Assembly: GCA_037783415.1 (NCBI GenBank)
Contig: JAZGTN010000026.1
Span: forward strand, 124,001 to 188,000
From: Leptasterias polaris
Taxonomy: Eukaryota; Echinodermata; Asteroidea; Forcipulatida; Asteriidae
Direction of reading: 5' to 3'
DNA: 64,000 bases
Numbering within the stretch: the stretch's first letter is position 1; each line of letters starts with the position of its first letter. Made by a program: the position numbers and the translations under genes. This document shows, in pieces, positions 1 through 64,000 of the stretch. The notes below the pieces were generated by a model that was not told the DNA's origin, did no database searches, and worked only from the letters and a program-made list of their open reading frames with translations.

Positions 1-577
1 TTTGTTGGAGGAGTAGTTTGCCTTATTTTCAATTGCACCGTCCACCACCTTATCTGTACTGTTAGCTGTGCTGTGTAAGTACTGTTTTGTTTTATTACCT
101 ACCTTGTGCCGATATTCCTCCATGCTTATCCACAATCATACGTTTGTAACAATTTGTCTAAGGTGCATGCAGTACCCACGGCTACGGTTTCGGCCGTTGC
201 TGGGGAACTGTAACTTCGCACACAAAATACCCGCCTGTTTTTTTATATTTTTGCTGGCTGGCTCTGCTATTGCTTTTGCATTCAACAGAATAATGTGATC
301 TTTAGCTAGGGAATACGTTGATGTAGTTGTGATACTGAGAGACGAATATTTAAATAAACCTGATTAATAATCGTGAAATGCCAATTAAATTAATTTTTAG
401 TTGGCTTGTGTCTTTAAAATATATAGTTGTAAATTTATATTTTTGTCGGCATTTCATAACTGGCGGCTGACCCCCTTTTTCAGAGTGCAGGGTGCCGTTA
501 CAATAATCACTCGAAACAGTTGTCACTTAAACAGGCCAGCTGGGACTCTGTTTAGATGTTGAAATGTTGTGCAATAT
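1..577. other. intergenic, nothing recognised
   Basis: AT-rich sequence with no recognisable gene, RNA or repeat boundary. The one open frame (68-298 +) has no recognisable domain or coding-like composition and is treated as chance. Confidence 0.5.
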
Positions 578-580
578 CAG

Positions 581-740
581 GGGTCGATTTCACAAAACTC
601 TTCCTAACTTAGGACTAGTCCTAGGCAATGCTAAGAGATAGGACTAGTCCTAAGCTAGGACCAGTACTTAGGACTAGTCCTATCTCTTAGCATTGCCTAG
701 GACTAGTCCTAAGTTAGGAAGAGTTTTGTGAAATCGACCC
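581..740. mobile_element. 160-bp perfect hairpin MITE
   Basis: Two 74-bp arms (581-654 and 667-740) are exact reverse complements around a 12-bp loop. The ends read GGGTCGATTTCACAAAA and its complement. The motif GGACTAGTCC, itself palindromic, occurs four times. The element is flanked by CAG on both sides (578-580, 741-743), a possible 3-bp target duplication. There is no coding capacity, so this is a non-autonomous inverted-repeat transposon; perfect arms suggest a young copy or one kept identical by conversion. Superfamily not assigned. Confidence 0.85.
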
Positions 741-743
741 CAG

Positions 744-3112
744 GACCTCGAAAAAGGGGTTCCAAGGCGGGAGCGAATTTAGAAGATTCAGTGGTAATTG
801 CACCATAATTACGAAAAATTCAGAAGTGTTAAACTAGCTAAATTACATTTCAATGATAAACGAACACATTATAAACAAGTTTAAATCGCATTTCCGTAAA
901 ATTAAATTTGCTCAAGTACCTGTTTTAAACATTTTCTTGTATGTGTAGCTCATTTCGGACAACATTTGCCATTTCCCATGTCCAATATAGTAAAACAAAA
1001 ACGCAAGGTATATCATTGAGTCGGGGAGAACATACCAAGTTCAGACCCCCTTCCAGGTGTTTTTGAATTATGACACGACGAAACAGCGAGTAGTAAACAA
1101 AATCGAGGTTTCCAAATCACCTGTGATAGTTAAGGGAAAAGGAGGTCATTGGATATGTTTAAAAGTTACAACAGCAAGGTCGGGTAGAAACGTCTGCGTT
1201 AAATCGTTCAAGTTATTTGTAAATTACCGGGTGTGGTTTATGTAAGGTGAAGCGGTGATATTTACGAAGAGGGCAGGCAAAAGTACTGGCAGCTCGGGAC
1301 ACTGAACGCAAAGTTCTTTGACCTGATTTGAGGAATTGCGTACAAACACATATATTATCGACTGCTTGGCAAGATGCCTCAGGGCCCAAGCTTTCTCCTC
1401 GCCAGCAACCTTGCCTTTAAACGTGTCATGTCTGCAAATAGTAGAAATAGAAGGCTTTTGGGAAAATTATGACTTGTTTGTTTGCTTTTCACGATAAGTG
1501 ACAAGTCAGCCATTATAATTGTCTTCATAGCTAGGAGATACAGGTCAATGGGCCATACTTTATTGCTTCATGGGCAATATGTTTGTGTTGTATGGGAGAG
1601 AGAGGCGATCTTAGCTTCTTCAGTAGATAGTTTTGATGGACTGACTGAACTATTGAAGTTGTGTCACCATGAAATGAAAACCACCCAAGGGTATTTCTTG
1701 ATAGGGTGAAGTTATATCGGTCAACAAGATTGAAGTAGATTTGAAGGTTTGTATGGTGGAGATGTAATCTGTTAATGTTTTGTGGTAAACAAATGTACAT
1801 GAGAAATGTATTTCCCTGAAGACGATGAGAGCATAGTGATTGAAACTTCGAATTGTCAAACCATCAGCTCTTTTCCGAACCACCGAAACTCATAGAAAAA
1901 TATCCGTAGTCGGCGTTATCGCAGAGATAGTGAGCAATGACAATCATACCACAGTTGTTGTGTAATGTCTTGGGCACAGGTAACTTATTCTAGCTTATGC
2001 CTCGGCTAAAATAATTGTAGATATAATTAGGTCCTAAAAAGACAACGCAGGTAGAGGACTGTACAAAAAGGAGAGTTATCGTGACAATAGAGCGCAGGAG
2101 TCGTATTTTTAAGCACCCTATTGAAAATGTATTTAAATTGAGCCATTTTAATAAAGATTCGTGATGAATATTTTTTTCGGATAGGCCTATTTCTTTTTTC
2201 CACGCTTTGGGAAATTAATTTATAAAGATGTATTGATTTGCGTCTGCGGTGAATCATCATATTAAATTGAAAACGCTTCCATGGATGTTTTTTTTATTTC
2301 TCGTAATCGCCGGATGAATTGGGCGATCATATGCACTTCTTCGTGTTGAGTCCCCGCGCGTGGGTACGCAAGGGATATAGCTGGTACAATAGAATACACG
2401 CCAACAAGTAAATTGCGTATGTCCTGCACGAGCACGTGTTGAGCAACACGAGGTTCATATGCTGCATGCATCCCATATTGAGAGTCAAGAATGCCTGTCA
2501 TAATACACATGAATCAACCACTGGATATCGGTGCCTAATCCCCATGCTAAAATTGAAAGTTTAGCGTGACTTATTTTCAGTACAGGCACCCTCTTGAGAA
2601 ATTGCTCAGCGTGCATCAACCCATTTCCATTTACTATACACACACAATTCTCAAGCCAGCAGACCGACCGTGCTTGCGTTATTTACTAAGTGGGCATACC
2701 GCGCATTTTCCACCGTCTCTTTATGCTAGAAATCACAAACTCTCTGCAAAGTCCACTTGGGTTGCCATCCCACATGACTCTAAGTTTAGGTTTGACTATA
2801 TTTAGATCTTCGATTATTGTCTTTTTGTAGTCAGAAGGACGAACGGCACATACTGGTCGGTCAGGGACTGTCTGAAAACGTTGTTATTAGTACTGCAGTG
2901 GTACAACTGCATGTGTTGTGTAAAGCACGTAAAGCAAGGTTATCATCGCTAAGAGAATGGGTTTTCTGTGAGTGGCTGCTAAGTGAGAAGCATCACTTGG
3001 TGCTTTATACGGGTCTCATAATTTGTAAATTAAAAACTAAAACATTTTGTAAAAATATTTATAAGCGCTTTGAAACTTCTTCTATTTCGAGTGGTGTCCT
3101 CGGTCAATGATG
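744..3112. other. intergenic, no supported gene
   Basis: About 2.4 kb without a supported gene. A minus-strand open frame at 2262-2510 (82 residues, with a charged stretch containing FIRRLREIKK) has slightly more protein-like composition than its neighbours, but there is no family match I can name and no clear splice or promoter context. The other open frames overlap on both strands and look random. Confidence 0.4.
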
Positions 3113-4381
3113 TCACGGCTGAGTTGTCCCCAGATCTCCCTGTCCCTCATGCATGTAGATAATTTCTCCAGCTGTCACAAATCCAGTGTCCCTTCTGAGC
3201 AGATCAACATAGGTCAGGTGACCTCGACCTCTTTGAGCTTGACCTTGCTTAGGCTCCCAGAGGACAAGCTTGCTGGCTGGAAGCTCAGGGTGTAGACTTG
3301 ATTTCAAGTCTGAGATCGCGGTTAATTCTCTGCATCAGCCACACAAAATTTCCCCCGCAGAATGGCTATCACGCGGTCTAACTCGCAATCTCAGACTTGA
3401 CCCCTTGTGTATACGGGATATTCATTTATTCACAACTGACATTTACATAACAACACTATGCCAGAGAGATGGCCAATCAGGAGGCCACAAAACTCCTGAT
3501 GGTTACGTCTATTCCCAATAGGTTATAATCACTTCAGCATTTTCTGTAAAATCGATTGAGTCATTGTTTTTTTTTATTATAGTGCTTTGTACGTTTGCTA
3601 TTTCTAATTTATACATAAAATAATACTAGATGTATTCTTAAAATATTGAAAAATAAACATAACAAATAACCTGATCCCTACTAGACGAAAAACTGTGTTC
3701 CCTTTATTTGAATGGAATCGTCTAATGATTTTCTCAACGTTTTTTATTTATTTTGAATTTAAAAACTAGTCACTTTGGGTTTTTTGTTTCCAAACTGCAA
3801 GTTGAATCACTGAGAAGAGGCAGATTAGTTACATGTGATTCAATGTTGTATTTCTGTACTATATCCCGTGGTATAAACGGTCAAGTTTGAATGTGCATTT
3901 TATTGACGGCTTCTGAGATTCTGACCAATCAGAGTGTTCCGTCCACTTTTGGACTAATTCGCCATAGGGTGTGTACAAACCGATGAACAATGTTCCCAAG
4001 TCTGTGATCGTTGGTTAAAGACGGAGGTTAATCCACAAGAGGGCGCTATTTCAGGCAATTATGTATTGGCTATCAGGTAGACTAAAAACTACGAGCACAG
4101 ACTTGGAACCAAGTCTACTCAGGGTGGCGATAGCAGTGCCCTGCAAACTTCACTCTTCTTGCGCAGATTTTGGCACTAAGCTTGGGGAACCCGAGATAGA
4201 GATCTGTGTTTGATATGTGTACTCCCCTCCCGACACCGAGCACCTGGCGTAGCATTCTGGTGTAGCAACCATCAAGTTGTTTTTCTAGAACAGATGTTAA
4301 TGTCCATGCTTCGCACCCATAAAGTAGCACTGATTCGACAGTGAGACGCTCATAGATAAAGCACTGAAAACTCAATGTCAC
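3113..4381 (-). pseudogene. LINE reverse-transcriptase C-terminal remnant, split by an insertion
   Basis: On the minus strand, 4381-4127 encodes the C-terminal part of a non-LTR retrotransposon reverse transcriptase. It carries the recognisable block LLYGCEAWTLT, then LDGCYTRMLR and KFAGHCYR. The frame is broken at 4117 by an 825-bp inserted element and resumes in the same frame at 3292-3113 with WEPKQGQAQRGRGHLTYVD and LLRRDTGF, the tail that normally follows in this LINE group. The two parts join without loss once the insert and one copy of its 9-bp duplication are discounted. The catalytic RT core and the endonuclease are absent (5'-truncated), so it is dead. Exact clade (RTE-like or another) is not decided. 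Confidence 0.8.
3293..4117. mobile_element. 825-bp non-autonomous element with 9-bp duplication (MULE-like)
   Basis: The ends are TAGACTTG... and ...CAAGTCTA. The terminal inverted repeat runs about 20 bp with few mismatches and is itself a small hairpin (AGACTTGATTTCAAGTCT at the left). The 9-mer CTCAGGGTG flanks it exactly at 3284-3292 and 4118-4126. A 9-bp duplication is the hallmark of Mutator-type transposons. Further AGACTTG/CAAGTCT motifs occur subterminally near 3311, 3393, 3998 and 4099. No transposase is present. It sits inside a LINE RT remnant, which gives an independent check on its boundaries. Confidence 0.8.
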
Positions 4382-4907
4382 AAACTCAGAAAACCTATGA
4401 CTACATGAGATAGCTTACTTCGTGTGTACTTGACAAGAACCAATACTTTCATTCATCTGAAAAAAACTTCCAGGAGTGGAAGAAAAGTCCCCCTCCACAA
4501 TTTCCGATATCCTATTTTCAACTGCCAAGACGAACTATACTATACAAACTGCGCATACAATCTCTTTTAAGATCATTTGGTGCAGTGTTCGAACAGATTA
4601 CTAAACCGTGGGAATGGATTATTAAACCGTGGGAACGGATTTACTAATTCGTTCAAACAGATTACTAAACCGTGCGAACGAATTAGTCCCTGCATATTTT
4701 TTTCTTTCACTGTCCCTTACCGGGCTCCGTAGTTCTCCTCAAACACTGCACCAATGCTGATGAAGTATAGTTATACAGGGTATACAGGATGGTCGTATTG
4801 TACGGAGTGTCATTGAAAATTATAGACTAGTTTGAGTTTAAAACCAATGATGAATCATACCATTGATAATCATCGACCATCAACAGATTTTTTGTTTTGT
4901 TGTCGTT
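4382..4907. other. intergenic with short degenerate repeats
   Basis: No gene seen. Between 4596 and 4685 the phrase ATTACTAAACCGTGGGAA and variants recur about four times in direct and partly inverted order, a small degenerate repeat of unknown origin. Confidence 0.4.
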
Positions 4908-5227
<320 letters not shown>

Positions 5228-6917
5228 TTGCAGAGAGCTTGAGGCAAACTATTAGTAATGCAACAAGTTGGAATTTGTTTGTCAAGTTGTGTTTTCAAGG
5301 TTCAGTTGTTTAGAACAATCTAAACACTGATGAACAGGTTTGCAGCCAAGAAAGTTTCCATGAATCAATCGTATGAATTTATTTGTTACATCAGCTTCAA
5401 ACAAGACACCAAAACATGTTCTTTGTTTAACAAAACTATGCAGCTTTCTCATCAGCTTCTTTCTAATTATCTCCAACCTTGCGCGGTTCGTTCATACTCC
5501 GGTCAACATCCACCTTACATTGTCCATAAAAGTCTTACTAAAGCTATTATCTGAGTGCGTGAACTCATATAGAAACGTCAAGGTTCGATCGTACGGATCT
5601 GTAATCGACGCCACTAGGGCCGTAGGTGAAGTGTACCATGTATTATTTGAGCATCACTTCCGACGACAATGATGTCTGGTTTTGTAACATTTTAAAGATC
5701 ATGCACGGGATGACCCGTGCACTGCACCTGCTCCTTCTCTAGTTCCCTCTCAATCACCGGCCCGATGTCTCCAAACCATCGTCACTGTCGTGTACCAACC
5801 TTTTAATCTACTGAACCCCTTGGGGAAATACGGACCCTGCAGATTCCTCGTGTCATTTTTGCCCGGTTCAGTGACCCGTTTGATGTCCCCATCTGAATGC
5901 CAAATCCTACTTAAGTTCCATCTGGGTGTAATATTACCCTACTGTTATCATCATATTCATTGAAAATCAATCGGAAGTCCCGACAGGCCAGGATCGCGTA
6001 CTTCATATCACAACAAAGTTAAGTTGGTCCACGTCCACGCATCACGTCATCTGTCTGCCTCGTCTGGTATACTCAATAGCAGCCTGTGCTGTAGTCGAGT
6101 AAAGTGCACACACTTCGGCCTTGTTGAAGTATTGGTACAAATTCCGTTCTCTGCAATGATGTTTTCATCCATCTGTCCTTCACAATAATCAGGAGACTGC
6201 AATTATCGTTCGTAATATGACCGTAGTCTGAGAAGTGAACGCATAACGATCGTGATTTAGCCGAGGGATGAATGAATCTACCATGACTGAAGTTTGATGT
6301 GCTATGAAATGTTTTGCTATCTTAAAGGAAACAAAACCATCAGCCAAAATAATCTTTGAACATTGGCATGTTGTGTTTTCCCCAACAATATGAAAAACCC
6401 GCCAAAACATGTGGCCATTCACTTTGTTTTCGCTCGTTATTAACATGTATTAAACTCTGTTGAAGAATATTATGTTACGTATTTTTTGTACGAAGACATT
6501 TAATTTGAAAATTGAAGGACTGTGGTTAATTCTATGGGCCTTATGGCAAATGTCAAGCTTCTTTTTATTTTAAGAATGATGTGTTCTTTGAACTGAAAAA
6601 TGAACAATCGTTGGTTGAACCTGTTATGTGGTTCAAAACTTGATTTAAACGTTGGTAGCGACAATATTTCGTGAAATTTTCAGCCACTAGCTTTTTGGAC
6701 GACAAACTTTAGTGGGGCAGATGGGGGAAATATTTGGGAGAGTTTCGCTTTGGATCATACAAAAATAAATTTGGCACACAGACGGGTTCAAAGGCTAGAA
6801 TAACAAGAAATTTTTCAAAATGGCTGCCGATGCTTGTATTTTTATAACCTATACTTTTTATGCGATGGCTCTGTAGCCAATATCTTATTTGTGGCATACT
6901 CTGTGTGCCAAATTCCA
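5228..6917. other. intergenic, nothing recognised
   Basis: About 1.7 kb without a supported feature. Open frames of up to 99 codons (for example 5373-5672 +) overlap one another and carry no recognisable motif. Confidence 0.4.
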
Positions 6918-7015
6918 TGCTTGTATCATCATGGGCACAGTCCTACGTACCCGCCGTGCATCTTGATGCTTGTATCATCATGGGCACAGTACTACGTACC
7001 CGCCGTGCATCTTGA
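6918..7015. repeat. 49-bp tandem duplication
   Basis: Two adjacent near-identical copies of a 49-bp unit beginning TGCTTGTATCATCATGGGCA (starts 6918 and 6967), immediately left of the CCCAGTGGGCA-bounded element. Confidence 0.85.
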
Positions 7016-7069
7016 TACTTTCCCAGTGGGCAAAATACGTTGAATTAACGTTGAAGCAACGTCATATGC

Positions 7070-7345
7070 CGACGTTGGAGTAACGTTGAATGATGATTGT
7101 ATTTGCAAATTGAATTAACGTTGAAGTACTGACGTAGATACAACGTTAAACTCACTACGTTGTTTCAATGTCGGCATGTATACGTTGTTTTAACGTCAAA
7201 TTTCTACGTTGAAATAATGTTGAATAATGATTGAATTTGCAAATTGAAATAACGTTGAAATGCTGACGTAGATACAACGTTAAACGCACTACGTTGTTTC
7301 AATGTCGGCATGTATACGTTGTTTTTACGTCAAATTTCTACGTTG
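7070..7345. repeat. 134-bp tandem duplication inside the ACGTTG element
   Basis: Two copies at 134-bp spacing (GCAAATTGAATTAACG at 7105, GCAAATTGAAATAACG at 7239), each holding several ACGTTG motifs. Confidence 0.8.
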
Positions 7346-8799
7346 GTCCAACGTTGGGCCAACGTACAGTTAATCTAAAACAATGTCTTCGAGTTGAACT
7401 TTCTTGTTATGTAGTTAATGCCCATTATAATTAATTCAAGTAATTAGTATATGCTTATTATACTTATAAGGTATATACATGTAAGATATGATACCGATAC
7501 CTAAATACATTCTACACTATAACTACAACTTATACAGGCCTATACATCTTTCTCCACTGCATGTCTTGTATTTATATAGTCCAGGATCTACAGAATTTCC
7601 AGTCATGGTTATAACACCTTTTTAAAATAAAACTATTTAATTTTTAATTCACATCTTGGAATGACAAATGTTTCTTTGTACTTTTGATGTACATATTTTC
7701 TTACAAACGAATTACCAAAAAAAGTACAAAAACTTGCCTGGGAAATTCCTAAATTCAACCAAAATTGTTTTGATATTGTCAGAAAAAGTCATACACTTCT
7801 AAGTCCCGCCCACAAATTTGCATAAGTTTCAACGTTGTCCCAACGTTGTCTCAACGTTGGCTCAATTTTAGCATCTTGTCAAAAGGCGCTCATACCCAAA
7901 AGGAATGTATAGCTTTTTGCTTGCCAAATGTTAATGCAACATAGGAATGATATAAAATTAGGTTTGAGATGTCGCATCAATTACCTGAACTTAGTATAAA
8001 AACAACATTTCCATACACAAATAATTATCCCCCAAAATGTTAAATTTTAACTTCTTGTCAACATGTTGTGCACGAAAACCTAGTAGAAATGTTAAGCTTT
8101 TTACTTGCCAAATATTAATGCAACACATGAATTGTACAAAATTGAGTACTAGAAACAATTACCCACAAATTGTTAATTTTTAACACCTTGTCAACATGCG
8201 CTCAAAACCAAACTGTGAAGGGCAACTTAGAAGTATACATTGGTTTGAGGTTTCAATCACCTGTCTGAACCTTGAGTGAAAAAACATTTAGATATTTTGT
8301 AATTGTTAAAAAAACAAATAGCAACAACAATGTGAATATTTTAATGGTTGGGGTGACCTCAAGTGCAGTCGTGAACTAAAAGCCTAGAGGAAGCCAACTT
8401 TGATCGCATTTTTAGGGCTGGCTTTCGGCCTATATCGATCCCATTGTAGAATAGGTGACCTTTTTCAACATCTGACCGTCCTTGCATTTCTGTATGCTCT
8501 GTGGTACTATATGGAAATATTACATTATTATTTGGACCACGAATAATGCCTTTTATTTTGCGGTGATTTTAATCAATGTTATCTGGGCTATTTCTTGGAA
8601 TCCTCGCCCCTCATGTGTCTATATTTCTTGTGATCTTCTTGGTAATTTTCTTGATGGAAAATGGTTAAAACGAGGCAATAGATGACTGGTAATAATATTA
8701 GTATGTTACTGACTGATAGTCTGACCGGACACAATTGTTCAATATTTTACTAAATTCAATGTAAGAGTGTTTGGTTTAGCTCAAATCTAGATAAAACAA

Positions 8800-9895
8800 G
8801 CAACTGCAACTTTTATCCAACATTGTACATACGTCAAAAACGTTACATTGAAACAATTGTTACCGATTATAATGTTGGATCAACATTGATTTTAGGTTGT
8901 TATTATCGCAACGCAATTACAACCTTTATCCAACATTGTACATACTTCAATATTGTTACGTTAAAAAAAACCTTACCAGACTGACGTTGGATCAACATCG
9001 ATTTTAGGTTATTATTATCGCAACGCAAACAAAACCTTTTTACAACATTGTACATACGTCAAAAACGTTCACAATGAAACAACGTTACCAGAATAACGTT
9101 GGATCAACATTGATTTTAGGTTGTTATTATCGCGACGCAACAATAACCTTAATCCAACATTGCATTAACTTTTAAAAGTATACGTTTTGAAATGACGTTA
9201 CCCAACTGACATTGGATCAAAATTGATTTAAGGATTATCGCGACGCAATAACAACCTTTATCCAACATTGTTCATACGTAAAAATCATTACGTGGAAAAA
9301 ACGTTCCCAGAATGACGTTGGATCAACATTTATTTTAGGTTATTATTATCGCGACGCAATAACAACCTTTATCCAACATTGCACATAGGCCAAAAACGTT
9401 ACATTGAAACAACGTTACCAGAATGACGTTGGATCAACATTGATTTTAGGTTATTATTATCGCGACGCAATAACAACCTTTATCCAACATTGCACATAGG
9501 CCAAAAACATTACATTGAAACAACGTTACCAGAATGACGTTGGATCAACATTGATTTTAGGTTGTTATTATCGCGACGCAATAACAACCTTTATCCAACA
9601 TTGTACATACGTCAAAATCGTTACGTGGAAAAAACGTTACCAGAATGACGTTGGATCAACATCGATTTTAGGTTGTTATTATCGCGACGCAATAACAACC
9701 TTTATCCAACACTGTTCATACGTCAAAAACGTTACATTGAAACAACGTTACCAGAATGACGTTGGATCAACATTGATTTTAGGTTGTTATTATCGCGACG
9801 CAATAACAACCTTTATCCAACATTGCATCAACGTTAATTAGTATACGTTGAAACTACGTTGCCAAATTGACGTTGGATCAACATTGTTTTTTGGT
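8800..9895. repeat. 111-bp tandem repeat array, about ten units
   Basis: CAGAATGACGTTGGATCAAC recurs at 9308, 9419, 9530, 9641 and 9752, an exact 111-bp period. More diverged units extend to both sides. Each unit contains TTATTATCGCGACGCAATAA and ACATTG/AACGTT motifs. 111 is divisible by three, so a 108-codon frame at 9515-9841 stays open as an artefact of the array. Confidence 0.9.
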
Positions 9896-10071
9896 TGTTA
9901 TAATCGCAACGTTATTTCAACACTTTTCCAACGTTTACACAACGTCAAACTACAACTTAAAACAAACATCGCAAATGTGACGTTGAAATAACGTTGTTTT
10001 ATGGTATTTCGACGTTGTGACGCCATATCAACCAAAATTCAACGTTGAAATAACGTTGTGTGCCCACTGGG

Positions 10072-10929
10072 TTGTCAATGGTTATTAGTTGTGCACATTC
10101 CCTTGATTAGCTTGGGAAATTGAACTATTAACCACTGTGGTTAGAAAAACTACATTAACAGTGATATGATTTGGTGCAAAACTGTGTCCTGTTGACGTTT
10201 GTTATACCCGGGCTAGACATTTTGTGGAAAAATGGCGGCACCGTCGATATAAGCTGGTAGTTGTGTAGTCTGTTTTGTGGGATTATAGACGACGGAATCA
10301 TGTGAACTATGTTCATTAATTTTGCAGAGGTGTGTGGGCTTAAGTCTAGACCTATTTCAGTTGTCAGGATCTCAGGATGACGAGGGTATAAACATTTGAA
10401 AGCGTCTCTCGATGTCCAGGAACGCCCCTGGATCGCAACTTCCTTTCCGGGGTCAACGACACGATGCCCCAGTCTTGTCACAATACAAAGTCATCCGCTG
10501 TAGTGGTTTCATTTTCCACACTTCATAAACTGTCACAGAAATTTATGTTTTTCCGAGGCATCGATGAAAGTGCAGGTGGCTTTCACCTGAAAAAAAGCTA
10601 ACATGGACATTGGGATGGCGTTTCTGAAACGGTAGCGTATTAAATTACCATGAGAAAACATGATGCCCTTCCGCTGTCGATGCTTTTGTGTGTCATTGTA
10701 GATGATCGCTTTTCAGAAATTTAGTTTTTGTTTTGTGCAGCTTATAAGGTGGAGAGTTTATAGAGAAACCATTTTCACAGAAACTCGCGCTTCAATGCTT
10801 ATTAATATAGTCGTATAAAAGTAATGCATGATTTTAACATTGTCAAGCGATTATTTGAAATCATCACAAGTTGAACAAGAGGTTTTTGATTATGTGGTTT
10901 GCAATATGTAATGTCTTCTAAAACCATAT
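10072..10929. other. intergenic, nothing recognised
   Basis: No supported gene. A minus-strand open frame at 10155-10481 (108 codons) lacks recognisable motifs. Confidence 0.4.
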
Positions 10930-10985
10930 CGTTTGTTTGTTTGTTTGTTTGCTTGTTTTGGTTTTTGTTTGTTTGTTTGTTTGTC
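10930..10985. repeat. (TTTG)n microsatellite
   Basis: Repeated GTTT units with one GCTT interruption and a central TTTGGTTTTTG break. Confidence 0.9.
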
Positions 10986-11109
10986 TAGATGATACTCCCA
11001 CCAAGGGAAAAGTCCCCACAAGGGGGTAACGCAAAGCTGGCAACAGTCAACCTCTCTCATGCAAACATTAACTGGTTTAACGTCTAGGATTGTGAACTGC
11101 ACAAATCAA

Positions 11110-11225
11110 TAAATTGTGCTTCTAGCGGTTACCTTGGGAGGATTCGAACCAATAACACTGTCATTACAAGTACTGCAGTCTATAAAAACCACCTGACAAC
11201 GGTAATCATTCTACCATCCCTTCAA
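11110..11225 (-). mobile_element. probable tRNA-derived SINE head
   Basis: On the minus strand the sequence contains a pol III B-box match GGTTCGAATCC (complement at 11141-11151) preceded about 70 bases upstream by an A-box-like TGATTACCGTTGTCAGGTGG. It does not fold as a complete tRNA, so a SINE remnant is the best reading. Confidence 0.45.
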
Positions 11226-12243
11226 GAAAAGTTCAAAGCCAGAAACAGGTAATAGTACCGAGCTCATCTTGTATACACGTTACTGGTAGATGAACAATGA
11301 AGTGTCTGATATCTAAAAAAAATCTGCATTCATTTTGGAAATAAGAAACCTAACACGAGGTAGTCTTATGTCTGTTCCATTGACATATCTAGTAATATCG
11401 AAACAAACTTATGATGGATTGTTGATCTGGAGCTTACCGAACTTATTAGGAATTTAAAACCAAGAAAATTGGTTTCGGGAACATTTCCTTCTAAAATACT
11501 ATCAATATCAGCCAACTATTAAAGGTTCTTATTCCAGCCAAAAGAAAATCGAAATAAAAATATATCAAAGCATGAACTTCCTGTCATTCGTATTCGGAGG
11601 TCGTTGATTCAAATCCCGATCTAATCAATTTTTCTTTGTTCAACCCTAAATTAAATAAAAACAGAAATGAGTTTGAAGCGGGTTTCATGCTGCAAAACCT
11701 CCATTGTTTTTTGTCTTCTCCATTTCTCATTAATGTTTAAACAGGTTGTATACTAGTATGGAGGTTCGGGTGGTACATTACACTGCGGGTGTGCCCAAGA
11801 TGTTATGCAGCTGGTCTTGCAGAGCATCCAGGAATTAAACCGATCTAAACTATTGACCTTATGTTGAGGTCATCTGTGTCAGGTACCCTGTATGCTACAG
11901 TAACATTGACAGTTATAATTCTCATATCATGAAAGGAACAAGTGTAGGTTCTTATTTCAAATCGAAATAAAAATAAACATTAAGCATGAACACACTCCCT
12001 GTCATTATTTTTCGGTTTTATTTTTCAATTTGAGCTGAGGTTTCATGGATTGTTTGAATAATGTGTTTTGAAAACTATATTATGAGAATGAATAGTCTTA
12101 AAACAAAACCATTGATGTAACATTGAAGGTCTTATTGTTATTGAACCGAAATACACATTGTTGCACAACATAACGTGTAACAGTGTTACAGGCTAACAGC
12201 TTATGGTCCGTTTTTAATCGAGCATCAAATGCAACTTGGTAAA
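11226..12243. other. intergenic with a dispersed direct repeat
   Basis: No gene seen. A phrase running from AGGTTCTTATT through AATCGAAATAAAAAT to CCTGTCATT occurs at 11524-11590 and again, diverged, at 11946-12008, suggesting two remnants of one unclassified repeat. Confidence 0.4.
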
Positions 12244-12249
12244 AGTTTG
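12244..12249 (+). repeat. left 6-bp target duplication AGTTTG of element 1
   Basis: AGTTTG immediately precedes the AGTAGTGTG terminus and is repeated exactly after the other terminus at 27210-27215. Confidence 0.9.
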
Positions 12250-12330
12250 AGTAGTGTGTTGGGTCTTGATGAGACAATCTATTGTTAGTTTATGCATGAT
12301 GCACAAGAACAATGGGGATTAAATGATTAA

Positions 12331-12658
12331 AATTAGCATAACAATGGAGGGTAGAAGTCTTGATGAGACAGAATTAGCATAACAAAGGAGGGGTATAAGT
12401 CTTGATGAGACAGAATTAGCATAATAATGGAGGGTAGAAGTCTTGATGAGACAGAATTAGCATAATAATGGAGGGTAGAAGTCTTGATGAGACAGAATTA
12501 GCATAATAATGGAGGGTAGAAGTCTTGATGAGACAGAATTAGCATAATAAAGGAGGGTAGAAGTCTTGATGAGACAGAATTATCATAATAATGGAGGGTA
12601 GAAGTCTTGATGAGACAGAATTAGCATAATAATGGAGGGAGAAGGCTTAATGAGACAG
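12331..12658 (+). repeat. terminal array, eight 41-bp repeats
   Basis: Eight head-to-tail units of about 41 bp, each with AATTAGCATAATAATGGAGG and TCTTGATGAGACAG. The phrase TCTTGATGAGACA also lies in the first 30 bp of the element, so the array appears to have grown from the terminus. Repeated terminal sites of this sort may bind a transposition or replication protein (inference). Confidence 0.93.
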
Positions 12659-12719
12659 TGTATTGATATATAATGTATGAGGCATAAATATGAGCATAGA
12701 TAAATGTTGATGAGGGTCA

Positions 12720-13145
12720 ACATGAGGTCGAGCGAAGGGGGACCAATGAGATTTGAAATGGGCCAATGAGAGAGGAGGGTTTGATAAGACAGAATATGTA
12801 TGAGATGATGAGAACAAAAGACAAGTCTAAATTTTTGATGAGACAGCTTTATGCGTGGGATGATTTGAAATGGGCCAATGAGAGAGGAGGGTGAGATTTG
12901 AAAATGGGGCAATGAGAGTGGAGGGGTATGATTTGAAATGGGGCAACAGAATATGTATGAGACGATGAGAACAAAAGACAAGTCTAAATTTTTGATGCGA
13001 CAGATTTATGCGTGGGATGATTTGAACAAAGAAAAGTGTAGAAGTCTTAATGAGACAGATGTATGTGTGGGATGATTTTAAATGGGCCATTAGAGTGGAG
13101 GGCATGATTTGAATTGGCCCAATGAGAGTGGAGGGCAAGTTTTGA
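12720..13145 (+). repeat. degenerate array of CCAAT-containing repeats
   Basis: Units around GATTTGAAATGGGCCAATGAGAGTGGAGG recur irregularly, mixed with pieces of the 41-bp unit such as GATGAGACAG. Most carry the core GGCCAATGAG, a good CCAAT (NF-Y-type) box in constant orientation. Long open frames on the minus strand here (12583-12981, 12827-13210) are translations of the repeat and not genes. Confidence 0.85.
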
Positions 13146-13216
13146 AATGGTGGGGAAAAAATAAATAAAATATAAATATATATATACCTATGGCGTATAT
13201 ATATATACACACATAT

Positions 13217-13688
13217 GTGACCTGCTCTATCGAAATGAAGATTGCCTCGGAAATCACGTTTACGTGTAATTCACCATTCAAAAGTTGTTAACAATCAAAA
13301 ATCTTGAAAAAACACTAAAAAACCGATTCTGCGATTTTGGTGGTATTAGGTTTAACAAAAAAACTTGATCTTTCTTGTCGTGGTCTTACCTTTAATTAAA
13401 AAGATGAATAAATCCACAAAAAGTATGTTTTCTTGAGCATGTTTGTACGCATAGCTACAAGTAGCTAGCTGTTGTTAATAACGATTATCTAAATAAACAC
13501 GTCGTAAAATAATGGAAGTGGCTTTGTCTTGTAGACTTTCTTCATTGCCTGATAACTTCGGACTGGAACAAGCTACATAAATAATAATGGTATTGTTGGA
13601 AAGCCTGTGAGTTACTTGTTAACATGGTATGTATAACTCAAATTTCAAAAATTTCCGAGACATTCCTCAATTCGATAGAGCAGGTCAC
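13217..13688. mobile_element. nested 472-bp inverted-repeat element
   Basis: The ends GTGACCTGCTCTATCGAA (13217) and TTCGATAGAGCAGGTCAC (to 13688) are perfect complements, and the similarity continues inward (CCTCGGAAAT against ATTTCCGAGA). It lies between short ATA-type simple repeats and has no coding potential. It is present in all four arms, so it entered an ancestral arm before the palindromes spread; in the left arm of element 2 its left end is lost. Confidence 0.85.
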
Positions 13689-13804
13689 AAATAATAATAA
13701 TAATAATAACAATAAATAAGCAAATGAATAAAATTACACAGATTTTGTTTGTTTATTACCCTTAGTAACAGACAGTGGATGAATCTCTTTTTTGACGATG
13801 TGGT

Positions 13805-13820
13805 GGCTCTTAAAAGAGCC
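13805..13820 (-). terminator. histone-type mRNA 3' stem-loop of gene A
   Basis: Read on the minus strand: GGCTCT, loop TTTA, AGAGCC, followed by ACCACA. This matches the metazoan replication-dependent histone stem-loop (6-bp stem, 4-base loop, ACCA-type tail). About 12 bases further lies the purine-rich AAAAAAGAGA, in the place of the histone downstream element that pairs with U7 snRNA. It begins 8 bases past the gene A stop codon. No AATAAA is needed in such a gene. Confidence 0.85.
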
Positions 13821-13827
13821 GGTTGTT

Positions 13828-14202
13828 TTATGTTGACGTGATCACCGTTGATTCAAACGTTGCAGTTTCTGGAGGCCATCTGTTCCTTCGGTGAAATATG
13901 CCTCCACCAAACGAGCTTTCTCTTGCCGCGTCAGTTGTGCCAAGTAGTTCAGGTATTTTTTCGTTTTTCACGAAGCGTGCCTGTTTCGTTGCCATCTCTA
14001 CCGTGATGAATTCCAACTCTTCGTCATAGTTGTTCGTCTTTGAGGCGATGTAAACCCGATGGAGCTCATTTACCTCCGCTCTTTTCTTCTCCAGAGAAAT
14101 TACCCCGTAATCAGTCTTGTTTTGCGGCACCATAAAAATATAATCTAAGTACTTGGTATTCATTTTAGCTTGGCAGCAGAGGGTAAATGATGTACAGTCC
14201 AT
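13828..14202 (-). CDS. gene A, small protein of unknown function
   Basis: First ATG at 14202, giving 124 codons in frame; the frame is open for 16 codons upstream but without another ATG. I do not recognise the protein. It is charged and helical in its first two thirds (LEKKRAEVNELHRV, EELEFITVEMATKQARF). At an A-rich stretch about 80 codons in, the +1 frame takes on a more protein-like, helix-forming composition (KYLNYLAQL, QEKARLVEAYF) and ends at 13842-13844, while frame zero turns Gly/Pro-rich. So either a one-base insertion in an A run or a +1 frameshift is suspected; all four copies share it. The gene is read toward the element end, lies between CCAAT-box repeats, and ends in a histone-type stem-loop. 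Together these suggest expression tied to S phase (inference). Confidence 0.6.
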   Translation of the reverse strand: MDCTSFTLCCQAKMNTKYLDYIFMVPQNKTDYGVISLEKKRAEVNELHRVYIASKTNNYDEELEFITVEMATKQARFVKNEKIPELLGTTDAARESSFGGGIFHRRNRWPPETATFESTVITST

Positions 14203-14409
14203 CGTGGCAGAATGATTAGAGACTACCGCTATGCCCACCGTAAGTAACTTTCACGTACACTGAAATTGACCATTGAGAGAGGAGGGTTTAATGAGAGGAG
14301 GGCATGATTTGAAATGGTCCAATGAGGTAGGGGGGCTTGATGAGACAAAATTCTGAATTGGGCCAATGAGAAGCGGGGGTTTGATAGGACAGAATTATGC
14401 ATAGTATTG

Positions 14410-14690
14410 TACCATCGAACAAAGTTCTAAAAGGCGACGCAGTCATGTAGTCGTCCTTGAAATGTATTTACACGGATTAAGAGAGTGGGGGAGGAACAAT
14501 ATATCCATATAGACGATGGTCTACGTGGGGGTAAAAGGCGACGCAGTCAGGTAGTCCTTGAAATGTATTTACACGGATTAAGATAGTTGGAGGTAAACAT
14601 AAGTGAACAAAAGGAATTTGGGAGGGGGTTGGGGAGGAACAATATATCCATATAGACGATGGTCTACGTGGGGATAAAAGGCGTCAACAA
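14410..14690. repeat. imperfect direct repeat around GTCTACGTGGGG
   Basis: Two copies of a block running from AAGGCGACGCAGTCA through CTTGAAATGTATTTACACGG to AACAATATATCCATATAGAC. The left arm of element 2 has only one copy, so this is a polymorphic duplication inside the arm. Confidence 0.75.
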
Positions 14691-14804
14691 AAGTTTAACT
14701 TATCCTCGAGGTAATGAATGAAAAAGAAAAAGGGTACAAAGGCAGCTCTAGACGTCTTAACGAGACAGGTTTATGCAAGATTAACCATCCCCCTTTAATC
14801 ATCG

Positions 14805-15072
14805 AGCCAATCGGAGCGTCGATTTGGCGTCCCTGACGATGATGTCACTTATTTTCAAATCAATTCGAGAGAAGCACAGCCAATCTGAGTCTCATATTTG
14901 GTGTCACTGACAATGATGCAATTTATTTTGAAAGCAGGTGGAGCGAGCACATCCAATAGGAGTCTCGCATTTTATATTTCAAACGATACCCTTTGTAAAA
15001 GTTTAAACTGGTGTGTATGTCTTGTAGCCAATCAGAATTTCTGATTTGGCGTCCTCCCGGTGCTAATATATA
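14805..15072 (+). promoter_or_regulatory. gene B promoter: four CCAAT boxes and TATA
   Basis: CCAAT boxes stand at 14807, 14880, 14953 and 15028, a spacing of 73, 73 and 75 bp. Sequence around them is a diverged repeat (CCAATC-GAG, then TTTGG-GTC, CTGAC-ATGATG). A TATATA box follows at 15067-15072, placing transcription start near 15097, about 105 bases before the gene B ATG. The TGATGTCA at 14840 resembles an ATF/CRE site. Multiple CCAAT boxes before TATA are also typical of histone promoters. Confidence 0.75.
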
Positions 15073-15201
15073 CCTACACAGGGACCACTCCTGTTACCAT
15101 TCTACGATTAAGTTCGATACTAATTTGACAGTTCCAGTTACATCGAGACTAAACCTTCATCATGTTTTTCATATTGTCTGACTTTATTTAGTACATTAAG
15201 C

Positions 15202-15411
15202 ATGTCAGAGTGCGAAGTACTTTTGGAATTCATGGAGTTGTCTGTGGAGCAAAGAGTAGCTCTTTCTCAGCGAATGTATCAGCTGTCGATCGATGAATCC
15301 GATTGTATTTATTTTTGTAAACAATTTATCGTTGGAGTAAAAACGATCCACCATAACTCTGTGTTACAAATAACGCATATATCACAGTCAATTCGATTCT
15401 TTAGAATCTAA
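15202..15411 (+). CDS. gene B, first copy, small protein (probably spliced)
   Basis: Begins MSECEVLLEF and reads 69 codons unspliced. The first 38 codons are acidic and helical (SVEQRVALSQRMYQLSIDE). A likely intron follows: donor GT at 15317 (TTTTT|GTAAAC), branch-like CTAAC near 15490, a T-rich tract and acceptor AG at 15535-15536. The acceptor exon completes the split codon in frame and encodes a short hydrophobic tail (NEFILIVW) before a stop in the last copy. The gene lies downstream of the CCAAT/TATA promoter. Family unknown. The unspliced C-terminus ending SIRFFRI is less convincing. Confidence 0.55.
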   Translation: MSECEVLLEFMELSVEQRVALSQRMYQLSIDESDCIYFCKQFIVGVKTIHHNSVLQITHISQSIRFFRI

Positions 15412-15597
15412 TATTTGGCTGTTACTTTTAGCAAATGAGAGACAAACATATTTCATTCTCAGCTTATTGAGATAAAAATGTACTCAAACTAACGAACTAT
15501 CATTGCACCCCAACATTTTCTCTTTTTTATTTTTAGGGGCGATCATTCGGATGAATGAATTCATCCTTATCGTTTGGTACACAATATTACATTAAGC

Positions 15598-15807
15598 ATG
15601 TCAGAGTGCGAAGTACTTTTGGAATTCATGGAGTTGTCTGTGGAGCAAAGAGTAGCTCTTTCTCAGCGAATGTATCAGCTGTCGATCGATGAATCCGATT
15701 GTATTTATTTTTGTAAACAATTTATCGTTGGAGTAAAAACGATCCACCATAACTCTGTGTTACAAATAACGCATATATCACAGTCAATTCGATTCTTTAG
15801 AATCTAA
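15598..15807 (+). CDS. gene B, second copy
   Basis: Identical in sequence to the copy 396 bp upstream, with its own donor and acceptor (acceptor AG ends at 15932). It lacks its own CCAAT/TATA promoter, so it would be read from the upstream one, with either acceptor usable. The open frame after it (15970-16197) has no ATG and follows an in-frame TGA, so it is more likely 3' untranslated sequence. Confidence 0.5.
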   Translation: MSECEVLLEFMELSVEQRVALSQRMYQLSIDESDCIYFCKQFIVGVKTIHHNSVLQITHISQSIRFFRI

Positions 15808-16419
15808 TATTTGGCTGTTACTTTTAGCAAATGAGAGACAAACATATTTCATTCTCAGCTTATTGAGATAAAAATGTACTCAAACTAACGAACTATCATT
15901 GCACCCCAACATTTTCTCTTTTTTATTTTTAGGGGCGATCATTCGGATGAATGAATTCATCCTTATCGTTTGGTACACAATACTAAACACAAACCTAATC
16001 CCTACAACAGTTTAAACAATTTAGATTGTTTCTTCTACAAGTTATCCAATAACCTTAACTGTCAACCGAGTCCATCTCAGGACTGTTTAGTTAAACATCA
16101 TTTAGCGTGGAAAATAAACTCACCAACATCAGATGGCGCGCATGAAAAACCAACACGTAACCGTAGCTCCATGTTTATAATGACGGCAGCATCTTAGTAC
16201 GTTCCTGAATCTCTATCAATATTATGTCATTATTTCCCACCGATACTTCTTACCCAAACTGATAATTATTAGAAAAATTATGCTTGATTTCGGCAGAACA
16301 GAAAAAACGCATTCGGACATTGTGCCATGATTTACACACACGCACACAATCGGTAGAGTTGTCACTTGCCTTTACCTGCAACATTGGACCTTATAACAAA
16401 TTTTGCCATTAGGCCTACG

Positions 16420-16611
16420 TCATGTACCGATTAGTGTTCCCCCACTATTTGGTAAAGGATTAAATTTGTCCAGTCGCCTACCTCTCACACATACAGTTTG
16501 TCCTTTAACAAGAAAGGGTCTATTTTGTACACGACAAGACCGTAGCTTCCAATGTTGATTGGAACTGACTGTTGAATGCTTATCGTTGTTAGAAGAAGAC
16601 AATATTTTCAT
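16420..16611 (-). CDS. gene D, 63-residue basic protein
   Basis: ATG-initiated frame of 63 codons, present in all four arms with one residue change (R to L in the left arm of element 2). It is Ser/Asn-rich at the N-terminus and basic in the middle (WKLRSCRVQNRPF, VCVRGRRLDKF). No family recognised. On its own strand it is preceded by the long T/G-rich tract with many TTTTTAG acceptor-like strings, so it could be a downstream exon of a transcript that starts further in. Coding status is uncertain. Confidence 0.35.
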   Translation of the reverse strand: MKILSSSNNDKHSTVSSNQHWKLRSCRVQNRPFLVKGQTVCVRGRRLDKFNPLPNSGGTLIGT

Positions 16612-16769
16612 TAAAAACAGTTATTTTCTGTAGTAAAAATGACCATGTCTTCATTCCGATTGAAAGACTTTTTTTTTTGCTAATACAAGATACATCAATG
16701 ACTTTAGAATTTTGTCCGATTTAACTAACAATGTTGATGAGACTTAATCATAATAATTTACTTAGTTTA

Positions 16770-17640
16770 GTTATAAACAGACTACAAACTGTAAACTACA
16801 AACTACAAACCAAAATATAAAAAACATACTAAAAACGTAAAAACTTCAGACTATAAACTACAAACTCCAAAACATACTAAATATAAACTAAAATACTAAA
16901 AACTGCAAACTACAAAATAAAAACTAAAAGAAAAACAAATACTAATCTCAAAATTTTAAAACTTACAAACTAAAAAAACTTAAAGCTTTAAACTACAAAC
17001 TACAAACTACAAACTAATATAATTTTTTTAAATTAAAATCTTAAAACTACATAACTACAAACTGAAAAAAAAAATACTGCAAATTGCAAACTGCAAACTA
17101 CGAACTACAAATCAAAAAAAAAATTGATAAATTAAAAACCGAAAAACTTCAGCATACAAACTACAAACTACAAAAATACATACTGAAAACTGCAAACTAC
17201 AAATAAATAAAAACTAGAAGAAAAAGTAATACTAAAACTTACAAACTAAAAAAACTAACAGTTTTAAACTACGTCCAAACCACAAACTGCTGCAAACTAC
17301 AGACTACAAACTAAAAAAGAAAACCATTACTAAAAACTGCAAACTACATAATAAAAACTAAAATAAAAAAGAAAACTAAACTCAAATCTTAAAAACTAAA
17401 AACCTATAAACTAAAAACTAAAAGAAAAAACATACTGAACTGGAAAACTAAAAACTTAAAAATTAACCAACTAAAAACTTAAGAACTACAATTAACATAA
17501 ATCTTTGTTTAAAACATATATATTAAAAACTTCAAGCTACAAAATAAAACATACAAGAAAAACGAAGACTAAACTCAAAACTTAAAAACTATTGCATAAG
17601 CCTAAAAACCTACTGAATCATAATATAAAAGATTTAGTAT
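16770..17640 (+). repeat. strand-asymmetric A/C-rich tract (CTACAAACTAAAAA)
   Basis: About 870 bp built from irregular ACTACAAACT, TAAAAACT and CAAACTGCAAACT phrases, with very little G on this strand. There is no fixed period, unlike a satellite. On the complement it is a run of TTTTTAGTTTGTAG, rich in 3'-splice-site-like strings. It is retained in all four arms. Confidence 0.85.
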
Positions 17641-18750
17641 CTGCATACTTGTTTTGAAACAGAAGTAAGCCAACTTTTACTGAACTTTTCAACTGATACA
17701 AAACATTATTAGGGGAGACAAGACAGGAATGCATACATTTGCATCACGCTTATACACCATGCACTTGAACTAAGTTTTACTCAAGACTATGAGTAAATGT
17801 TTGCGCTTTAAAATTCGATGAGTTACTCTTAAAGAAAATGTGAAAAATATAAAACATTTAAAAGCAATACAAACTGAAACAAATAAATACAAATTTACAA
17901 ACAAATAGTGGTAAAACAATAATTAGAAAAGAAACTGAGAAAAATGCACTAACACAACGAATCAATACTAGTCAACGACATGATGAGGAATGTGCAACTA
18001 ATACATCACATTATTATGACACAGCGCTAATTAGTTTCTGTACAAAGACATCGATGCAGTCCAAAACAATCGCAGACAAGAGTGCAGACACTTAGAAACC
18101 TCTTATAAATAAGACTGACAAATTCACTATTAAATCACAAACGATATAAAAGAAAAAAAAATGTAATCGAGCTAAAATAAAACATTAATTACGAACAAAT
18201 GTTATCGTAATCAAAAAAATTAATTTCAAAATTACAACTAAAATCTAATAAATCTTAAAATACAAACTAAAAACTAAAAGAAAACAATACTTAACTCCAA
18301 ACCTACAAACTTCAATACCCACTAAAAACAAACAAACTAACACATGCATAATACTTTGAAACAAAAGTAAGATGACACTTACTAAACTTTATACTGAAAC
18401 TTTTCAACTGATACAAAACACTATTAGGCCCCCTATGGAAGACAACAAACGATTACAAGTATATGCATACGTTTACACCTGACATCTACATGTACTTGCA
18501 CCCCACTATACCTTTATTACAGACATGCGCTTTAAAATTCGATAAGCAACTCTTAAAAGTAATGTAGACAATTTATAATTATAATAACAGCAAAACAAGA
18601 ACGAAACAAATAATATATGGAATCATTGAACAAAATGTACAATACTGCAAAGACCACGGAAGAGTGTAGGAGGAGCTGACTTTTCCCCGTAACTGAGCAA
18701 TGAGGTATTATTTTAAGTGAGCAGCGAGGCCATGACTGAGAAATGAGTAC
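17641..18750. other. A-rich arm segment, no gene seen
   Basis: A-rich sequence with two related landmarks, TTTTCAACTGATACAAAACA followed by TATTAGG (17684 and 18402) and GCGCTTTAAAATTCGAT (17804 and 18528), indicating an old internal duplication of roughly 720 bp. No coding frame is supported. Confidence 0.5.
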
Positions 18751-18758
18751 AAATTTGA

Positions 18759-19013
18759 GTGAGCAGGTCACGAAGTGACGATCATGCAGCGACGGACAAG
18801 TGGTATTGTAGTGTGCGCGTACGTAATCGTTCAAGACGCAAGGAGCGTCTTGAAAGAGCCCCAAACTCAATGATTCAAGACATCCTTAACGGATGGAAAG
18901 AGGATCCAGAGGACGTTGCTCGTCTTTTTTATTCAACGGTTTTTGATGACTTGTCCAAACTGATTGACTCCACGATCAAACAACTGAATGAATACAATCA
19001 TAGTTTGTGTTAA
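18759..19013 (+). CDS. gene E, small basic-to-acidic protein, start uncertain
   Basis: Open frame of 84 codons from just after a stop at 18756. The first ATG is only at 18870 (47 codons), so either the short form is made or the 5' part is an exon reached by splicing (GAGCAG precedes 18767). The N-terminal part is basic (RVRNRSRRKERLERAP); the rest is an amphipathic acidic helix region (GWKEDPEDVARLFYSTVFDDL). Family not recognised. It runs tail to tail with gene G and has AATAAA at 19076-19081. Small upstream ATG-stop pairs (near 18692, 18731, 18743) might dampen translation. The opposite-strand frame over it is treated as a shadow. Confidence 0.5.
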   Translation: MSRSRSDDHAATDKWYCSVRVRNRSRRKERLERAPNSMIQDILNGWKEDPEDVARLFYSTVFDDLSKLIDSTIKQLNEYNHSLC

Positions 19014-19075
19014 AAGTAATATTACATAACTGTTCATCCTTTATTATTCAATTTATACTTACGTGCATGGTTTTC

Positions 19076-19135
19076 AATAAAGGTAAAAAAGTTAAATTAT
19101 GTATTGATTTGTTATCCAATCATTCTGTGTTTATT
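19076..19135. terminator. back-to-back polyadenylation signals of genes E and G
   Basis: AATAAA for gene E (19076-19081, plus) and AATAAA for gene G (complement at 19130-19135, minus) face each other about 50 bp apart, so predicted cleavage sites nearly abut. Such compact convergent ends suggest two real transcription units. Confidence 0.65.
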
Positions 19136-19276
19136 ATCCGTATGTTGTTAAATTTAACTTAAAATATAATTATTTAAGTGAATAAAGAGACACAAATAAA
19201 AAGACGACGCGGGTGCCTAAATACTAACCGGATGTCATCAGAATTCCTTGAGTGGTCAACGGGCAAAGGATCATTT

Positions 19277-19432
19277 TCAACTGTGTGTGGACAGTATGTC
19301 ACCTTCTTTCCCATTCTCCGCTGTATCCGCCGTAAACAAGTGTTTAATTTTAGCCATGGACAGGTCCGAGAGTTTTTTGTCACGAAATTTAACAAAAGCC
19401 AAACATTTGTAAGGAATGTTTGTGTGGATCAT
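19277..19432 (-). CDS. gene G, 51-residue protein
   Basis: ATG at 19432 is the first ATG after the predicted transcription start below a TATA box at 19493-19486. The 51-codon frame contains AFVKFRDKKLSDLSMAKIKH, with a lysine-rich, helix-like centre, and ends ILSTHS. Frames on the opposite strand (19178-19495) and in the neighbouring frame (19174-19395) are longer but sit awkwardly against promoter and poly(A) signals. Family unknown; a spliced continuation cannot be excluded. Confidence 0.45.
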   Translation of the reverse strand: MIHTNIPYKCLAFVKFRDKKLSDLSMAKIKHLFTADTAENGKEGDILSTHS

Positions 19433-19485
19433 TATATTCTACTTTTAAAACATCTTTTTCAACCGTGTTCATTTCATATCAAACG

Positions 19486-19510
19486 CCTTTTATAGCCCAA
19501 AGCGTCCAAT
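19486..19510 (-). promoter_or_regulatory. gene G promoter, CCAAT and TATA
   Basis: On the minus strand ATTGG (an inverted CCAAT at 19506-19510) is followed 12 bases later by TATAAAAGG (19494-19486). With its mirror copy across the loop it forms a divergent promoter pair at the heart of the palindrome. Confidence 0.7.
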
Positions 19511-19686
19511 CCGAAGGCAACGTGTACCTTTAAGTTTTCCGTTTTTTAGATTTTAAGTTTTTAAGTTTTATTTTTATTTTTTATTTTTCATTTTATTTTT
19601 ATTTTTTTATCCCGGGGATAACATTTTATTTCTCTCTTATTAACTTACATTAACATAGTAAAGAGAACAAATGAAACATCTTATAT

Positions 19687-19773
19687 TACAGTAAATAATA
19701 AGAATTAAACTGGTTACAGTAGGTTATTCACAGAGTACATAATACTTATTCCATTTCGAATTAAATTTCTGAT
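19687..19773 (+). other. unique 87-bp loop of palindrome 1
   Basis: The only sequence of element 1 without a mirror image; begins TACAGTAAATAATAAG and ends AAATTTCTGAT. The adjoining inner arm ends differ slightly (CCCGGGGAT left, CCCGTGAT right; TATTAAC against TATCAAC), marking an A side (left) and a B side (right). No gene or known motif. Confidence 0.9.
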
Positions 19774-19948
19774 ATATAAGATGTTTCATTTGTTCTCTTT
19801 ACTATGTTAATGTAAGTTGATAAGAGAGAAATAAAATGTTATCACGGGATAAAAATTAAAAAAATAAATGAAAAATAAAAAATAAAAATAAAACTTAAAA
19901 ACTTAAAATCTAAAAAACGGAAAACTTAAAGGTACACGTTGCCTTCGG

Positions 19949-19973
19949 ATTGGACGCTTTGGGCTATAAAAGG
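19949..19973 (+). promoter_or_regulatory. gene G promoter (right arm, element 1)
   Basis: Mirror of the left-arm promoter: ATTGG at 19949-19953, then TATAAAAGG from 19966. Directs transcription away from the loop. Confidence 0.7.
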
Positions 19974-20026
19974 CGTTTGATATGAAATGAACACGGTTGA
20001 AAAAGATGTTTTAAAAGTAGAATATA

Positions 20027-20182
20027 ATGATCCACACAAACATTCCTTACAAATGTTTGGCTTTTGTTAAATTTCGTGACAAAAAACTCTCGGACCTGTC
20101 CATGGCTAAAATTAAACACTTGTTTACGGCGGATACAGCGGAGAATGGGAAAGAAGGTGACATACTGTCCACACACAGTTGA
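20027..20182 (+). CDS. gene G, right arm of element 1
   Basis: Same 51-codon frame as at 19277-19432, no difference seen. An earlier ATG (19987) lies only about 20 bases past TATA, probably before the transcription start, and opens a 27-codon frame. Confidence 0.45.
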   Translation: MIHTNIPYKCLAFVKFRDKKLSDLSMAKIKHLFTADTAENGKEGDILSTHS

Positions 20183-20323
20183 AAATGATCCTTTGCCCGT
20201 TGACCACTCAAGGAATTCTGATGACATCCGGTTAGTATTTAGGCACCCGCGTCGTCTTTTTATTTGTGTCTCTTTATTCACTTAAATAATTATATTTTAA
20301 GTTAAATTTAACAACATACGGAT

Positions 20324-20383
20324 AATAAACACAGAATGATTGGATAACAAATCAATACATAATTTAACTTTTTTACCTTTATT
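20324..20383. terminator. convergent poly(A) signals (right arm, element 1)
   Basis: AATAAA at 20324-20329 for gene G and its complement at 20378-20383 for gene E. Confidence 0.65.
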
Positions 20384-20445
20384 GAAAACCATGCACGTAA
20401 GTATAAATTGAATAATAAAGGATGAACAGTTATGTAATATTACTT

Positions 20446-20700
20446 TTAACACAAACTATGATTGTATTCATTCAGTTGTTTGATCGTGGAGTCAATCAGT
20501 TTGGACAAGTCATCAAAAACCGTTGAATAAAAAAGACGAGCAACGTCCTCTGGATCCTCTTTCCATCCGTTAAGGATGTCTTGAATCATTGAGTTTGGGG
20601 CTCTTTCAAGACGCTCCTTGCGTCTTGAACGATTACGTACGCGCACACTACAATACCACTTGTCCGTCGCTGCATGATCGTCACTTCGTGACCTGCTCAC
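20446..20700 (-). CDS. gene E, right arm of element 1
   Basis: Mirror copy with identical 84-codon open frame; first ATG at 20589, as in the left arm. Confidence 0.5.
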   Translation of the reverse strand: MSRSRSDDHAATDKWYCSVRVRNRSRRKERLERAPNSMIQDILNGWKEDPEDVARLFYSTVFDDLSKLIDSTIKQLNEYNHSLC

Positions 20701-21818
20701 TCAAATTTGTACTCATTTCTCAGTCATGGCCTCGCTGCTCACTTAAAATAATACCTCATTGCTCAGTTACGGGGAAAAGTCAGCTCCTCCTACACTCTTC
20801 CGTGGTCTTTGCAGTATTGTACATTTTGTTCAATGATTCCATATATTATTTGTTTCGTTCTTGTTTTGCTGTTATTATAATTATAAATTGTCTACATTAC
20901 TTTTAAGAGTTGCTTATCGAATTTTAAAGCGCATGTCTGTAATAAAGGTATAGTGGGGTGCAAGTACATGTAGATGTCAGGTGTAAACGTATGCATATAC
21001 TTGTAATCGTTTGTTGTCTTCCATAGGGGGCCTAATAGTGTTTTGTATCAGTTGAAAAGTTTCAGTATAAAGTTTAGTAAGTGTCATCTTACTTTTGTTT
21101 CAAAGTATTATGCATGTGTTAGTTTGTTTGTTTTTAGTGGGTATTGAAGTTTGTAGGTTTGGAGTTAAGTATTGTTTTCTTTTAGTTTTTAGTTTGTATT
21201 TTAAGATTTATTAGATTTTAGTTGTAATTTTGAAATTAATTTTTTTGATTACGATAACATTTGTTCGTAATTAATGTTTTATTTTAGCTCGATTACATTT
21301 TTTTTTCTTTTATATCGTTTGTGATTTAATAGTGAATTTGTCAGTCTTATTTATAAGAGGTTTCTAAGTGTCTGCACTCTTGTCTGCGATTGTTTTGGAC
21401 TGCATCGATGTCTTTGTACAGAAACTAATTAGCGCTGTGTCATAATAATGTGATGTATTAGTTGCACATTCCTCATCATGTCGTTGACTAGTATTGATTC
21501 GTTGTGTTAGTGCATTTTTCTCAGTTTCTTTTCTAATTATTGTTTTACCACTATTTGTTTGTAAATTTGTATTTATTTGTTTCAGTTTGTATTGCTTTTA
21601 AATGTTTTATATTTTTCACATTTTCTTTAAGAGTAACTCATCGAATTTTAAAGCGCAAACATTTACTCATAGTCTTGAGTAAAACTTAGTTCAAGTGCAT
21701 GGTGTATAAGCGTGATGCAAATGTATGCATTCCTGTCTTGTCTCCCCTAATAATGTTTTGTATCAGTTGAAAAGTTCAGTAAAAGTTGGCTTACTTCTGT
21801 TTCAAAACAAGTATGCAG

Positions 21819-22689
21819 ATACTAAATCTTTTATATTATGATTCAGTAGGTTTTTAGGCTTATGCAATAGTTTTTAAGTTTTGAGTTTAGTCTTCGTTTT
21901 TCTTGTATGTTTTATTTTGTAGCTTGAAGTTTTTAATATATATGTTTTAAACAAAGATTTATGTTAATTGTAGTTCTTAAGTTTTTAGTTGGTTAATTTT
22001 TAAGTTTTTAGTTTTCCAGTTCAGTATGTTTTTTCTTTTAGTTTTTAGTTTATAGGTTTTTAGTTTTTAAGATTTGAGTTTAGTTTTCTTTTTTATTTTA
22101 GTTTTTATTATGTAGTTTGCAGTTTTTAGTAATGGTTTTCTTTTTTAGTTTGTAGTCTGTAGTTTGCAGCAGTTTGTGGTTTGGACGTAGTTTAAAACTG
22201 TTAGTTTTTTTAGTTTGTAAGTTTTAGTATTACTTTTTCTTCTAGTTTTTATTTATTTGTAGTTTGCAGTTTTCAGTATGTATTTTTGTAGTTTGTAGTT
22301 TGTATGCTGAAGTTTTTCGGTTTTTAATTTATCAATTTTTTTTTTGATTTGTAGTTCGTAGTTTGCAGTTTGCAATTTGCAGTATTTTTTTTTTCAGTTT
22401 GTAGTTATGTAGTTTTAAGATTTTAATTTAAAAAAATTATATTAGTTTGTAGTTTGTAGTTTGTAGTTTAAAGCTTTAAGTTTTTTTAGTTTGTAAGTTT
22501 TAAAATTTTGAGATTAGTATTTGTTTTTCTTTTAGTTTTTATTTTGTAGTTTGCAGTTTTTAGTATTTTAGTTTATATTTAGTATGTTTTGGAGTTTGTA
22601 GTTTATAGTCTGAAGTTTTTACGTTTTTAGTATGTTTTTTATATTTTGGTTTGTAGTTTGTAGTTTACAGTTTGTAGTCTGTTTATAAC
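21819..22689 (-). repeat. asymmetric tract, right arm of element 1 (T/G-rich on plus)
   Basis: Mirror of the left-arm A/C-rich tract; reads as TTTTTAGTTTGTAGTTTGCAG phrases on the plus strand, directly upstream of gene D. Confidence 0.85.
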
Positions 22690-22847
22690 TAAACTAAGTA
22701 AATTATTATGATTAAGTCTCATCAACATTGTTAGTTAAATCGGACAAAATTCTAAAGTCATTGATGTATCTTGTATTAGCAAAAAAAAAAGTCTTTCAAT
22801 CGGAATGAAGACATGGTCATTTTTACTACAGAAAATAACTGTTTTTA

Positions 22848-23039
22848 ATGAAAATATTGTCTTCTTCTAACAACGATAAGCATTCAACAGTCAGTTCCAA
22901 TCAACATTGGAAGCTACGGTCTTGTCGTGTACAAAATAGACCCTTTCTTGTTAAAGGACAAACTGTATGTGTGAGAGGTAGGCGACTGGACAAATTTAAT
23001 CCTTTACCAAATAGTGGGGGAACACTAATCGGTACATGA
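22848..23039 (+). CDS. gene D, right arm of element 1
   Basis: Identical 63-codon frame. CAG|GTAAAG at 23080-23088, just past the stop, resembles a splice donor, so the transcript may continue. Confidence 0.35.
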   Translation: MKILSSSNNDKHSTVSSNQHWKLRSCRVQNRPFLVKGQTVCVRGRRLDKFNPLPNSGGTLIGT

Positions 23040-23651
23040 CGTAGGCCTAATGGCAAAATTTGTTATAAGGTCCAATGTTGCAGGTAAAGGCAAGTGACAA
23101 CTCTACCGATTGTGTGCGTGTGTGTAAATCATGGCACAATGTCCGAATGCGTTTTTTCTGTTCTGCCGAAATCAAGCATAATTTTTCTAATAATTATCAG
23201 TTTGGGTAAGAAGTATCGGTGGGAAATAATGACATAATATTGATAGAGATTCAGGAACGTACTAAGATGCTGCCGTCATTATAAACATGGAGCTACGGTT
23301 ACGTGTTGGTTTTTCATGCGCGCCATCTGATGTTGGTGAGTTTATTTTCCACGCTAAATGATGTTTAACTAAACAGTCCTGAGATGGACTCGGTTGACAG
23401 TTAAGGTTATTGGATAACTTGTAGAAGAAACAATCTAAATTGTTTAAACTGTTGTAGGGATTAGGTTTGTGTTTAGTATTGTGTACCAAACGATAAGGAT
23501 GAATTCATTCATCCGAATGATCGCCCCTAAAAATAAAAAAGAGAAAATGTTGGGGTGCAATGATAGTTCGTTAGTTTGAGTACATTTTTATCTCAATAAG
23601 CTGAGAATGAAATATGTTTGTCTCTCATTTGCTAAAAGTAACAGCCAAATA

Positions 23652-23861
23652 TTAGATTCTAAAGAATCGAATTGACTGTGATATATGCGTTATTTGTAAC
23701 ACAGAGTTATGGTGGATCGTTTTTACTCCAACGATAAATTGTTTACAAAAATAAATACAATCGGATTCATCGATCGACAGCTGATACATTCGCTGAGAAA
23801 GAGCTACTCTTTGCTCCACAGACAACTCCATGAATTCCAAAAGTACTTCGCACTCTGACAT
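23652..23861 (-). CDS. gene B, distal copy (right arm, element 1)
   Basis: Identical to the left-arm copies, with the same predicted intron signals. Confidence 0.5.
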   Translation of the reverse strand: MSECEVLLEFMELSVEQRVALSQRMYQLSIDESDCIYFCKQFIVGVKTIHHNSVLQITHISQSIRFFRI

Positions 23862-24047
23862 GCTTAATGTAATATTGTGTACCAAACGATAAGGATGAAT
23901 TCATTCATCCGAATGATCGCCCCTAAAAATAAAAAAGAGAAAATGTTGGGGTGCAATGATAGTTCGTTAGTTTGAGTACATTTTTATCTCAATAAGCTGA
24001 GAATGAAATATGTTTGTCTCTCATTTGCTAAAAGTAACAGCCAAATA

Positions 24048-24257
24048 TTAGATTCTAAAGAATCGAATTGACTGTGATATATGCGTTATTTGTAACACAG
24101 AGTTATGGTGGATCGTTTTTACTCCAACGATAAATTGTTTACAAAAATAAATACAATCGGATTCATCGATCGACAGCTGATACATTCGCTGAGAAAGAGC
24201 TACTCTTTGCTCCACAGACAACTCCATGAATTCCAAAAGTACTTCGCACTCTGACAT
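24048..24257 (-). CDS. gene B, promoter-proximal copy (right arm, element 1)
   Basis: Identical to the left-arm copy; lies about 130 bases from the TATA box at 24387-24392. Confidence 0.55.
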   Translation of the reverse strand: MSECEVLLEFMELSVEQRVALSQRMYQLSIDESDCIYFCKQFIVGVKTIHHNSVLQITHISQSIRFFRI

Positions 24258-24386
24258 GCTTAATGTACTAAATAAAGTCAGACAATATGAAAAACATGAT
24301 GAAGGTTTAGTCTCGATGTAACTGGAACTGTCAAATTAGTATCGAACTTAATCGTAGAATGGTAACAGGAGTGGTCCCTGTGTAGG

Positions 24387-24654
24387 TATATATTAGCACC
24401 GGGAGGACGCCAAATCAGAAATTCTGATTGGCTACAAGACATACACACCAGTTTAAACTTTTACAAAGGGTATCGTTTGAAATATAAAATGCGAGACTCC
24501 TATTGGATGTGCTCGCTCCACCTGCTTTCAAAATAAATTGCATCATTGTCAGTGACACCAAATATGAGACTCAGATTGGCTGTGCTTCTCTCGAATTGAT
24601 TTGAAAATAAGTGACATCATCGTCAGGGACGCCAAATCGACGCTCCGATTGGCT
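24387..24654 (-). promoter_or_regulatory. gene B promoter (right arm, element 1)
   Basis: Mirror of 14805-15072 with the four CCAAT boxes and TATATA conserved. Confidence 0.75.
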
Positions 24655-25256
24655 CGATGATTAAAGGGGGATGGTTAATCTTGCATAAACCTGTCTCGTT
24701 AAGACGTCTAGAGCTGCCTTTGTACCCTTTTTCTTTTTCATTCATTACCTCGAGGATAAGTTAAACTTTTGTTGACGCCTTTTATCCCCACGTAGACCAT
24801 CGTCTATATGGATATATTGTTCCTCCCCAACCCCCTCCCAAATTCCTTTTGTTCACTTATGTTTACCTCCAACTATCTTAATCCGTGTAAATACATTTCA
24901 AGGACTACCTGACTGCGTCGCCTTTTACCCCCACGTAGACCATCGTCTATATGGATATATTGTTCCTCCCCCACTCTCTTAATCCGTGTAAATACATTTC
25001 AAGGACGACTACATGACTGCGTCGCCTTTTAGAACTTTGTTCGATGGTACAATACTATGCATAATTCTGTCCTATCAAACCCCCGCTTCTCATTGGCCCA
25101 ATTCAGAATTTTGTCTCATCAAGCCCCCCTACCTCATTGGACCATTTCAAATCATGCCCTCCTCTCATTAAACCCTCCTCTCTCAATGGTCAATTTCAGT
25201 GTACGTGAAAGTTACTTACGGTGGGCATAGCGGTAGTCTCTAATCATTCTGCCACG

Positions 25257-25631
25257 ATGGACTGTACATCATTTACCCTCTGCTGCCAAGCTAAAATGAA
25301 TACCAAGTACTTAGATTATATTTTTATGGTGCCGCAAAACAAGACTGATTACGGGGTAATTTCTCTGGAGAAGAAAAGAGCGGAGGTAAATGAGCTCCAT
25401 CGGGTTTACATCGCCTCAAAGACGAACAACTATGACGAAGAGTTGGAATTCATCACGGTAGAGATGGCAACGAAACAGGCACGCTTCGTGAAAAACGAAA
25501 AAATACCTGAACTACTTGGCACAACTGACGCGGCAAGAGAAAGCTCGTTTGGTGGAGGCATATTTCACCGAAGGAACAGATGGCCTCCAGAAACTGCAAC
25601 GTTTGAATCAACGGTGATCACGTCAACATAA
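25257..25631 (+). CDS. gene A, right arm of element 1
   Basis: Identical frame of 124 codons from ATG 25257. The suspected frame switch lies in the A-rich stretch at about 25490-25505; the alternative frame ends at 25615-25617 and the zero frame at 25629-25631. Confidence 0.6.
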   Translation: MDCTSFTLCCQAKMNTKYLDYIFMVPQNKTDYGVISLEKKRAEVNELHRVYIASKTNNYDEELEFITVEMATKQARFVKNEKIPELLGTTDAARESSFGGGIFHRRNRWPPETATFESTVITST

Positions 25632-25638
25632 AACAACC

Positions 25639-25654
25639 GGCTCTTTTAAGAGCC
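25639..25654 (+). terminator. histone-type 3' stem-loop (right arm, element 1)
   Basis: GGCTCT-TTTA-AGAGCC followed by ACCACA and, from 25666, AAAAAAGAGA. Confidence 0.85.
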
Positions 25655-25770
25655 ACCACATCGTCAAAAAAGAGATTCATCCACTGTCTGTTACTAAGGG
25701 TAATAAACAAACAAAATCTGTGTAATTTTATTCATTTGCTTATTTATTGTTATTATTATTATTATTATTT

Positions 25771-26242
25771 GTGACCTGCTCTATCGAATTGAGGAATGTC
25801 TCGGAAATTTTTGAAATTTGAGTTATACATACCATGTTAACAAGTAACTCACAGGCTTTCCAACAATACCATTATTATTTATGTAGCTTGTTCCAGTCCG
25901 AAGTTATCAGGCAATGAAGAAAGTCTACAAGACAAAGCCACTTCCATTATTTTACGACGTGTTTATTTAGATAATCGTTATTAACAACAGCTAGCTACTT
26001 GTAGCTATGCGTACAAACATGCTCAAGAAAACATACTTTTTGTGGATTTATTCATCTTTTTAATTAAAGGTAAGACCACGACAAGAAAGATCAAGTTTTT
26101 TTGTTAAACCTAATACCACCAAAATCGCAGAATCGGTTTTTTAGTGTTTTTTCAAGATTTTTGATTGTTAACAACTTTTGAATGGTGAATTACACGTAAA
26201 CGTGATTTCCGAGGCAATCTTCATTTCGATAGAGCAGGTCAC
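25771..26242. mobile_element. nested 472-bp inverted-repeat element (right arm, element 1)
   Basis: Mirror copy with both GTGACCTGCTCTATCGAA-type ends intact. Confidence 0.85.
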
Positions 26243-26313
26243 ATATGTGTGTATATATATATACGCCATAGGTATATATATATTTATATTTTATTTATTT
26301 TTTCCCCACCATT

Positions 26314-26739
26314 TCAAAACTTGCCCTCCACTCTCATTGGGCCAATTCAAATCATGCCCTCCACTCTAATGGCCCATTTAAAATCATCCCACACATACAT
26401 CTGTCTCATTAAGACTTCTACACTTTTCTTTGTTCAAATCATCCCACGCATAAATCTGTCGCATCAAAAATTTAGACTTGTCTTTTGTTCTCATCGTCTC
26501 ATACATATTCTGTTGCCCCATTTCAAATCATACCCCTCCACTCTCATTGCCCCATTTTCAAATCTCACCCTCCTCTCTCATTGGCCCATTTCAAATCATC
26601 CCACGCATAAAGCTGTCTCATCAAAAATTTAGACTTGTCTTTTGTTCTCATCATCTCATACATATTCTGTCTTATCAAACCCTCCTCTCTCATTGGCCCA
26701 TTTCAAATCTCATTGGTCCCCCTTCGCTCGACCTCATGT
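26314..26739 (-). repeat. CCAAT-containing repeats (right arm, element 1)
   Basis: Mirror of 12720-13145; open frames along it on the plus strand are repeat artefacts. Confidence 0.85.
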
Positions 26740-26800
26740 TGACCCTCATCAACATTTATCTATGCTCATATTTATGCCTCATACATTATATATCAATACA

Positions 26801-27128
26801 CTGTCTCATTAAGCCTTCTCCCTCCATTATTATGCTAATTCTGTCTCATCAAGACTTCTACCCTCCATTATTATGATAATTCTGTCTCATCAAGACTTCT
26901 ACCCTCCTTTATTATGCTAATTCTGTCTCATCAAGACTTCTACCCTCCATTATTATGCTAATTCTGTCTCATCAAGACTTCTACCCTCCATTATTATGCT
27001 AATTCTGTCTCATCAAGACTTCTACCCTCCATTATTATGCTAATTCTGTCTCATCAAGACTTCTACCCCTCCTTTGTTATGCTAATTCTGTCTCATCAAG
27101 ACTTCTACCCTCCATTGTTATGCTAATT
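26801..27128 (-). repeat. terminal 41-bp array, eight units (right arm, element 1)
   Basis: Same unit number as the left arm, with one substitution difference noted. Confidence 0.93.
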
Positions 27129-27209
27129 TTAATCATTTAATCCCCATTGTTCTTGTGCATCATGCATAAACTAACAATAGATTGTCTCATCAAGACCCAA
27201 CACACTACT

Positions 27210-27215
27210 AGTTTG
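27210..27215 (+). repeat. right 6-bp target duplication AGTTTG of element 1
   Basis: Exact repeat of 12244-12249 directly after the CACACTACT terminus. Confidence 0.9.
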
Positions 27216-28951
27216 CCCATGGATTCTAAGCGTGTAGAGGGTTTAATATTGTTTGAGTTGGGCTAATACCATTATGAGTATGCACTTAAAATTGAATGTG
27301 CTCAAATAATATGCAAACCCATGTCTGCCGCATGCACGTAATTGAGAATATCTCACCGTTTGCTAATCCTTAGCTTTAGTGCAACATGGTTCAGCCGCAA
27401 TATATAAGGCCAACATCAGTATCATATATCATTCCAGTCACGTCGTATTAATCTCTTTGCATCTTCGGTTAACCGAGGAGGAACATTCCTTGCAATACAT
27501 TATAGGTATTAGTAGATGAAACTAAAGTGAAATACAACTGAATGGCTTCAAAACTATAGCAAACAAGTCCATCCGTACCGCAGAACGCTGGGTGTAAATC
27601 GTATAGTTTTTCAGAACGTAATGAAACGACAAGCTGCAACCGTAATACTAGAAGTTAATGCTAAAGAAGACAAATAACGCTTTCTGTTGATTTTATCTTG
27701 CCTAAATTAATCTTGCTTAAAAGCGCGCGGAGGCCAGCATTTGTAATTGTTAACCTTGTAAACCCTTATACACACATGGGTCTCATAACTCAAAACCTTC
27801 TTCAAGACGCCCGTAGATAAAGCGCTGTATAAACTAGTCATTATTATTAACGTTGGTTTGTGAATTTATAAAAAACAAAATGCTTCATCAGGTTGTATTT
27901 CCTTACATTTATACGCGAAAATGGGGGCACGGTACACATTTTCAGAGCAACTGAAAAAGTGTTATTATCAAGGTTTTGAGATGCAAGTCTCACAAAAATT
28001 GAAATATGTGCATGGTTAATACCTATTTTGGAAAGGTTAAGATATTTCTTTTGAAAGATGTCATGGTATTTTACAAAGAGATCCGTGTTTAAAGACAAAT
28101 TCAAATTATATATCCGTTTTTATGAAAAAGAAAATGTCATTCAGTACCGGAGACCAGAAGCTCACAAAAATGAAGACAACATGAAACGTCCAAAACGAAG
28201 GCAACATTTTGCTATAAATAAAAGGATGCAACTTTGCAACAATATAGAGGGAGACTTGTGCCATCTGAATGTAATCAAGTGTTTTGAAACTTGTAACTGC
28301 ATTATCTTTTGTAAATACTTCAATATGCAATAAGAGTTATCACAATTCGCTAACCACCATTTGACGGCTACAGTTATCAATATCAATTTTTTGACGATGG
28401 TCTGAGTCACCATAAACCCAAAACATTACACAATAAAGCATTGGAATATAATCAACGAAAGAAATAGTTCTGATCAGTTTTACAGTTTTCAAAAACACTT
28501 TCACTTACACTTTTAAGTGATTTTTTCCGCTGTCATTTTGAATTTATTTTGCTTCGTTTGGTTCCCAGTAAGCAGAAGCATGAAATTGGGACCTCGGGGC
28601 CTCAACTTCATGAGGTCGCCAAGATCAGCTGATGGTTTTACGACCAATCATGTCCTATATGAGTTTTTCCTGTATAAACTGTCAGCTATGTGCACAAATT
28701 ATACTTTCCTATGCTTTGCAGCTGTGTTTTATCAACTTAATATACACCTTCAAGCGTAGGGGAATTCTCGCTACCTTGAGAAACATGCAACATTCAGCAT
28801 GAATCGATTGTAGGTGAGACACAATTTCCGGGGGGACATTTTCTGATAACTGTTGTGTGTTTGAATTGGGCGTGGTATGCGGATGTACGTTTACTTACCC
28901 AGAATGTCATTTAGTCATATTACAGCACATCGTAGTCCTGGCTATATTGCA
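27216..28951. other. spacer between the two palindromes
   Basis: No gene supported. A TATA-like ATATATAAGG at 27399 precedes no convincing frame. GATAAAGCGCTGTATAAACT followed by ATTATTATT (27816-27850) resembles the 3' tail of a CR1-type LINE or a SINE. Overlapping frames on both strands at 27847-28413 have no recognisable motif. Confidence 0.4.
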
Positions 28952-29129
28952 TTAAAGGGGCTGCGTCGTCATGAATGTACATGAAATTACGAATTCTCAC
29001 CCAGTTACTACACCCCACCCCCCCGTATCATATGGAGAGCACACAGGCACGTGTAGTAACTGGGTGAGAGTTCATAGCTTCATGTCGAGCAATAGGCCCG
29101 CTTCGATCATGACGACACAGCACTTTTAA
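28952..29129. mobile_element. 178-bp MITE with GCTGCGTCGTCATGA ends
   Basis: The left end TTAAAGGGGCTGCGTCGTCATGA and right end TCATGACGACACAGC...TTTTAA are imperfect inverted repeats, with a second inverted pair inside (CTCACCCAGTTACTAC and GTAGTAACTGGGTGAG). TTAA-like ends suggest a TTAA-targeting family. A half copy of the same family lies near 47.8 kb. Confidence 0.7.
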
Positions 29130-30122
29130 CAATAACAACTATTGTGCTTACAGTCCTACAAAATACTGTAACGCAGATAAACTGGCTTCATTTTGCTTTA
29201 ACTTCTCTGGATTGTGGACTCGAATCTAAGCGTGTAAGCAGTGGAGTGTGGTCTCTAGGTCACGACGACTGAACGAAAATGAGCATTGAAACTACGAGTG
29301 GTCGATTTTTTATTTACTGGTGACTTTATGGCAACACAATGTACAGAAAGGTGCTGGACCTAGCTCGTGGGTATAGGACTGGTGCAAGTCTCGCGCGTTC
29401 TTCAACATTGGGACCACTTAAAGTTTGCGAGATTGTGTCCTTCATGCGTTAAAGCAATGTACGTGGAACCAAAGTGTTCCACAAATGTACAAATACGCGC
29501 GAGACTTGCACGGTGTACTTAAGAAGCGAGTTATTTGCACCAAGGCAGGAATGAATGTTGAAGGCGTACGTGTAAAAGTGAGAAGTAAAAGGTGTACACA
29601 CATAGTAATACGAATTTGATGGTGGATGCCGAAGCATCGATTTGGCAATGATGTCACACAGAAATAACATAAGTAATGATGACATCATTTCCAAGAACAA
29701 GGTTTGGTGACGTCATTGCTGTGCGACCGTAGTGGTCAACAGGAGAGTTCATTAGAGACAAGCCTTAAAATGTCCATTTCAGACTATACATGTTAACATG
29801 CAGAATTATTAGGGAAGATTGAATTGGATGTAGAATCATCCGGACAATACCAAACTATTAAAAACAATTAAAAACTAAACAAGCCGCTGCAATTTTGTTG
29901 ACTCCCTCTGCTGCATTAACTTGTCTGTGATGTGCATTACTTAATTTATCCATACACTCATTATAGGTTCATTGTCAGCTCGCTAAGATCAGAAGGTGGT
30001 AGCTTTTACCTAACATAGGCAGTTTAATGTGGATTCAATAGATCGGTCCATTCTATAAATTCACGGACAGAATGTCTACAATTCCGGGCCAAAAAGTCAA
30101 TTACTTTGTGGTCCAAAGCAAT
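29130..30122. other. intergenic, nothing recognised
   Basis: No repeat boundary or gene seen; the frames at 29425-29700 overlap on both strands. Confidence 0.4.
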
Positions 30123-30128
30123 TGCGTC
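30123..30128 (+). repeat. left 6-bp target duplication TGCGTC of element 2
   Basis: TGCGTC directly precedes AGTAGTGTG and is repeated exactly at 44044-44049. Confidence 0.9.
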
Positions 30129-30209
30129 AGTAGTGTGTTGGGTCTTGATGAGACAATCTATTGTTAGTTTATGCATGATGCACAAGAACAATGGGGATTA
30201 AATGATTAA

Positions 30210-30432
30210 AATTAGCATAACAATGGAGGGTAGAAGTCTTGATGAGACAGAATTAGCATAACAAAGGAGGGGTAGAAGTCTTGATGAGACAGAATTAGCA
30301 TAATAATGGAGGGTAGAAGTCTTGATGAGACAGAATTAGCATAATAATGGAGGGTAGAAGTCTTGATGAGACAGAATTAGCATAATAATGGAGGGTAGAA
30401 GTCTTGATGAGACAGAATTAGCATAATAATGG
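30210..30432 (+). repeat. terminal 41-bp array, five units plus partial (element 2 left)
   Basis: The sixth unit fuses through ATGGAGGGT to the CCAAT repeat, showing that the two repeat types share this junction. Confidence 0.9.
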
Positions 30433-30433
30433 A

Positions 30434-30716
30434 GGGTGTGATTTGAATTGGGCCAATGAGAGGGGAGGATGAGATTTGAAATGGGCCAATGAGAATGGAG
30501 GGTGAGATTTGAATCGGACCAATGAGAGGGGGAGGATGAGATTTGAAATGGACCAATGAGAGAGGAGGGTGAGATTTGAATTGGGCCAATGAGAGTGGAG
30601 GGTGTGATTTGAAATGGACCAATGAGAGAGGAGGGTGAGATTTGAAATGGGCCAATGAGAATGGAGGGTGAGATTTGAATCGGACCAATGAGAGTGGAGG
30701 GCAAGTTTTGAAATGG
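30434..30716 (+). repeat. regular CCAAT array, eight units of 33-34 bp (element 2 left)
   Basis: Eight CCAATGAGAG cores at 30453-30686, spaced 33-34 bp. It is much more regular than the degenerate counterpart in the other three arms, so it has either expanded recently or represents the undegraded ancestral form. Confidence 0.92.
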
Positions 30717-30767
30717 CGGGGGAAAAAAAAATATATATATATATATATATAAATAAATGAAATATAT

Positions 30768-31051
30768 ATTACGTGTAATTCACCATTCAAAAGTTGTTAA
30801 CAATCAAAAATCTTGAAAAACACTATAAAAAAAAACACGATTCTGCGATTTTGGTGGTATTAGGTTTAAAAAAAAAAAATGTGGCTTTGTCTTGTAGACT
30901 TTCTTCATTGCCTGATAACTTCGGACTGAAACGAGCTGCATAAATAATATTGGTATTGTTGGAAAGCCTGTGAGTTACTTGTTAACATGGTATGTATAAC
31001 TCAAATTGCAACAATTTCCGAGACATTCCTCAATTCGATAGAGCAGGTCAC
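30768..31051. mobile_element. truncated nested inverted-repeat element (element 2 left)
   Basis: Retains the right terminus TTCGATAGAGCAGGTCAC but lacks the left terminus and about 150 bp of interior compared with the 472-bp copies. Confidence 0.8.
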
Positions 31052-31167
31052 AAATAATAATAATAATAATAACAATAAATAAGCAAATGAATAAAATTAC
31101 ACAGATTTTGTTTGTTTATTACCCTTAGTAACAGACAGTGGATGAATCTCTTTTTTGACGATGTGGT

Positions 31168-31183
31168 GGCTCTTAAAAGAGCC
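31168..31183 (-). terminator. histone-type 3' stem-loop (element 2 left)
   Basis: Identical stem-loop and flanks to the other three copies even though the arm is otherwise diverged. Confidence 0.85.
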
Positions 31184-31190
31184 GGTTGTT

Positions 31191-31574
31191 TTATGTTGAC
31201 GTGATCACCGTTGATTCAAACGTTGCAGTTTCTGCAGTTTCTGGAGGCCATCTGTTCCTTCGGTGAAATATGCCTCCACCAAACGAGCTTTCTCTTGCCG
31301 CGTCAGTTGTGCCAAGTAGTTCAGGTATTTTTTCGTTTTTCACGAAGCGTGCCTGTTTCGTTGCCATCTCTACCGTGATGAATTCCAACTCTTCGTCATA
31401 GTTGTTCGTCTTTGAGGCGATGTAAACCCGATGGAGCTCATTTACCTCCGCTCTTTTCTTCTCCAGAGAAATTACCCCGTAATCAGTCTTGTTTTGCGGC
31501 ACCATAAAAATATAATCTAAGTACTTGGTATTCATTTTAGCTTGGCAGCAGAGGGTAAATGATGTACAGTCCAT
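31191..31574 (-). CDS. gene A, left arm of element 2
   Basis: 127 codons from ATG 31574. It differs by a 9-bp duplication (CTGCAGTTT) near the 3' end, which keeps both frame zero and the alternative +1 frame open. The A-run at the suspected frame switch is unchanged. Confidence 0.6.
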   Translation of the reverse strand: MDCTSFTLCCQAKMNTKYLDYIFMVPQNKTDYGVISLEKKRAEVNELHRVYIASKTNNYDEELEFITVEMATKQARFVKNEKIPELLGTTDAARESSFGGGIFHRRNRWPPETAETATFESTVITST

Positions 31575-32039
31575 CGTGGCAGAATGATTAGAGACTACCG
31601 CTATGCCCACCGTAAGTAACTTTCACGTACACTGAAATTGACCATTGAGAGAGGAGGGTTTAATGAGAGGAGGGCATGATGAGACAAAATTCTGAATTGG
31701 GCCAATGAGAAGCGGGGGTTTGATAGGACAGAATTATGCATAGTATTGTACCATCGAACAAAGTTCTAAAAGGCGACGCAGTCAGGTAGTCCTTGAAATG
31801 TATTTACACGGATTAAGATAGTTGGAGGTAAACATAAGTGAACAAAAGGAATTTGGGAGGGGGTTGGGGAGGAACAATATATCCATATAGACGATGGTCT
31901 ACGTGGGGATAAAAGGCGTCAACAAAAGTTTAACTTATCCTCGAGGTAATGAATGAAAAAGAAAAAGGGTACAAAGGCAGCTCTAGACGTCTTAACGAGA
32001 CAGGTTTATGCAAGATTAACCATCCCCCTTTAATCATCG

Positions 32040-32307
32040 AGCCAATCGGAGCGTCGATTTGGCGTCCCTGACGATGATGTCACTTATTTTCAAATCAATT
32101 CGAGAGAAGCACAGCCAATCTGAGTCTCATATTTGGTGTCACTGACAATGATGCAATTTATTTTGAAAACAGGTGGAGCGAGCACATCCAATAGGAGTCT
32201 CGCATTTTATATTTCAAACGATACCCTTTGTAAAAGTTTAAACTGGTGTGTATGTCTTGTAGCCAATCAGAATTTCTGATTTGGCGTCCTCCCGGTGCTA
32301 ATATATA
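32040..32307 (+). promoter_or_regulatory. gene B promoter (element 2 left)
   Basis: Four CCAAT boxes from 32042 and TATATA at 32302-32307, same spacing as in element 1. Confidence 0.75.
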
Positions 32308-32436
32308 CCTACACAGGGACCACTCCTGTTACCATTCTACGATTAAGTTCGATACTAATTTGACAGTTCCAGTTACATCGAGACTAAACCTTCATCATGT
32401 TTTTCATATTGTCTGACTTTATTTAGTACATTAAGC

Positions 32437-32646
32437 ATGTCAGAGTGCGAAGTACTTTTGGAATTCATGGAGTTGTCTGTGGAGCAAAGAGTAGCTCTTT
32501 CTCAGCGAATGTATCAGCTGTCGATCGATGAATCCGATTGTATTTATTTTTGTAAACAATTTATCGTTGGAGTAAAAACGATCCACCATAACTCTGTGTT
32601 ACAAATAACGCATATATCACAGTCAATTCGATTCTTTAGAATCTAA
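32437..32646 (+). CDS. gene B, single copy (element 2 left)
   Basis: Same protein as elsewhere but without tandem duplication. The predicted acceptor tract differs slightly (TTTTCCCTTTTTAATTTTTAG) yet remains pyrimidine-rich. Probably the ancestral single-copy state. Confidence 0.55.
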   Translation: MSECEVLLEFMELSVEQRVALSQRMYQLSIDESDCIYFCKQFIVGVKTIHHNSVLQITHISQSIRFFRI

Positions 32647-33252
32647 TATTTGGCTGTTACTTTTAGCAAATGAGAGACAAACATATTTCATTCTCAGCTT
32701 ATTGAGATAAAAATGTACTCAAACTAACGAACTATCATTGCACCCCAACATTTTCCCTTTTTAATTTTTAGGGGCGATCATTCGGATGAATGAATTCATC
32801 CTTATCGTTTGGTACACAATACTAAACACAAACCTAATCTCTACAACAGTTTAAACAATTTAGATTGTTTCTTCTACAAGTTATCCAATAACCTTAACTG
32901 TCAACCGAGTCCATCTCAGGACTGTTTAGTTAAACATCATTTAGCGTGGAAAATAAACTCACCAACATCAGATGGCGCGCATGAAAAACCAACACGTAAC
33001 CGTAGCTCCATGTTTATAATGACGGCAGCACCTTAGTACGTTCCTCAATCTCTATCAATATTATGTCATTATTTCCCACCGATACTTCTTACCCAAACTG
33101 ATAATTATTAGAAAAATTATGCTTGATTTCGGCAGAACAGAAAAAACGCATTCGGACATTGTGCCATGATTTACACACACGCACACAATCGGTAGAGTTG
33201 TCACTTGCCTATACCTGCAACATTGGACCTTATAACAAATTTTGCCATTACG

Positions 33253-33444
33253 TCATGTACCGATTAGTGTTCCCCCACTATTTGGTAAAGGATTAAATTT
33301 GTCCAGTAGCCTACCTCTCACACATACAGTTTGTCCTTTAACAAGAAAGGGTCTATTTTGTACACGACAAGACCGTAGCTTCCAATGTTGATTGGAACTG
33401 ACTGTTGAATGCTTATCGTTGTTAGAAGAAGACAATATTTTCAT
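33253..33444 (-). CDS. gene D, left arm of element 2
   Basis: 63 codons with one change relative to other copies (GRLLDK for GRRLDK). Confidence 0.35.
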   Translation of the reverse strand: MKILSSSNNDKHSTVSSNQHWKLRSCRVQNRPFLVKGQTVCVRGRLLDKFNPLPNSGGTLIGT

Positions 33445-33599
33445 TAAAAACAGTTATTTTCTGTAGTAAAAATGACTGTCTTCATTCCGATTGAAAGACC
33501 TTTTTTTTTTTGCTAACACAAGATACATCAATGACTTTAGAATTTTGTCCGATTTAACTAACAATGTTGATGAGACTTAATCATAATAATTTACTTAGT

Positions 33600-34460
33600 T
33601 TAGTTATAAACAGACTACAAACTGTAAACTACAAACTACAAACCAAAATATAAAAAACATACTAAAAACGTAAAAACTTCAGACTATAAACTACAAACTC
33701 CAAAACAAAAACATACTAAATATAAACTAAAATACTAAAAACTGCAAACTACAAAATAAAAACTAAAAGAAAAACAAATACTAATCTCAAAATTTTAAAA
33801 CTTACAAACTAAAAAAACTTAAAGCTTTAAACTACAAACTACAAACTACAAACTAATATAATTTTTTTAAATTAAAATCTTAAAACTACATAACTACAAA
33901 CTGAAAAAAAAAATACTGCAAATTGCAAACTGCAAACTACGAACTACAAATCAAAAAAAAATTGATAAATTAAAAACCGAAAAACTTCAGCATACAAACT
34001 ACAAACTACAAAAATACATACTGAAAACTGCAAACTACAAATAAATAAAAACTAGAAGAAAAAGTAATACTAAAACTTACAAACTAAAAAAACTAACAGT
34101 TTTAAACTACGTCCAAACCACAAACTGCTGCAAACTACAGACTACAAACTAAAAAAGAAAACCATTACTAAAAACTGCAAACTACATAATAAAAACTAAA
34201 ATAAAAAAGAAAACTAAACTCAAATCTTAAAAACTAAAAACCTATAAACTAAAAACTAAAAGAAAAAACATACTGAACTGGAAAACTAAAAACTTAAAAA
34301 TTAACCAACTAAAAACTTAAGAACTACAATTAACATAAATCTTTGTTTAAAACATATATATTAAAAACTTCAAGCTACAAAATAAAACATACAAGAAAAA
34401 CGAAGACTAAACTCAAAACTTAAAAACTATTGCATAAGCCTAAAAACCTACTGAATCATA
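33600..34460 (+). repeat. A/C-rich asymmetric tract (element 2 left)
   Basis: Same tract as in element 1 with small length changes such as an additional AAAAC near 33706. Confidence 0.85.
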
Positions 34461-35595
34461 ATATAAAAGATTTAGTATCTGCATACTTGTTTTGAAACAG
34501 AAGTAAGCCAACTTTTACTGAACTTTTCAACTGATACAAAACATTATTAGGGGAGACAAGACAGGAATGCATACATTTGCATCACGCTTATACACCATGC
34601 ACTTGAACTAAGTTTTACTCAAGACTATGAGTAAATGTTTGCGCTTTAAAATTCGATAAGTTACTCTAAAGGCGATGTGAAAAATATAAAACATTTAAAA
34701 GCAATACAAACTGAAACAAATAAATACAAATTTACAAACAAATAGTGGTAAAACAATAACTAGAAAAGAAACTGCGAAAAATGCACTAACACAACGAATC
34801 AATACTAGTCAACGACATGATGAGGAATGTGCAACTAATACATCACATTATTATGACACAGCGCTAATTAGTTTCTGTACAAAGACATCGATGCAGTCCA
34901 AAACAATCGCAGACAAGAGTGCAGACACTTAGAAACCTCTTATAAATAAGACTGACAAATTCACTATTAAATCACAAACGATATAAAAGAAAAAAAAATG
35001 TAATCGAGCTAAAATAAAACATTAATTACGAACAAATGTTATCGTAATCAAAAAAATTAATTTCAAAATTACAACTAAAATCTAATAAATCTTAAAATAC
35101 AAACTAAAAACTAAAAGAAAACAATACTTAACTCCAAACCTACAAACTTCAATACCCACTAAAAACAAACAAACTAACACATGCATAATACTTTGAAACA
35201 AAAGTAAGATGACACTTACTAAACTTTATACTGAAACTTTTCAACTGATACAAAACACTATTAGGCCCCCTATGGAAGACAACAAACGATTACAAGTATA
35301 TGCATACGTTTACACCTGACATCTACATGTACTTGCACCCCACTATACCTTTATTACAGACATGCGCTTTAAAATTCGATAAGCAACTCTTAAAAGTAAT
35401 GTAGACAATTTATAATTATAATAACAGCAAAACAAGAACGAAACAAATAATATATGGAATCATTGAACAAAATGTACAATACTGCAAAGACCACGGAAGA
35501 GTGTAGGAGGAGCTGACTTTTCCCCGTAACTGAGCAATGAGGTATTATTTTAAGTGAGCAGCGAGGCCATGACTGAGAAATGAGTACAAATTTGA

Positions 35596-35850
35596 GTGAG
35601 CAGGTCACGAAGTGACGATCATGCAGCGACGGACAAGTGGTATTGTAGTGTGCGCGTACGTAATCGTTCAAGACGCAAGGAGCGTCTTGAAAGAGCCCCA
35701 AACTCAATGATTCAAGACATCCTTAACGGATGGAAAGAGGATCCAGAGGACGTTGCTCGTCTTTTTTATTCAACGGTTTTTGATGACTTGTCCAAACTGA
35801 TTGACTCCACGATCAAACAACTGAATGAATACAATCATAGTTTGTGTTAA
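35596..35850 (+). CDS. gene E, left arm of element 2
   Basis: Identical 84-codon open frame; first ATG at 35707. Confidence 0.5.
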   Translation: MSRSRSDDHAATDKWYCSVRVRNRSRRKERLERAPNSMIQDILNGWKEDPEDVARLFYSTVFDDLSKLIDSTIKQLNEYNHSLC

Positions 35851-36113
35851 AAGTAATATTACATAACTGTTCATCCTTTATTATTCAATTTATACTTACG
35901 TGCATGGTTTTCAATAAAGGTAAAAAAGTTAAATTATGTATTGATTTGTTATCCAATCATTCTGTGTTTATTATCCGTATGTTGTTAAATTTAACTTAAA
36001 ATATAATTATTTAAGTGAATAAAGAGACACAAATAAAAAGACGACGCGGGTGCCTAAATACTAACCGGATGTCATCAGAATTCCTTGAGTGGTCAACGGG
36101 CAAAGGATCATTT

Positions 36114-36269
36114 TCAACTGTGTGTGGACAGTATGTCACCTTCTTTCCCATTCTCCGCTGTATCCGCCGTAAACAAGTGTTTAATTTTAGCCATGGACAG
36201 GTCCGAGAGTTTTTTGTCACGAAATTTAACAAAAGCCAAACATTTGTAAGGAATGTTTGTGTGGATCAT
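36114..36269 (-). CDS. gene G, left arm of element 2
   Basis: Identical 51-codon frame with promoter at 36323-36347 (minus). Confidence 0.45.
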   Translation of the reverse strand: MIHTNIPYKCLAFVKFRDKKLSDLSMAKIKHLFTADTAENGKEGDILSTHS

Positions 36270-36322
36270 TATATTCTACTTTTAAAACATCTTTTTCAAC
36301 CGTGTTCATTTCATATCAAACG

Positions 36323-36347
36323 CCTTTTATAGCCCAAAGCGTCCAAT
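36323..36347 (-). promoter_or_regulatory. gene G promoter (element 2 left)
   Basis: Inverted CCAAT and TATAAAAGG as in element 1. Confidence 0.7.
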
Positions 36348-36520
36348 CCGAAGGCAACGTGTACCTTTAAGTTTTCCGTTTTTTAGATTTTAAGTTTTTA
36401 AGTTTTATTTTTATTTTTTATTTTTCATTTATTTTTTATTTTTATCCCGTGATAACATTTTATTTCTCTCTTATCAACTTACATTAACATAGTAAAGAGA
36501 ACAAATGAAACATCTTATAT

Positions 36521-36607
36521 ATCAGAAATTTAATTCGAAATGGAATAAGTATTATGTACTCTGTGAATAACCTACTGTAACCAGTTTAATTCTTATTATT
36601 TACTGTA
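36521..36607 (-). other. unique 87-bp loop of palindrome 2
   Basis: Exact reverse complement of the loop at 19687-19773. The flanking B-side signature (CCCGTGAT) is here on the left and the A-side signature (CCCCGGGAT) on the right. Confidence 0.9.
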
Positions 36608-36783
36608 ATATAAGATGTTTCATTTGTTCTCTTTACTATGTTAATGTAAGTTAATAAGAGAGAAATAAAATGTTATCCCCGGGATAAAAAAATAAAAAAT
36701 AAATGAAAAATAAAAAATAAAAATAAAACTTAAAAACTTAAAATCTAAAAAACGGAAAACTTAAAGGTACACGTTGCCTTCGG

Positions 36784-36808
36784 ATTGGACGCTTTGGGCT
36801 ATAAAAGG
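36784..36808 (+). promoter_or_regulatory. gene G promoter (element 2 right)
   Basis: ATTGG at 36784-36788 and TATAAAAGG from 36801. Confidence 0.7.
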
Positions 36809-36861
36809 CGTTTGATATGAAATGAACACGGTTGAAAAAGATGTTTTAAAAGTAGAATATA

Positions 36862-37017
36862 ATGATCCACACAAACATTCCTTACAAATGTTTGGCTTTT
36901 GTTAAATTTCGTGACAAAAAACTCTCGGACCTGTCCATGGCTAAAATTAAACACTTGTTTACGGCGGATACAGCGGAGAATGGGAAAGAAGGTGACATAC
37001 TGTCCACACACAGTTGA
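36862..37017 (+). CDS. gene G, right arm of element 2
   Basis: Identical 51-codon frame. Confidence 0.45.
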   Translation: MIHTNIPYKCLAFVKFRDKKLSDLSMAKIKHLFTADTAENGKEGDILSTHS

Positions 37018-37280
37018 AAATGATCCTTTGCCCGTTGACCACTCAAGGAATTCTGATGACATCCGGTTAGTATTTAGGCACCCGCGTCGTCTTTTTATTT
37101 GTGTCTCTTTATTCACTTAAATAATTATATTTTAAGTTAAATTTAACAACATACGGATAATAAACACAGAATGATTGGATAACAAATCAATACATAATTT
37201 AACTTTTTTACCTTTATTGAAAACCATGCACGTAAGTATAAATTGAATAATAAAGGATGAACAGTTATGTAATATTACTT

Positions 37281-37535
37281 TTAACACAAACTATGATTGT
37301 ATTCATTCAGTTGTTTGATCGTGGAGTCAATCAGTTTGGACAAGTCATCAAAAACCGTTGAATAAAAAAGACGAGCAACGTCCTCTGGATCCTCTTTCCA
37401 TCCGTTAAGGATGTCTTGAATCATTGAGTTTGGGGCTCTTTCAAGACGCTCCTTGCGTCTTGAACGATTACGTACGCGCACACTACAATACCACTTGTCC
37501 GTCGCTGCATGATCGTCACTTCGTGACCTGCTCAC
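37281..37535 (-). CDS. gene E, right arm of element 2
   Basis: Identical 84-codon open frame. Confidence 0.5.
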   Translation of the reverse strand: MSRSRSDDHAATDKWYCSVRVRNRSRRKERLERAPNSMIQDILNGWKEDPEDVARLFYSTVFDDLSKLIDSTIKQLNEYNHSLC

Positions 37536-38649
37536 TCAAATTTGTACTCATTTCTCAGTCATGGCCTCGCTGCTCACTTAAAATAATACCTCATTGCTCA
37601 GTTACGGGGAAAAGTCAGCTCCTCCTACACTCTTCCGTGGTCTTTGCAGTATTGTACATTTTGTTCAATGATTCCATATATTATTTGTTTCGTTCTTGTT
37701 TTGCTGTTATTATAATTATAAATTGTCTACATTACTTTTAAGAGTTGCTTATCGAATTTTAAAGCGCATGTCTGTAATAAAGGTATAGTGGGGTGCAAGT
37801 ACATGTAGATGTCAGGTGTAAACGTATGCATATACTTGTAATCGTTTGTTGTCTTCCATAGGGGGCCTAATAGTGTTTTGTATCAGTTGAAAAGTTTCAG
37901 TATAAAGTTTAGTAAGTGTCATCTTACTTTTGTTTCAAAGTATTATGCATGTGTTAGTTTGTTTGTTTTTAGTGGGTATTGAAGTTTGTAGGTTTGGAGT
38001 TAAGTATTGTTTTCTTTTAGTTTTTAGTTTGTATTTTAAGATTTATTAGATTTTAGTTGTAATTTTGAAATTAATTTTTTTGATTACGATAACATTTGTT
38101 CGTAATTAATGTTTTATTTTAGCTCGATTACATTTTTTTTTCTTTTATATCGTTTGTGATTTAATAGTGAATTTGTCAGTCTTATTTATAAGAGGTTTCT
38201 AAGTGTCTGCACTCTTGTCTGCGATTGTTTTGGACTGCATCGATGTCTTTGTACAGAAACTAATTAGCGCTGTGTCATAATAATGTGATGTATTAGTTGC
38301 ACATTCCTCATCATGTCGTTGACTAGTATTGATTCGTTGTGTTAGTGCATTTTTCTCAGTTTCTTTTCTAATTATTGTTTTACCACTATTTGTTTGTAAA
38401 TTTGTATTTATTTGTTTCAGTTTGTATTGCTTTTAAATGTTTTATATTTTTCACATTTTCTTTAAGAGTAACTCATCGAATTTTAAAGCGCAAACATTTA
38501 CTCATAGTCTTGAGTAAAACTTAGTTCAAGTGCATGGTGTATAAGCGTGATGCAAATGTATGCATTCCTGTCTTGTCTCCCCTAATAATGTTTTGTATCA
38601 GTTGAAAAGTTCAGTAAAAGTTGGCTTACTTCTGTTTCAAAACAAGTAT

Positions 38650-39525
38650 GCAGATACTAAATCTTTTATATTATGATTCAGTAGGTTTTTAGGCTTATGC
38701 AATAGTTTTTAAGTTTTGAGTTTAGTCTTCGTTTTTCTTGTATGTTTTATTTTGTAGCTTGAAGTTTTTAATATATATGTTTTAAACAAAGATTTATGTT
38801 AATTGTAGTTCTTAAGTTTTTAGTTGGTTAATTTTTAAGTTTTTAGTTTTCCAGTTCAGTATGTTTTTTCTTTTAGTTTTTAGTTTATAGGTTTTTAGTT
38901 TTTAAGATTTGAGTTTAGTTTTCTTTTTTATTTTAGTTTTTATTATGTAGTTTGCAGTTTTTAGTAATGGTTTTCTTTTTTAGTTTGTAGTCTGTAGTTT
39001 GCAGCAGTTTGTGGTTTGGACGTAGTTTAAAACTGTTAGTTTTTTTAGTTTGTAAGTTTTAGTATTACTTTTTCTTCTAGTTTTTATTTATTTGTAGTTT
39101 GCAGTTTTCAGTATGTATTTTTGTAGTTTGTAGTTTGTATGCTGAAGTTTTTCGGTTTTTAATTTATCAATTTTTTTTTGATTTGTAGTTCGTAGTTTGC
39201 AGTTTGCAATTTGCAGTATTTTTTTTTTCAGTTTGTAGTTATGTAGTTTTAAGATTTTAATTTAAAAAAATTATATTAGTTTGTAGTTTGTAGTTTGTAG
39301 TTTAAAGCTTTAAGTTTTTTTAGTTTGTAAGTTTTAAAATTTTGAGATTAGTATTTGTTTTTCTTTTAGTTTTTATTTTGTAGTTTGCAGTTTTTAGTAT
39401 TTTAGTTTATATTTAGTATGTTTTGGAGTTTGTAGTTTATAGTCTGAAGTTTTTACGTTTTTAGTATGTTTTTTATATTTTGGTTTGTAGTTTGTAGTTT
39501 ACAGTTTGTAGTCTGTTTATAACTA
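38650..39525 (-). repeat. asymmetric tract (element 2 right)
   Basis: T/G-rich on plus, same phrases as the right arm of element 1. Confidence 0.85.
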
Positions 39526-39681
39526 AACTAAGTAAATTATTATGATTAAGTCTCATCAACATTGTTAGTTAAATCGGACAAAATTCTAAAGTCATTGATG
39601 TATCTTGTATTAGCAAAAAAAAAAGTCTTTCAATCGGAATGAAGACATGGTCATTTTTACTACAGAAAATAACTGTTTTTA

Positions 39682-39873
39682 ATGAAAATATTGTCTTCTT
39701 CTAACAACGATAAGCATTCAACAGTCAGTTCCAATCAACATTGGAAGCTACGGTCTTGTCGTGTACAAAATAGACCCTTTCTTGTTAAAGGACAAACTGT
39801 ATGTGTGAGAGGTAGGCGACTGGACAAATTTAATCCTTTACCAAATAGTGGGGGAACACTAATCGGTACATGA
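39682..39873 (+). CDS. gene D, right arm of element 2
   Basis: Identical to the element 1 copies. Confidence 0.35.
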   Translation: MKILSSSNNDKHSTVSSNQHWKLRSCRVQNRPFLVKGQTVCVRGRRLDKFNPLPNSGGTLIGT

Positions 39874-40485
39874 CGTAGGCCTAATGGCAAAATTTGTTAT
39901 AAGGTCCAATGTTGCAGGTAAAGGCACGTGACAACTCTACCGATTGTGTGCGTGTGTGTAAATCATGGCACAATGTCCGAATGCGTTTTTTCTGTTCTGC
40001 CGAAATCAAGCATAATTTTTCTAATAATTATCAGTTTGGGTAAGAAGTATCGGTGGGAAATAATGACATAATATTGATAGAGATTCAGGAACGTACTAAG
40101 ATGCTGCCGTCATTATAAACATGGAGCTACGGTTACGTGTTGGTTTTTCATGCGCGCCATCTGATGTTGGTGAGTTTATTTTCCACGCTAAATGATGTTT
40201 AACTAAACAGTCCTGAGATGGACTCGGTTGACAGTTAAGGTTATTGGATAACTTGTAGAAGAAACAATCTAAATTGTTTAAACTGTTGTAGGGATTAGGT
40301 TTGTGTTTAGTATTGTGTACCAAACGATAAGGATGAATTCATTCATCCGAATGATCGCCCCTAAAAATAAAAAAGAGAAAATGTTGGGGTGCAATGATAG
40401 TTCGTTAGTTTGAGTACATTTTTATCTCAATAAGCTGAGAATGAAATATGTTTGTCTCTCATTTGCTAAAAGTAACAGCCAAATA

Positions 40486-40695
40486 TTAGATTCTAAAGAA
40501 TCGAATTGACTGTGATATATGCGTTATTTGTAACACAGAGTTATGGTGGATCGTTTTTACTCCAACGATAAATTGTTTACAAAAATAAATACAATCGGAT
40601 TCATCGATCGACAGCTGATACATTCGCTGAGAAAGAGCTACTCTTTGCTCCACAGACAACTCCATGAATTCCAAAAGTACTTCGCACTCTGACAT
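40486..40695 (-). CDS. gene B, distal copy (element 2 right)
   Basis: Duplicated state as in element 1. Confidence 0.5.
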   Translation of the reverse strand: MSECEVLLEFMELSVEQRVALSQRMYQLSIDESDCIYFCKQFIVGVKTIHHNSVLQITHISQSIRFFRI

Positions 40696-40881
40696 GCTTA
40701 ATGTAATATTGTGTACCAAACGATAAGGATGAATTCATTCATCCGAATGATCGCCCCTAAAAATAAAAAAGAGAAAATGTTGGGGTGCAATGATAGTTCG
40801 TTAGTTTGAGTACATTTTTATCTCAATAAGCTGAGAATGAAATATGTTTGTCTCTCATTTGCTAAAAGTAACAGCCAAATA

Positions 40882-41091
40882 TTAGATTCTAAAGAATCGA
40901 ATTGACTGTGATATATGCGTTATTTGTAACACAGAGTTATGGTGGATCGTTTTTACTCCAACGATAAATTGTTTACAAAAATAAATACAATCGGATTCAT
41001 CGATCGACAGCTGATACATTCGCTGAGAAAGAGCTACTCTTTGCTCCACAGACAACTCCATGAATTCCAAAAGTACTTCGCACTCTGACAT
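40882..41091 (-). CDS. gene B, promoter-proximal copy (element 2 right)
   Basis: Duplicated state as in element 1; TATA at 41221-41226. Confidence 0.55.
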   Translation of the reverse strand: MSECEVLLEFMELSVEQRVALSQRMYQLSIDESDCIYFCKQFIVGVKTIHHNSVLQITHISQSIRFFRI

Positions 41092-41220
41092 GCTTAATGT
41101 ACTAAATAAAGTCAGACAATATGAAAAACATGATGAAGGTTTAGTCTCGATGTAACTGGAACTGTCAAATTAGTATCGAACTTAATCGTAGAATGGTAAC
41201 AGGAGTGGTCCCTGTGTAGG

Positions 41221-41488
41221 TATATATTAGCACCGGGAGGACGCCAAATCAGAAATTCTGATTGGCTACAAGACATACACACCAGTTTAAACTTTTACAA
41301 AGGGTATCGTTTGAAATATAAAATGCGAGACTCCTATTGGATGTGCTCGCTCCACCTGCTTTCAAAATAAATTGCATCATTGTCAGTGACACCAAATATG
41401 AGACTCAGATTGGCTGTGCTTCTCTCGAATTGATTTGAAAATAAGTGACATCATCGTCAGGGACGCCAAATCGACGCTCCGATTGGCT
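41221..41488 (-). promoter_or_regulatory. gene B promoter (element 2 right)
   Basis: Four CCAAT boxes and TATA as in element 1. Confidence 0.75.
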
Positions 41489-42090
41489 CGATGATTAAAG
41501 GGGGATGGTTAATCTTGCATAAACCTGTCTCGTTAAGACGTCTAGAGCTGCCTTTGTACCCTTTTTCTTTTTCATTCATTACCTCGAGGATAAGTTAAAC
41601 TTTTGTTGACGCCTTTTATCCCCACGTAGACCATCGTCTATATGGATATATTGTTCCTCCCCAACCCCCTCCCAAATTCCTTTTGTTCACTTATGTTTAC
41701 CTCCAACTATCTTAATCCGTGTAAATACATTTCAAGGACTACCTGACTGCGTCGCCTTTTACCCCCACGTAGACCATCGTCTATATGGATATATTGTTCC
41801 TCCCCCACTCTCTTAATCCGTGTAAATACATTTCAAGGACGACTACATGACTGCGTCGCCTTTTAGAACTTTGTTCGATGGTACAATACTATGCATAATT
41901 CTGTCCTATCAAACCCCCGCTTCTCATTGGCCCAATTCAGAATTTTGTCTCATCAAGCCCCCCTACCTCATTGGACCATTTCAAATCATGCCCTCCTCTC
42001 ATTAAACCCTCCTCTCTCAATGGTCAATTTCAGTGTACGTGAAAGTTACTTACGGTGGGCATAGCGGTAGTCTCTAATCATTCTGCCACG

Positions 42091-42465
42091 ATGGACTGTA
42101 CATCATTTACCCTCTGCTGCCAAGCTAAAATGAATACCAAGTACTTAGATTATATTTTTATGGTGCCGCAAAACAAGACTGATTACGGGGTAATTTCTCT
42201 GGAGAAGAAAAGAGCGGAGGTAAATGAGCTCCATCGGGTTTACATCGCCTCAAAGACGAACAACTATGACGAAGAGTTGGAATTCATCACGGTAGAGATG
42301 GCAACGAAACAGGCACGCTTCGTGAAAAACGAAAAAATACCTGAACTACTTGGCACAACTGACGCGGCAAGAGAAAGCTCGTTTGGTGGAGGCATATTTC
42401 ACCGAAGGAACAGATGGCCTCCAGAAACTGCAACGTTTGAATCAACGGTGATCACGTCAACATAA
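42091..42465 (+). CDS. gene A, right arm of element 2
   Basis: Identical 124-codon frame to element 1, with the same A-run. Confidence 0.6.
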   Translation: MDCTSFTLCCQAKMNTKYLDYIFMVPQNKTDYGVISLEKKRAEVNELHRVYIASKTNNYDEELEFITVEMATKQARFVKNEKIPELLGTTDAARESSFGGGIFHRRNRWPPETATFESTVITST

Positions 42466-42472
42466 AACAACC

Positions 42473-42488
42473 GGCTCTTTTAAGAGCC
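42473..42488 (+). terminator. histone-type 3' stem-loop (element 2 right)
   Basis: GGCTCT-TTTA-AGAGCC with ACCACA downstream. Confidence 0.85.
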
Positions 42489-42604
42489 ACCACATCGTCA
42501 AAAAAGAGATTCATCCACTGTCTGTTACTAAGGGTAATAAACAAACAAAATCTGTGTAATTTTATTCATTTGCTTATTTATTGTTATTATTATTATTATT
42601 ATTT

Positions 42605-43076
42605 GTGACCTGCTCTATCGAATTGAGGAATGTCTCGGAAATTTTTGAAATTTGAGTTATACATACCATGTTAACAAGTAACTCACAGGCTTTCCAACAA
42701 TACCATTATTATTTATGTAGCTTGTTCCAGTCCGAAGTTATCAGGCAATGAAGAAAGTCTACAAGACAAAGCCACTTCCATTATTTTACGACGTGTTTAT
42801 TTAGATAATCGTTATTAACAACAGCTAGCTACTTGTAGCTATGCGTACAAACATGCTCAAGAAAACATACTTTTTGTGGATTTATTCATCTTTTTAATTA
42901 AAGGTAAGACCACGACAAGAAAGATCAAGTTTTTTTGTTAAACCTAATACCACCAAAATCGCAGAATCGGTTTTTTAGTGTTTTTTCAAGATTTTTGATT
43001 GTTAACAACTTTTGAATGGTGAATTACACGTAAACGTGATTTCCGAGGCAATCTTCATTTCGATAGAGCAGGTCAC
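42605..43076. mobile_element. nested 472-bp inverted-repeat element (element 2 right)
   Basis: Both termini intact, same position as in element 1. Confidence 0.85.
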
Positions 43077-43147
43077 ATATGTGTGTATATATATATACGC
43101 CATAGGTATATATATATTTATATTTTATTTATTTTTTCCCCACCATT

Positions 43148-43573
43148 TCAAAACTTGCCCTCCACTCTCATTGGGCCAATTCAAATCATGCCCTCCACTC
43201 TAATGGCCCATTTAAAATCATCCCACACATACATCTGTCTCATTAAGACTTCTACACTTTTCTTTGTTCAAATCATCCCACGCATAAATCTGTCGCATCA
43301 AAAATTTAGACTTGTCTTTTGTTCTCATCGTCTCATACATATTCTGTTGCCCCATTTCAAATCATACCCCTCCACTCTCATTGCCCCATTTTCAAATCTC
43401 ACCCTCCTCTCTCATTGGCCCATTTCAAATCATCCCACGCATAAAGCTGTCTCATCAAAAATTTAGACTTGTCTTTTGTTCTCATCATCTCATACATATT
43501 CTGTCTTATCAAACCCTCCTCTCTCATTGGCCCATTTCAAATCTCATTGGTCCCCCTTCGCTCGACCTCATGT
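43148..43573 (-). repeat. degenerate CCAAT repeats (element 2 right)
   Basis: Same irregular organisation as in element 1, unlike the regular array in the opposite arm of this element. Confidence 0.85.
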
Positions 43574-43634
43574 TGACCCTCATCAACATTTATCTATGCT
43601 CATATTTATGCCTCATACATTATATATCAATACA

Positions 43635-43962
43635 CTGTCTCATTAAGCCTTCTCCCTCCATTATTATGCTAATTCTGTCTCATCAAGACTTCTACCCTCC
43701 ATTATTATGATAATTCTGTCTCATCAAGACTTCTACCCTCCTTTATTATGCTAATTCTGTCTCATCAAGACTTCTACCCTCCATTATTATGCTAATTCTG
43801 TCTCATCAAGACTTCTACCCTCCATTATTATGCTAATTCTGTCTCATCAAGACTTCTACCCTCCATTATTATGCTAATTCTGTCTCATCAAGACTTCTAC
43901 CCCTCCTTTGTTATGCTAATTCTGTCTCATCAAGACTTCTACCCTCCATTGTTATGCTAATT
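43635..43962 (-). repeat. terminal 41-bp array, eight units (element 2 right)
   Basis: Eight units, as in both arms of element 1. Confidence 0.93.
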
Positions 43963-44043
43963 TTAATCATTTAATCCCCATTGTTCTTGTGCATCATGCA
44001 TAAACTAACAATAGATTGTCTCATCAAGACCCAACACACTACT

Positions 44044-44049
44044 TGCGTC
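44044..44049 (+). repeat. right 6-bp target duplication TGCGTC of element 2
   Basis: Exact repeat of 30123-30128 directly after CACACTACT. Confidence 0.9.
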
Positions 44050-44600
44050 TCTTGATGAGAATATTAAATTTAGCCTAAAATTGCTAAAAATTGATAAAAT
44101 GATAAAATTGCTCAACCTTGAACTAATTGGAACTAAAATCGGCAGTTTGTTGTGGTCGTTTCGCTGCCCGGATTTCAATTCCCATTAAATCTCGTCTCAT
44201 TTTGTAAAAAACAGTAGTTAATCAATGTTCCTGCTGTGCATGCGATAGACAGAGACGATACCCGGATGTATCACCTGTTTCAGCGGATACATGTTTTCAC
44301 GAAGATGCATTCATCAGCAACAAGCATTGATTCATGGGACAGCGGGAAACATTCGCGGGTGACTGTTGCTGGATACAGTTAGTTTCATTGCATCAGTGGG
44401 GCACAACGTGATCAAAAACTTTTGCTATAGTCGATATTTTATCATGTGTATTTTTTCCTATATCTGGCTGGCCGGGTTTTTGATTTGTAAGCATGCACTT
44501 TTAGTATTACCTTGTGATACTTTATACCGACCATGTTTTGTGTTTTTAAACCGAAATAAATAAATATAAGAAAACCGGTTTGGATTTAGTACTGAGTGTT

Positions 44601-44815
44601 CATAATTGTTTTAATGGGTATTTTAGACCAGTCTTAGAATTTGGTGATGTCACCTGGTACTCTAGCATCACAGATGAGCAAACTCATACCATAGAATCTG
44701 TCCCACAGCGTGCATGCAAAATTATTCATGGGGTAATAATTATAATTCGTATGAATCTGCTCTTTTATCTCTCGGACTTGACTCTATAGATAATCATTAT
44801 ATCATAATATTATTA
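44601..44815 (+). pseudogene. CR1/jockey-type LINE RT fragment, frameshifted
   Basis: 44622-44723 encodes RPVLEFGDVTWYSS, then TIESVPQRACKIIHG, which matches the conserved RT C-terminal block of CR1/jockey-type LINEs (RPVLEYA-VW...IE-VQKRA-KII-G). The continuation SYESALLSLGLDSI lies in another frame at about 44750-44795, so a frameshift breaks it. It is short, without RT core or endonuclease. It is followed by an (ATT)-rich tract. Confidence 0.7.
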
Positions 44816-45413
44816 TTATACCATAATAGATATTATACAAAAGTTCTGTTACCATGTATTGATTACTTTTATATTACAATCAGTGTATGAATGTATGAAT
44901 GGAAAATTTTAAAAAAATAATAATAATACAAATATTTATTCTCTGGAGATAATTTTCATTTTGCATTTTGATTCACATCTGCTTGCAAGTATCATCGGCA
45001 AGTTTAGTTTGCATAATTTTCTCTTTACTAGCGGTTAGCAGTGGTAACGATGTAGACACAACGCTAAGAAGATTACGTCTGCTTACAGGCTAGTGAACTT
45101 AGCCTTTTCCATGATATAATTAATTACATTCACGCATGCGTACAAACACAATTTAATTAGCAAACGCCATGGAGTTGTGAGCTAGCAGATGTACCATGCA
45201 TATGCTTCACGCCACCGTCAGCCCAATACAAAATTTATTCAACCATTTGGAGGCTTTGGAACGCTACGTGGCAGCAGACTTACTAGGTAAATGTTCATTG
45301 TTTACGTAGTTCTGAGCATGCGCATATTACCAAGAACAGTGGATTAACTGGCAGGTGCTGCCACCCCAAAATTCCTCATTATTTGTACACACGCGCAATG
45401 CGCAATTTGAATA
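44816..45413. other. intergenic, AT-rich, nothing recognised
   Basis: Simple ATT/ATA-rich stretches near 44800-44935, otherwise no feature supported. Confidence 0.4.
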
Positions 45414-45417
45414 TTAA

Positions 45418-45782
45418 AGATGGACTACAACGAAAACTCACTCATTAAATTTACTATCGAACCTTGTTTATGTTGTGTTCAGGGTTGACCGAAAAAATTA
45501 GACCTCGATTCTTTGATTTTGAAATTTCCCGCCCTGTACTGGTTCCCGGCAAAGATCCATTGAAAACCACAATGAAATCCACGATATAGTACCAGCGGAC
45601 GTGTAAACCAGCGAAAAGTGATGACGTACTACCCATGAACAAACGAGAGTAAACAAAATACGCCGTGTTATTCCGTGTGTATTATGAGAAAACATGACCA
45701 CAACAATAAATTGTAACCTGAACACAACCTAAACAAGGTTCGATAGTAAATTTAATGTGTGAGTTTTCGTTGTAGTCCATCT
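45418..45782. mobile_element. 365-bp TTAA-flanked element with about 68-bp inverted ends
   Basis: The left end AGATGGACTACAACGAAAAC and its inverted copy at the right share about 68 bp with two or three mismatches. TTAA flanks both ends (45414-45417, 45783-45786). TTAA duplications are typical of piggyBac and Kolobok; the termini do not show the piggyBac CCY start, so Kolobok-like is a guess. Non-coding. Confidence 0.75.
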
Positions 45783-45849
45783 TTAAACTATCGTAGGAAA
45801 GGTTGGCCCTTGGAAAGCCCCGGATGTAGCTTTGGTATGGTCTTCCCAA

Positions 45850-46020
45850 TTTATAACGTGTCTTGCCGTCGCGACGCAAGTTTTCATTTTATAATATTTT
45901 GTTTATGTGGTGGTGTGCATTGCGATGGCACGATGCGATGGACAACGTGGTACGACGTATGGACGATGGGGCACGACGCGACGGACGACGGTACCACGAG
46001 ATGGCAGTCAGACGCATCAT
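45850..46020. other. CG-rich GACGATGG-type low-complexity patch
   Basis: A local CpG-rich stretch built of GATGG/GACGACG phrases in otherwise AT-rich DNA. Three overlapping frames across it are low-complexity artefacts. Confidence 0.5.
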
Positions 46021-46777
46021 GACAACACCACGCACTGCCACTACAGAAATATATATATTGTAGTCTTTAAAACACCATACCGTTTAGTAATAGTTACCCG
46101 GATGAATTGTCATTTTATGGCAAGTTACCGAAGTCTCTACACACAATGATCATAGCTTACTACAAGCTGTTTGTTTTGCCTGTAAACAAGCACTTCTTGG
46201 CTTCAAAGGAAGTTTCTCGAGAGAATACTACACGAATAATGAATTCTATCAAGTTTGCTAAATATTTGAGACTGTATTCCCTGTAGAGGAACTGCTCAAT
46301 GAGCCATGTCTCTTTCAATACAGTCAAAAGAAAATGCAAGTCAGTATTGGTGCAGTGGGAGTCTTTATTGTATCAAGTGAAATGTACAGTGGTTTATACT
46401 CGGTAGTGTTTACTCCTTTTATCGAAATACAATAATGTGGTAGCCCCGTATGGCCTTATGAACTCTAACCCAGTTACTGGACGCGCTTGCTCTGGCTGTT
46501 ACCATAGATACAGAATATAATACCCATAGATATAGAATACAATACCTAGATCGGACGCGCGTACGTACGCAGGTTCTGGCATGAGTGCGGCCATTAGTCA
46601 CGTGAACAAGGTAAACAGTTTGAACGCGCACTAGTGACTTACGTTTAAACTAGTGCTTTATTAGTACTGCTGAACATCATCATGTTCGGTCTTTTAGTTC
46701 GTGACTCCCTTACCACCGTATTGAATTAGCCCTGTTATTTTAGGGAAGGAAATGAGCTTATTTTAAAAACAGTATAA

Positions 46778-46834
46778 AAGACCGGCAAATCTCCTAGTTC
46801 TGATGGTGTTAGTTTTGAAAATTACAAACATTTT
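46778..46834 (+). pseudogene. short LINE RT fragment (domain 1 motif)
   Basis: Nineteen codons read KTGKSPSSDGVSFENYKHF, resembling the RT motif K-KSPG-DG-P-E-YK-F. It is followed by CGCAATATAAATGAATAAAT and a (TTA)n tail, which looks like a LINE or SINE 3' end. Confidence 0.45.
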
Positions 46835-46888
46835 TCACTGATTTGTCGTGATATTTACGTTCGCTCAATTATTGAATGGGCGCAATAT

Positions 46889-46898
46889 AAATGAATAA

Positions 46899-46933
<35 letters not shown>
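46889..46933. repeat. (TTA)n microsatellite
   Basis: About 13 TTA units directly after the TAAATGAATAAA tail. Confidence 0.9.
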
Positions 46934-47754
46934 GATACTTTCAAAAACTATTGGCTTAGCAATTAATCAGTTTGGGCATTTGATGCCAGATAAAGGCTTC
47001 AAAAACTATTGTGTTCATTTTAACCTTATGAAAAATAATCGCCATAAAAATTACCGGCAGCCGTTAACGAGAGGCACTTATTGTTCCCTAGGACTTAGTT
47101 ATTCAATGACAATATTCACCAAAAATACGAAAACTGCACAAAGGGCCTAAATAATTAGCCTTGGGTGTCTTTTGAAAATTTGAACCACGATTCAAGTAAT
47201 TTACTGCTTGTGTCTTGAAATCTAAACATCGTTTCAGCAAACTCGGGCGGTGCAGGGACAAGGGGGGTTAAATCGTTTTTCTTACTAAACTATAGGCCTA
47301 TATACTTATCTCATTTGAACTATTCTTAACCCTCCTAACTGTATTTTACTATAAATGCTTTGTTCTTTATATAAAAAATCAAACGATGCATGGTCTACGT
47401 TCACACAGTTACATTCTCCAATCGATAAGGGCGATGTTCTGGAGGGCATTTTGCATGTATAATGTACAATGGTAATTGTTGGTAAAGAATTGTATTATAC
47501 GCACTGGGAGTCTGCAGGGTGCCAATGTCATTTGTGGTCTTTTATACAATGATGGCTATTTTCTTTCACTTGTTAAATTAAAGAGTAAGTTCGGCGTTCA
47601 CGCTATTGGAGTAGACAATTTTATTTCTGTAACGGCCGGGTCCCAGTGTTCGAATATGCTTGAGACTTGCACAGTATGTGACATGACGGCGCTACGGCGC
47701 CCTTGGTGATGTGGCGGCCGCCAGTGCGCGTGTGTAGTAACATGGTCAAGTTCT

Positions 47755-47821
47755 CAAATCCACGTAGGCCTACTAGCCAGCCACGGGCCCGCCATGATCA
47801 TGACGACAGCCTCCTTTAACT
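47755..47821. mobile_element. half copy of the GTCGTCATGA MITE family
   Basis: The end CATGATCATGACGACAGC...CTTTAA matches the right end of the MITE at 28952-29129. A left end is not evident. Confidence 0.45.
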
Positions 47822-47874
47822 AATACTAGGTTCCTGTACATGTAACACAAAAATGTGTAGGCCTAAGTTACATC

Positions 47875-48529
47875 AAGTCTGGATCGAACCACAAAAAGTC
47901 CAACATAGTCTTACCACGTCATTATTGGACTTAACTTAAGGGGGGAATGACTGTATTATTTTGCAAACAAATTTCTACCAGCTAAAACAAAGTTCACAAA
48001 TGAATGAAAAATGGCCTAAAAACACTCATCGGACACTGCGTCTATTAATGTTTTGATAAAGAGGATGATTGCGAACAATTGAATTTTCAAGTCATTCGGA
48101 TTTAAGAATATCCTTCAAATAAATTGCTCATATCAACAAAACAATTTACATTTTCTCATTTGAAAACCGTCAGTAACAATGTTTGGAATAGATGAATTGT
48201 AATACGCGTCATTGATCGCCATCTTTGATGTAAAACAATGGAAAAGTGCACGCGTGTACGCGCTACGCACGACTCTCAGCCAATGATAGGTCTTCACGCG
48301 TGCACAATTCATCAAAGATGGCGGTCAATGACGCGTATTGCACTCCATCTATAATTAAATTTGAACTCGCCCTTTATTCTGAACAATACAACACACCTAG
48401 AGGGTTGATCGTCTGAGTTTATAAAACACTACAGTTGTAATCTGCCGTAAAGTCAATGCACTTGCTGAGATAAATATAACCCTGCAAATATAACATTTGT
48501 TCTTCTCCTTTTAGGTTCGATCCAGACTT
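47875..48529. mobile_element. possible 655-bp element with AAGTCTGGATCGAACC ends
   Basis: AAGTCTGGATCGAACC (47875-47890) and its exact complement (48514-48529) enclose 655 bp. No target duplication is clear. The interior carries a separate MITE. The pyrimidine-rich TTCTTCTCCTTTTAG before the right end also resembles a splice acceptor, so the assignment is tentative. Confidence 0.4.
48188..48352. mobile_element. 165-bp MITE with AATACGCGTCATTGA ends
   Basis: Inverted ends of about 45 bp with few mismatches, running from ATAGATG through AATACGCGTCATTGA to CGCCATCTTTGATG. The interior is rich in CACGCG/CGCGTG. Non-coding. Confidence 0.8.
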
Positions 48530-50402
48530 TCCATTAACCTAAAATTATTTGCCGAGTACACGTCTAGAACTGGTTTGCTGATGGGAATAAGAGCGGTCAG
48601 TGGGGACCAGCGGGAGTCAGGGCTTTCATCAAGGTTTTAACAAATTTATTTCTGTGTAGCGCAGACATACTTTCTATGTTGACTCAATGTGCCGGAGAGT
48701 TTTAAATGCATTTTGTTTTTTCACCAGGCAGTAGTGAACAAATATTTTGAATGCATATTTCTTCTCGCTGTGAATAACGATGCTTTTTGTGTAGTTTACT
48801 TACAACGCGTCGGTTGTTTCTATAATATTAAAACCCAACTCGCTCGTAGAATTTGCTGAGTCAGTACTTTTGTTCTCCTTTGGGTGGTTCTGTAAACCTT
48901 TTTACGACCCGAGTAAGATAACTGATTAAGTGTAGTTGTAATGTTATTGACAAAATAAACCTACTATTTCAAACCTGACAAATACCAAAAAAGGGAATTA
49001 CTGAATTCGTTGACCGAATGAAACAGCGTCTCACGAGTTTTCCATTGTGTATTAATGGTCAAAGTACGTAAAATGTTGCGTTGGGAAAAAGATTGCGAAA
49101 CGTTCCACGAACACTGACGTCAATATTGAAGTTTTTATGTAACATCATGACCAAAAGGGGGCCAAATCGCAGACTCTTTGGGTGATAACATAATTCTTAC
49201 TGTATGGTTGAGATTCAGAAGGATCTTGTTTTGGGTTTTTTGAGAGTAGACTCACTTGTTCGTCCCTTGTGTAAATTCTTTTATCAAAAAGCTTATCTCA
49301 TGAGTGGTTTTGGTGAGACGCAACCTTCACTCCTTGTAATCAACGTGATTTACGCACCTGGTTTGGTTCCCTTGGACATTGTACAACATTCTACCTCTGC
49401 TCGTCTGGTACTTAGGAACCTAAGATAGGTTAGAAAGAGTTCGTTATTGTTTTATCAATTGTTTTATTGGACACCTAATAATAGTTTAACCTGCCTTGAA
49501 GTATGTAAAATTTATTGTGATGCTAACATTCTTTCTGTTTTTCTTTACTTTGATTTCATTTTGTTTATGGATGTTCATAAAACGTTGTCAATGGTCATCT
49601 AGTTGTCAGTATATATAGTGGTCATTAAATAAATGATTTACAGAATACATCCCTTTAGCCGAATGCTTCCTGACTTGGTCAAATGCTTCAATGGCACATC
49701 ACAAAATAAATGAATAAAAGTTGAAGTCCCACTCTAGTCAATTTTATTTTTGTTCAACCCAACACTAAATAAATTAAACTAAAAAACTCATGAAATATGA
49801 CGTCAATAATATGAGAATTGGTGTCACTTCGGGGCCACCATAGATTGGTGTGTCTGGGCGTTCGATCGTGTAGACTACGATTCTGTTCGCACAACTATCA
49901 TTTTACTGACCTTGTTTCGAAATGGAATTGAGAGACCCTCTGGTGTAAAGGCATGCACGATGTACCAATAAAACAGTCTTAAATTGCAAGAACTGGAACA
50001 GATGGCGTCACGGTTGAATGGTTATGACGGATTGCAATTCCACCCAAATGGATCGAATCCTATTGTTATGATCCTTTTTTTGTATTTGAACACCTATTTT
50101 GAAAGCTGTAGCCATTGCATGTTTCTGTGTGTCTATAGATTGCATGCTCCAGAAGATATGTAGAACAAGCTGGCAATTTCTGGTTCTGTCAGTACGTATA
50201 CATATAACATAATCATATGTCAATTAATAAAAACCTTGATCTTAAGAAATCCATACCAGATATAACTGCCTAAAAGGAAAATTTGAAAATTAAATCAAAT
50301 TGAAGTGTATCAATCAATTCCATGATTAATCAGCGTCAGGTTTGTAGGTCACAAAAACAGTTAATGGGTTTGGTGTTGGGGGTGTCAGTATCACACATAA
50401 CT
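48530..50402. other. intergenic, nothing recognised
   Basis: No repeat boundary or gene supported. The frame at 49204-49428 (+, 74 codons) carries no recognisable motif. Confidence 0.4.
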
Positions 50403-50482
50403 GTATGGTCACCGTTGTCTAGTGGTTACACAGCAGGACATGCAACCACAAGGTTGTGGGTTCGAATCTTACCTAGCTAACC
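50403..50482 (+). mobile_element. tRNA-derived SINE head
   Basis: A-box TAGTGGTTACACAGCAGG (from 50420) and B-box GGTTCGAATC (from 50459) at tRNA-like spacing, with TGCAACCACAAGGTTGTGGG between. The acceptor stem does not pair well, so this is a SINE and not a functional tRNA gene. Confidence 0.65.
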
Positions 50483-51246
50483 TTTTATTTCACCAATGAC
50501 CAGAATAAGTATTGTCATCTAGTTACTGAAGCACAATTTATTGATTTGTGCAGTTCATAGAAGTTAAATGACTGTTTGTAAGAGATTGGCTATTGCCAGC
50601 TTGGCGTTTATATACAATTGTGTGATATTGGTGAGTTTCCTTGACGGAAAGCTCATCTGAAAAAAAAACCCAAAACAACAACAAACAAACGTGAAGAAGA
50701 ATATAAAATGTTACGGTCAACTTCTGAAGAAAAATGGAACATTCGCTCAGATTCTAATAGTCAGAAAACCTTTTATTCCGGAGGAACAAGCACATTAAAA
50801 CAAATCGTTGGATTGTAACGCCGAGTCCTGGCAGTGTAACGACACAAAGATCAGACGGGTAGTACTTTTGTAGCAATAAATAAACATTTGACAACAGCTT
50901 TGCTGAATGCACTTTCCTCTGGTTGAAAATCAGTGAACCGTTTCTGATCCCCATAACTCAAATTGGAGATGAGAAAAACGAAATTTAGACCGCTGCAAGG
51001 CATCTTTAATATAGTGTTCCTTTTCTATTCCCCCACAGCAGGTTTTGATTCACAAAATACGAAATCTGTCAAGTGGAAATCAATGTGTAGACTGATACAA
51101 GTTTTTTCTTTCTAGTTGACATATTGATCCCGAAAATGTTTACATACCGTCTTCATTTTCGAATCGTGTAACTCGCTCGTTCCATATCTGTCATTGGCCG
51201 GAAGGAACGAGCGATATCGTCTTGACGTGAGCATCACAACCATAGT
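50483..51246. other. intergenic, nothing recognised
   Basis: AT-rich, no supported feature. Confidence 0.4.
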
Positions 51247-51267
51247 GGGGGGGGGGGGGGGGGGGGG
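51247..51267 (+). repeat. 21-base G homopolymer
   Basis: Uninterrupted G run; its length may be unreliable in sequencing. Confidence 0.9.
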
Positions 51268-51504
51268 CAAGATAATGGAGTAAATATTCAAGGCAGAATG
51301 TATTTATCCGAAGTAGAATAATGGAATCTTAAGTTACATGTCCAGTTCGTATAATCCATCCATCAATGCGGCCATTCCTACCGGAGGGCCGAACTTCAAG
51401 GCAGAATTATTGTGCTCATTAAATACTTTTTTCAAAGGGTGAGGAACCGGTCACAGAAATTGAAGTAACGTATGTTTGTGTCTTCATGATCACACATTCC
51501 GGAG

Positions 51505-51560
51505 GACCCTGGTCAGTACTGTGTATACACTGCTGAACACTTTGGTCTATGTGTAAAAAA
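51505..51560 (+). mobile_element. SINE tail remnant
   Basis: CAGTACTGTGTATACACTGC and the following GTCTATGTGTAAAA are a diverged version of the tail of the SINE at 51663-51800. Confidence 0.45.
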
Positions 51561-51662
51561 GAAATAATAGCATCTATTGCCGATGGAGATTCCACATAAT
51601 TATTATGTTGAAATTGTTACGATACCTGCTGCTAAAATATGGGATTTGAACTGTCTCCAGGC

Positions 51663-51800
51663 AAGCTCGGTGATCTAGTGGTAAGAAAATTTTCTGCTCT
51701 AGAATTGCAAAGGTCGTGGGTTCGAATCCAACCTGAGAAAGTATACTGAGTATACAGTGCTTAACAAACGTCGGTGTTTGGGTAAAATGACAATGTGTGT
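51663..51800 (+). mobile_element. tRNA-derived SINE with conserved tail
   Basis: A-box TGATCTAGTGGTAAG (51671), B-box GGGTTCGAATCC (51718), then a tail containing ACTGAGTATACAGTGC and CGGTGTTTGGGTAAAA. I associate this tail with echinoderm SINEs from memory. Confidence 0.7.
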
Positions 51801-52050
51801 GTTTATTTGGATGTTGTTACGTACGCAAAAGCACTGTTTAACGTAATAAAGAATATCTGACATGCAATTTTTTTTTCATTTGCCTTTATTGAGAGCGCTG
51901 AAAATTGATCGAAAAAAACAAATACCGTTTCGAATCATTGCTGTACTCATCGAAACCCTTATTTATTAACGAAGCGTGTTCCTGATTTGCAGCATGGTTT
52001 GTTTATACCATTTCGGTCCAAACCGAAACCAGGCCCTCAGTGCATGCCTA

Positions 52051-52206
52051 ATACGCCTCTCTTAATATTTATGCTCGAGTACGTCACAATTCTAACCCAA
52101 AACGAGGCCATAGGCGCAGCCACTGCAAGTGGTGGCGAACGCGCGCCTATAGCCTCATTTTAAGTAAGAATTATGACGTCATGCATGAATATTAAGAGAG
52201 GCGTAT
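52051..52206. mobile_element. 156-bp MITE with ATACGCCTCTCTTAATATT ends
   Basis: The terminal inverted repeat spans about 24 bp with one mismatch and extends more loosely to about 44 bp. The interior contains CCATAGGCGC and GCGCCTATAG. Target duplication not clear. Confidence 0.8.
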
Positions 52207-53700
52207 CAATCTTGTATAACCCATTACCATTTTTTAATGCATCCTATTATTAATAAATCCAAAACCTATACATGTACCCAATACTATGCAGTCTGTTCCT
52301 TTTATGGCCAAATCATTCCAGAATTGAGACGGATTCAAAAGCTTTCAATAAATGCACGCTCTTCGATTTTCAAAGCCTTTCCTAGTGCACCCTTATCATC
52401 ACAATAGACAATAGACTCTGTCGTAAATGCAGACTGTACTCTTTAATTGTTACCTGACCTTTGTATATATAAGCTTTTCCCCTTGTAATAAAGTTCCTTG
52501 TCCAACCAACAACCGATACGGCCGTATTCTATTTCATTAAACTCAACCCTAAATGCAGTTATTAGATCCTCGTTTGAAACAAAAGCTGTCCACCAATAAT
52601 AAGTTTGAACCCGTAAACCAACCCGAGCCGAAGACGAAACCCAACCCTACATCAATGTTACGTTTTTAATGATGCATTCAACACTTAAATCCATAATAGG
52701 CCTACTCAAAAACTGAATACTCTTTAACAAGTTTGGTAACTTACGCTTAAACACCTTCGGGATCATTCTATATAAAAGCCACGTATTTATAAACCTACCG
52801 GGTATTAATACTAGGCATGTACTACTTATTACCGTTAACCTCATTAATGTTAGCCCCGAGTCAAGTGATGTGATCCACAGCAATATGGTGAAGTTACATA
52901 CATGTAGCTCTAAGCTAAGTCCCAAATGCACCCCGAATGTTGACAAGGTTTCAACCCACATCAATTGCATCATTTATAGTTAGCGTGAACTCGGTTATCT
53001 TTACACATTGAATATAATTGTTACCTGAAGCTCAACAATCATTCAAAATGCAAGATATATTTTTTTTCAATTTAGGAATTTTCTTATTTTTGACACGTTA
53101 ACCAATGCTGTTTATTTAGCTTCACATTTTGAGATAACACGCTGCGTTTGAACCTAAGTCTTAAAGTAGGCCTTAAAGTAGACTGCTTTATTTATTCCTG
53201 ATCTACACAAACTTCAAAATGATAAAAGATCCACAACAATCAGTCAAACTCAAGATGACAATTTGTTGAAGCAGCTTGATGTTGTTTTAAGTGGGTATAG
53301 TTTCTTCCGTCTGATCCAGATCACGCTGGGAATGCATATCTTTCTTAAAGGCTCCATTCTCTGACAGGTCGGACATGGGCGACTGCCTGTCTCTATACGT
53401 GGAAACACAATACTCAAAAATCACTTGAATGTTGTCCGTAGTCGCCCAATCAGCTAGAACCAATCAATTCACAATTTGTTTCCCCGAGTTACGGGTTCCG
53501 ATATACGTTGGTCTCAAACTAAGTCAATTAGCCGGAATTTCTGGAGTATTGAATGCGCGGATGCTCATGGGTAGGATATTCTGTTTCCAGCAGGGTGGAT
53601 TTACCCCCCAAAATGACCGCAAATCTTGAATGTGATTTCCATGTATACTTGATTGCTTCCACAATGTTTTCCAGCGTTGTCATAACTTTAGTTTACAATC
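52207..53700. other. intergenic with a possible LTR-like piece
   Basis: GTATATATAAGC at 52462 followed by AATAAAG at 52488 resembles a TATA box and poly(A) signal at LTR spacing, but no repeat pair or TG...CA boundary is visible. The 108-codon minus frame at 52647-52973 has no recognisable motif. Confidence 0.3.
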
Positions 53701-53892
53701 TCCCGCCAGTTAATTCTTGGGTTTTATCTATGAATAACCAACCTTGTCGGATGAACCCCCCAAGCTTTCGCCATGGCAAACCCATTTTTATTTTCTCTCC
53801 CGCCAGTTAATTCTGGGTTTTATCTATGAATAACCAACCTTGTCAGATGAACCCCCAAGCTTTCGCCATGGCAAACCCATTTTTATTTTCTA
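53701..53892. repeat. 97-bp tandem duplication
   Basis: Two near-identical copies beginning TCCCGCCAGTTAATTC (53701 and 53798), differing by a few 1-2 base indels. Confidence 0.9.
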
Positions 53893-54251
53893 TCTGCATG
53901 GTCGATTAGAGATGACCGTTGCCATCTCTGCTTGCATTCAACCACGGTACCATTTATCTGCATCGAGCTTAAGTAATGAAACATTTATAAGTACGTTCGG
54001 CATGCTGTGTGGTGATTAGGTTTAACAAAATCGGCACCAGGTTCATCAATAGCGTACTGTGTATGAGTTTGAAATTGTCCATGAATTCTCTGTTTAATGC
54101 CGAACGGTTTACAATAAACCCATGCATTGACGTCATCATGTCGCCATCTTTATAGAGGGATCGCAAAATTATGTACGCGTGACGGACAGGATTGGCCAAT
54201 GAACAACCTTCTTTTGACCTCTAGAGGGTGCCCTATTCAAATGACGTCATG

Positions 54252-54440
54252 CACTCTAAAAACTACTGCGTCAGAGTCTACTCTGATTCCGGGGGCACGA
54301 AAAATTTCAGGGTCAGGCTGACCCGAAATGTGGTTTGAAAGAGGATTTTAACTTGGATTCTGCGTCAGTGTCACCCATTTCTGGTTCATTTTGACACAGA
54401 TTCCGGGCAATCTCTGCGCATATAGATCTCCAACTGCTCA
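54252..54440. mobile_element. CACTCTAAAA/GACCCGG repeat family, copy 1
   Basis: Starts CACTCTAAAAACTAC and contains TCAGGCTGACCCG and TTTTGACACAGATTCCGGG, shared with the copies at 55434 and 60060. The right end is not defined. Confidence 0.55.
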
Positions 54441-55433
54441 AACAGAGTCAGTATATTCCAACATCAAACAGTGACCTTGAAAACAGTTATTCGAAAGTGG
54501 TATCTCGAAGTTCCTTAGCTGAAGAAACTCTAATCAACAGCCACAGCACCTTTAATAAGACGATTCTGGAATGTTTTCTGTTCTGGATAAACGACACTGA
54601 ATTAATGTTCATATAGTTTGCTGACTTGATGAGTGGATCAATGCTTTAATTCCTTTGAGTGAACCACTCCTCATCACGTATCGATTGACCCATCACTGCG
54701 TATGACAGAAATGTCCGCCAGTTTATTTTGTGAGCTCGTACACATTAAAGCTAGGTATGGTACTCTATTTTGAGATTTTTAGAATGCAATTTTTTGTTCT
54801 CAAAACTATTGTTATTTGCGTATGAAGATCACCCACGCTAATAAAACGCTTTTTTTTTTTTTGACAAACTAGTCAAAACATCATGGAAGTTACCAGTGTT
54901 TATCATTTTTGGAAACATATGATCCGAGCCGCCGAAGGACCTTTCCAATATTTCAACGTAGAGCCAAAGAAAAATTGTTCTACTTGGGATGTGTTGAATA
55001 TTTTACTCGGCAAAAAATGAAGTCGCCCTTTTAAAACAATTTTAGACAGTAGTGACAAAGCTAACTCAAGTTTCGACTATTAAGGCATGTCCAGTCGGTT
55101 ACCGGTACCAATAGGTAAGTGTAGCCTCAGGACGGTGGTTTCTCAGGTGTTTCAATATTAAATGTTCCGAGAGGACTCAACAGAATTGTCCCCCCTGTCT
55201 CAGCCGGCAGGAAGATTGGTTAAATTAACGATCCAACCTGGGATGCAATATTCCAACATCATAAAGTGACCTGTGTATTCACAAAAAGTGATTTTCGTAC
55301 TGTATTTAAAACACTTGAATAATTTTTGACTGGTATCCTGCTCATTTCTGCTGAGCAGACAATTGTTAAGCAATATTTTCTGCTTAAGCAGCTCTATGAA
55401 ATTGTGCCCTGACATCCACAAAAGCATCAGCCA
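54441..55433. other. intergenic, nothing recognised
   Basis: No supported gene or repeat boundary. Confidence 0.4.
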
Positions 55434-55668
55434 CACCCTAAAACCTTCAAGGTCGGAATTGATCCGAATTCCGGGTTCCATGCGCCTGACCAACTTCCGG
55501 GTCATGCTTACCCGGAAAGTGGTTGAGGTGGAGTTTTAACTCGGATTCTGGGTAATTTTGACCAATTTTGGGGTCATTTTGATACAGATTCCGGGTAATT
55601 CTGACTCGAGATCCGGCACCTAGTTACCCGGTTCCGGGTAACTTTTGACCCGGAGGTTTTATAGAGTG
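55434..55668. mobile_element. CACTCTAAAA/GACCCGG repeat family, copy 2
   Basis: Left end CACCCTAAAACC and right end GGTTTTATAGAGTG form an inverted pair around repeated TACCCGG/GACCCGG and CCGGGT motifs; the fullest copy of the family here (235 bp). Confidence 0.65.
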
Positions 55669-58560
55669 TAAGAAACGGAACAGAGGTTGGGTGGAATATC
55701 GTTTTCAACCCTAACGAACACTCCTTTACAGTGATTTAATTATAACATTATTGAAAAGGGTTAGAATCATACAGAAATCGCAACTGTTTGAGATATAAAA
55801 ACCGCTTCTAGTTTTGTTTGGGCTTGTTATTTTCTTTGATATTTTCTCTGAGATTCTCATATAGTTCAGTGATGACTGACCGAGAGTCATTTTTCTCTTT
55901 TGATTTCACTTCTTACATTCTGAGAATTTGAGACCCCGGAATACACCCCTGGTAAATATCAATATCCTCCGGATTAAAATTGTCTGAAACAAACAAACCA
56001 ACGATCGGCAGACGATTTGGAAAATACTTGATTACTGTCGCAGTGTGCAATTATTTGTGGGGATATTTAAAGATAGCCCTAGGCATATTGTCACGTTCTG
56101 ATGTTCGTTGGTGTAGTGCTTGCATACTCCCTGATTGCAATACCGCCGTAGGAGAATGGATGCTCAATGATGAAGTTAGATCGAACCAAGTACCTACACA
56201 AGACTATAATTACCAAGAAGCTGCTACCTACTTCAACTGCAAGCGCCCAGATCTAAGTAGATATTATGTTACATAACATATACACACATCACCTTTGCAT
56301 CATGCCATCAAGTGTACGGTCGTAATTTGCCGAGCATTTTAGCGGGTATACCTACCTGTATAAATCAACACCAACGTAATAAAAGCTGTAGCCACTCGGC
56401 GCTGGAGACATGAACAAGAAAACAAAGTGTGGAATCCACTTTTTAATTGGCAGCTCTATTGGTCAATAAAAGGAATCATCAGGCAAGCTAACTCTGCAAT
56501 AGACCGTACACAAGCGCCATCTTAAAAATATACTGCAATGCATCTTGGGAAACCGAGTACAGTTAAAAAGTAAACAAAACTGCCAATATGGATGCATTGC
56601 TGTAGCTTAGGGCATACTCGTCACTATGTCAGGTTTTGTTCGTGTACCGCATTTCTTAAAATATTAAGCGCGCCTGGGTGGTTGCCGGTGTTGCTTGACT
56701 CGGATATCACCCAGAGTCCTTTGCGCGCCGATCATGCGCATTGAGACGTGTATAAGGGCTACAATTAAAAAACATTACGGTACAGACAAGACAAACAAGA
56801 CAAACAAGACAGGCTTGAATAGAACACTTTCGTTTGAAATATTGTCATGGAATTTATAGGACATTATGTGCATTTCCAAATGAATGGTGTCACCATCGAC
56901 AACTTTGAAGAGTTTTAGGACGCATAAAATGGTAAACAAGATAGCCCAGAAATAACGTTTACAATGTTGCAAATGCGAATGTAATTGTTTACATGTAACT
57001 GTAATGACAAACTGTAACGAGAAACCAAATTAATTCTTTTTGTATTGTATTGTATTGTATTATGGAAATAACAGAAACAAAAAAGGAAATTTTTTAATAA
57101 AAACTACCCCAACAAACCAAGTACGAAACTTAATGCACCTCCAAATCTCCAGTAGATGGAATTTCTAAAACATATTCAAGAAAGTTTGTATACATTGCTA
57201 TGATTACTTGAATAACATATTTGTCAACGATATCACGCTGCACAATCAGACACAAAAATAGACTCCAGTGTTTGCGTAGTCAGCAGGACGTCCAAATATT
57301 GGCGATGGCGTGACACAATCTATCTATTTGATCAACCATAGCAAGAATAAGCCCCCGCAAATTCACTGACACTTACGCACAGCCAAATGAAAGATAGCAT
57401 TTCTGTCAGAAAAAACAATAGGGGCCTACATTGAAAGTAGACCTATATCATAATATTTTATGCAACTTGTTCAAAGAGCTAAAACGTGACACACTTTAGT
57501 ACTAATGATTCGGGGCAGCGAGCGGGGTGCGGTTTTAACTACAAGTGACCATTTCACGCAATGTTATTAAAAATCCCATCACTTTCATAAATTGTTTTTG
57601 AATGACCTCGTCTTTTTTACAGTTTATTTCGACGTGGGATTGTTCGGTTTAATCACATAAAACAGCATGTAGATGGTAACAATTGACCATTCAGAACATA
57701 CAAAATGTGAGTTTTAAACATTTTAAAGCAAAACATAACTTCATAAGGTTCGATTTTTGTTTTGTCAAATATGAGCGACAATTACACGAAACACTGTACC
57801 ATAAGCACTATAGACAGAAAAAACATAAATTGTAAGTACAGAAAAAGTACATATATAGGCTAGCCCTGGCGGCCTTTCACTTTCGTAATACACTACAGCA
57901 CAGAGGAAGAGTCCTATATAGGGCTAATATATAGGCCAAACATATAGACTAGACATAACATGAACTGTATTAATACACAGTTGTAGGCCTACTCATAAAA
58001 AGTGCGTTTTTCCACACGTTTCAGCAAATAATAACCAAACATGTACAATAATGTGCACACATGTGTTTTATGTATAGATGGAGCATGTTAATTTCCGGGG
58101 ATTTGGGAGACAGTCGTATTTGTTGATCGTCAAAGCGATATTAACGAAACACTACCGGCACTATCCAGACATTTTAAAATTGCATCTTTTTTATACATTC
58201 CTTACCAATAATTGTCTGTATGGTAAAGTTAGACAGCTGTAGGCGAACTGTTCGGATCGTCTGCTGCGGTTAGCACTGTATCTGAATTAGGCATGTTCTT
58301 CGGCATTTTGAAAAAAGGGCAACACACATACCCTATAACCGCTTTAATGTTGTTAAAATGGAACATTCGTGAAAGACGCCAAGTCCATCTTTTTCATTAG
58401 GTTTCATGCACCCAAATCAATGCTCAATTGATAATTCTTTGAATTCAATTAACCCTCTTACTCTTTGTAAAATCTTTGATTGAGTTGACCAATCTTTTGA
58501 AACCAGCCAACTTTTATAAGGGTTGTGAACGGTGGCACAACTGTGCTTAGTACCAACCGT
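55669..58560. other. intergenic, no supported gene
   Basis: The open frame at 55980-56276 (+, 98 codons, no ATG at its 5' end) contains Cys and Trp residues but nothing recognisable. A (GTATT)n microsatellite lies at 57036-57063. Confidence 0.4.
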
Positions 58561-58782
58561 GTATTGTGCAGATGCATTTACCACATGATATCCGATGACA
58601 TACTGATGGCAAAGGTTATCTATCATTCAAACCACAGTGGATGGTATTGAATGGTCACACAGTAGGAGGGTTGACTATGTATTGTGTAGATGCATTCACT
58701 ACATGATATCCAATAACAGGCTGGCATAGTCTCGCATACAAAACCACAGTGGACGATATTAAAAGGTCAGACAGTAGGAGGG
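58561..58782. repeat. 118-bp diverged tandem duplication
   Basis: GTATTGTGCAGATGCATT at 58561 and GTATTGTGTAGATGCATT at 58679; both units end in CACAGTGGA-GATATT-type and ACAGTAGGAGGG phrases. Confidence 0.85.
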
Positions 58783-60059
58783 GTAAGAAGATAACAAGGG
58801 TGTATAATGACTCACAAAAAATGATTGATAGTGAATTATTGCCTTATGTAGGAATGGTTAATTATATATATATATATATATATTTAATGCAAAGTATACC
58901 TTTGGTTTTCGGAAGCGTTCGATTGTTTTAATCCTATATATGAATGTTGACACATACAATAAAACTAACCTGTACAAATTTCATTTCAAAAGGTCGCGTT
59001 TTTGAGATATCCCTGAAAATCCAGAGCGATAATGTCCAGGCAGGAAGAATAATCCCTAACACTTAATAGGACTATACAATCTGAGAAGCGTTTCTGACAG
59101 TAAATTGTGTACGTGATCTCTCGGTTCTATCGATCACTCGATAGAATCTCAATCAAAATTCAATTTCATTACGTTTAATATTTTACGATATTATCAGTTT
59201 GCGCTGGCAAGTGCTTCCCACTGCTCGGGTGCACGTGTTACGGTTGGGGTGATACAAAGTACAGCTGACCGCAATATGTTTGGTTCCAATCATACAAGGC
59301 GACTCTTTCTGTATCACAAACACTTAAGTTAAAATCAGTGTTAGGAGAGCGATGCTATCCTCCCGGCGGAATATACTCACTGCACTACGCTGAACCGCGA
59401 AAGAAGCAGTGACTCACGTTATTCCACGGTTCATCACAAAACCATGTATTCAATGCAATTATACAGAAGAACAATTATCAAATTTCATCTCTATGTTGTA
59501 TACAAGTCAGTTGAATATTTAATTATGGAAAGTATTAACTAAAGTCATTAAAGTATTCAAATCCGAAACAATTGTTTCACTTCCAAAGTGCAAGATTTAA
59601 TCAAACGTGCAGGTTCAAACATTAAACCTATTGGTTTCATGTTTATCTATATTTGATTGCCGTCCAACCGTGTCTGATTTTTGGGGAAAGAAATACATCC
59701 TTGATTTACTCCCTTGCATCTACGTCAACACAAACTTCATCACACAAGAATTTCAATTTAAATTCAGCAATTTGGTAGTGCGGTAAGGGAGTGGTAATCT
59801 TGTTTTCCTAAGCAACTGTTGTGTTTTTAACCTTCATAAAAGTGCTCGCGTTAACAGCAATGCAACAGCTGATTAGCCATCGCATCCCAAAACCGAATTA
59901 TATTGAATACCGCATTGCATGATATTGTTTTGACAACTCTAATTTAAAAGCCAACGTTTTTCTTAAGGAATGCAATCATTAAGACTTGATATGGATTGAT
60001 TTGAAATGGAAAATAGTGTTTGGTGAGTGATTGTTTTCGATAACTGGCTAAACCAAGTC
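58783..60059. other. intergenic, (TA)n only
   Basis: A (TA)n run at 58861-58882; otherwise nothing recognised. Confidence 0.45.
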
Positions 60060-60165
60060 GATTCAAAGTTACATTTCTGTGTCATTTTGACATAGGTTTC
60101 GGATCATAGTGACTCAGAAAGGGGCCAGCTGGCCTTTGACCCGGACCCGGGCATTTTTCTAATGC
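60060..60165. mobile_element. CACTCTAAAA/GACCCGG repeat family, copy 3 (fragment)
   Basis: Shares GTGTCATTTTGACATAGGTT and TGACCCGGACCCGGGC with the other copies; ends not defined. Confidence 0.45.
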
Positions 60166-63013
60166 GGTTTTGAATAATGCACTACTGCAATAAGTCCATC
60201 CGAAGTGTCGTGATTATTTTACTTTGACATCGAGAAGGAAACTAACAATTACCGTGTGTTATTTAAAAAGTTTTTCAAATCATCTATGCTTTAATTTCTT
60301 TGAAAATGATATTCAAACTTTCAGAATTGCTCTATCGTTTCCCCCAGAGTGTGCTGTCGTCTGACAACAACTATAGAGAACTGCAGCTGAGACTTACATA
60401 ATGAAGGTATAGTGTGCAACCCAATGGATCTGAATGAGCACATAGGACCAGCTGGTATCTACTGCGAATGTAGGTCAAAATTGGTACATGTCTTATTAGA
60501 TTTGACCAGACATTGCACACTATTGCTTTGGAAAATCACCTCTATGCAAATAGTCTCAACTGAATATCAAACTGTGCAAACTTAATTAAATACGATTGAC
60601 CTGGCATCTATATACGATTCCTGTGGTGAAATGGCGTAAACTGAATTGCCTATTCATTATTCAAAGGCATTGTTATCGAGCCTGAAATGTTCAATGAAGT
60701 TATAAATTCTATGTTCGAGTTCGTCGATGACATTTATTCGGAAAAAGGGTCTGGCCGATGGGTAACAATACCAATTTGTTTGTACTATTTTCTCCCAATT
60801 ATTACGGTGTTTTTCTTTTCCCGGGACTTTTGTTTCGTTTAATTAAAAAATAGCTCATAAACAACAATTGCATCTGTTCAAAACAATGCTTCTAGCGTCC
60901 TTAAGACTGCATAAAACGGTTTAGCTCTAAAATTCCTTTCTTTATGAAGCACGATGGGTGTCATCACAAATTTTCAATATTTCCTGCTCTATAGTTTGGA
61001 ATCGGTTTAGTCTTTTCAGAATCTCTACACAAAAGAAAGCTCAGATAGCTCGAGACTGTGAATTTTGAAACCTAACAACAATGGCCGCTAAAGAACGAAA
61101 GTTCACTCATGACAAATAGTACACACGCGATCCGAAACTAGGAAAAGACTTGTCATTCTTTTCATAAAGATTGTATAATACTGTAGACACTTACCTGGGT
61201 ATCGGGAGATACTTTAATTAAAACTCTGCTCAATGTGAACTACATCATAAGCAATATTTCTCGTGATTCTAGCCATTTTTCGCCAGCTCCCTTGATTATT
61301 ATGAATAATTTTAGGCATAAACCATGCAATCATCTTGGTTGAATATGTGTATGGCAAAACAAAAGCTTTGTTATATGTTTAGTGTTTCTCAACGTATTGT
61401 GTGCACTGGCTGACGTCAGGATGTCTAATTGTTAATGCTTGCCAATCAAATTGGTAATGTTTAATTTTTTTTATATAACTTCGTGCATTAAATTATTTGA
61501 ATGTCCATTTTTGTTAACCTTTAAACTAAGTCGTGACTGCCTTCCTCGACTTTAAAAGGGCAATATTAATAGTTGGATGTTTTTTACTCGCCAATATCAA
61601 CGAGAAACAAAATCTCTATTTCGATGAAAAATAAGGCATGCGGGGAGAAATTGTCTCTCCACACTCAGTTCTTGTTTCAGTTTATCAAATCAAACCAATG
61701 AATGTGTGCAAATGTAGGGCACATTGTTTGCTTGAAAACATGACCCCCATTTGATGAAAATTTTGCAGGTTGGTTGAAAAAATCCTGTTTATGAAAAAAA
61801 CTAGAGGATGGGTATGAATTTACTCCTCCGAATTTACCCAATAACGCGAAGACTTGTGTTCCTTGCCCCGGGGCCTGCCGCCCACAACGATCCCTTCAGA
61901 CTCGCCGCAATGGTGCAACAGATTATAGGCCTGGTAGCTACCGGTCAATCTTTGCCTACATCCGTCCTGATTTCATTATGATATTTACACAGCAATATCA
62001 AATGGAGGCCGGCTTGAACATGGACTTTAATGCGTTCATGCATCGCCCTGACACCCTGGATGAGTGCTGGGGATTAACATGCTAATTTGTATGCAAGGCA
62101 CTGCGGCCACCGGCCGATTTCAAATGTTAGTAAATTGCACGTGCCTTGTGTTGCAAGCACATTGATCGTCTGCTTGTTTGTGCATGGGCTAAATTTATGA
62201 CGTGTGGATCCTCAATGCCAGACATGACAAGATACCAGACATTGGACAATGACCAGACGATTAACATTAGACAGCTGTTCGGCTAAATTTATTTTTGTAT
62301 TAAATCAATGAAATTGTTTCTACTCAAATTTGATTCCGAAGAATTTTCATATTTGTCCAGCGTTTATTTCCATGTGTGTAACTAAAAGAATGACAAAAAA
62401 CATAGATTATCTAAGGTAGGCGGCCTGCAGTTTTTTATATAAAAATATGAGTTTCCCTTTGGCTTGTTACTTTGCAGATTTTCATTTGTCTCACTTGTAA
62501 TTTCAATTTCCAGGGAACGAACAACTACCTAAGACTAAGAGGTGTCAGACCTAACAAATTGTTTTTGGGGTTTTGGGGTGGGGTTTTTTCAATTTCTTTC
62601 TGTGCTCCTGTAAACTCTATAGCTTCTATAAAGAGCAAAGTTCACTGAGCAAGTCACAATTTTCTTAATTTTAGGTATCGCTTGTCACAGCTTATAACGT
62701 AAAAGGCTATGTTTACCTTGCGCTTGATTCATTGCACGTCTCGTCTATCCGAATAAAGTATCATCACGCATACCTTGAGTTGCTTCAACTGGTATTCCTT
62801 TAGCATTATGCAATCCATCAGTTGTATTTATTTTATTTAAAATCTTCGGATATAAGTGCATTTTTTATTATATAGGGCCTACATTAACAATTGTCCAGGT
62901 CAAGACAAAGCTTTATAAAACTGTCATCAGATGTGTCAGACCCAATAAAACCTCTACTATACCAAGATATAGAAAACATGAATAAATACAAATACAAAAT
63001 GTATTGTAATGGC
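60166..63013. other. intergenic, nothing recognised
   Basis: About 2.8 kb with no open frame, RNA motif or repeat boundary that I can support. Confidence 0.45.
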
Positions 63014-63134
63014 TATCAATATATCAAGATATCAAGATATCAATATATCAAGATATCAATATATCAAGATATCAAGATATCAATATATCAATATATCAAG
63101 ATATCAATATATCAAGATATCAAGATATCAATAT
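63014..63134. repeat. ATATCAAG minisatellite
   Basis: About 120 bp of ATATCAAGAT / ATATCAATAT units of 8-9 bp combined into a higher 26-bp pattern; the overlapping 81-codon frame is an artefact. Confidence 0.9.
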
Positions 63135-63965
63135 GACATTTCGAACATAATATGTTGATCACAAAAAACAGTCACGCACGGGGGACAGCAATTTTCAAAA
63201 TGATCCGCTGAAAGCATCGCCCCGGAAGGGTCAAGGCGTACAACTGCCACTCAAACCTGGATAAAGTCTACATAGGTAAGGGCAAGAAACAGGATGTACA
63301 CCATTGACGGGAAATACGGCCAATCTCTCAGATAAGTAACTCAACACTTGAAGACTTACAAATACAGATGTGGATGTCACAACAGCTTCAGGAACCGACA
63401 AGCAATTTTAGGATAAGTCTTCTGTCGGAACACCTTAATTGTGGCCATTTCCCTGCAACGGTAGAGTGTTTATCGAGACCCGGGTTGAATTATCGTGCCT
63501 CATTACTGAGAGACGGAGGAATTCACCGAATGATGAACAAAACAGCGTGTTTGTGTTTCGCAAATATCTGCACGGAGACATTAAATCTGCTAAATTTAAT
63601 GTCATATCGGGGTGAACCTTTATTGTACCATTAGATCAGTGGCGCAACGAGACATTTTTATTTGGGGCGGGAAAGTTTAATATATAACTGGACGATGGGA
63701 AGGTATCGATTTATCGAACCATTCATTTGCGCATTTCTCGACCTAATTTTGGGGGCGGGGGCAAGCAGGAAAGGGCGGGAGGTTTCTGATGAGCGAAATA
63801 GCAATGCGTACAGTTTTACAAATATTATACACATTGAGACGAGCAATGTGTTGACAAAATAAATTCGAATTTTAACCACTTCATAAGACCGACACTGACT
63901 GTGAATAGGGGCAGGGGTAAGCTGCCATGCATTGAGTTTGTGTTACATGGAGGAAGTTGAGAGGT
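63135..63965. other. intergenic, nothing recognised
   Basis: Frames at 63368-63634 and 63658-63879 carry no recognisable motif. Confidence 0.4.
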
Positions 63966-64000
63966 TAAAGGCACTGAACACGTTTGGTAATTACTCAAAA
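63966..64000 (+). mobile_element. start of a dispersed repeat cut by the window edge
   Basis: AAAGGCACTGAACACGTTTG followed by GTAATTACTCAAAA resembles, from memory, the 5' end of a very abundant echinoderm repeat. Confidence 0.4.

Follow-up and report, generated by a model that had tools for sequence, protein, structure and literature searches.

A palindromic element with Maverick/Polinton-type ends in two neighbouring copies, probably a non-autonomous snapback derivative

Vertebrate Mavericks/Polintons have been reported to carry 5'-(AGT)2//(ACT)2-3' ends and to generate 6-bp target duplications, and intact copies measured 12,723-24,620 bp with terminal inverted repeats of 46-1,447 bp (PMC8097293). 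These end repeats are considered to permit jumping back in protein-primed replication (PMC8097293). In the window, i.e. the whole 64,000-nucleotide stretch of Leptasterias polaris DNA that was analysed, we observed two elements with ends of this type, E1 (12250-27209, 14,960 bp) and E2 (30129-44043, 13,915 bp), neither of which has a strand of its own: E1 is a palindrome and E2 is nearly so. Our results suggest, with some confidence, that they are non-autonomous, snapback-type Maverick/Polinton derivatives whose entire genome is one long palindrome and which would depend on an inferred helper.

E1 was delimited by self-comparison, by its termini and by comparison of its loop with that of E2. 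Across 12250-27209 the sequence matched its own reverse complement at 99.58% over 14,967 columns, indicating that the 15-kb mirror image described in the initial annotation is real and that a 7.4-kb inverted repeat is beyond chance. The left arm (12250-19686, + strand, 7437 bp) starts with the terminus (AGT)2GTGTTGGG, the right arm (19774-27209, - strand) has 7436 bp, and between them lies a loop of 87 bp (19687-19773, +) that is largely not self-complementary, in agreement with the arm and loop sizes given before. Mirrored coordinates were said to sum to a constant 39459; this holds for the outer arms, whereas near the loop the sum is 39460 because of a 1-base indel. Aligned with each other, the arms differed by 8 substitutions in 7,436 columns plus 1 gapped column, and 7/8 of these substitutions fell in the loop-proximal bin, the remaining one being at 12396.

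The element ends, AGTAGTGTGTTGGG...CCCAACACACTACT, i.e. (AGT)2//(ACT)2, were present at 4/4 ends, and both copies (2/2) were bordered by a perfect 6-bp target duplication: AGTTTG at 12244-12249 and 27210-27215 (both +) on the two sides of E1, which confirms the duplication already noticed there, and TGCGTC at 30123-30128 and 44044-44049 (both +) on the two sides of E2. As a simple product, the chance of both perfect duplications is about 6e-8. Since both its ends and its target duplication agree with the reports on Mavericks/Polintons, the element is mechanistically of a known kind, and as judged from the sequence the link to Mavericks would be established through the ends, not through the arms. 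LTR retrotransposons and retroviruses end in TG..CA and carry their long terminal repeats in direct orientation; a derivative of these was considered but disagrees with the AGT..ACT ends and with repeats that are inverted rather than direct. Foldback elements and most MULEs make target duplications longer than 6 bp, and the inverted repeats of TU elements are very long and contain repeats themselves. An element that has giant inverted repeats but no relation to Mavericks, of Foldback/Galileo, MULE, IS3EU/GingerRoot or unknown type, seems unlikely to us, though several features recall it: long, internally repetitive inverted repeats mark Galileo, which resembles Foldback (PMC3573991), and E1/E2 contain subterminal tandem repeats. 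Furthermore, IS3EU and GingerRoot also make 6-bp duplications, and duplications of IS256/MuDR elements are 4-10 bp, a range that includes 6 bp, so that a MULE is not excluded by this length alone (PMC10045372). However, the termini of IS3EU/GingerRoot are given as TA..TA, occasionally TG..CA (PMC10045372), where E1/E2 have AGT..ACT, and the signature reported for Mavericks combines the doubled AGT trinucleotide and a duplication of 6 bp (PMC8097293).

E2, which has the termini of E1 and its own 6-bp duplication, was absent from the initial annotation. The gap between the two copies is 2.9 kb, and termini and loop comparison placed E2 with its loop in the opposite orientation. Its right arm (36608-44043, -), defined like the left one by arm alignment, differed from the E1 left arm by 4 substitutions in 7436 columns, while its left arm (30129-36520, +) is divergent, with 115 substitutions in 6369 columns and 1091 gapped columns in the same comparison. 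Pairwise alignments thus gave 4, 6 and 8 substitutions per ~7436 columns among 3/4 arms, which are near-identical; between the two arms of E2 there were 113 substitutions, 1,090 gapped columns and large indels, so the two arms of a copy need not be homogenised. The E2 loop (about 36521-36607) is the E1 loop flipped. When the asymmetry of loop and loop flanks was compared between E1 and E2 over 252 ungapped substitution columns, 51 favoured the flipped orientation and 0 the same orientation, and 46/51 fell in the loop. Because the copies share these loop and loop-flank differences in flipped form, the whole palindrome was most likely transposed as a single unit, as far as sequence comparison can tell. 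Lying so close together, E1 and E2 could also have become more alike through gene conversion, loop included.

Two explanations without such a unit fit the shared flipped loop badly. The first is an assembly artefact, in which foldback-chimeric reads or a collapsed repeat gave the mirror image; the arms of E1 are indeed nearly identical, long palindromes are difficult to sequence (PMC4057610), and collapse could account partly for the near-perfect arm identity. We nevertheless regard an artefact as very unlikely, because foldback should yield identical arms and no target duplication, whereas two loci here, with the same outer ends, are each bordered by a perfect 6-bp duplication of a different sequence, an oriented loop is common to both though flipped, and the E2 left arm departs from its partner by the substitutions and large indels given above. 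The second is that half an element was inserted and then inversely duplicated when the host repaired its DNA through template switch or breakage-fusion. The origin of inverted duplications from foldback priming at double-strand breaks has been studied (PMC10622511), but in both copies the target duplications flank the outer ends of the complete palindrome and the differences in loop and loop flanks are common to E1 and E2, so the duplication seemingly preceded transposition. Gene conversion between E1 and E2 could mimic the shared loop but not the target duplications, and we consider this course of events very improbable.

The initial annotation had proposed a full gene set in each arm, which the Pfam, PHROGs and homologue searches do not bear out, as they gave nothing recognisable. 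In the E1 left arm, 0/17 open frames of at least 60 codons (the longest 147 codons) reached the Pfam cutoff; the scan covered open frames of this length in this arm, and smaller core-gene remnants, or any in the divergent E2 left arm, could have escaped it. Among these frames Pfam recognised no protein-primed DNA polymerase B, no integrase, no capsid proteins, packaging ATPase or protease, and no transposase of MULE or Foldback/Galileo type. With PHROGs, 10 frames gave best E values of only 0.058 and 0.095. Outside the elements, 10/16 flanking open frames of at least 95 codons were scanned with no Pfam match at E 0.01, the other 6 lying within tandem repeats and being omitted. Searches for protein homologues with three ORFs and for relatives among viral contigs found none, and exact-pattern scans of the viral contigs for the element terminus and for the subterminal 41-bp repeat gave 0 matches each. 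With Maverick ends but without any gene recognised as serving replication, integration or capsid formation, the element therefore looks like a self-complementary hitch-hiker of a virus of the Maverick/Polinton kind.

The arms are rich in repeats. Eight copies of the 41-bp tandem repeat occupy 12331-12658 (+), mirrored at 26801-27128 in the E1 right arm, and the E2 counterpart has 5.5 copies (30210-30437). An exact tandem duplication of 396 bp (15192-15982, +; 2 copies with a 69-aa ORF in each) was also found in the right arms of E1 (23477-24267) and E2 (40311-41101), while in the E2 left arm the unit is single. At 16777-17591 (+) there is a degenerate A-rich tract of 7-bp units (ACAAACT/ACTAAAA). 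CCAAT boxes occurred overall at chance level in the arm (18 vs 16.7 expected), and the longer word CCAATGAG occurred 6 times vs 0.22 expected; this enrichment may be explained by the repeats themselves and no promoter is claimed. ARAGORN found no tRNA, and the weak match of the arm to a miRNA family (30.6) was far below the cutoff of 81.

A histone-type 3' UTR stem-loop (RF00032), followed by a purine-rich stretch, was detected at 13779-13825 on the - strand of the E1 left arm (40.5 bits vs cutoff 34) with its mirror at 25634-25680, and was found in 4/4 arms of E1 and E2 (31142-31188, -, and 42468-42514, +, in the left and right arms of E2). A 124-aa orphan ORF (13828-14202, -) terminates just before it. 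A 41-codon frame (13845-13967) overlaps this ORF and likewise stops just before the stem-loop; the main candidate ORF here has two overlapping possible frames, is ambiguous in its reading frame and is without homologue. The sequence thus offers a well supported mRNA 3' end for one ORF per arm, not for the four or more small candidate genes that had been claimed for each arm; the remaining open frames are short, and the homologue searches described above yielded none for them. One of them is an orphan of 84 codons (18759-19010, +), with an AATAAA at about 19076 spotted by eye. Transcripts of the candidate ORF by the stem-loop are probably non-polyadenylated and linked to S phase. A histone origin of the 124-aa ORF was rejected: its H2B-like look by eye failed against shuffles and Pfam, as local alignments of both ORF pieces to H2A, H2B, H3 and H4 scored no higher than expected from 1000 shuffles (p 0.23-0.77) and Pfam gave no core histone match. 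An 83-residue piece had 0 sequence matches in PDB, and an 82-residue piece modelled with single-sequence AlphaFold2 was uninformative (mean pLDDT 41.7).

The unrecognised core genes in the frames scanned and the ambiguous frame of the main ORF would also agree with a decayed ordinary Maverick that lost its genes, has no active helper cycle and formed the palindrome as a rare by-product, its old copies possibly being kept alike through local gene conversion. However, 3/4 arms are near-identical over 7.4 kb across two insertions, which suggests recent movement of the palindrome itself, and we think simple decay improbable.

For the favoured snapback derivative, a helper Maverick would provide the protein-primed polymerase and a retroviral-type integrase acting on the element ends. 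A single origin may be envisaged, in which the polymerase, while replicating one end of a linear genome, changed template to the complementary strand close to where the loop now lies; such a snapback or copy-back event would yield the same end twice and therefore, we propose, two origins at packageable length. The displaced single strand could then fold into a 7.4-kb hairpin, restoring a double-stranded end at which protein priming could begin anew, and mismatch repair within the hairpin could hold the arms identical save beside the loop, before integration as a linear double-ended molecule. We count the clustering of E1 arm differences beside the loop for the snapback reading. Palindromes do arise from protein-primed linear replicons, as in inverted-dimer linear plasmid derivatives and symmetric adenovirus genomes, but to our knowledge these are not integrated mobile elements. 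AAV is a single-stranded virus whose replication is not protein-primed. Its snapback genomes replicate given Rep and adenovirus helper functions (PMC8235507).

More tentatively, E1 and E2 could be a self-complementary polintovirus satellite, a palindrome at packageable length that a helper Maverick replicates, packages and integrates, with an orphan gene in both arms whose expression is tied to S phase via the host histone mRNA 3'-end pathway; this goes further and is possible rather than probable. Helper-dependent palindromic derivatives are a hallmark of a replicating virus population. If true, the presence of such a derivative with Maverick ends at two loci would indirectly indicate that Mavericks undergo extrachromosomal protein-primed replication in this host and carry satellites, and packaging-size limits and hairpin-primed replication of Mavericks would become testable. 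It would be unusual, too, for a mobile element to employ a histone-type mRNA 3' end.

Compared with known systems, E1/E2 are palindromic like the inverted-dimer linear plasmid derivatives and symmetric adenovirus genomes. Foldback, Galileo and TU elements have other ends and longer target duplications than E1/E2, which are like TU elements in their very long inverted repeats containing internal repeats. The same likeness holds for Galileo and Foldback (PMC3573991). AAV snapback subgenomes, an analogue only, are likewise palindromic derivatives from one moiety of a viral genome, but are packaged subgenomic particles where E1/E2 are two inserted copies (PMC8235507). With Mavericks, E1/E2 share the (AGT)2//(ACT)2 ends with inverted terminal repeats, the 6-bp target duplication and a length inside the range of 12.7-24.6 kb, the published motif and figures being from vertebrates (PMC8097293). 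They differ in that the 7.4-kb inverted repeats of E1 make up the whole element, five times the reported maximum of 1,447 bp (PMC8097293), in that no polymerase, integrase, ATPase, protease or capsid gene was recognised in the frames scanned, and in the histone-type 3' end. The suggestion that E1 is not a described class consequently fails for its ends and target duplication, which are of Maverick/Polinton kind, and may stand for its architecture, as we found no description of a fully palindromic, gene-poor Maverick-type element in the open-access literature, subscription journals being mostly outside this scope. On sequence grounds, the architecture appears to be new and the kind, Maverick/Polinton, to be known.

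When the sequence at window positions 12250-27209 (14,960 bp; copy 1) was aligned with its reverse complement, 99.58% of 14,967 columns were identical, and the palindrome proposed at these coordinates in the initial annotation was thereby confirmed. The left and right arms of copy 1 (12250-19686, 7,437 bp; 19774-27209, 7,436 bp) enclosed an 87-bp loop (19687-19773) and were separated by only 8 substitutions in 7,436 columns, seven of them in the bin adjoining the loop and the other at 12396. The 341-nt centre was predicted to fold into a single long stem enclosing the loop, at -117.9 kcal/mol; 100 shuffled sequences averaged -25.5, and none was as good.

The terminus AGTAGTGTGTTGGG or its complement was found at four places in the window: both ends of copy 1 and both ends of a second element, the near-palindrome at 30129-44043 (13,915 bp; copy 2). 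Searching with 27 bases of the terminus and allowing 5 mismatches returned the same four window places and no others. Near the left end of copy 1, an octamer-like TTATGCATGAT was present at 12290-12300, at a distance of 41-51 bp from the terminus that is close to the location of the Oct-1 site in adenovirus. Copy 1 was flanked on each side by AGTTTG and copy 2 by TGCGTC, both perfect 6-bp duplications. Since these duplications enclose the whole palindrome, each insertion appears to have been made by a single double-ended molecule. Only 2,919 bp (27210-30128) separate the copies, whose loops are oppositely oriented, and their closeness may possibly reflect local reinsertion or target preference. 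An imperfect hairpin (28979-29085, 107 bp, 70% self-complementary) was observed between them. Elsewhere in the window, we noted a 111-bp tandem repeat of about 10 copies with 83% matches (8807-9949), a long hexamer array (TGTTGC/TGTCGC/TGTCGT; 4919-5227) open in several frames, and an open frame (4118-4414) resembling by eye the end of a non-LTR retrotransposon reverse transcriptase, for which no Pfam match was obtained at E 0.01.

Copies 1 and 2 were aligned together with their reverse complements, giving 252 ungapped columns with a substitution. At 51 of these, mirrored sites being taken on both sides, copy 1 carried the base of the reverse-complemented copy 2 rather than that of copy 2 itself, while the opposite pattern never occurred (0 of 252); 46 fell in the loop and five adjoined it (19603, 19616, 19641, 19819 and 19844). 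The loop and flanking differences are thus common to both copies, and copy 2 is inserted in the reverse direction. Such shared differences argue against each palindrome having formed independently through the assembler or host repair, although the loop could also have passed from one copy to the other by gene conversion.

Compared with the copy 1 left arm, copy 2 had 4 substitutions in 7,436 columns in its right arm (36608-44043), whereas its left arm (30129-36520) had 115 substitutions in 6,369 columns plus 1,091 gapped columns. This divergence was uneven: it was densest over the outermost 1.4 kb, and 7 of the 15 500-base bins had no substitution. The arm has also lost a unit of the 396-bp tandem duplication present in the other three arms. 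Repeat contraction after insertion accounts for part of it but hardly for the patchy substitutions; we infer that this arm came from a different lineage via recombination.

The Rfam histone 3' stem-loop was detected in all four arms (40.5 bits, cutoff 34, E 1.7e-8). In copy 1 it lies (13779-13825, minus strand) directly behind a 124-aa ORF (13828-14202, minus strand), whose product had no detectable similarity to histones; this ORF and an overlapping 41-codon frame (13845-13967), both read without repair of the sequence, terminate just ahead of the stem-loop, and either may be the translated one. Stem-loop and candidate ORF together lend real support to one putative small gene. The copy 1 left arm yielded 17 stop-to-stop open frames with a minimum of 60 codons, none of which reached the Pfam cutoff (best raw E-value 0.012, over a 12-residue stretch); the right arms of both copies are almost the same sequence as this scanned arm. 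Protein searches of a 5.8-billion set with three arm frames found no homologues. The longest arm frame (147 codons) is below the size of a whole Maverick polymerase or integrase. With no recognised core genes among the scanned frames and frames too short, the element therefore cannot be classified as an autonomous Maverick, and on this reading it would work with the enzymes of one.

The palindrome, two insertions, ends, duplications, length, shared asymmetry and scanned frames without recognised core genes are the observed basis for a non-autonomous element depending on a putative helper Maverick. The palindrome may have originated by polymerase strand switching near the loop; displaced strands would form hairpins, whose repair would homogenise the arms, and packaging would retain the length of about 15 kb. 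Homogenisation by hairpin repair should leave differences mainly adjoining the loop, which fits copy 1 but not copy 2. Parallels come from protein-primed replicons: linear plasmids form inverted dimers, and adenovirus genomes can be symmetric.

In a phylogenomic study of vertebrate Mavericks, the most frequent end motif was 5'-(AGT)2//(ACT)2-3', its doubling was linked to jumping back during protein-primed replication, duplications were 6 bp, and intact elements measured 12,723-24,620 bp, a narrow range taken to indicate that genome size is constrained (PMC8097293). Our element matches these vertebrate Mavericks in end motif, duplication and length, but its inverted repeats exceed the reported range (46-1,447 bp) fivefold (PMC8097293). 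IS3EU and GingerRoot also make 6-bp duplications, with TA..TA or TG..CA termini, and duplication length taken alone is compatible with a MULE because IS256/MuDR duplications are described as 4-10 bp (PMC10045372). As a pair, end motif and duplication point to Mavericks. For such a putatively helper-dependent element, AAV snapback genomes, palindromic derivatives living on helper functions, are a working analogue, not a relative (PMC8235507).
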